A stretch of 31,294 bases of DNA from a virus: positions 1 to 31,294 of the IMG/VR virus record IMGVR_UViG_3300029309_000203; one strand, 5' to 3'. Below, one piece after another: positions 1 to 31,294 of this stretch. Each line of letters opens with the position of its first letter. Within the stretch, counting starts at the first letter, position 1. The notes beneath the pieces are model-generated. The model did no database searches, was not told the DNA's origin, and was given only the letters and a program-made list of their open reading frames with translations. Position numbers and translations under genes: made by a program.

Positions 1-61
1 AGCAGGATTATTACAAAAACAAGGTCATAAAGATATGGCTGATATTATAAGGAGACTTTAA
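1..61 (+). CDS. C-terminal end of an unidentified upstream gene (partial)
   Basis: An open frame entering from the left edge (phase starting at base 2) encodes 19 residues ending in DMADIIRRL and stops at TAA 59-61. The stop overlaps the ATG of the next gene as TAATG, the same coupling used by many neighbours, so this is very likely the tail of a real co-transcribed gene. Its last codons carry the next gene's ribosome binding site (AGGAGA, 49-54). Too little is visible to name a product; its position before virion genes suggests a structural or morphogenesis protein, which is inference. Confidence 0.6.
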   Translation, partial: AGLLQKQGHKDMADIIRRL

Positions 62-492
62 TGGCAATTTCACAAGCTATGTGTACCTCATTTAAAAAAG
101 AATTATTAGAAGGTGTACACAATTTTAAAAATAGTGGTGGTAGTACTTTCCAATTAGCACTATATACAAGTTCAGCATCTTTAGGTGCAAGTACAACTGC
201 ATATTCAACTTCTAATGAAGTTAGTGGAACAGGTTATACAGCTAAAGGTGGTACTTTAACTAGAGTTGACCCTTCAACTTCAGGTACAACTGCTTTAACA
301 GATTTTGCAGATTTAACATTTAGTACAGCTACTATTACTGCTAATGGAGCTTTAATATTTAATGATAGTGCATCAGGAGACCCAGCAGTTGCTGTTTTAG
401 CTTTTGGTGGAGATAAAACATCAACAGCAGGTGATTTTACAATTCAATTTCCAACAGCAGATGCTTCTAATGCTATTATAAGAATAGCTTAA
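61..492 (+). CDS. Putative virion structural protein, 143 aa
   Basis: The protein starts with a short helical segment (FKKELLEGVHNF, residues 11-22) followed by a Ser/Thr/Gly/Ala-rich, beta-strand-rich body with LALYTSSASLGAST and NEVSGTGY-like motifs. I recognise this pattern from small structural proteins encoded beside tail fibres in many marine and environmental phages. No enzymatic motif, signal peptide or membrane segment is visible. The ATG is preceded by AGGAGA at 49-54 and overlaps the upstream stop. It lies just before the WG-motif protein and the tail fibre, which supports a role in the virion surface or tail. The exact role (decoration, tail or fibre accessory) cannot be read from sequence. 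Confidence 0.7.
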   Translation: MAISQAMCTSFKKELLEGVHNFKNSGGSTFQLALYTSSASLGASTTAYSTSNEVSGTGYTAKGGTLTRVDPSTSGTTALTDFADLTFSTATITANGALIFNDSASGDPAVAVLAFGGDKTSTAGDFTIQFPTADASNAIIRIA

Positions 493-495
493 TAA

Positions 496-1098
496 ATGGC
501 TGTTGGATGGGGTCGTGCTGGTTGGGGTGTTGGTCCCTGGGGTGAACCTCATTCAGTTCCTATAACATTTAGTGTATCTGGTGTTTCTGCTACTTCTGCA
601 CTTGGTAGTGAAACAGTAATAGCTAAAGCTCTAGTTAGTGTAACTGGAGTTAATGCTACATCAGCACTTGGAAGTGAAACTGTTATAGCTGAAGCTAATA
701 CTTCTGTTACAGGTAATGTAGGAACATCAGCTTTAGGTAATGCTATAACAGCAGGTGCAGCAGTAACAGGTGTATCAGGAGAAGCTAGTGTAGGAACTCT
801 TGGTGATGAATCAGTTTCTGCTTCAGCAGTAGTATCACCTACAGGTATAAGTGCTACAAGTTCATTAGGAAATATATCTTTAGTAACAAATAATATACTT
901 TCAGTTACAGGTTTATTAGCAACAACAGCTTTAGGAAGTGAAACAGTAAAAGCTGATGCAAATGTTGATGTAACAGGAATATTTGCTACTGGTAAAACAC
1001 AAATTGTAAATATTTGGACTGTTGTTAATGATTCACAAACACCAAATTATACAGAAGTTTCTACTTCACAAACTCCAAATTGGAGTGAAGTTGCATAA
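496..1098 (+). CDS. Putative virion protein with VTG/SALGSETV repeats, 200 aa
   Basis: The N-terminus is a Gly/Trp motif (GWGRAGWGVGPWG, residues 4-16). It is followed by about seven imperfect repeats of roughly 22 residues with consensus SVTGVxATSALGSETVIAxA (residues 25-166), and then a C-terminus with two copies of a SQTPNxxEV motif. The repeats alternate polar and hydrophobic residues, as in beta-helical or fibre-like virion proteins. A similar WGxGxWG motif occurs in the 623-aa tail protein encoded at 12864. The gene follows its neighbour after 3 nt and precedes the tail fibre gene. Function is inferred only from composition and context: probably an exposed structural or fibre-associated protein. 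Confidence 0.7.
   Translation: MAVGWGRAGWGVGPWGEPHSVPITFSVSGVSATSALGSETVIAKALVSVTGVNATSALGSETVIAEANTSVTGNVGTSALGNAITAGAAVTGVSGEASVGTLGDESVSASAVVSPTGISATSSLGNISLVTNNILSVTGLLATTALGSETVKADANVDVTGIFATGKTQIVNIWTVVNDSQTPNYTEVSTSQTPNWSEVA
568..994. repeat. Seven degenerate 66-nt coding repeats in the VTG/SALGSETV protein
   Basis: Tandem in-frame repeats encode about 22 residues each. Units 1, 2 and 6 are closest (VTG-x3-ATxALGSETV); units 3, 4, 5 and 7 have drifted or shortened. The repetition is clear at protein level and only partly at DNA level, consistent with old duplication followed by drift. Confidence 0.7.
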
Positions 1099-1131
1099 AA
1101 AATAAATTATAATTTTTACGAGGAATAAAAT

Positions 1132-3519
1132 ATGGCAAGTACATATGTAAATGATTTAAGATTAGAAGAAATGGCTACTGGGGACCAATCTGGAACTTGG
1201 GGTACAACTACAAATACTAATCTTGAATTAATAGCAGAAGCTTTTAGTTATGGTACAGAAGGTATCACAACTAATGCTGACACTCATAGCACAATAATAG
1301 CTGATGGAGCTACAGACCCAGGTAGGTCTATGTTCTTAAAATATACAGGAACATTAGATTCTACTTGTACTATTACTATTAGTCCTAATACAGTATCTAA
1401 ACTATGGATTATAGAAAATGCAACAAGTGGTTCTCAATCTATAATAATTAAACAAGGTAGTGGAGCTACAGTAACTATACCTTCTGGTAAAACTAAAGTT
1501 ATTTATTCTGATGGTGCAGGTTCTGGTGGAGCAATGGTTGATGCTTTTGCTTCTTTAAATTTAGAAACAAGTGGCATCATTGAAACCAGTTCTTCAATAC
1601 AAACCCCCCTAATAGAATTTACTGATGGAGATGATGCCATAACCATATCTGATGGTGGTGCTACTACTTTTGCACAAACAGCAACTTTTAATGATGATAT
1701 TATTATTGGTGATGGTAAAACTATAGGTTCTGCTTCAGATGTAGATGCTATGACTATTGCTGCTAATGGACAAGTAACATTTTCACAAACTTTAATTGGT
1801 ACAGCTTTAGATATATCAGGCGATATAGATGTAGATGGAACTACAAACTTAGATGTTGTAGATATAGATGGAGCTGTAGATATGGCTTCTACTTTACAAG
1901 TAGATGGAGCTATTACAAGTTCAAGCACAATTAATGGCGTAACTATAAAAGCTGATGTTACAAACTTTACTGATAGTATTTTAATTAGTCAAAATGCAAG
2001 TACAGGTACTTTATCAAGTGCTACTGACAATGTTGGTATAGGTGATGATGTTTTTGCTGCATTAACTTCTGGTAGAAATAGTGTGGCTATAGGTTCTAAT
2101 GCACTTGATGCTAATACATCTGGTAAAAATAATGTAGCTGTCGGACATGATGCTTTAACTACTAATACTTCAGCAGATGACAACACAGCCGTTGGTAAAT
2201 CAGCTTTAGAATCCAACGATACAGGTGCTAGAAATACAGCCGTTGGTGCATTGGCACTAGACGCAAATACATCAGCTACAAATAATACAGCAGTAGGTTA
2301 TGCAGCTTTAGGTGCAAATACAACTGGTACCGACAACACAGCCATTGGTAGAAATGCTCTTGATGCTTGTACTACAGGCGTGAACAATGTGGCTATTGGC
2401 GAAAGTGCTTTATCTACTTCTACGACTGGTTCTGGTAATACGGCTGTCGGTAAAGATGCACTAGCAATAGTAACAGGTGGAGATAATGTTGCTGTTGGTA
2501 AAAAAGCAGGTGATGCAGTACAAGCACATACTAGAAATACTTTTATAGGTGATAGTTCTGGTGGTGCAGTAAATTCAAGTGATAACACATTTGTAGGACA
2601 AAACTCTGGTTCAGCTATAACATCTGGTGATGCCAATACTCTTTTGGGTCGTTATGATGGGAATGGAGATGGCTTGGATATAAGAACATCTAGTAACCAT
2701 ATAGTGCTTTCAGATGGTGATGGAAACATGAGAATGTTCATAGACAATAATGGTAACATGGGACTTGGATTAACTAATGGCGATGCAGGTAATGCAAAAT
2801 TAGTTTTTAATGGTGCTATTTCTGAGGGCTCAGATACAGCCATGATTGATTTTGATGGTTTTGGTACTAGGGGTAACGCATCCTCTCAATCTATTAATTT
2901 TAGAATGGGTAGAACTGGTTTTGCTACTGACCAACCTGCACAAATAAAAAGTTTTTTTTCAGGTGGTGGTGCAACTGCTGCTGCTACTAATATAGGCTTT
3001 AAATTTACTACGATTGTAGCTAACTCTCAACATGACGCACTTTTTATAGATGCCTCTCATAGTAGATTTAAATTTAATACTGATGAATCACCACAATCAA
3101 ATAATCCACAAACAAATAACTGTTTTGTAATTGGTCCCTCTACCTCAACAGCAGTAACACAATCTTTAACTAATGCTTGTGTTTTAATTAATAGAGGTGG
3201 TGAATTATTTGCTGTTGATTCTTCACATAACAATACACAAATTACACCGCATAATTGGAACTTAATATCTGAGGGACCATCAGAAGAATTAGCTTGGACT
3301 TATTGGTCAGAAAGACCCAATCCTAGTAACCCCGATGAATTACAAGGTATAAATGTTGATATGGCTAAAGTCGTTAGAAAAGTAGAAGATTTAGTAGGTG
3401 AAAAACTTATTTATACTGAAAATTCAAATATGGATGACCATACACATCAAACTATTATTTCAGATATACAAGCAACATTAGCTGATTTAAAAACAAGAGT
3501 AGAAAATCTTGAAGGATAA
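1132..3519 (+). CDS. Tail fibre protein with YadA-head-like repeats, 795 aa
   Basis: The N-terminal ~150 residues (MASTYVNDLRLEEMATGDQ onward, with a GTWGTTTNTNLELI motif) match the virion-attachment region common to marine phage fibre proteins. Residues ~165-290 are short IDVDG-type beta repeats. Residues ~300-507 hold about 13 units of the NTAVGxxAL-x2-NTTG type, the pattern of trimeric autotransporter (YadA-like) heads and of some phage fibres. The C-terminus (about residues 770-795) is a heptad-like helix (ISDIQATLADLKTRVENLE), a likely trimerisation coiled coil. I see no SDxRLKE motif of the S74 self-cleaving chaperone. A good ribosome binding site (GAGGA, 1120-1124) precedes the ATG. 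The likely role is host recognition at the cell surface. Confidence 0.85.
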   Translation: MASTYVNDLRLEEMATGDQSGTWGTTTNTNLELIAEAFSYGTEGITTNADTHSTIIADGATDPGRSMFLKYTGTLDSTCTITISPNTVSKLWIIENATSGSQSIIIKQGSGATVTIPSGKTKVIYSDGAGSGGAMVDAFASLNLETSGIIETSSSIQTPLIEFTDGDDAITISDGGATTFAQTATFNDDIIIGDGKTIGSASDVDAMTIAANGQVTFSQTLIGTALDISGDIDVDGTTNLDVVDIDGAVDMASTLQVDGAITSSSTINGVTIKADVTNFTDSILISQNASTGTLSSATDNVGIGDDVFAALTSGRNSVAIGSNALDANTSGKNNVAVGHDALTTNTSADDNTAVGKSALESNDTGARNTAVGALALDANTSATNNTAVGYAALGANTTGTDNTAIGRNALDACTTGVNNVAIGESALSTSTTGSGNTAVGKDALAIVTGGDNVAVGKKAGDAVQAHTRNTFIGDSSGGAVNSSDNTFVGQNSGSAITSGDANTLLGRYDGNGDGLDIRTSSNHIVLSDGDGNMRMFIDNNGNMGLGLTNGDAGNAKLVFNGAISEGSDTAMIDFDGFGTRGNASSQSINFRMGRTGFATDQPAQIKSFFSGGGATAAATNIGFKFTTIVANSQHDALFIDASHSRFKFNTDESPQSNNPQTNNCFVIGPSTSTAVTQSLTNACVLINRGGELFAVDSSHNNTQITPHNWNLISEGPSEELAWTYWSERPNPSNPDELQGINVDMAKVVRKVEDLVGEKLIYTENSNMDDHTHQTIISDIQATLADLKTRVENLEG
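2029..2655. repeat. YadA-head-like repeat tract in the tail fibre gene
   Basis: About 13 in-frame units of 14 to 25 codons encode N-x-AVG or N-x-AIG turns followed by ALxxNTxG. DNA identity between units is moderate, mainly the AATACAGC.GT.GGT-type core. At protein level this predicts a left-handed beta-roll, typically trimeric. Such tracts can change length by recombination. Confidence 0.75.
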
Positions 3520-3541
3520 AGAAGTACAAATTAATTTCAGA

Positions 3542-4228
3542 ATGGGAGCTTTACCATCTGTTTATATTTTAGAAACCAAAATACCAGATAAAATCATTGA
3601 TGATGTAAATGATTATATGGATGAATATAAAGAAGATAAAAACAAAAAATCACATTCTAATAATCTTGTAGGACAGACGCATAAAGGCGAACAACTTTTG
3701 TTAGAACACAATGATTCTCGTATGCTTGATTATTGTAATTTTATTACAATGCTTTCAGCAGAATATATCAAACAATATATTGCAACAGGCAATCAAATAG
3801 ACTGTCTAAAAAAAGTTGAAATAAAAGAAACATGGTCTGTTCATAGTTACGAAGGTGATTACAATCCAATGCATGACCATATTACAGATTCAATTATGGG
3901 TATATCTACCACAGCATGGACAAAAGTACCTCCACAAATAGGAGCAGAAGCACACGCAAATACAGATAGTTTTTCTTTATATAATGAAAGTGGACATTCT
4001 GACGGCTGTATAACTTTTCAATATGGTAAAGTATCTGCATTTGATACTAAAAGATTAATACCTTCTCAATCATTTGTTGTAACTCCAGAAATAGGTAAGT
4101 TACTTATTTTTCCTTCTTGGCTACAACACATGGTTTATCCCTTCAAAGGTGAAGGAGAAAGACGAACAATAGCATCTAACTTAAATTGTTGGGATGTGCA
4201 AACAAAAACACCCAAGGCGGTGCAGTAA
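3542..4228 (+). CDS. 2OG-Fe(II) oxygenase superfamily protein
   Basis: The late part of the protein has the jelly-roll signature of phage 2-oxoglutarate/Fe(II)-dependent oxygenases: a His-rich first metal motif (NPMHDH), a strand/turn LIFPSWLQHMVYPF giving the distal His, and GERRTIASNLN giving the 2OG-binding Arg. The first motif reads H-x-H rather than the textbook H-x-D, as in several phage members. The ATG at 3542 is used here because family members usually begin near this point. The frame stays open to a TTG at 3509, which would overlap the tail fibre stop by 11 nt; neither start has a good ribosome binding site. Its position right after the fibre gene is typical. The substrate is unknown; protein or nucleic acid hydroxylation are possibilities. 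Confidence 0.8.
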   Translation: MGALPSVYILETKIPDKIIDDVNDYMDEYKEDKNKKSHSNNLVGQTHKGEQLLLEHNDSRMLDYCNFITMLSAEYIKQYIATGNQIDCLKKVEIKETWSVHSYEGDYNPMHDHITDSIMGISTTAWTKVPPQIGAEAHANTDSFSLYNESGHSDGCITFQYGKVSAFDTKRLIPSQSFVVTPEIGKLLIFPSWLQHMVYPFKGEGERRTIASNLNCWDVQTKTPKAVQ

Positions 4229-4240
4229 AAGGAGAATAAT

Positions 4241-4510
4241 ATGGCACAAACAGTAGCAGAATGTTTAACAGCAGGACTTGATAGTGTAAGCCTAATTGAT
4301 GGTGTACAAGCTGGAACTTGGAATGTTGAAGGCATGACACAAGATGAAATAAATGAAATGGTACAAAGAAATACAGACCACTTAGAAGTTATTTTAGCGT
4401 ATAATGGAACTGGTGATAAACCTAATATAGTAAGTTCATCTAACAGTAAAAAAACTAACTGTACTGATGCTATTACAAAAGGTAAATCATATATTAGTTC
4501 AAATAGTTAA
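4241..4510 (+). CDS. Hypothetical phage protein, 89 aa
   Basis: I do not recognise this protein. It is acidic in its first two thirds, with a segment TQDEINEMVQRNTDHLEVIL (residues 33-52) likely to be helical, and ends in a Ser/Asn/Lys-rich tail. No signal peptide, membrane segment or catalytic motif is visible. A strong ribosome binding site (AAGGAG, 4229-4234) sits 6 nt before the ATG, and the next gene follows with its own ribosome binding site. It lies between the fibre/oxygenase pair and a run of small genes, so a virion or assembly accessory role is possible but unproven. Confidence 0.6.
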   Translation: MAQTVAECLTAGLDSVSLIDGVQAGTWNVEGMTQDEINEMVQRNTDHLEVILAYNGTGDKPNIVSSSNSKKTNCTDAITKGKSYISSNS

Positions 4511-4531
4511 TAACATTTTAAAGGAAAGAAA

Positions 4532-4786
4532 ATGACAAAACAAAACCAAGAACCCGTAATAACTTTAAACGACAAAGAAATGAAAGTTTCTGATTTAACG
4601 CCACAACAACAATATTTACATTCTCAAATATTAGATTTAACAAATAAACAAAAACGCATACAATTTGAACTTGACCAAGTAAATGCTAGTTTAAGTGTGT
4701 TTCAAAATACATTTATAGAATCTACTAAAGAAAAAGCAGATGAAGTTTTAAATAATCCAGAGGAGGATAAAAATGATGATACTTAA
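4532..4786 (+). CDS. Small coiled-coil phage protein, DUF6447-like, 84 aa
   Basis: The start (EPVITLNDKEMKVSDLTPQQQ) followed by a helix with heptad character (LHSQILDLTNKQKRIQFELDQVNASLSVF) resembles a family of small phage proteins I associate with DUF6447; that assignment is from memory and tentative. The end is very acidic and charged (NPEEDKNDDT). AAAGGAAAG (4521-4529) precedes the ATG. Its last codons contain the AGGAGG site of the next small gene, which it overlaps by 14 nt. Function unknown. Confidence 0.65.
   Translation: MTKQNQEPVITLNDKEMKVSDLTPQQQYLHSQILDLTNKQKRIQFELDQVNASLSVFQNTFIESTKEKADEVLNNPEEDKNDDT
4761..4766 (+). promoter_or_regulatory. Ribosome binding site AGGAGG for the 57-aa membrane protein
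   Basis: A perfect AGGAGG core lies 6 nt before ATG 4773. It is the strongest evidence that this very short gene is real. Confidence 0.75.
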
Positions 4787-4946
4787 TATATTAGCATGGG
4801 TAACTGCAATCATATCTATAGCTTCTGTAATAGCAGCAATAACACCTACACCAAGAGATGACCATTGGTTTAGTTACATTTATCGTGTAATTGATTGGTG
4901 TGCTTTAAATATTGGTAGAGCTAAAGAAATAGCACCAAAGAAGTAA
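4773..4946 (+). CDS. Small membrane protein, 57 aa (possible holin/lysis accessory)
   Basis: From ATG 4773 the frame reads MMILNILAWVTAIISIASV and continues to IAAITPTPRDDHWF, ending in GRAKEIAPKK. An N-terminal hydrophobic segment (residues ~3-23) is followed by a conserved-looking TPTPRDD turn and a short amphipathic C-terminal half (IYRVIDWCALNIGRAKE). This layout matches a small protein seen repeatedly in marine phages. The perfect AGGAGG upstream and the TAATG overlap with the next gene both support translation. It forms a pair with the next membrane protein. A role in lysis or membrane disruption is inference. Confidence 0.75.
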   Translation: MMILNILAWVTAIISIASVIAAITPTPRDDHWFSYIYRVIDWCALNIGRAKEIAPKK

Positions 4947-5128
4947 TGGCAACTATTAAAGATGCTTTAAATGCTATAGAAGCACATGAAAGAGAATGTA
5001 AAGCATTATATAAAAGTATAGATAAAAGATTAGAAGATGGCTCAAAAAGATTTGATAAATTAGATAATATGATTTGGGCAGTCTATCCATTTATTGTTGC
5101 AGTTGTATTTTTAGCTAGGTTTGTATAA
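4946..5128 (+). CDS. XhlA-like small membrane-anchored protein, 60 aa
   Basis: Residues 1-42 are helical and charged with heptad spacing (ALNAIEAHERECKALYKSID, then KRLEDGSKRFDKLDNMIWA). The C-terminus is one membrane segment (VYPFIVAVVFLARFV). A soluble coiled coil followed by a C-terminal membrane anchor is the architecture of haemolysin XhlA-type and related phage lysis accessory proteins. Start and stop both use TAATG coupling with the neighbours. The likely site is the inner membrane. Assignment to lysis is inferred from architecture. Confidence 0.65.
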   Translation: MATIKDALNAIEAHERECKALYKSIDKRLEDGSKRFDKLDNMIWAVYPFIVAVVFLARFV

Positions 5129-5406
5129 TGAGTAGAGCAAAAAAAGCAGTAGAAAGAGTAGCAAAAAAATTAAAAAAAGCTAGTAAAGCTCATGCTAGTC
5201 AAGCTAAAACTTTAGAATCTATACAATTTAAAAAAGGTAAAAGTACAGTAAATAAAGCTGGTAATTATACTAAACCAGGTATGCGTAAGCGTATATTTAA
5301 TAGAATAAAAGCTGGTGGTAAAGGAGGCAGACCTGGACAATGGTCAGCAAGGAAGGCACAAATGTTAGCAAAAGCTTACAAAAAAGCAGGTGGAGGATAT
5401 AAATAA
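5128..5406 (+). CDS. Conserved basic phage protein (GGRPGQWSARKAQ motif), 92 aa
   Basis: The protein is very rich in Lys/Arg/Ala. It has a Lys-rich helix at the start (KKAVERVAKKLKKASKAHA) and a C-terminal motif KAGGKGGRPGQWSARKAQM followed by AKAYKKAGGGY. I recognise this C-terminal motif as recurring in small proteins of marine phages with no known function. The charge suggests nucleic-acid binding or packaging inside the virion. It starts with a TAATG overlap and is directly adjacent to the next gene. Confidence 0.7.
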   Translation: MSRAKKAVERVAKKLKKASKAHASQAKTLESIQFKKGKSTVNKAGNYTKPGMRKRIFNRIKAGGKGGRPGQWSARKAQMLAKAYKKAGGGYK

Positions 5407-6087
5407 ATGTCTCACCTTATAAGTAATATACCGCATTTTAAATGTTGGGTAAGAAAAGAATTTACAGCAAATCACGAAAAATATCATGGGGAGTTTATAC
5501 ACGCATTAGCTATAGCAGTTAATACTATTCCTGATAGGTCATTAAGTTTTCAAGTAGTATTTACAGGTTGTGAAGATTCTGAAAATAATGTTCATGGTGG
5601 AGCAATGTGGGCAAGGATGCCTATACAAGGTTTAGTTGCAGATATACCTGTAGAAGAATGGGCAGAACCTATGGATGACCATTTAGCACAACCTTGGGAT
5701 TGTGAATCAAGAGAACATTCTGTAGTAGTTATGGATAGAGTAAGTTCTAGTCCTTGGTTATGTAAAATAGATAATAATTTTTATACTGGTAAATATTTAT
5801 TTACAGTTGATTACACAGGAAATTCTATTGCAGATTGTCCTGCACAACATAAACAATCTCATGTTTTATACATTACAGAAGATTGTGAATGGAAAGGTAA
5901 TTTAGTTGCTTTACCTAATAATAGAGTAAGAGCAACAAGTCCTGCTCTATGGGCAACAGGAGAGGGTGCACCAGATTTTAAACCATCTCAATATACTCAT
6001 TCAGCAGAAGGACATGAAAGTTATCTTGACCCATTAATAACATTTAATAATTTGTATAGTGAAGGATTTGATGATGAAATTGAATAG
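5407..6087 (+). CDS. Conserved marine phage protein of unknown function, 226 aa
   Basis: The N-terminus (MSHLISNIPHFKCWVRKEF) and the HGEFIHALAIAVNTIPDRSLSFQVVFTG-type pattern (split over residues 27-54) match a widely conserved marine phage protein for which I know no function. It is mixed alpha/beta, with Cys and Trp residues and several GGAMWARMPI / PWDCESREHSVVV segments. No signal peptide or membrane helix is seen. It follows the basic protein without a gap, and its 3' end overlaps the next small gene by 17 nt. A virion-associated role is plausible from context only. Confidence 0.7.
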   Translation: MSHLISNIPHFKCWVRKEFTANHEKYHGEFIHALAIAVNTIPDRSLSFQVVFTGCEDSENNVHGGAMWARMPIQGLVADIPVEEWAEPMDDHLAQPWDCESREHSVVVMDRVSSSPWLCKIDNNFYTGKYLFTVDYTGNSIADCPAQHKQSHVLYITEDCEWKGNLVALPNNRVRATSPALWATGEGAPDFKPSQYTHSAEGHESYLDPLITFNNLYSEGFDDEIE

Positions 6088-6223
6088 ACGACAAAAAGAA
6101 ACTTTAAAAAAACATAGTAAACATCATACCAAAAAACATATGGACGAAATGATAAAAGCTATGAAAAAAGGTACAAGTTTTAGTGCTGCACATAAAAAAG
6201 CTGTAAAAAAAGTAGGTAGATAA
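6071..6223 (+). CDS. Small Lys/His-rich basic phage protein, 50 aa
   Basis: From ATG 6071 (or ATG 6074) the frame encodes MMKLNRRQKETLKKHSKHH, then TKKHMDEMIKAMKKGTSFSA and AHKKAVKKVGR. The RQKETLKKHSxHHTKKHM pattern is one I recognise from very small conserved phage proteins. It overlaps the previous gene by 17 nt, with GAAGGA (6061-6066) as ribosome binding site, and its TAA overlaps the next ATG (TAATG). Strong positive charge suggests nucleic-acid association. Function unknown. Confidence 0.75.
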   Translation: MMKLNRRQKETLKKHSKHHTKKHMDEMIKAMKKGTSFSAAHKKAVKKVGR

Positions 6224-6465
6224 TGCCTTTAAAAAAATCTCAGAGGTCTTTAAAAAAATGGACAGGTCAAAATTGGACTACTCCTAGCGGAAAAAAATCA
6301 TCTGAAACAGGTGAAGTATATGCTCCAAAAGCACAAATAGATAGATTAAAATCTACACCAAAAGGACGAAGAAAACTTGCAGCAGCAAATAGAAAAAAAA
6401 GAGCAGCTACAAGAGCAGGTAAACAACACGCAAAACATGGTTTACATAAAGGAAAAAAAAGATAA
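6223..6465 (+). CDS. Small basic phage protein, DUF5872-like, 80 aa
   Basis: It starts MPLKKSQRSLKKWTGQNWTT and continues with SGKKSSETGEVYAPKAQI and a C-terminal basic stretch (RKKRAATRAGKQHAKHGLHK). This matches a widely spread small phage protein family, DUF5872 by my recollection. It is very basic throughout and has no membrane segment. It is coupled at both ends by TAATG, so it belongs to the same translational unit as the upstream small basic gene and the nuclease. Probable DNA-binding or virion-internal protein; function unproven. Confidence 0.7.
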   Translation: MPLKKSQRSLKKWTGQNWTTPSGKKSSETGEVYAPKAQIDRLKSTPKGRRKLAAANRKKRAATRAGKQHAKHGLHKGKKR

Positions 6466-6845
6466 TGGATAAATCTCCTGATGCGTTTGTATATAACGCT
6501 ACACTAGAAAGAATTGTAGATGGTGATACATTTGATTGCTGTCTTGATTTAGGTTTTGATGTAAAACTACATAAACAGCGTGTTAGACTTGCAGGTATAG
6601 ATACTCCTGAATCAAGAACAAGAGATTTAGCAGAAAAAAAATTAGGACTTGCTGCTAAAGAAAGACTTAAAGAACTTTGTTGTGGCAGTATAAAAGTTAA
6701 ATCTTTAGGTAAAGGTAAATATGGTCGTATATTAGGCATACCTTACACAGAAGATGGTGCAGATATCTGTCAAATTCTTATTAATGAAGGTCATGCTGTT
6801 GAATATCATGGAGGAAAAAAAGTTAAAATTTGGGGTGATTACTAG
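6465..6845 (+). CDS. Staphylococcal nuclease (thermonuclease)-like SNase protein, 126 aa
   Basis: The protein is a compact SNase domain with the active-site set intact: D21 (VDGDTFDC), R41 and the D46-T47-P48-E49 block (VRLAGIDTPESR), and R88 (GKYGRILG). These correspond to D21, R35, D40/T41/E43 and R87 of the S. aureus enzyme. It should be a Ca2+-dependent phosphodiesterase cutting DNA and RNA. No signal peptide is visible, so it probably acts in the cytoplasm or is carried in the virion. Possible roles are host DNA degradation or nucleotide recycling. It is coupled to its neighbours by TAATG (start) and TAGTG (end) and immediately precedes the membrane/curli block. Confidence 0.9.
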   Translation: MDKSPDAFVYNATLERIVDGDTFDCCLDLGFDVKLHKQRVRLAGIDTPESRTRDLAEKKLGLAAKERLKELCCGSIKVKSLGKGKYGRILGIPYTEDGADICQILINEGHAVEYHGGKKVKIWGDY

Positions 6846-7195
6846 TGGAATCAGCCGTTACTATTATACAAGAAGTTGGATTTCCTATTGCTGCTGCACT
6901 TGGTCTTGGTTGGTTTATATATAAATTAATAATGCGTATTGTTGATGGTATGGAAACTAAATTAGATACTGTTGATGAAAAAGTAGAAGGACAAATATCA
7001 GCATTAGAAGAAAGACTAGGTACAAAACTTGATACACAACATGGCATTTTAGTAGCATTAATAGATAGAGTTCGTAGTTTAGATAATGAAATTATTAGAC
7101 AAGACACTTTAATTAAAACTATTCTTGGTGTGCCACAACTAATAGATAGTAATAAAATAGCAAAGGCAGATAGAGATGACCAAAGAAAAGATTGA
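6845..7195 (+). CDS. Holin-like membrane/coiled-coil protein, 116 aa
   Basis: It begins at GTG 6845, overlapping the nuclease TAG (TAGTG). The N-terminus (ESAVTIIQEVGFPIAAALGL then GWFIYKLIMRIV) is one hydrophobic segment, residues ~7-32. Residues ~35-95 are a charged helix with heptads (KLDTVDEKVEGQISALEERL, then LDTQHGILVALIDRVRSLDN). The QEVGFPIA start is familiar from small phage proteins annotated as putative holins. A single membrane span plus coiled coil could also be a scaffold for neighbouring envelope proteins. The 3' end overlaps the CsgF gene by 20 nt. Confidence 0.65.
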   Translation: MESAVTIIQEVGFPIAAALGLGWFIYKLIMRIVDGMETKLDTVDEKVEGQISALEERLGTKLDTQHGILVALIDRVRSLDNEIIRQDTLIKTILGVPQLIDSNKIAKADRDDQRKD

Positions 7196-7676
7196 TAAAG
7201 AAGAATTAGAAAGATATAGACTTACAATAAGTATAGTTTTTATAGGTTTTGTATTATTTTTTGGTATTATTGTTATAAATTTAAAAGCAGATACTATTAC
7301 TCATAAATTTAAAAATCCATCATTTAGCGGTATTGGTACAAGTTCACACTATTTAACAATAGAGAATCAAGAATTTAACCGCAAAATGAGTATCAAAGAA
7401 GAAATAAAAGCTATTCAAGAACAATTAGAAAGAGACAAAGAAAATACTACATTAGCTAGATTTATTCGTAATTTAGAATCAAGAATTTATGCACAGTTAT
7501 CAAGACAATTAGTAGAAAATTTATTTGGAGAAACGCCAAGTACAGAAGGTACTTTGACATTAGAGGGTAATACCATCGAATATAGTATTAAAGATGGCAT
7601 TATTACTTTAATTATTACAGATGAAAACGGAAATGTTACGGAAATTCAGTTGCCTATTGGCGATTTTAGCTTCTAG
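7176..7676 (+). CDS. csgF: CsgF-like curli assembly protein, 166 aa
   Basis: A hydrophobic segment (residues ~17-34) ends at NLKA, followed by DTITHKFKNPSFSG (39-52). This aligns with the mature N-terminus of E. coli CsgF (TFQFRNPNFGG), the part that inserts into the CsgG pore. Later, a helical region (FIRNLESRIYAQLSRQLVEN) matches the CsgF central helix, and the end (IEYSIKDGIITLIITDE then TEIQLPIGDFSF) matches the C-terminal beta strands, including the final -DF-. It is about 28 residues longer than E. coli CsgF, from a longer n-region before the signal and an inserted charged helix (~70-90). The 16-residue n-region makes either cleavage after LKA or retention as an anchor possible. It overlaps csgG by 56 nt, as expected for a linked pair. 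Confidence 0.88.
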   Translation: MTKEKIDKEELERYRLTISIVFIGFVLFFGIIVINLKADTITHKFKNPSFSGIGTSSHYLTIENQEFNRKMSIKEEIKAIQEQLERDKENTTLARFIRNLESRIYAQLSRQLVENLFGETPSTEGTLTLEGNTIEYSIKDGIITLIITDENGNVTEIQLPIGDFSF

Positions 7677-8490
7677 TTGTAGTTTAGCTCCAGTAGATAA
7701 TAATTTGCAACAAGGTAAAACTTTGCCTAGTGTTTTACAAATACAATCAGAAAAATTATTAAATGTAAAACAACCTAAAGTCCCTATAGTTGTAGCAGTA
7801 TATCCTAATAGTTTTACAGACCAAACAGGTCAAAGAAAAAGTAATAGTGAATTTGCTTTGTTTTCTTCTGCTATAACACAAGCACCAAGTCATTTATTAA
7901 TTAGAACTTTAAAACATACTTCAAATGGTAAATTTTTTAGAGTTGCTGAAAGAGTAGGTTTAGATAACCTTACTAAAGAAAGACAACTTATACGCTCTGC
8001 TAGAGAACAAAATGAAGAAACAGATGGTAAAAAACCTATCATGCCTTTATTGTTTGCAGGTGTACTTATGGAAGGTGCTGTCATTGGTTATGACACAAAT
8101 ATAAAAAGTGGTGGTATTGGTGCTAGATATTTAGGTATTGGTAGTAGCAAACAATATCGTATAGATAATATAACAGTTGCTTTGCGTATGGTTTCTATAG
8201 CTACAGGAGAAGTATTAATTGATGTCTTAGTAAATAAACAAATTTATAGTTATGGACAATCACAAGATATTTTTAGATTTATTGAAGCAGGTACAGAACT
8301 TGTAGAAATAGAAACAGGAGATGTAGAAAATGAATCTACTACATTAGCACTACAAAGAGCTATAGAAGAAGCTGTTTTTCAAATTGTTAAAATAGGTTAT
8401 AACAAAGGTTTCTGGGAGGAAAAAGATGAAACAATTAAAATTAATAAGCCTGATTGTAATGCTGACTGCATTGACAACATACGGGGCTGA
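7621..8490 (+). CDS. csgG: CsgG-like curli secretion pore lipoprotein, 289 aa
   Basis: This is a near full-length match to CsgG, the nine-fold outer-membrane lipoprotein channel that exports curli subunits. A lipoprotein signal ends at ASS-C20. Conserved blocks follow in CsgG order: VVAVYPNSFTDQTGQRK (57-73), LIRTLKHTSNGKFFRVAERV, RQLIRSAREQ, LLFAGVLMEGAVIGYDTN, KSGGIGARYLGIGSSKQYRI, VALRMVSIATGEVL and a C-terminal AIEEAVFQIVKIGYNKGFW. The pore-loop region has one extra residue. Its Phe is kept (F81, E. coli F56), but the constriction Tyr and Asn (E. coli Y51, N55) appear replaced by small/polar or Leu residues. ATG 7621 is the longest start; ATG 7633 (MLRKFSCLLAILASSC) is an equally plausible, shorter lipoprotein signal. 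The tail contains CNADC. It overlaps the curlin-like gene by 65 nt. Confidence 0.93.
   Translation: MKTEMLRKFSCLLAILASSCSLAPVDNNLQQGKTLPSVLQIQSEKLLNVKQPKVPIVVAVYPNSFTDQTGQRKSNSEFALFSSAITQAPSHLLIRTLKHTSNGKFFRVAERVGLDNLTKERQLIRSAREQNEETDGKKPIMPLLFAGVLMEGAVIGYDTNIKSGGIGARYLGIGSSKQYRIDNITVALRMVSIATGEVLIDVLVNKQIYSYGQSQDIFRFIEAGTELVEIETGDVENESTTLALQRAIEEAVFQIVKIGYNKGFWEEKDETIKINKPDCNADCIDNIRG
8414..8420 (+). promoter_or_regulatory. Ribosome binding site GGGAGGA for the curlin-like gene
   Basis: A strong Shine-Dalgarno sequence lies inside the csgG coding region, 5 nt before ATG 8426. It supports true initiation of the overlapping secreted repeat protein at that codon. Confidence 0.75.
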
Positions 8491-9142
8491 TAACGAAATA
8501 TATATTGACCAGTCAGGTGCAACAGCTAATATAGATTTAGAACAAATTGGTTCTGGAAATATTATTGGTGGTTTAAATTCTGCAGCAGGTAGTTTAACTG
8601 CCTTAGATTTAGATGGTACAACTATGACACTAGATATAAATCAAATTGGTGATTCTAATAAATTTTTAGGTGATATTCTTGGTGATACTATAACAGGCTT
8701 TTTTGAATTTGATGGCGATAGTAATACTTTTACCATTCAAGGAGACCCTACTAATACATATGGTATTGATAATTCAAATTATAATGTTGATGTTACAGGT
8801 AATACTAATACATTTACTTTAGACCATGGAACAAGTGCTTTAGCAGAAACTCTTGATTTAGATTGGATTATACAAGGTGATGGTAATACATTTGACTTTG
8901 ACATAAATTATGATGGTGGTACTTCTTATGTTGATGTTGATGGAGATAGTAATACTTTAAACTTTACAGGTTCTGGTTATGCAGGTGGTTACTTTTATTT
9001 AGACCAAACAGGTAATAGTAGAACATTTAATATTACACAATCGAGTACACAAGATAATGACTGGCTCAAAATTATATCTATTGGCAATAGTGGTACTGTG
9101 TGCGTCATTCAAAACGACCAAGGCACAAGCACAAGTTGCTGA
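8426..9142 (+). CDS. Curlin-like secreted repeat protein (CsgA/CsgB-type), 238 aa
   Basis: A Sec signal (KQLKLISLIVMLTALTTYGA, cleavage near residue 21) precedes a mature protein made of about eight G-x2-N strand-turn units. Examples are LEQIGSGN (38-45), INQIGDSN (71-78), FDGDSN (95-100), VTGNTN (123-128), IIQGDGN (148-154), VDGDSN (171-176) and LDQTGN (192-197). The early units match the curlin consensus Q-x-G-x2-N of amyloid subunits. The middle is richer in Asp than E. coli CsgA and the Gln ladder is weaker. Two Cys sit near the C-terminus (residues 226 and 238). Together with adjacent csgF/csgG it is the natural candidate export substrate. It overlaps csgG by 65 nt and the FecR gene by 86 nt. 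Alternative: a non-amyloid beta-helical repeat protein. Confidence 0.8.
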   Translation: MKQLKLISLIVMLTALTTYGADNEIYIDQSGATANIDLEQIGSGNIIGGLNSAAGSLTALDLDGTTMTLDINQIGDSNKFLGDILGDTITGFFEFDGDSNTFTIQGDPTNTYGIDNSNYNVDVTGNTNTFTLDHGTSALAETLDLDWIIQGDGNTFDFDINYDGGTSYVDVDGDSNTLNFTGSGYAGGYFYLDQTGNSRTFNITQSSTQDNDWLKIISIGNSGTVCVIQNDQGTSTSC

Positions 9143-10172
9143 TATTGGAGATATATCTGAACTAAATGGTTCAGCACAAATTGTAAGAGATAAACCATAC
9201 GAAGCTAATTTAAAGTTTGCTATACAAAGCAATGATGAAGCTATAACTAAAAATGGTCGTATGGCTATTACTTTTTTAGATGATTCAACTGTAAAGCTAA
9301 CTGAACACTCACAGCTTTTAATAGATGAATATATCTATGACCCTGACCCAAGTAAAGCAAAAATGGCTCTTACATTTGGGCTCGGTACAGCAAGATTTAT
9401 TACTGGCAATTTAAATCGTATAGATAAACAAAATATATCTTTAAAAACACCTACTGCAAATATAGCCATTCGTGGAACTGATTTTACAGCTACAGTAGAT
9501 GAATTAGGTCGTAGCCTTATAATTTTGCTACCAGATGCTCTAGGGCTTTCTAGTGGCGAAATAGAGGTGGTTACAGCTACAGGAAGTGTTTTACTTAATA
9601 AACCATATCAAGCTACTACTGTAGATGTATTTGAGAGTTCACCTACTAAACCTGTAATATTAGATTTAACTTTAGATATTATAGATAATATGTTAATTGT
9701 TACACCACCTGAAGAAGAAGATATTGCACAAGAAGAAACAGCAACAACTAAAACAATTAATTTATTAGATTTTAATGATTTAGATATAGATTATTTAGCA
9801 GAAGATTTTTTAGAAAATAATAATTTAGAATTTACAGAATTAGATATTAATTATTTAGATGTAAATTTTCTTGAAGATTTGTTAGATGTTTTGGATGTTT
9901 TAGCAATAGAAAAAGAAGAGGACCAATTAGCTTTAGCCACAAGTGTAAATATTTCTGGTACTTTAATTGGTCAAGACCCAGATACACAAATAACGACAAT
10001 AGTAGCAGGACAAGTTATAAGTTTGCGTAGAAAAATAACTGAATCAGTACAAGTAGATTTAAACTCAGGAAATGGTTATACAGTAATTTTGATACAAGAT
10101 GGTGTTTCTAATATAGTTAAAATAAATGGTGGAGGAGACTCTGTTATAACAATTAACCAAAGTAGCGGATGA
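9057..10172 (+). CDS. Secreted FecR-domain protein, 371 aa
   Basis: A signal peptide (KLYLLAIVVLCASFKTTKAQA, cleavage near 25) is followed by a FecR domain (~27-160). Its features are the G-x-AQIVRD start, NGRMAITFLDDSTVKL, GTARFITG and the hallmark TPTANIAIRGTDF (131-143). Next come an acidic Leu/Asp repeat segment (~235-285, motifs DLDIDYL and ELDINYL) and a C-terminal strand region (VILIQDGVSNIVKING then SVITINQSSG) that resembles a curlin unit. FecR domains sense or relay signals in the envelope. Many bacteria encode such proteins beside a CHASE2 cyclase, which is the next gene here (ATGA overlap). It probably acts in the periplasm or outer envelope. The start lies inside the curlin-like gene and has no strong ribosome binding site, suggesting translational coupling. 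Confidence 0.88.
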   Translation: MTGSKLYLLAIVVLCASFKTTKAQAQVADIGDISELNGSAQIVRDKPYEANLKFAIQSNDEAITKNGRMAITFLDDSTVKLTEHSQLLIDEYIYDPDPSKAKMALTFGLGTARFITGNLNRIDKQNISLKTPTANIAIRGTDFTATVDELGRSLIILLPDALGLSSGEIEVVTATGSVLLNKPYQATTVDVFESSPTKPVILDLTLDIIDNMLIVTPPEEEDIAQEETATTKTINLLDFNDLDIDYLAEDFLENNNLEFTELDINYLDVNFLEDLLDVLDVLAIEKEEDQLALATSVNISGTLIGQDPDTQITTIVAGQVISLRRKITESVQVDLNSGNGYTVILIQDGVSNIVKINGGGDSVITINQSSG

Positions 10173-11923
10173 AAAAATTATTATTACCTATACTTATAAT
10201 ACTTTTATTGCCATTAATATATCAGTCAACACCTACAGAAATATTAAAACTAAAAGTATTTGATACATTTATACAAACACCAGAACCATCAGGTAATTTT
10301 ATAATACTTAATATAACAGAAGAAGATGTAGAGCGTGAAGGAGGTTATCCATTACCTAGAAAAAGATTAGCTGATATACAAATGGAAATTATTGGTAAAG
10401 GTGCTCTAGGTGTCGGTTGGGTTATATCTTTTCCACAAGCAGATAGAATGGGTGGTGATGAAGATTTTGGTAGGTCTTTAGGATATGTACCATCTGTTAT
10501 TGCTATGTTTGAAGATGGTAAAGGTAATTATCCTAAACCAACAGGAACAGTAGTGAAAGGTGAAGATAATGGTGGTATAGTATCTTTGGGAGTTAAGGAA
10601 AACCTGAACACTCTTAAAAATAATACATTGCAGGGTTTAGCCATTGCTCCCACAGAAGTTGACCAACTTGTAAGAAGAATACCTCTTTTAGTTAAAACAC
10701 CTAATAATAATTGGATTCCTAGTTTTGGCACACAAATATACAAAGCTTTATTTAATGTTAAAACTTATATTATAAAAACTAATGATAATGGTATAGAGGA
10801 AATATCAATACGAGGAATACCACCAGTAAAAACAGATAGTCTTGGTCGTAAATGGATTAGTTGGGTAGATACTGAACAAACAGACTTACAAGAAATGAAT
10901 GTAAATGGTAAATTTGTTTTTATTGGGGTTACAGCTAATGGAGTAATGCCACAAATTGCAACACCTGTTGGATTATTAGAACCACATAAAATACAAGCAG
11001 CATTAGCAGAATCAATTTTAATACAAGATAGTCCTTATATTCCTGATTGGCATTTAGCAGTTGAATTATTAATTCTGGTGATAACAGTAATTTTAGTTTG
11101 GTTATGTGTAAATATTTTTGGAATAACGCTAGGAATAACATTTACCAGTATATTATTCTTTTTAACAATATTTTCTGGACATTATTTAATTCAGCGTGGA
11201 ATATTAATAGATGTAAGTTGGACATTAATTTCACAATTTATAACTGCATCAATAGGTTTTTATTTAAGATTTAGACAACAATACAAATTAAGACAACAAA
11301 TTAAAAAACAATTTGAACATTATCTTGACCCAAGACAAGTTAAAAAATTACAAGATAATCCTGATTCTTTAGTATTAGGTGGTGAAAAAAGATACTGCAC
11401 TTTTTTATTTACAGATGTAAGAGGCTTTACTGCTATGTCTGAAAAATTAGAGCCAGAAGAAGTAACTAAAATTATGAATAAGGCTTTAACAATACAAGCA
11501 GATGCAGTTAAAAAATATAATGGTATGGTAGATAAATACATTGGTGATGCCATGATGGCTATTTTTAACGCACCAATTGACTTACCTAACCATGAAACTT
11601 TAGCTGTGTTATGTGCTGAAGAAATACAAGAAAATATTAAAAAAGCTGATTTAGGTGTTGAAATAGGAATAGGTATTAATACTGGATATGCTGTTGTAGG
11701 TAATATGGGAAGTGAAACAAGATTTGATTATACCGCTATAGGTGATGCAGTAAACCTTGCTGCTAGACTTGAAAGTTCTACTAAGGAAGTTGGTCAAGAT
11801 ATTGTTATTGGATATAATACAGTTAATGCAAAAGATTTTAATTCTGAAATAATATTAAAAGAATTAAAAAGTATATATGTAAAAGGTAAAACAAAACCAA
11901 TACAAATATATACAATAAATTAA
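10169..11923 (+). CDS. CHASE2-domain class III adenylate/guanylate cyclase, 584 aa
   Basis: The N-terminal membrane helix (3-20) is followed by a periplasmic CHASE2 sensor (~25-290; GGYPLPRKRLADIQMEI and KGALGVGWVISFPQAD are typical). Three membrane helices (~297-313, 316-335, 340-362) and a cytoplasmic class III cyclase domain (~385-584) complete it. Catalytic residues look complete: metal Asp D416 (FTDVRGFT) and D460 (KYIGDAMMAIF), substrate-selecting K456 and T522 (DYTAIGD), and transition-state N529 and R533 (DAVNLAARLE). Lys plus Thr at the selector sites fits class IIIb adenylate cyclases; cGMP cannot be excluded. It should convert ATP to cAMP in response to an envelope signal. It is coupled to the FecR gene by ATGA and precedes the holin. 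A full-length sensor cyclase is unusual in a phage. Confidence 0.93.
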   Translation: MKKLLLPILIILLLPLIYQSTPTEILKLKVFDTFIQTPEPSGNFIILNITEEDVEREGGYPLPRKRLADIQMEIIGKGALGVGWVISFPQADRMGGDEDFGRSLGYVPSVIAMFEDGKGNYPKPTGTVVKGEDNGGIVSLGVKENLNTLKNNTLQGLAIAPTEVDQLVRRIPLLVKTPNNNWIPSFGTQIYKALFNVKTYIIKTNDNGIEEISIRGIPPVKTDSLGRKWISWVDTEQTDLQEMNVNGKFVFIGVTANGVMPQIATPVGLLEPHKIQAALAESILIQDSPYIPDWHLAVELLILVITVILVWLCVNIFGITLGITFTSILFFLTIFSGHYLIQRGILIDVSWTLISQFITASIGFYLRFRQQYKLRQQIKKQFEHYLDPRQVKKLQDNPDSLVLGGEKRYCTFLFTDVRGFTAMSEKLEPEEVTKIMNKALTIQADAVKKYNGMVDKYIGDAMMAIFNAPIDLPNHETLAVLCAEEIQENIKKADLGVEIGIGINTGYAVVGNMGSETRFDYTAIGDAVNLAARLESSTKEVGQDIVIGYNTVNAKDFNSEIILKELKSIYVKGKTKPIQIYTIN

Positions 11924-11936
11924 TTTAAGGATTTTT

Positions 11937-12416
11937 ATGAAAGCAATACTAAAAAATATAGTTGGTGCTGTTGCTCCTACATTAGGTTCAGCTATGGGTG
12001 GTCCTCTTGGTAATATGGCTATGGGTAAAATAGCACAAGTGCTTGGAGTATCAAACGACCAAAAAACTATACAACAGGCTATGCAAAACGCTACTCCAGA
12101 GCAAATGCTAGAGCTAAAAAAAGCAGAACAAGAGTTTGAAGTTCAAATGAAAGAGCTAGATGTAGATGTATTTCAATTAGAAACACAAGACAAACAACAC
12201 GCTAGAGGTATGTTTAGCAAAGATTGGACAGCTAGAATTATAGGTTTATTTACTATAGGTGGTTTTTTAGGATATATATTCTTAGTTACATTACAACCAC
12301 CAGAACAAAATAGTGAAGCATTAATAAATTTAGTGCTTGGTTATTTAGGAGGATTAGCTAGTGCAATTATTTCGTTCTATTTTGGAGCGTCTCACACCAA
12401 CGATAAAGGAGAGTAA
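11937..12416 (+). CDS. Holin of the GTA 3TM type, 159 aa
   Basis: A Gly-rich amphipathic/hydrophobic N-terminus (IVGAVAPTLGSAMGGPLGNM) precedes a charged helix (ELKKAEQEFEVQMKELDVDV). Two clear membrane helices follow at ~100-118 (ARIIGLFTIGGFLGYIFLV) and ~129-150 (LVLGYLGGLASAIISFYFG). This layout, with DKQHAR before the first helix, matches the gene-transfer-agent-type 3TM holin family. It is placed directly before the endolysin gene. It should form inner-membrane lesions that let the signal-less endolysin reach peptidoglycan. AAGGA (11926-11930) precedes the ATG. Confidence 0.85.
   Translation: MKAILKNIVGAVAPTLGSAMGGPLGNMAMGKIAQVLGVSNDQKTIQQAMQNATPEQMLELKKAEQEFEVQMKELDVDVFQLETQDKQHARGMFSKDWTARIIGLFTIGGFLGYIFLVTLQPPEQNSEALINLVLGYLGGLASAIISFYFGASHTNDKGE
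12405..12413 (+). promoter_or_regulatory. Ribosome binding site AAAGGAGAG for the endolysin
   Basis: A strong Shine-Dalgarno sequence 4 nt before ATG 12418 fixes the endolysin start there. An in-frame ATG at 12361 would instead add 19 residues overlapping the holin. Confidence 0.8.
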
Positions 12417-12417
12417 T

Positions 12418-12861
12418 ATGAAAATATCACAAGAAGGATTGTCCTTAATTAAAAAGTTTGAAGGTTGTGAACTTAAAGCTTATCGTTGTGCAGCTAATGT
12501 TTTAACAATAGGGTATGGCTCAACTAAAAATGTTAAAGAAGGAGATACTATTACACAAGAAGAAGCTGATAAATTACTTTTACATGAAATGAAAGAATAT
12601 GAAGGTTATATAAATGACATGGTTAAATCTGATTTAAAACAAAATGAATTTGATGCTTTAGTATCATGGGTATTTAATTTAGGTCCATCAAATCTTTCTA
12701 GTAGCACACTTTTACAAAAATTAAATAATAAAGATTGGGATGATATACCAAATCAAATTAAAAGATGGAATAAAGCTGGTGGTGAAGTTTTACAAGGTCT
12801 TGTTAGAAGAAGAGAAGCAGAAGCTTTGCTATTTGAAGGCAAAGAATGGCATGAGGTTTAA
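12418..12861 (+). CDS. Endolysin, GH24 lysozyme (T4/P22-type muramidase), 147 aa
   Basis: The active-site triad is the E-x8-C-x5-T form seen in P22-type phage lysozymes: E15 (KKFEGCELKAY), C24 (YRCAANV) and T30 (LTIGYGST). A conserved LVSWVFNLG segment, a LLQKLNN motif and a C-terminal RWNKAGGEVLQGLVRRREAE complete the family pattern. It hydrolyses the MurNAc-GlcNAc bond of peptidoglycan. There is no signal peptide or anchor, so it depends on the adjacent holin. Length is normal for the family. It begins 1 nt after the holin stop, with a strong ribosome binding site inside the holin gene. Confidence 0.95.
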   Translation: MKISQEGLSLIKKFEGCELKAYRCAANVLTIGYGSTKNVKEGDTITQEEADKLLLHEMKEYEGYINDMVKSDLKQNEFDALVSWVFNLGPSNLSSSTLLQKLNNKDWDDIPNQIKRWNKAGGEVLQGLVRRREAEALLFEGKEWHEV

Positions 12862-12863
12862 TT

Positions 12864-14735
12864 ATGCCATTAGCCAAATATGTATTTAGACCAGGTATAA
12901 ATAGAGAAGGTACTAATTATAGTAATGAAGGTGGCTGGTTTGATGCAGATAAAGTTAGATTTCGTAAAGGCAGACCTGAAAGAATCGGTGGTTGGCAAAA
13001 ACAAAGTTTAAGTAGTTTTATAGGTACTTGTAGAAAAATTTATCCATATAAAGCAACTGATGGTACTGATTATATAACTTTAGGCACTCATCAAAAATTT
13101 TATGTATTACAAGGTAATGTTTATTACGATGTAACACCTATTCGAAAAACAAGCACTAATTCTATTACATTTGCAAAAAAAGAAGATGATACACCTATAA
13201 TAACTGTAACAGATAGTAGTCATGGTGCTGTAAATGGTGATTTTGTTACTTTTTCTAGTGCAGTAAGTTTAGGTGGTAATATAACTGCAGATGTTTTAAA
13301 TCAAGAATATCAAATTAGTTTAGTAACTGGAGCTAATACTTATGAAATAAGTGCAAAAGATACTTCAGGTACAACTGTAAATGCAAATTCAAGCGATTCT
13401 GGTAATGGTGGCTCTGCAACAGATGGTGTTTATCAGTTAAATTCAGGATTAGATGTTTATGTTAAATCTACTGGTTGGGGTTCAGGTACATGGGGTGAAG
13501 GAACTTGGGGTGCTACTACTGATTTATCTTTTACTAATCAATTAAGATTGTGGTCAATAGATAATTTTGGTGATGATACAGTATTAAATGCAAGAGCTGG
13601 TGGTATATTTTATTGGGATGAATCTTCTGGTTTAACAACAAGAGCAGTAAATGCTACTAGTTTAGCTGGTGCTAGTGATGTTCCTACAAAAGTATTACAA
13701 ATAATGATTTCTGATATAGATAAACACGCAATAGCTTTTGGTTGTAACCCGATAGGTTCTTCTGATATTGACCCACTATTAGTTAGATTTTCTGATGTAG
13801 AAAGTATTACAGATTGGACACCAACTGCAACAAATCAAGCAGGTGGAGTTCAACTATCCATGGGTTCTACAATTATAGGAGCTTTACAAACAAGACAAGA
13901 AATACTTATTTGGACAGATGCAGGTATAGTTTCTATGAGATTTGTAGGTGCACCATTTGTTTTTTCATTTACTGAAGTTGCAAATGGTCCATCTTTAATA
14001 GGACCTAATGCAGCAGTAAATGCTAATAATCAAGTTTATTTTATGGATAGTGGTGGATTTTATAGTTATTCAGGTAGTGCTCAAAGATTACCATGTACTG
14101 TATTAGATTATGTTTTTAATGATTTAAACAAACAACAAGAATATAAAATATTTGGTGCTGTAAATGATATTGCTAATGAAATTTTATGGTTTTATCCTTC
14201 TAAAAATAGCACAGAAGTAGATAGATATGTTTTATATAATTATTTAGAACAAGTATGGTCTATAGGAACAACATCAGATAATTTTGTTAGAACAGCTTGG
14301 AATGAAGCATTAATATTAAATAATCCTATAGCTGCTAGTAAAAATAGTAGTACAGATAATAATAATTTTCTTTTTGCACATGAAATAGGTCATGGAGACG
14401 ATGGTAGTAATTTTACTGCATTTATAGAATCAAGTGATTTTGATTTAGACCCTGATGGTGAAAAATTTATAGCAGTAAATAGAATAATACCTGATGTAGA
14501 ATTTAGAGACCAACAATCTACATCTGATGATGTAACTATAACTATAAAAGGTAGAAATTATCCATTAGAAGATTTATCTACTTTATCTACTGTATCAGTT
14601 ACACCAGCTTCTACATTTACTAATACAAGAGCTAGAAGTAGGCAATGTGCAATAAGAGTATCTAATTCATCAAATGATTATGGTTGGAGACTTGGTGATT
14701 TAAGATTAGATATAAGACCAGATGGTAAAAGATAA
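12864..14735 (+). CDS. Tail nozzle/stabilisation-type structural protein, 623 aa
   Basis: The N-terminus (KYVFRPGINREGTNYSNEGG then WFDADKVRFRKGRPERIGGW) is a signature I recognise from large structural proteins of marine podovirus-like phages. The remainder is beta-rich with repeated blade-like segments (GIFYWDESSG, EILIWTDAGIVSMRFVG, NQVYFMDSGGFYSYSG, EILWFYPSKNSTEVDRYVLY). This suggests a beta-propeller like P22 gp10 / T7 gp12 tail nozzle proteins. A WGSGTWGEGTWG motif lies near residues 207-218. It follows the lysozyme gene with a 2-nt gap and is coupled by TAATG to the next gene. Tail-tube or nozzle identity is inferred from fold pattern and position. Confidence 0.65.
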   Translation: MPLAKYVFRPGINREGTNYSNEGGWFDADKVRFRKGRPERIGGWQKQSLSSFIGTCRKIYPYKATDGTDYITLGTHQKFYVLQGNVYYDVTPIRKTSTNSITFAKKEDDTPIITVTDSSHGAVNGDFVTFSSAVSLGGNITADVLNQEYQISLVTGANTYEISAKDTSGTTVNANSSDSGNGGSATDGVYQLNSGLDVYVKSTGWGSGTWGEGTWGATTDLSFTNQLRLWSIDNFGDDTVLNARAGGIFYWDESSGLTTRAVNATSLAGASDVPTKVLQIMISDIDKHAIAFGCNPIGSSDIDPLLVRFSDVESITDWTPTATNQAGGVQLSMGSTIIGALQTRQEILIWTDAGIVSMRFVGAPFVFSFTEVANGPSLIGPNAAVNANNQVYFMDSGGFYSYSGSAQRLPCTVLDYVFNDLNKQQEYKIFGAVNDIANEILWFYPSKNSTEVDRYVLYNYLEQVWSIGTTSDNFVRTAWNEALILNNPIAASKNSSTDNNNFLFAHEIGHGDDGSNFTAFIESSDFDLDPDGEKFIAVNRIIPDVEFRDQQSTSDDVTITIKGRNYPLEDLSTLSTVSVTPASTFTNTRARSRQCAIRVSNSSNDYGWRLGDLRLDIRPDGKR

Positions 14736-14938
14736 TGGCAAATCCTAAATCAATAGTATTACCTTTAGCACAACAAGAATATAGTTCCGCAGATGAAGCA
14801 GTTACAAGAAGAATACTAGAACAAGCAATACAAGATTTAGCTATACAATTAGATAAAGTACAAAAATTACAAAATGTTGTAGTAAGTAAAGGATTAAAAA
14901 GACATCAATTTTTATTAATGGGAATGAAACATGGCTGA
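14735..14938 (+). CDS. Small helical phage protein, 67 aa
   Basis: It is mainly one helix (DEAVTRRILEQAIQDLAIQL then DKVQKLQNVV) with an N-terminal SIVLPLAQQEY segment and a basic C-terminus. It resembles small conserved proteins found beside the nozzle-type gene in marine phages, with no known function. It starts with TAATG and overlaps the next gene by 8 nt. Probably a virion or assembly accessory protein. Confidence 0.65.
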   Translation: MANPKSIVLPLAQQEYSSADEAVTRRILEQAIQDLAIQLDKVQKLQNVVVSKGLKRHQFLLMGMKHG

Positions 14939-15272
14939 TAATTTAAAAGTATTAGGTCAAGTTGACCCTGCAGCAACAACAACAACTACACTTTATACTT
15001 GTCCTGATATGACACAAACAACAGTTAGTTCTATAGTTGCAGCAAATAGGACAGGTTCTGCAATAACATTTAGATTAAGTATTCATGTAGCAGGTGCTAG
15101 TGCAGATGATAAACAGTTTCTTTTTTATGATAAATCTGTAGCAGCGAATGATTCTTTTGCTATAGTTTTAGGTATAACATTAAATCAGACAGATGTCGTA
15201 AAAGTTTATACAAGTGCAGTAGATATGAGTTTTAATATGTTTGGTTGCGAAACCAAAGAGGAAGATAGATAA
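14931..15272 (+). CDS. Beta-rich small structural protein, 113 aa
   Basis: Short alternating strands (VLGQVDPAATTTTTLYTCPD, SSIVAANRTGSAITFRLSIH, KQFLFYDKSVAANDSFAI) suggest a single beta-sandwich, as in phage decoration or tail proteins. A C-terminal acidic tail (KEEDR) carries the next gene's ribosome binding site. Two Cys residues are present. No signal peptide or membrane segment is seen. Context (after the nozzle-type protein) supports a virion role. Specific function unknown. Confidence 0.65.
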   Translation: MADNLKVLGQVDPAATTTTTLYTCPDMTQTTVSSIVAANRTGSAITFRLSIHVAGASADDKQFLFYDKSVAANDSFAIVLGITLNQTDVVKVYTSAVDMSFNMFGCETKEEDR

Positions 15273-15274
15273 AT

Positions 15275-17578
15275 ATGGATATAAAACAACAAACTAAGAA
15301 TGTAGCAGCACAAGGTCGTTTTGGCGATTCTATGTTACTTCATGTAAATCCTGAAGAAGTTAAAGGATTAGCATCTGCTATGCCTATAACTATAAATCCA
15401 GAAACAGGACAGCCAGAAGCTTTCTTACCTTTCTTAGCACCTGTGTTAGGTAGTTTAATAGCACCAACAATTTTAGCTGGAACAGGATTATCAGCAGCAG
15501 CTATGGCAGGTATAGGAGCAGGTTTAGCTACATATGCACAAACAGGTGGTTCTGGTAGTAAAGCATTAATATCAGGTCTTACAGCAGGTTTAGGTTCAAA
15601 AGCTTTAAGTGGTGGTGCAGAAGCTGCAGTAGGTGCAGATGCAGCAACACAAGCAGCAACTACTGGAGCAGATATAGCAACACAAACAGCAGCAAGAGAT
15701 GCTGCAATAAGTGCTGCACAAGAAGGAGCAAAATTAACTACAGAAGCTGGATTTAGAGGATTTACTCCTGGTGAATCATTAAAAACTATGTTTGGTAACA
15801 GAGGTCTTGATGCAGGTATAAAATCATTAGGAAGTGCAGCAATGACTCCTACTGGTATGTTAGCATCAACAGCAGCAGGTACTGGAGCTGTAATTCAATC
15901 ACAAGAAGAGTTTGAAAGACAAATGGCTCAAATGCAATTAGATGAAGAAGAGCGTAAAAAAAGAATGTATGAAATGTATCCTGAACAAATACCAGTAGCT
16001 AGTGGTGGTAAAATAGGATTTCAAAGAGGCAGTTTTGTTAATCGTTTTCAAGATGCTCAACAAAATGTAATTAATCAAGCTATGAATCCTAATTTAACAG
16101 GTCAATATAGATTACCTGCTCGTAGAACAGCAAGACCAATAGGTAGAGGTTTTATGCCAGGTTTTATGCCTGAATATTCTTATTTTGAAAATACAAATCC
16201 AAGTGCTACAACATTAGGCTTTAATCCATTAAGCACTTCACCAATAAATTTTAATCAACCAACTAGAGGTTTTAGAAATATAAGACCTATGCCACCTAGA
16301 AGAGATTTTAGATTTAGACGACCTCCAATGTTTGCAGGATATGGTAATCCATTTATGCAATCACCTAGCTATCAAGGATTTTATGGTGTACCACAAATGC
16401 AACAAACTTTAAATCCTTATGCAAGATTTACTCAACAACCTTTACCTTATCAACCATATGTACCATATGTTCCACCAGTAGATACACCTCCTGATGATGG
16501 AGGAGGAACTGGTGGTGGTCAAACACCTCCTATAGACCCACCGATAGATATACCTGATGATGGTATTGGTCGTAAAGGTAGAACTAGAAATATAATACCT
16601 ACAAGTTCGCCAGATGAATTTGTTACTACAGGACCTGTAAATAAAGGACCTAGACCTATAGAAAGAGCTATAAGACCTACAAATACACCACCTCCTACAA
16701 TAACAGTACCTATTGAAGGTGGAGCAGATGTAAAAATACCTGATTTTAGTAAAATAAATACTCCAATAACTCCTCCTATGATTGGAGGTTTAGAGGATAG
16801 AGATGCTATGCGTGATGAAATGTCTATAGATAGAGGGTTAATGATTAATGAAAATCCAGTTACATTTACACCTCCTGTAACTCCTCCTCCTGTAACTCCT
16901 CCAACTCTTCCAACTCCAGCAGCACCAGCTAATACACCTATGCAAAAACCTATGTCTATTGGTGGACCAGGTGGTGGCAGAAATGATATGTTTGGTAGAA
17001 GTATGTTATTTGCAGAAGGTGAAGATACTAATAAAGAATTACCTAATGAAGGATTAAAAGCTTTAGCTAAAACAGAAAAAGGTAGAGAAGCTATAGAAAA
17101 AATGGGTTATCAAGAAGGTCAAGATATAAATATGCCTACTGGTCAATCAACAGATATGATGATGCAAGACCCTATAGTACAAGAAGTTATACAGTTTATT
17201 CTTGGTGAAACAGACGATAGTAATATTGTAAATGAGTTTATTATAAAGTATGGACAAGAACAATTTATGATATTAAGAAATATGATACTAACACAAGCTT
17301 CAGGTAATCCAAATGTACAAACTGAAGGATTAATACAAGGCACAGGAAGAAGTGGCATGGCTGATGATTTACCTATGAATATAGGTAATAAACCTATAGC
17401 TGCTGTATCACAAGATGAATATATTATTCCTGCAGATGTTGTATCTATGTTAGGTGATGGTAGCTCTGATGCAGGTTCTAAACAATTAGATGGTATGTTA
17501 GATAGAATTAGAATGGCTAAAACTGGTGGTAAAACACAAGCTCCACCACTTAATCCAGAAGAGGTATTACCAGCATGA
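15275..17578 (+). CDS. Putative internal virion protein with Pro/Gly-rich centre, 767 aa
   Basis: The start (RFGDSMLLHVNPEEVKGLAS) leads to a hydrophobic Ala/Gly stretch (~50-115; FLAPVLGSLIAPTILAG, AMAGIGAGLATYAQTGG) that could insert in membrane. A coiled region (EEFERQMAQMQLDEEERKKR) and an ASGGKIGFQRG motif (~242-252) follow. The middle (~265-565) is low-complexity, rich in Pro, Arg, Tyr and Gly with runs such as TPPPVTPP. The C-terminus (~580-767) is ordered again, with MADDLPMNIGNKPIAAVSQD and EYIIPADVVSMLGDG. This arrangement recurs in marine phage proteins located before the giant polyvalent protein. Probably ejected or internal virion protein; inference. GAGGAAG (15259-15265) precedes the ATG. 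Confidence 0.65.
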   Translation: MDIKQQTKNVAAQGRFGDSMLLHVNPEEVKGLASAMPITINPETGQPEAFLPFLAPVLGSLIAPTILAGTGLSAAAMAGIGAGLATYAQTGGSGSKALISGLTAGLGSKALSGGAEAAVGADAATQAATTGADIATQTAARDAAISAAQEGAKLTTEAGFRGFTPGESLKTMFGNRGLDAGIKSLGSAAMTPTGMLASTAAGTGAVIQSQEEFERQMAQMQLDEEERKKRMYEMYPEQIPVASGGKIGFQRGSFVNRFQDAQQNVINQAMNPNLTGQYRLPARRTARPIGRGFMPGFMPEYSYFENTNPSATTLGFNPLSTSPINFNQPTRGFRNIRPMPPRRDFRFRRPPMFAGYGNPFMQSPSYQGFYGVPQMQQTLNPYARFTQQPLPYQPYVPYVPPVDTPPDDGGGTGGGQTPPIDPPIDIPDDGIGRKGRTRNIIPTSSPDEFVTTGPVNKGPRPIERAIRPTNTPPPTITVPIEGGADVKIPDFSKINTPITPPMIGGLEDRDAMRDEMSIDRGLMINENPVTFTPPVTPPPVTPPTLPTPAAPANTPMQKPMSIGGPGGGRNDMFGRSMLFAEGEDTNKELPNEGLKALAKTEKGREAIEKMGYQEGQDINMPTGQSTDMMMQDPIVQEVIQFILGETDDSNIVNEFIIKYGQEQFMILRNMILTQASGNPNVQTEGLIQGTGRSGMADDLPMNIGNKPIAAVSQDEYIIPADVVSMLGDGSSDAGSKQLDGMLDRIRMAKTGGKTQAPPLNPEEVLPA

Positions 17579-18054
17579 ATCAAGTAGCTGAAAAAATAGA
17601 ATCAGAAGTAAAACATGATTTTGAAATATCACTTGTACCAGAAGATAAATTAACTTTAGTTTGGGAACAATGTGAAAAACATTTGCAAAAATCTTGTAAT
17701 CGTTCTAATGGTAGAGCTTTACCTAAAGATATATTTTATGATTGCTTAAATAAACAAGCTTCTTTATGGATTATATTTGATAAAGAAACATTAGATATAT
17801 CTGGATGTGCTATTACTAAAATAATTGAATATCCAACTGGTAAAAGAATGTTAAACATAGACCATATTGGCGGTAAAAAAATGAATGAATGGATTGATAG
17901 AGGTCTTGAAGTTATAAATAAATGGGCTAAAAGTAATGAATGTGTTGGCATAGAAGGAATTGGTAGAGCAGGTTTTTGGAATTGGATTAAAGATAGAAAA
18001 GGATGGGAAAAAACAGCAATTTTTTTTGAATATGAATTTAAGGAGAATGAATAA
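17575..18054 (+). CDS. GNAT-like phage protein (internal virion gp13-like position), 159 aa
   Basis: The pattern WEQCEKHLQKSCNRSNGRAL, then LWIIFDKETLDISGCAITKI, then a central NIDHIGG, and finally GIEGIGRAGFWNWIKDRKGW matches a family of small phage proteins with a GNAT acyltransferase-like fold. These are often found beside internal virion proteins, as is T7 gp13. The typical acetyl-CoA loop (Q/R-x2-G-x-G/A) is not clear, so enzymatic activity is uncertain. It starts by an ATGA overlap and ends by TAATG, inside the internal-virion gene block. Confidence 0.6.
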   Translation: MNQVAEKIESEVKHDFEISLVPEDKLTLVWEQCEKHLQKSCNRSNGRALPKDIFYDCLNKQASLWIIFDKETLDISGCAITKIIEYPTGKRMLNIDHIGGKKMNEWIDRGLEVINKWAKSNECVGIEGIGRAGFWNWIKDRKGWEKTAIFFEYEFKENE

Positions 18055-19400
18055 TGGGTGGAAGAAGTAAAAGCTCACCAGCACCAACAGAAACAAGAGT
18101 AACTCAAACAGATTTACCAGAATATGTTCAGCCGTATTTTGAAAGACTTCTAAAAAGAGGAGAAGCAGAATCTAATCAACCTTACACACCTTATCAAGGT
18201 GAAAGAATAGCTTACTTTTCTCCTGATGAATTAACATCACAAGCAATGACTAGAGGTTATGCACAAGCAGGAACTCCACCAGAATTACAAATAGCTTCAC
18301 AAAGAGCTATGATGTTAGGTGGACCATATGATTCTAGTTATCAAGCAGATTTTTTAGGTAATCCTTATGATGCACAAGGATATGGTTCTGGTTATCAAGC
18401 TGGTTTAGTAGGCTCTGGTTATCAAGCAGGAGATATAGGTCAAGGTTATTTATCAAGAGATTTTGGACCAAGATTTAATGTATTAGATTATGAATCTAAT
18501 ATAAATAGATTTATGAATCCATTTCAACAATCTGTAACTGACATACAAAAAAGAGAAGCTATAAGACAATCAGAAATGATGGGTGATAAAACTGCTGATG
18601 CTGCAGTTAGGTCTGGTGGTCTTGGTGGTTATCGTGAAGCTATTTTACAAGCAGAAAGAGAGCGTAATTTAAGTCAACAACTTGATGATATTCAAGCAAA
18701 AGGTAGTCTAGGTGCTTTTCAGTCAGCACAAGCACAACTTGCAGCAGAAAGACAAGCACAATTAACAGGACAACAATTTAATTTACAACAGTATATGGCT
18801 GAAGAACAAGCTAGACAAAGAGAAACACAATTAGATACACAAAGATATCAAGTAGGTGAATCTGCAAGACAAGCAGCAGCTAAGTTAGGATTAACAGCAG
18901 CACAACAAAATGAAGCAGCAAGACAAGCACAAGAAAAATATATGCAAAGTGCATTTGCTATGACTGAAAAATCATTTCAAGAACAAGGCAGACAAGATAT
19001 TGAAAGATTTAAAGCACAAGAAGCTGCTAGACAAGCACAAGAAAGATTTGGGCAATCAGCTTTTGATATGTCTCAAAGATTTGGCTTGGCATCTGTAGAT
19101 GCTTTAAGAGATGTTAGTGGCGATATACAAGATGATGTAAGACAAAGAATAGGTGCATTAACAGGCATAGGAGCACAACAAAGAGCAATGCAACAAGCAT
19201 CTATGGATATGGGTTATCAAGACTTTTTAAGACAACAAGGATTTACTCAACAACAGTTAGGTTTCTTAGGTGGATTATTAAGAGGTGTGCCTGTTCAACC
19301 ACAACAACAAATTAGTACTTTTCAACAACAACCAGGATTATTCCAATCAGCTTTAGGTATGGGATTACAAGGACTGGGTTTATATAAAGGAATGAGTTAA
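18054..19400 (+). CDS. Putative internal virion protein, Gln/Ala-rich helical, 448 aa
   Basis: Residues ~1-95 (TQTDLPEYVQPYFERLLKRG, YTPYQGERIAYFSPDE) are a conserved-looking start. GSGYQAG repeats lie near 107-130. Residues ~200-350 form a long Gln/Ala/Glu-rich helical region with an internal repeat (ARQAQEKYMQSAFAM and ARQAQERFGQSAFDM). The C-terminus is Gln-rich with a Gly/Leu hydrophobic end (SALGMGLQGLGLYKG). The architecture fits internal core or ejection proteins of podoviruses (T7 gp14/gp15-like role), but I see no direct homology. TAATG overlaps join it to both neighbours. Confidence 0.6.
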   Translation: MGGRSKSSPAPTETRVTQTDLPEYVQPYFERLLKRGEAESNQPYTPYQGERIAYFSPDELTSQAMTRGYAQAGTPPELQIASQRAMMLGGPYDSSYQADFLGNPYDAQGYGSGYQAGLVGSGYQAGDIGQGYLSRDFGPRFNVLDYESNINRFMNPFQQSVTDIQKREAIRQSEMMGDKTADAAVRSGGLGGYREAILQAERERNLSQQLDDIQAKGSLGAFQSAQAQLAAERQAQLTGQQFNLQQYMAEEQARQRETQLDTQRYQVGESARQAAAKLGLTAAQQNEAARQAQEKYMQSAFAMTEKSFQEQGRQDIERFKAQEAARQAQERFGQSAFDMSQRFGLASVDALRDVSGDIQDDVRQRIGALTGIGAQQRAMQQASMDMGYQDFLRQQGFTQQQLGFLGGLLRGVPVQPQQQISTFQQQPGLFQSALGMGLQGLGLYKGMS

Positions 19401-20821
19401 TGTCAAATTTAGTAGAACTAGCAAATGAATTAGAGGATTTTCCAAAAGAACAGTTAATACAAATGTCGCAAGACCCTAACTCTACTTATCCCTCTTATTT
19501 AGTATTATCTGAAATAAAAAGAAGAACACAAATGGAAAAAATGTATGCTGCACAACAGCCTAAACCAGAAACAACTATTTCTGAAGAGTTAGTAGCAGAA
19601 TATGCAGAAAGTCCATCTGGTTTAGGAGCCATGGCTCAGTCATTTGATACACCAAATGCTTTCCAATCAGGTGATATGGGCGACATGGCTCCGCCTTCTC
19701 CTATGCAGATGATGGCTGCTAGTGGTGGTAAAACTGGATATTATCATGGCACTAATATTCTTTCACCAGATGATTATCAATCAGGTGGTAAAACTGGCTA
19801 TCAAGCAGGTGGTGGTATAGGAACAGGTACAGATAGTTTATCTGCAACATTTACTAATCCAATATCAAATCAAGATATAAATAATGAACCAGGAGTTTTA
19901 AGTAAAGCAATAAATTGGGCAAAAGAAAATCCAGCAGACGCTTTATCATTAGCTGCTAATGCAGCATTTTTTATTCCAGGTGCAGGTGTTGTTCTTGGTT
20001 CTGCAGTAAAAGGAGGTCTTGCATTATTACCTAAAGTTGTAGCAGCAGCTAAAAAAGTTGCACCTGCTGTTAAAAGTGGTGTGCAAAAAACTTATACAGT
20101 TCCTAATCCAGCTTTACAAGGTGGCTTAAAAGTAGGGCAAAGAAAAGTAATGGACCCAAAAACAAAAACATCTAAAATGATTGATACTGCTACAGGTAAA
20201 GATATACCTGAAAGAGCATTTAGTTTTGGAAGAACTGGTGTAGCAGCATTACCTATTATAGGTTCAACTAAATTAGGTATTGAAAAATTATTAGATGAAG
20301 AAGAAATAAATCCAGTAACAGTACAAACACAAACTGAAGAATCACAAAAACAAGTTCTTAAAGATGTAAATACTGGTAATGCAAATGCAGATGAAGATAA
20401 GGGATTAGGTCAAAGATTAAAAGACTTTGTAAAATCTTCTCGTGGAGCAGATATGTTAATAGGTCTTGGTGGTGCTATAGGTTCTGCTAGAAATCTAGGA
20501 GAATTAAGTAGTGGTATATCTGATGCTTATTTTGGAATTAAATCAGCAGAACAAGCTGCAGAATTACAAGGTTTACAAGGTAGATTAATAGAAGCACAAA
20601 TTTCTAAATATGAAGCAGATGTAGCTAATATGCCATTAGATATTGCTATTAAACAGTATCAATCTTTAAATGATTTAGTTGATTCTGGAGTTTTAACAGC
20701 AGACGAAGCAAAAATAAGAGAAGCTGCATTAATTAAAAGAATACAACAATTACAAGGAATAACAGTTGCTGAAAAAGATAAAAGAGATGAATTATTAGGT
20801 TTAGTTCAAGAAGTAGGATAA
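19400..20821 (+). CDS. Putative internal virion protein with ASGGKTGY motifs, 473 aa
   Basis: The start (LVELANELEDFPKEQLIQMS with SYLVLSEIKRRTQMEKMYAA) is typical of marine phage proteins in this position. Two copies of SGGKTGYxxG occur at ~110-118 and ~128-136. A hydrophobic segment (~183-214; SLAANAAFFIPGAGVVLGSA then VKGGLALLPKVVAAAK) could be membrane-active. A C-terminal helical region (~345-465) includes SRGADMLIGLGGAIGSARNL. Such features fit DNA-ejection proteins. No enzyme motif is visible. The gene lies directly before the giant polyvalent protein gene, separated by 6 nt. Confidence 0.6.
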   Translation: MSNLVELANELEDFPKEQLIQMSQDPNSTYPSYLVLSEIKRRTQMEKMYAAQQPKPETTISEELVAEYAESPSGLGAMAQSFDTPNAFQSGDMGDMAPPSPMQMMAASGGKTGYYHGTNILSPDDYQSGGKTGYQAGGGIGTGTDSLSATFTNPISNQDINNEPGVLSKAINWAKENPADALSLAANAAFFIPGAGVVLGSAVKGGLALLPKVVAAAKKVAPAVKSGVQKTYTVPNPALQGGLKVGQRKVMDPKTKTSKMIDTATGKDIPERAFSFGRTGVAALPIIGSTKLGIEKLLDEEEINPVTVQTQTEESQKQVLKDVNTGNANADEDKGLGQRLKDFVKSSRGADMLIGLGGAIGSARNLGELSSGISDAYFGIKSAEQAAELQGLQGRLIEAQISKYEADVANMPLDIAIKQYQSLNDLVDSGVLTADEAKIREAALIKRIQQLQGITVAEKDKRDELLGLVQEVG

Positions 20822-20827
20822 TAAATT

Positions 20828-23800
20828 ATGGCTGAATATGATATTGGCGGTGGGAAAAAAATAAAAGTTCCTGATAATTTAGACCCCGAAACAAGACTAC
20901 AATTAGCTGAAGTTGTTAAAGATAAATACGGCATTGATATAAATCAAACATCAGCATTAGAACAAGCAGGTGAATTTGTAAAAGCAATACCAAGAGGTGT
21001 TGCTAGTTTAGCTTTAGATGTACCTACAGGTATTGTTGGTTTATTTGACATTGGCAACGACAGTAATTTATATAAAGGTCTTGAAGGTTTACAACAAAGA
21101 TTAAGAGAGGATTCTGTATTAGCAGCAGACCCACGATATGCTGATAAATTTTCTACAAAACTAGGAGAAGGCATAGGTTCATTCGGACCATTCTTAGGTG
21201 CAGGTATAGTAGGTAGAGCATTATCTAAAGCACCAGGAGCAGCTAAAGGCTTCCTATCACCAACATTTACAGCACCAACAGCTTTAGCAATACCAACAGG
21301 TATAGCAGCACAAGGCGATAGACTACAAATGGCTAGAGAAATGGGTGAAGATGTAGGTGGTCTTACTGAAACTACTGCTGAATTATTCGGTGGTCTTATA
21401 GGTATAACTGAAGTATTACCTATTGCTAATATATTAGGTAAAGTTCATAAAAACGCACCATTATCTACTAAAGAAAAATTAGTATCAGCACTACAATCAG
21501 GAGCTGCTGAAGGTGGACAAGAAGTAGCTGCAAGTATATTACAAGATTTAACAGCTAGAGGTCTTTATAGTGAGGACTTACCTGTAGCAGATAGTATGTT
21601 TGAAGAGTTTACTATTGGAGGTATTATTGGTGCTGGTGCTGATTTAGTTGTCTCTAGTATGGCTGGTAAAAAATCTATTAGAAATAAACAATTAGAAGAA
21701 GATAATTTAAGAGTTAATGAAAATAAACAAAGATTAATACTTGCTAAAAAACAAGAACAAGCTATTGAACAAGGTGTGCTTGAAGAAATGCAAGATATGC
21801 CACCTATTACAGTTCCTCAAATTATTGCACCAGAAGAAAAACCTACAGAACCATCAATAGAGGTAGTTTCAACACCACAAGAAAAATTTGCTGTTGTTGA
21901 TATTAGTAATCCAGAATCTCCTGCACAGATTGATATAAAAGATACAGAAATAGAAGCTATTAAAGTTAGAGATAAGATATTAAAAGATTTTAATTTTAAT
22001 ATTTTAAAATCTAAATTAGATAATGATGTATATAATTTAGGTTTAATTAATAGTAAAAGTGCTTATGAAATAGGACAAAGTTTAGAAGATAGTAGAGCTA
22101 GTGATGTAACTATTCAACAATTAATTAATAGTGTACCTAAAGATTCTAAACAAGAAGTAATTCTTAGAGGTTTAGTAAATAGTTTTGTTGCACAAAATCC
22201 AGGCAAAACTTCTCGTAGTTATCCTAGATTATCTATGACAAAAGCTAAACAATTATTAACACCTAAACAGTTTAATGAATTTACATCTGCATATGCTCAA
22301 TCTGTATTTAAAAATTCTGAAAAAAATGGTGAGCCTTCTATTATTGCAGATAAAGATAAACCAGATACATCAGCTAAATATATAAAAGAAATAGCTGCAT
22401 CTAAAAATATAGATTTAGATTTTCAATCACCTGCTGTTCAATATGCAGCAGAAAAATATACAGGTACGCCTGAGTTTAAAAAAATGAAACAAGGTCAAAA
22501 AGAATTATTTTTGGCTAAACTTCATTCACTTCCTAAGTTCAATTCAAGAACAACTTTCCCAGACTTTAGACCAAGAAATTATACTGCACAAGATATGGCA
22601 GATTTTGTTGCTAACACAAAAAGCAATAAAGTAATTTTTGATAAAAATAGTTTATTAAAAGTTGGACCAGATTCTATTAGAAAAAACAAATTAGCTACAG
22701 AACAATTTATAGATGATTTAATTTATAGTGGTAGAGCTGAACAAATAGAAGGCACTAATAACTACAAAATTAAAGATAATTTTGAGTTTGATATAGCTAG
22801 AAAAGCAGAAGGTTTTAATGAGACTCCAGAAGAGTTTAGTGCAAGACTTACTGCAGAAGGTAAATTACCTCCAGAAACTATTGCAGAATTAGTAGAAAAA
22901 GAAACAAAAAATCAAGAAAAATTATTACCACCTGCAGAAATAGTTCCTAAAACTATTAACTATGCTGAAACTTTACAAGAAGGTAAAGTTAATAAATTTA
23001 CAAAAGAACTTAGAAAAAGATTAAATGCTGTAGGTCTTAAAGAAACTGGCATTGTAGTTAGTGATGACATACTTTCTACTAGTACATTGCAAAGAGTAGA
23101 AGGAAAAATAAAATTCGACCCAAGAGTAACTAGAGCTACAGAAACAGCAGAAGCAGTAGAAGGAGAATATGATAGAAATACAGATACTATTTTCTTATCT
23201 CTTAATGCAATAAATCCAGATGGTGGTGCTACAGAAGTAGAAATAGAAGAAAGATTAAGAAAAGTATTAGACCATGAAATGATTCATGCTTTTAGAGCTA
23301 AAGATTTAATTAGTGAAAAAGAATATCAATACTTAAAAAAATTAGTTAAAGATAAAAAGTTTCCTAATGACCCAGAAAAAAGAACTTTTTATAAAGAAGC
23401 TGTAGATAGAACTAGAAATGAATTAGCAAATAGAAATTTATCTGATGCTTTTAAAGAAGATTATATTGTAGAAGAAGCTATAGCAGAGTTATTTAGAAAT
23501 AAAGATTTACTAGTAAATACTCCTCCTAAAGTAGATGGTATTTTTAATAAGATAATTCAGTTCTTTAAAACTATGGGTCAAGCAATGCGTAGCTCAGGAT
23601 ATAAAAGTGCTACAGAAATATTTAATAATATAGAGTCTGGTAGAGTTGGTGCTAGAGAAAGAGGGGTTGTTAGAACTACGAGACTCTTAGATGCAGGTCG
23701 TATTCCTGCTAGTTTTATTAATATTGACCCTGATATACCAGCAGAACAACAAGAAATAATTCCTGGTGATGAAATAAGACAAACTTTAAAGCCTACAGGT

Positions 23801-26800
23801 ATAAGACCTGTATCTATACCAAAACCTGGACTAACACCTACTACACCTCCAGCAGGTCCTACAACGCCTCCTATTACACCTATTACAAGTCCTGTGCCAA
23901 ATAAAATTTATAATTCAAAACAAATGTCTGCAAAAGAAAGGTCTGATGAAAGAACTTTTATTTTAAATGGTCTTAGAAAAGCAGGTGTATTTAATCCAAG
24001 AAGTCGTACTAAAGGTGATTCTGTAAAAATGATGAAATGGTTAAAAAATAATGCACCTAATAAAGACTATAAAATTATAGCTACAAAAGTTCATCAATCT
24101 TTAGTTGCATTAGAAAAAGCAGGTTATAACTTTCCTTTAGAAATAACACAAGATAAAAGTAAAACAAGAGGTTATAGAGGTAGAGTTTCTTATCTTGCTT
24201 TAAGACCAACATATTTTGAAATGCGTATAAATGATGTATTTGGTAAAGATTTTGCAGAATTTGCAGAAGGTAAAATTGGACCTACAAATCCTGTTGCTAG
24301 AACATTAATGAATAGTAATGGTGTTAATTTTGAAACATTATTACATGAAGGCATACATCAAGCTACTGTTCCACATATGGAAGATGTAAGTGGTGGTCCA
24401 AAATCTAAAAATAAAAAAATACAAAAAGCATATAAAGATTTAGCTAGTCAAAGAACAAGAGTTGAGACTTATGTTAAAGATATTATGTCTAAATTTGATG
24501 AAGGTGCTACAAATATTGAATCAGGTAATTTAACTTTTGATGAATTTATGTCAAGTTTACCTACTACATTAAATAATTCTTTAAGAGTAGAGTTAAGAGA
24601 TGTATATTTTAATAATGGTAATTTAAGAACTAAAAGTGATATAAGAAGAAATTTAAGATATTTTAAAGAAAATTTAATAGATTATAGAATAAATGGAATA
24701 CAAAGCGGAAAAGCAAAACCAGATTCTTCAGAATTTTTAACATTTGGTTTAACAAATAGAAACTTTCAAGAACTATTAGAATCTATACCAACAAAACCAG
24801 GTGCTACTAAAAGTATATGGAATGAGTTTGTAGAAGCTATTAGAAATATATTAGGAATACCAGCTAAACTTGATACAGAGTTATCTGCATTTCTTAAAAA
24901 TGCTGGAGTAGTTTTAGATTTACAAGCTGAAGGTGTACCTCTTGCAGGTATGGATGTTGGTGGTAGAGGTGTAGCTGAAGAAGTTTCTTTATTTAGCAGA
25001 CCAACAAAAAAATATCCAACAACACAAAAAGAAATAAATACTGCACCAAGAGAAATACTAGAAGAAAGTTTAAATTATCACAATCAATTATTGTTTGAAA
25101 AACAAAGAGAACAAACAGTAGATAGTCCTATATTAAAAGATTTTGAAGAAAGAAGTTTAAATAGAGTTATAACAAATATATCAGCTATTATAAATAAAAC
25201 AGAACAAAGATTAAAAGAATTAGATAATGGCATACAGCCACCTTTATTTAGTAGAACTAATTTAATACCTAAAGATATTGAAGTTCCTTTTGATTGGGCA
25301 AGTAATAATCGTTTTGAAACTGGTGCAATATTAGACCAATTAATAAAAAGTAGAATAAGCGGTACTAGAGATAATCCAGGACCACTTAAAATGACTATAG
25401 TTGATGCATTTAAAGGTAAAAATAATAGACCTTTATTAAAAGCTAGTAAAAAGTTTTTAGAAAAATTTACAAATAAAAAAGGTAATTTAGTTTTATTTAG
25501 AACTTTAAATATTCCTGAAGGTGAAAAAATTAAAAACTATGGACAACTTCCAGAAGATTTATTTGCAAGTACAACATTAGATAGCAGACAGGCATTAAAG
25601 ATAGGTCGTAGTTTATTTAATAGAGCTCAAAGTCAAGGTGCAACATGGAATCCTGAAATACTTAGATATGAAGTTCCTATGAGTAAGGTAAAAGGTTATG
25701 TGCCTATGTTATTAAAAGCTATGGAATCAGATTTTATTACAGAATTTAGAAGTGATATGGCTGGTTCAGGAATCATGTCCCAAGAAGAATTAGATGCAGC
25801 AATAGAAGAAGCAGATGCAAAAGGAGATTTCTATAAATATCAAGGAGAACAAACAACAGAAGAATTATTAGCCGATGCTATATTTGAATATAATGGATTT
25901 ATAGAAGAAGCAGAAGTTCTTGCTGACCTTCGTGGCATTAAACCAACATATCAATATTCTCCTGCAACTAAAGATAGACAAGCTAGTTTAATTGATGATG
26001 TGCCTTTATTTAGTAGAAGTAGAAGAGATAGTAAAAGAAAATTTAGTGATTTTTATTATCACATAACTCCTACTCCAAATGTAAGAAGTATTTTACAGAG
26101 TTCAATTAATCCTTTAAAACCTTCTAATTTTATAAATGCTAGAACAGGTAATAGATTTCAAGATGAACCTGCAGTTTTTGCATTTACTAATCCAATAGAT
26201 GCAATTCAATGGTGGAGTAATACAACATTTAATAGAGAAGATTTATCTATATTATTAATAGATAAAAATGCTAATAATTGGACACAAGACCCAGCTAGTA
26301 TGTCATTTAAAGATAACATTAAAGAAGATTTTAGACTTGTAAATTCTGATGTATTTGGTTTTGGAGCTAATGAACAGCCTACTTCTGTCATAACTACGCA
26401 ACCTGTTCAAGCAAAAGATATTAAAGGTTCATTAACACTTCCTGATTTATTTGGAAAATTAGGAGAAATATATGGAACTGTATCAGGAATTGATAATACA
26501 ACACCTTATTATGGTTTATTACCAACTCGTATCGATGGTAAAGAAGAACAAATTACATATATGAATCGTGTTGCTGAAGCATTAAATCCTATGCCTAATA
26601 CACAAAAAAATATACAGTTAAAACAAGCTGTAGAAGAAGCTGAAGAAATAGTTAAACAATCACCTAGAGGTTCAATACCTTATTATAATTTAAATGCTTC
26701 AGACACAGCATTAAAAGCTGCTATAGACTTTAATAAAGATTTATCTGCTGAAAAACCTGATGATATACCTAATTTTTCAAGACCTACTCTTGATAATATA

Positions 26801-29497
26801 GACCCTAAAATTTCAGAAGCAGCAGAGAGATTAGGTGGTGAACATAGACCAGATATGTCTTGGGGTGCTAGAACTATTGAAGCAGTTCAAGACCCAATTA
26901 CATCTATTGGTTCAGCATTTAAAAACTTTAGACAAAGCCTTGTAGATAAATTAGATAAAGTAGATAAAGCATTAGTTAAAGCTATACAAGAAAATGAAGA
27001 TGTAAGAATAGCAAATAATACTGCAGATACAGCAACTATGGCTGCTTTAAGATTAGCAGATAGAGCTAGAGGTTTATTTGCAGGTATGCTTACTAGAGGT
27101 TATGTAACTGATGTAATAGATGGTCAACCAGCTTTAGCAAATGTAAGAGATTTAGAGTTAGAAAATGGAGAAACAGGTGGTTTAATACAAATATTAGCAC
27201 CACTATTTAGTAATTCTGATGTAAATTTAGAACAAGTATTTAAATTATATGCTACTTTAAAAAGAGCAAAAACATTTGATGAAACTGGTAGAGAAATAGA
27301 TACTCCAGTAAAACCTGAAGATTTTGTTCTTATAGAACAAATAGAACAACAACATCCAGAAGTAGTAGAAGTTTATAACAACTATCAAGAATGGAATAAT
27401 AAATTAATAGAATTTGCTACTAATAAAGGTTTATTAGACCCTGAACAAGCTGAAATATGGAGAGAACATTCATCATATTATCCATTTTATAAAGATATGA
27501 TAGATGACACAGGCTTACAAGGACCTAATGTAGCAGGTGGTTCTTTACCTAATAATCCATTAAATATAAAAATTACTGGTTCAGAAAAACCGATAGATGC
27601 TGACCCTATAGAAGCCATAGCTAGAAACTCACTATCTATTCTTACAGGAGCATTAAAAAATGATGGTGTTGTAAAACTTGTAAGAGATTTAGAAAAAGTA
27701 GGTGAGGCAAAAGAATTAAAATCTCCACAAGAAATAAAAGCAAATACTTTAAATAGAATATTTGTATTTGAAGATGGAAATAAAAAGTTTTATAAATTAA
27801 AAGACCCAGAATTATTTCATGCAATTCAAGCTATTGGTGGCACAAATGTAGGTCCTATTGCACAAGCATTAGCGATTCCTGCAGGTTTTTTAAGAGATAC
27901 AGTAACAAGAGACCCAGGATTTGTAGTTGTTAATATATTAAGAGATACATTATCTTCATCTATAACTAGTGGTGCTTCATATACACCTTTTATTGATTCA
28001 GTAAAAAATATGTTTGGTGATATGGAAAACTTAGAAAAATTTGGTGTTCTAGGTGGTTATGATTTTGCTAATGATGAAGGTAGTGTAAAACAATTTATAA
28101 CTAGAACCATGAGACAAAAAGGACTAACACCAAGTAATGGTATGTCAGCCTCTGGAGCTTTCTTTAAACTATGGGATGGATTAGGAGCACTAACTACTAA
28201 ATCTGATGGTGCAACTCGTATGGCAGTTTATGACGCTGTTTATAAAAAATTAAAAGATGAAGGATATAATGAAGCACAAGCACAATCTGAAGCAGCATAT
28301 CAGGCATTAGAAATAATAAATTTTGGAAGGCGTGGTTTAGACCCAACATTCAGAATTGTTACTGCAGCAATACCATTTTTAAATGCAAGAATACAAGGTT
28401 TAGATGTTTTATACAGAGGACTATTTACTGGTCAATATTCTGCTGTAGAAAAGTTAGGTGCAAATGAGACACTTAAAGATGTTCAATCAAGAATACTAAA
28501 AAGAGCATTATTTCGTGCAGGAATTTTATCATCTATAACACTAGCTTACTATCTAATGGTGCATGATACTGATGAATATAAGAATCTTAAACGAGAAGTA
28601 AGAGATGATAACTGGGTTGTTCCTATAGGTAATGGTAATGCAGTTAAGATACCTATTCCATTTGAAGTAGGTATGTTATTTAAAGCTATACCTGAAAGAG
28701 TATTTGATATGACTCTAGGAGATGAAGCTTTTACAAGAAAATCTGTTGATGAAGCATTAACTTCTATAACAAGACAGTTAGGTACTTCAGCAAATATTCC
28801 ATTTTTTCAGCCTGGTGCTGGATTTCAAATATTAAAACCTATAGCCGAAGTTAGAGCTAATAGAAATAGTTTTACTAACACAGAAATTGTGCCTTACTAT
28901 CAACAAAAGAAAGAAGCTGGATTACAAGCAAGGGCAACTACCAATGAATTTGCAAGAATTATGGGTGAATTTCTTAATATTTCACCTGCAAAGATAGAAC
29001 ACATAATGAGAGGTTATACAGGAACTCTTGGTGGATATCTATTAGCTTTAGTAGATACTGTTACTAGAGGAGCTACAGGAAGCCCTTTACTACCTTCTAA
29101 CTTTGAATTAGGTAAACTACCAGTTATTAACAGACTGTTTCTTGATTTAGATAAAACAGGTGGTTATCAGCAACAGTTCTATGAACTAAGAAATGAAGTT
29201 GACAAAGCAGTATCAACTATTAACTCACTACAAAAACAAGATAGGTTTGATGAACTATCAGCTTACAGAAGCAATATGCAAGGTTTGTTGAATATCAAAG
29301 GACAAGTAAGGTCAATAGAAAGATATTTAGATAACTGGAGAAAGCGTAGAGATAGGCTAATGAGAGATGAAAATATATCTGTAACAGTTAAATCAGATAT
29401 GCTTCGTGAATTAGAGTTGGAAAGAGATATGCGATTAGCTATGGTTCCCGAATTGAGGAAGAAAGCTAACATTCCTATTTTCAGTCTTAACCTCTAA
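20828..29497 (+). CDS. Giant polyvalent internal virion protein with two zincin motifs and LPD38, 2889 aa
   Basis: Order of parts: ~1-290, Gly/Ala-rich hydrophobic segments likely to meet the membrane (FGPFLGAGIVGRAL, LFGGLIGITEVLPIANIL). ~290-730, unassigned helical/LPD-like regions. ~755-930, zincin HEMIH (816-820) with EEAIAEL (882-888). ~1010-1045, a Pro/Thr linker. ~1050-1385, second zincin HEGIH (1173-1177) with third ligand E1302 in EFLTFGLTN. ~1476-1727 and ~1730-1900, segments with possible ADP-ribosyltransferase-like motifs. ~2248-2754, LPD38. A C-terminal helical tail ends the protein. Short LFSR-type motifs separate several parts. Polyvalent proteins of this kind are packaged in the virion and injected with the DNA to act on host targets. 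The gene is intact, one continuous frame. Its 3' end overlaps the convergent gene by 63 nt. Confidence 0.88.
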   Translation: MAEYDIGGGKKIKVPDNLDPETRLQLAEVVKDKYGIDINQTSALEQAGEFVKAIPRGVASLALDVPTGIVGLFDIGNDSNLYKGLEGLQQRLREDSVLAADPRYADKFSTKLGEGIGSFGPFLGAGIVGRALSKAPGAAKGFLSPTFTAPTALAIPTGIAAQGDRLQMAREMGEDVGGLTETTAELFGGLIGITEVLPIANILGKVHKNAPLSTKEKLVSALQSGAAEGGQEVAASILQDLTARGLYSEDLPVADSMFEEFTIGGIIGAGADLVVSSMAGKKSIRNKQLEEDNLRVNENKQRLILAKKQEQAIEQGVLEEMQDMPPITVPQIIAPEEKPTEPSIEVVSTPQEKFAVVDISNPESPAQIDIKDTEIEAIKVRDKILKDFNFNILKSKLDNDVYNLGLINSKSAYEIGQSLEDSRASDVTIQQLINSVPKDSKQEVILRGLVNSFVAQNPGKTSRSYPRLSMTKAKQLLTPKQFNEFTSAYAQSVFKNSEKNGEPSIIADKDKPDTSAKYIKEIAASKNIDLDFQSPAVQYAAEKYTGTPEFKKMKQGQKELFLAKLHSLPKFNSRTTFPDFRPRNYTAQDMADFVANTKSNKVIFDKNSLLKVGPDSIRKNKLATEQFIDDLIYSGRAEQIEGTNNYKIKDNFEFDIARKAEGFNETPEEFSARLTAEGKLPPETIAELVEKETKNQEKLLPPAEIVPKTINYAETLQEGKVNKFTKELRKRLNAVGLKETGIVVSDDILSTSTLQRVEGKIKFDPRVTRATETAEAVEGEYDRNTDTIFLSLNAINPDGGATEVEIEERLRKVLDHEMIHAFRAKDLISEKEYQYLKKLVKDKKFPNDPEKRTFYKEAVDRTRNELANRNLSDAFKEDYIVEEAIAELFRNKDLLVNTPPKVDGIFNKIIQFFKTMGQAMRSSGYKSATEIFNNIESGRVGARERGVVRTTRLLDAGRIPASFINIDPDIPAEQQEIIPGDEIRQTLKPTGIRPVSIPKPGLTPTTPPAGPTTPPITPITSPVPNKIYNSKQMSAKERSDERTFILNGLRKAGVFNPRSRTKGDSVKMMKWLKNNAPNKDYKIIATKVHQSLVALEKAGYNFPLEITQDKSKTRGYRGRVSYLALRPTYFEMRINDVFGKDFAEFAEGKIGPTNPVARTLMNSNGVNFETLLHEGIHQATVPHMEDVSGGPKSKNKKIQKAYKDLASQRTRVETYVKDIMSKFDEGATNIESGNLTFDEFMSSLPTTLNNSLRVELRDVYFNNGNLRTKSDIRRNLRYFKENLIDYRINGIQSGKAKPDSSEFLTFGLTNRNFQELLESIPTKPGATKSIWNEFVEAIRNILGIPAKLDTELSAFLKNAGVVLDLQAEGVPLAGMDVGGRGVAEEVSLFSRPTKKYPTTQKEINTAPREILEESLNYHNQLLFEKQREQTVDSPILKDFEERSLNRVITNISAIINKTEQRLKELDNGIQPPLFSRTNLIPKDIEVPFDWASNNRFETGAILDQLIKSRISGTRDNPGPLKMTIVDAFKGKNNRPLLKASKKFLEKFTNKKGNLVLFRTLNIPEGEKIKNYGQLPEDLFASTTLDSRQALKIGRSLFNRAQSQGATWNPEILRYEVPMSKVKGYVPMLLKAMESDFITEFRSDMAGSGIMSQEELDAAIEEADAKGDFYKYQGEQTTEELLADAIFEYNGFIEEAEVLADLRGIKPTYQYSPATKDRQASLIDDVPLFSRSRRDSKRKFSDFYYHITPTPNVRSILQSSINPLKPSNFINARTGNRFQDEPAVFAFTNPIDAIQWWSNTTFNREDLSILLIDKNANNWTQDPASMSFKDNIKEDFRLVNSDVFGFGANEQPTSVITTQPVQAKDIKGSLTLPDLFGKLGEIYGTVSGIDNTTPYYGLLPTRIDGKEEQITYMNRVAEALNPMPNTQKNIQLKQAVEEAEEIVKQSPRGSIPYYNLNASDTALKAAIDFNKDLSAEKPDDIPNFSRPTLDNIDPKISEAAERLGGEHRPDMSWGARTIEAVQDPITSIGSAFKNFRQSLVDKLDKVDKALVKAIQENEDVRIANNTADTATMAALRLADRARGLFAGMLTRGYVTDVIDGQPALANVRDLELENGETGGLIQILAPLFSNSDVNLEQVFKLYATLKRAKTFDETGREIDTPVKPEDFVLIEQIEQQHPEVVEVYNNYQEWNNKLIEFATNKGLLDPEQAEIWREHSSYYPFYKDMIDDTGLQGPNVAGGSLPNNPLNIKITGSEKPIDADPIEAIARNSLSILTGALKNDGVVKLVRDLEKVGEAKELKSPQEIKANTLNRIFVFEDGNKKFYKLKDPELFHAIQAIGGTNVGPIAQALAIPAGFLRDTVTRDPGFVVVNILRDTLSSSITSGASYTPFIDSVKNMFGDMENLEKFGVLGGYDFANDEGSVKQFITRTMRQKGLTPSNGMSASGAFFKLWDGLGALTTKSDGATRMAVYDAVYKKLKDEGYNEAQAQSEAAYQALEIINFGRRGLDPTFRIVTAAIPFLNARIQGLDVLYRGLFTGQYSAVEKLGANETLKDVQSRILKRALFRAGILSSITLAYYLMVHDTDEYKNLKREVRDDNWVVPIGNGNAVKIPIPFEVGMLFKAIPERVFDMTLGDEAFTRKSVDEALTSITRQLGTSANIPFFQPGAGFQILKPIAEVRANRNSFTNTEIVPYYQQKKEAGLQARATTNEFARIMGEFLNISPAKIEHIMRGYTGTLGGYLLALVDTVTRGATGSPLLPSNFELGKLPVINRLFLDLDKTGGYQQQFYELRNEVDKAVSTINSLQKQDRFDELSAYRSNMQGLLNIKGQVRSIERYLDNWRKRRDRLMRDENISVTVKSDMLRELELERDMRLAMVPELRKKANIPIFSLNL
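23090..23617 (+). other. Zincin metallopeptidase domain 1 within the polyvalent protein
   Basis: H816-E817-M-I-H820 (HEMIHAFR) provides two zinc ligands and the catalytic Glu. A helix EEAIAELF about 65 residues later offers the third acidic ligand (E883 or E887). Preceding strands (TDTIFLSLNAINPDGG) fit the edge strand of the fold. Substrate unknown; self-processing or host protein cleavage are both possible. Confidence 0.7.
23945..24982 (+). other. Zincin metallopeptidase domain 2 within the polyvalent protein
   Basis: H1173-E1174-G-I-H1177 (LLHEGIHQATV) and, about 125 residues on, E1302 in SSEFLTFGLTNRNFQELL. The combination HE-x2-H followed by an EFL-x3-L-x-N-x2-FQ helix is the pattern typical of metallopeptidases in phage polyvalent proteins. 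Upstream strands with YLALRPTYFEMRI fit the domain core. Confidence 0.7.
25253..26008 (+). other. Possible ADP-ribosyltransferase-like segment 1 within the polyvalent protein
   Basis: VLFRTLNIPEGE (R1558) and DLFASTTLD (S1581-T-T) are spaced like the R and STS motifs of R-S-E ADP-ribosyltransferases, with YEVPMSKVKGY near 1614-1624 as a later strand. The final ExE motif is not clear. The call rests on motif shape only. Confidence 0.35.
26015..26527 (+). other. Possible ADP-ribosyltransferase-like segment 2 (YHIT motif) within the polyvalent protein
   Basis: DFYYHITPTPNVRSILQSSI (Y1744-H1745-I-T) resembles the start of H-Y-type ART folds (YHxT followed by an N-x2-SIL helix). FAFTNPIDAIQWW then fits a second strand/helix. 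No decisive catalytic Glu can be placed. Suggestive only. Confidence 0.35.
27570..29090 (+). other. LPD38 (large polyvalent protein-associated) domain
   Basis: Conserved LPD38-type blocks are seen in order: PIEAIARNSLSIL, AIPAGFLRDTVTRDPGFVVV then NILRDTLSSSITSG, DGATRMAVYDAVYK, EIINFGRRGLDP, RIVTAAIPFLNARIQGLDVL and VPIGNGNAVKIPIPFEVG. This is the best-conserved part of the protein by eye and gives the family assignment. Confidence 0.8.
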
Positions 29498-29824
29498 CAT
29501 AGCTATATCCTTTTCTTCTTTCAATGGTTTTAATGTAAAAAAGTCTTTGTATTGTGGATGTCTAGCATGAAATAAACGGGCATAGAAACAGATGTAATCA
29601 TTACTTATCTTGAAGTCCCCACCTCTAGTTTCTATCTCATTGTGCCAACGAATACGATTGATTATCGCCCAATGCGAATACTTTTTCCTACCACTATTGA
29701 TAGCCTCCAATGTGTATTGCTCAAATTTATCCCAAACTTGTGGATTCTTTTTGTGCCACTCCCACCACTTTCTTTTTCGTTTATCTAATTTTTCTTGTAG
29801 TATATCTTTTAGCATTTGCTCCAT
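29435..29824 (-). CDS. Conserved phage protein of unknown function, 129 aa
   Basis: The pattern FEQYTLEAINSGRKKYSHWA, IINRIRWHNEIET, DFKISNDYICFYARLFHARH and PQYKDFF recurs in phages and prophages near recombination genes, but I know no function for it. The N-terminus is strongly basic (KLDKRKRKWWEWHKK), suggesting nucleic-acid contact. It is the last gene of the minus-strand operon, 8 nt after the RusA-like gene. Its 3' end runs 63 nt into the end of the polyvalent protein gene on the other strand. ATG 29815 (MLKDIL) is an alternative start. Confidence 0.7.
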   Translation of the reverse strand: MEQMLKDILQEKLDKRKRKWWEWHKKNPQVWDKFEQYTLEAINSGRKKYSHWAIINRIRWHNEIETRGGDFKISNDYICFYARLFHARHPQYKDFFTLKPLKEEKDIAMLEVKTENRNVSFLPQFGNHS

Positions 29825-29832
29825 CCCTGGGA

Positions 29833-30243
29833 TTAATCATTTACTGGTAAATATTTCTTTTGCTGCTGGGACGCTGCGATTTCAAGCTCACATCTAGGAT
29901 TGTCTTTATCAATCCCCCCATATTTGTAAATGACTTGTTTAATTTGTTTGCTACTATCATCCTCTAACACACCTGCTTTAACTAAAGCGTCGCAAGTAAA
30001 CTTATCAATAATAGAACAAGGATTACTCACATCCAATCTCCTTTTACTCTTTGCATAATAGGTATAAGTTAATACAACAGGCTCTTCGTATTTAGGATAA
30101 CTAATCCTATCAACTAAATTGTCTGCATAAATCTTCTTGGCATTTGATAGTGTTCTGTAATGAGCATTACGATAGTTGTTTAAGTTAAGGATAAACTTCT
30201 TATTCTTTGTGTAGTAAACCTCTAAGGGCAAGTCAATCTTCAT
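29833..30243 (-). CDS. RusA-like Holliday junction resolvase family protein, 136 aa
   Basis: The central block KRRLDVSNPCSIIDKFTCDA followed by LVKAGVLEDDS matches the RusA acidic active-site pattern (D-x-DN...K-x-DAL...GxL-x-DD): D71, D80, K81, D85, D95 and D96. The N-terminal LNLNNYRNAHYRTLSNAKK resembles RusA's dimer/N-terminal region. RusA-type enzymes cut branched DNA and in phages resolve recombination or replication junctions before packaging. The first acidic pair is spaced differently from E. coli RusA, so the family call is firm but exact substrate is not. It overlaps the Ref-like gene by 11 nt. Confidence 0.75.
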   Translation of the reverse strand: MKIDLPLEVYYTKNKKFILNLNNYRNAHYRTLSNAKKIYADNLVDRISYPKYEEPVVLTYTYYAKSKRRLDVSNPCSIIDKFTCDALVKAGVLEDDSSKQIKQVIYKYGGIDKDNPRCELEIAASQQQKKYLPVND

Positions 30244-30538
30244 CTAACAACTTATTAACTTGTTCTAACAACTCTTCTTCTTTTCCGTAAGCTTCTTCAA
30301 ATCTTCTCTTGTAAGGATGTCTGCTTATAGGTCTAAATCTATTGCCTTTACGATGATGGTCAAAGCAAAGAGGTAATACTTTAAAATGTGAATCAGCCTT
30401 TGTCTTACCCTCTATGTGGTGTATTTCAGCAGGAGTTATACTTCCATTAGTATTTCTACAAACAATGCAACCTAGCTGACTTACCTTGTCCATGTGTTCA
30501 GCTTCTTTCTTTGTTGGCTTTCTTCCCTTTATTGACAT
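30233..30538 (-). CDS. Ref-like RecA-dependent/HNH-type nuclease, 101 aa
   Basis: The pattern GRKPTKKEAEHMDKVSQLGC with a C24-x2-C27 knuckle, AEIHHIEG (H40-H41), SHFKVLPLCFDHHRKG (H51, C58, H61, H62) and a C-terminal RHPYKRRFEEAYGKEEELL matches the recombination-enhancement nuclease (Ref) family of phage P1 and relatives. These enzymes have an HNH-like zinc-bound core and cut DNA in RecA filaments. ATG 30538 is chosen because family members begin near the KPTK motif; an upstream TTG at 30568 would add ten residues. The gene overlaps both neighbours. It pairs logically with the RusA-like resolvase in recombination. Confidence 0.82.
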   Translation of the reverse strand: MSIKGRKPTKKEAEHMDKVSQLGCIVCRNTNGSITPAEIHHIEGKTKADSHFKVLPLCFDHHRKGNRFRPISRHPYKRRFEEAYGKEEELLEQVNKLLDED

Positions 30539-30638
30539 TCTTTCTTTTGTTCCCAAATATCTTTTCAAAGTTTATATCAAACTTATCTTTGTCAAAGGGT
30601 CTTTGCATAGACCCTTTACCACTAAATGATTTCTTCAT
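30498..30638 (-). CDS. Small GKGSxxRP phage protein, 46 aa
   Basis: Reading leftward from ATG 30638, the frame encodes MKKSFSGKGSMQRPFDKDKF, then DINFEKIFGNKRKN and a basic tail, stopping at 30498-30500. The SGKGS-x2-RP...F-x2-N(F/W)-x2-IFG pattern is familiar from very small conserved phage and prophage proteins of unknown function, which makes this unlikely to be chance. It overlaps the Ref-like gene by 41 nt and the upstream RHH-like gene by 17 nt, each in another frame. Without it, positions 30539-30621 would be an unexplained gap in a tightly packed operon. Confidence 0.75.
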   Translation of the reverse strand: MKKSFSGKGSMQRPFDKDKFDINFEKIFGNKRKNVNKGKKANKERS

Positions 30639-30804
30639 AATGATTGTTTATTAGTTGTTTGATTATTTCCCCATTGGTAACTCTTCTATCAGCTTTCTTA
30701 CTGTAATATGCTCTCATACTATTAAGATTCTTGCTTGTTATAGGGTCTAATCTAAACTGAATACCCTTTGTGTTTTGTTTTTTCTTTCTAAATTTTAGTT
30801 CCAT
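30622..30804 (-). CDS. Possible ribbon-helix-helix DNA-binding protein, 60 aa
   Basis: A basic start (MELKFRKKKQNTKG) leads to IQFRLDPITSKNLNSMRAYY and VTNGEIIKQLINNHYEEI. A strand with IQFRLD, a helix, and a second helix beginning T/S-N-x-EIIKQLI match the ribbon-helix-helix repressor layout. If correct, it binds DNA as a dimer and could regulate this operon. The start overlaps the previous stop as TAATG. The assignment rests on pattern only. Confidence 0.5.
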   Translation of the reverse strand: MELKFRKKKQNTKGIQFRLDPITSKNLNSMRAYYSKKADRRVTNGEIIKQLINNHYEEII

Positions 30805-30995
30805 TATTTACTTTCCTCATTTTCCTCATTTTTGTTAATAAAAAATTTAACATGAACAGTACTTTCATCAATGAAAATATTATGAATTTTGTATTTAATA
30901 TCTGATGGACATTGTTTGATATAACTTAAAAGTCTTTCAAGATTATTAATAGATATTTGATTATCACTTATTGATTGTTCTCTACGCCTAGCCAT
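30804..30995 (-). CDS. Hypothetical protein, 63 aa
   Basis: I do not recognise this protein. A basic start (MARRREQSISDNQISINNLE) precedes a helical stretch (RLLSYIKQCPSDIKYKIHNI), two short strands (FIDESTVHVKFFI) and an acidic tail. It starts by a TAATG overlap with the zinc ribbon gene, has GGAG (31003-31006 on the complementary strand) upstream, and its stop overlaps the next start. The coupling supports it as real. Function unknown. Confidence 0.6.
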   Translation of the reverse strand: MARRREQSISDNQISINNLERLLSYIKQCPSDIKYKIHNIFIDESTVHVKFFINKNEENEESK

Positions 30996-31120
30996 TATTC
31001 ACTCTCCTCATTTTCTCCCTCTTGACAAATAGTACATATAATTTCTTTATCTATTTTTTCTGCAAGAATATCCATGCCAAACTTTGCACACTTAGGGCAT
31101 TTAACTTCTTCTATATTCAT
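30995..31120 (-). CDS. Small zinc-ribbon protein, 41 aa
   Basis: Reading leftward from ATG 31120, the frame encodes MNIEEVKCPKCAKFGMDILA, then EKIDKEIICTICQEGENEES, ending at TAA 30995-30997. Two C-x2-C knuckles (CPKC and CTIC) 21 residues apart form a single zinc ribbon, as in many tiny phage proteins thought to bind nucleic acid or partner proteins. It starts by ATGA overlap with the upstream gene and stops by TAATG with the next, matching operon style. Confidence 0.75.
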   Translation of the reverse strand: MNIEEVKCPKCAKFGMDILAEKIDKEIICTICQEGENEESE

Positions 31121-31294
31121 GCACCATATCTCTTTCTTTCTTCTCTAGCATTAACCATTTTAGTTCTCCACTCTTCAAAACCAACCTCTAATGCTTTTAG
31201 TTCAACTTTAACAGCACTTAACTGACCTTTAGCAACCGCAACAGCCAACCTAGATTGATATACTTCATCTTTGTTTTCTGCATAGTTATCTTGT
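31117..31294 (-). CDS. C-terminal part of a helical phage protein (truncated by the window edge)
   Basis: The minus-strand frame enters from the right edge and encodes about 58 residues, including KDEVYQSRLAVAVAKGQLSA, VKVELKALEVGFEEWRTK and NAREERKRYGA, stopping at 31117-31119. It is a charged continuous helix, typical of short helical proteins in phage early or recombination operons. No name can be given. Its stop overlaps the zinc-ribbon start (ATGA). The gene continues beyond the window. Confidence 0.65.
   Translation of the reverse strand, partial: QDNYAENKDEVYQSRLAVAVAKGQLSAVKVELKALEVGFEEWRTKMVNAREERKRYGA

Follow-up and report, generated by a model that had tools for sequence, protein, structure and literature searches.

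A predicted type VIII (curli) secretion cassette with FecR-domain and CHASE2 cyclase genes in the late region of a phage genome

INTRODUCTION

The closest described relatives of the locus reported here are the curli cassettes of pelagiphages. The podoviral gene order CsgF-CsgG-CsgA/B-FecR-AC was published in 2022, together with evidence that phage curli genes are expressed in metatranscriptomes (PMC9599517). Curli arrangements have been published for both HTVC023P-type and HTVC008M-type pelagiphages (PMC9599517, PMC7029224, PMC9004378), and superinfection block and sibling capture have been proposed as their benefits (PMC9599517, PMC7029224). The authors of the Melnitz paper call csgA/csgB missing and saw infected cells stay free of visible clumps (PMC9004378). 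The Melnitz record itself contains curlin-repeat genes, which its authors did not count as csgA/B (PMC9004378).

FecR-domain proteins and CHASE2 cyclases are known from bacteria. In Campylobacterota, a FecR outer-membrane protein is clustered with CHASE2 cyclases (PMC9239204), and in S. meliloti the outer-membrane barrel NsrA passes a signal to CHASE2 cyclases (PMC13001267).

Here, we analyzed the IMG/VR virus record IMGVR_UViG_3300029309_000203, whose 31,294 bases constitute the window. An initial annotation had noticed a trio of curli-type genes within this window and had mentioned csgF and csgG in some marine phages. Both genes are indeed annotated in the HTVC008M and Melnitz records, with curlin-repeat genes alongside. 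The linkage to a curlin-like gene, which had been thought less familiar, is correct but has already been published (PMC9599517) and is visible in those same two records. The record, from a marine virus of bacteria, adds one more member to a known kind of cassette.

RESULTS

The cassette genes all lie on the + strand. Their left neighbor is a gene for an SNase-like nuclease (6465..6845; PF00565, E 9.2e-13), a usual companion that was found at most related loci reaching that far left. The block starts with a gene for a 116-aa protein with a single transmembrane segment and a coiled coil (6845..7195), followed by csgF (7176..7676), csgG (7621..8490), and the gene for a predicted curlin-like secreted substrate (8426..9142). 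The initial annotation had placed these last three genes correctly and had given the extent of the trio, 7176-9142, accurately. However, the unit continues to 11923 with two genes that had been missed: fecR, coding for an exported FecR-domain protein (9057..10172), and a gene for a CHASE2-sensor class III adenylate cyclase (10169..11923). The csgF/csgG, csgG/curlin, curlin/fecR, and fecR/cyclase frames share 56, 65, 86, and 4 bases, respectively, and these overlaps suggest that neighboring cassette genes may be translationally coupled. No terminator-like sites were found in a scan of positions 6000-13000, and a promoter scan returned 28 promoter-like sites, compared to 38.8 expected.

To the right of the cassette lie genes for a holin-like protein (11937-12416, +; GTA_holin_3TM, E 0.05), a phage lysozyme (12361-12861, +; Phage_lysozyme, E 6.3e-49), and a stabilization-type virion protein (12864-14735, +); the right-edge lysis genes also matched phrog_1544 (E 5.6e-27). 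From 61 to 29497, the + strand carries the tail-fibre region, small genes, the cassette, the lysis genes, the stabilization-type protein, and further virion-region proteins, while the - strand genes after 29497 include RusA and a RecA-dependent nuclease. The claim of phage flanks was borne out by the SNase, the lysozyme, the stabilization/virion protein, the tail-fibre region, and RusA, whereas the holin match was weak. Taken from the predicted frames, the cassette parts are all present and intact, overlapping on the same strand inside the late block, and conserved. Megablast of the phage backbone against phage records gave no match. Elsewhere in the window, a 226-aa protein (5407-6087) matched phrog_3704, which is annotated as ferredoxin (E 9e-30), with no Pfam hit, and a 2889-aa polyvalent protein (20828-29497, +) carries an LPD38 domain near its C terminus; the first third of this protein is without a relative in the phage collection.

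The assignments of CsgF and CsgG made in the initial annotation both stood up to profile searches. CsgF matched PF10614 (E 4.6e-18; 66.1 bits against a cut-off of 25.8) and consists of an N-terminal signal/anchor segment followed by D-TITHKFKNPSFSG. This N-terminal block aligned with TMTFQFRNPNFGG of E. coli CsgF, with FKNPSFSG opposite FRNPNFGG, so that the pore-inserting N terminus that marks the CsgF of a type VIII (curli) secretion system is recognizable; a PDB search with CsgF returned no match. CsgG matched PF03783 (E 1.1e-46) and the solved chains of E. coli CsgG (E 1e-44 across residues 7-270, nearly the entire protein, including the SGGIGARYLGIG block). It has a lipobox (...LASSC), a lipobox-like motif is present in 107 of 114 relatives, and together these features identify the pore lipoprotein of type VIII secretion. 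No CsgE periplasmic gate was found among the proteins of the 31,294-base record. CsgE is missing from most of the alphaproteobacterial curli loci examined and is therefore not a general requirement.

The initial annotation had also called the third gene product curlin-like. The protein alone scored below the PF07012 cut-off (E 0.021; 15.2 bits against 20.7), but 18 of 30 members of its family matched this model, the best with 8.6e-6. A curlin-repeat substrate of type VIII secretion is thus recognizable at the level of the family, while the single protein stays under the Pfam cut-off. Beyond its signal peptide, the AlphaFold model (pLDDT 79.5) is all beta. The sequence, with its conserved Q, G, and N residues, contains 8 G-x-x-N motifs (2.9 expected from shuffled sequences; P 0.0016) as well as 2 Q-x-G-x-x-N motifs (0.14 expected; P 0.009). 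The top three viral structural matches of the model were phage proteins named 'Curlin associated' (best E 1.4e-4, TM 0.68); against the PDB no significant match was obtained (best E 0.35). By itself the curlin-like protein is the least secure member of the set, but the family scan, the motif statistics, and the comparison of predicted structures agree. Cysteines at residues 226 and 238 are invariant in 28 of 28 podoviral curlin-like proteins and absent from the first curlin of myophages.

In HTVC008M and Melnitz, and at almost every related locus, csgF is preceded by one or two homologues of the 116-aa gene; in some phages, the two copies have diverged. By position and copy number, we equated this gene with the 'HK' of the published podoviral cassette (PMC9599517). 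Among 15 members of the family that were scanned, we detected only weak YvrJ-like matches and no HisKA or HATPase kinase domains, which rules out a sensor histidine kinase at 6845-7195. Judged by its sequence, the product is a small membrane coiled-coil protein, and the 'histidine kinase' label should be questioned.

The FecR-domain protein (PF04773, E 1.7e-9) has a signal peptide, a FecR domain at about residues 64-149, an acidic leucine-rich middle, and an IxQDGxxN...ITIxQ tail; PF04773 is present in 37 of 37 members of its family. By Pfam, it has no cytoplasmic anti-sigma domain, and a search of the proteins of the 31,294-base record turned up neither a sigma factor nor a TonB receptor domain. 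Both elements of a FecI/FecR iron-citrate system, an anti-sigma N terminus and a FecI sigma partner, are accordingly missing here. With neither part, the protein does not appear to fit the label of iron regulator, which should be questioned. The structure model of this protein had a pLDDT of 34. By eye, its C-terminal 40 residues (IQDGVSN...ITINQ) resemble one degenerate curlin repeat; hhalign against curlin gave a probability of 1.5% and a score of 17.7 (highest score over 40 column shuffles, 17.25), and Pfam found no curlin repeat on the tail.

The cyclase matched the CHASE2 (PF05226, E 4e-24) and cyclase (PF00211, E 3.5e-19) models. Asp416, Asp460, Lys456, and Arg533 are kept in 100 of 100 relatives and Asn529 in 99 of 100; we take these to be the metal-binding and catalytic residues, following the roles generally assigned to them in class III cyclases. 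The CHASE2 domain and the retained catalytic residues place the protein among the CHASE2-sensor class III adenylate cyclases.

We compared the locus with the known phage cassettes. Like the HTVC023P-type podoviral cassette (PMC9599517), it comprises a small membrane gene, CsgF, CsgG, CsgA/B, FecR, and adenylate cyclase, and no CsgE. Unlike that cassette, it has no second curlin gene, its 'HK' is without a kinase domain, and its FecR is exported and paired with CHASE2. A tentative assignment to the HTVC023P type draws on gene order and a handful of virion proteins: p143 is 55%, the fibre N terminus 42%, and the stabilization protein 31% identical to those of HTVC023P, in the same order, and DSL-LC04 is similarly close. 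The backbone proteins are thus only 31-55% identical to those of HTVC023P, in which no CsgG was found; the more distant phages DSL-LC04, HTVC023P, and 023Pt_psg01 all have related fibre and stabilization genes with the cassette absent. The myophages HTVC008M and Melnitz share the gene order of the record, with identities of 37-43% for CsgG, 38-44% for CsgF, 36-37% for FecR, and 32-35% for the cyclase. They differ in having a second curlin-repeat gene between FecR and the cyclase, and in the Melnitz cyclase Ser replaces the conserved catalytic Asn.

One scan of IMG/VR yielded 306 stretches with CsgG relatives, of which 80 were fetched for gene order. The order SNase, 116-aa gene, csgF, csgG, curlin, fecR, cyclase recurred wherever the contig was long enough, with few edge exceptions. 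In a second survey, seeded by the stabilization protein, CsgG was present in 30 of 30 related phages whose upstream sequence spanned 5.6 kb or more, and the cyclase in 47 of 47 for which 2.8 kb or more was available. The curlin-like gene was present wherever a related contig reached it, and the longer relatives of the record are contigs of 53-63 kb. On these counts, the cassette is a core feature of the group, which rules out a chimera. The same arrangement in all 30 relatives confirms the earlier view that the trio belongs to a genuine phage genome, and CsgG at the same place in each of them settles the proviso attached to it, namely that host and phage DNA might have been joined in assembly.

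Median dN/dS values against relatives were 0.071 for curlin, 0.088 for the 116-aa gene, 0.121 for CsgF, 0.123 for FecR, 0.124 for CsgG, and 0.198 for the cyclase; a nearby virion gene, at 0.286, lay above every cassette gene. By these estimates the cassette genes are under purifying selection, curlin most strongly. CsgG and the stabilization protein were discordant at some loci, with identities of 93% beside 53% (L003, L007) and 61% beside 85% (L127). Virion-gene identity and cassette identity were negatively correlated, but the choice of loci by one or the other accounts for at least part of this, and therefore the individual discordant loci alone serve as evidence of exchange. They suggest that diverged phages have exchanged the curli block, such that cassette and virion backbone can probably move separately.

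For bacterial counterparts, we took the closest CsgG proteins from a collection of 84,980 genomes, which gave 77 curli loci. Three contigs filed as Maricaulis, Flavobacteriaceae, and Rhodobacteraceae MAGs (L169, L170, and L171) were set aside; the phage cassette lies inside them, and they appear to be phage DNA binned into MAGs. The cyclase frame of L170 has an internal TAA. A 1.5-kb unverified 'Salmonella phage' contig of coverage 2 (L084, OR851715.1) carries a CsgG relative about 38% identical and is probably bacterial rather than phage DNA.

None of the 77 bacterial loci had FecR or a relative of the 116-aa protein near the curli genes, and none had a cyclase of the phage type next to csgFG; a single weak match to the cyclase lay about 10 kb off (L189). 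Alphaproteobacterial loci (e.g., Roseovarius, Sphingomonas, and Henriciella) have a CsgF-CsgG pair, mostly without CsgE, and a CsgG 37-45% identical to that of the record. Unlike the phage cassette, they lack FecR, CHASE2 cyclase, and 116-aa genes in the vicinity. With E. coli csgBAC/csgDEFG, the record shares CsgG (36%), CsgF (17%; N-terminal block), and the type of curlin repeat; in contrast, it is without CsgD, CsgE, and CsgC, its CsgF differs in the C-terminal half, and FecR and the cyclase are extra.

Conversely, among 40 alphaproteobacterial CHASE2-cyclase loci, 17 encoded a FecR-domain protein no more than about 5 kb from the cyclase, and no curli genes were seen at any of the 40. The bacterial FecR-CHASE2 clusters (Campylobacterota, PMC9239204; compare S. 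meliloti CyaD/NsrA, PMC13001267) place an envelope protein beside a cyclase, as here, but unlike the phage cassette have no curli link in the loci examined. Since the pairing occurs in bacteria without curli, the phage cassette looks like two joined bacterial devices, curli export and a putative envelope-sensing cyclase, a combination found only in phages among the loci examined.

DISCUSSION

We consider the chances slightly better than even that the locus is a phage type VIII (curli) cassette with a FecR-CHASE2 sensor pair, by which a curlin coat would be exported late in infection, the envelope monitored, and cAMP used as the signal. According to this model, signal peptides would direct CsgG, CsgF, curlin, and FecR to the envelope late in infection. 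CsgG would form the outer-membrane pore, which CsgF would line or cap, and the curlin-like protein would be exported and form a beta-rich fibre on the surface of the infected cell. The exported FecR-domain protein may sense either curlin left unexported or the condition of the outer membrane or pore, and may control the cyclase in the inner membrane. The resulting cAMP could tune host physiology or timing ahead of the action of the neighboring lysis genes. It is likely that CsgG/CsgF export the curlin-like protein, a reading favored because the substrate is so strongly constrained. The role of FecR and the cyclase as an envelope sensor is suggested by analogy with the bacterial pairing. The most likely benefit of a surface coat would be to block superinfection or to hold neighboring hosts or sibling cells close; the earlier proposals of superinfection block and sibling capture fit such a coat. 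The lack of clumping among Melnitz-infected cells (PMC9004378) speaks against the model.

A more specific version of this model is tentative and, in our estimate, rather unlikely: a phage lineage may have fused two bacterial modules, with FecR sensing CsgG pore or curlin traffic and driving the CHASE2 cyclase, and cAMP reporting export to time takeover or lysis.

Alternatively, the pore alone could matter, CsgG/CsgF opening the outer membrane for uptake of nutrients or cofactors, or depolarizing the envelope to time lysis, with curlin secondary. Such roles have been proposed for Melnitz and pelagimyophages (PMC9004378, PMC7029224), no CsgE gate is encoded, and holin-like and lysozyme genes adjoin the cassette. 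However, the curlin-like gene is the most constrained of the set (dN/dS 0.071) and present wherever a contig reaches, CsgF, a fibre-attachment protein in bacteria, is retained, and the nearest alphaproteobacterial curli loci are mostly without CsgE as well. We regard a pore-only function as unlikely.

Iron is limiting for surface-ocean bacteria, and a shared FecR domain (PF04773) could suggest an iron-linked role. FecR has been read as a ferric-citrate-type regulator tuning curli or siderophore import (PMC9599517). The signal peptide at the start of FecR, where no cytoplasmic anti-sigma part is present, speaks against this, as do the lack of any sigma factor or TonB receptor domain found in the 31,294-base record and the recurrence of FecR-domain proteins beside CHASE2 cyclases in curli-free bacteria; we hold it to be very improbable. 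Less probable again is a place for the curlin-like protein in the virion or tail, with CsgG/CsgF kept for another reason: its gene does sit between tail-fibre and stabilization-protein genes, but the protein has a signal peptide and is co-inherited with CsgF/CsgG in unrelated myoviruses, in a different kind of genome position. Finally, although curli genes are normally bacterial, an assembly chimera or host contig end is refuted to near certainty by the 30 of 30 positive relatives, by the same junctions in independent contigs of other samples (one of them, L087, nearly identical throughout), and by the different arrangement of the 77 bacterial loci, which are without FecR, cyclase, or 116-aa gene.

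What is new here is that FecR and the cyclase resemble a separate bacterial sensor pair, which leads to a specific hypothesis other than iron regulation. If the more specific version of our model were true, the cassette would be a self-monitoring secretion device, that is, a circuit encoded by a virus and signalling from envelope to cytoplasm. Should our reading of the system be right, infected ocean bacteria, some of them without curli of their own, would gain a virus-coded amyloid coat and a cAMP signal, and this would alter current thinking about the ways in which common marine phages handle rivals and sparse hosts.
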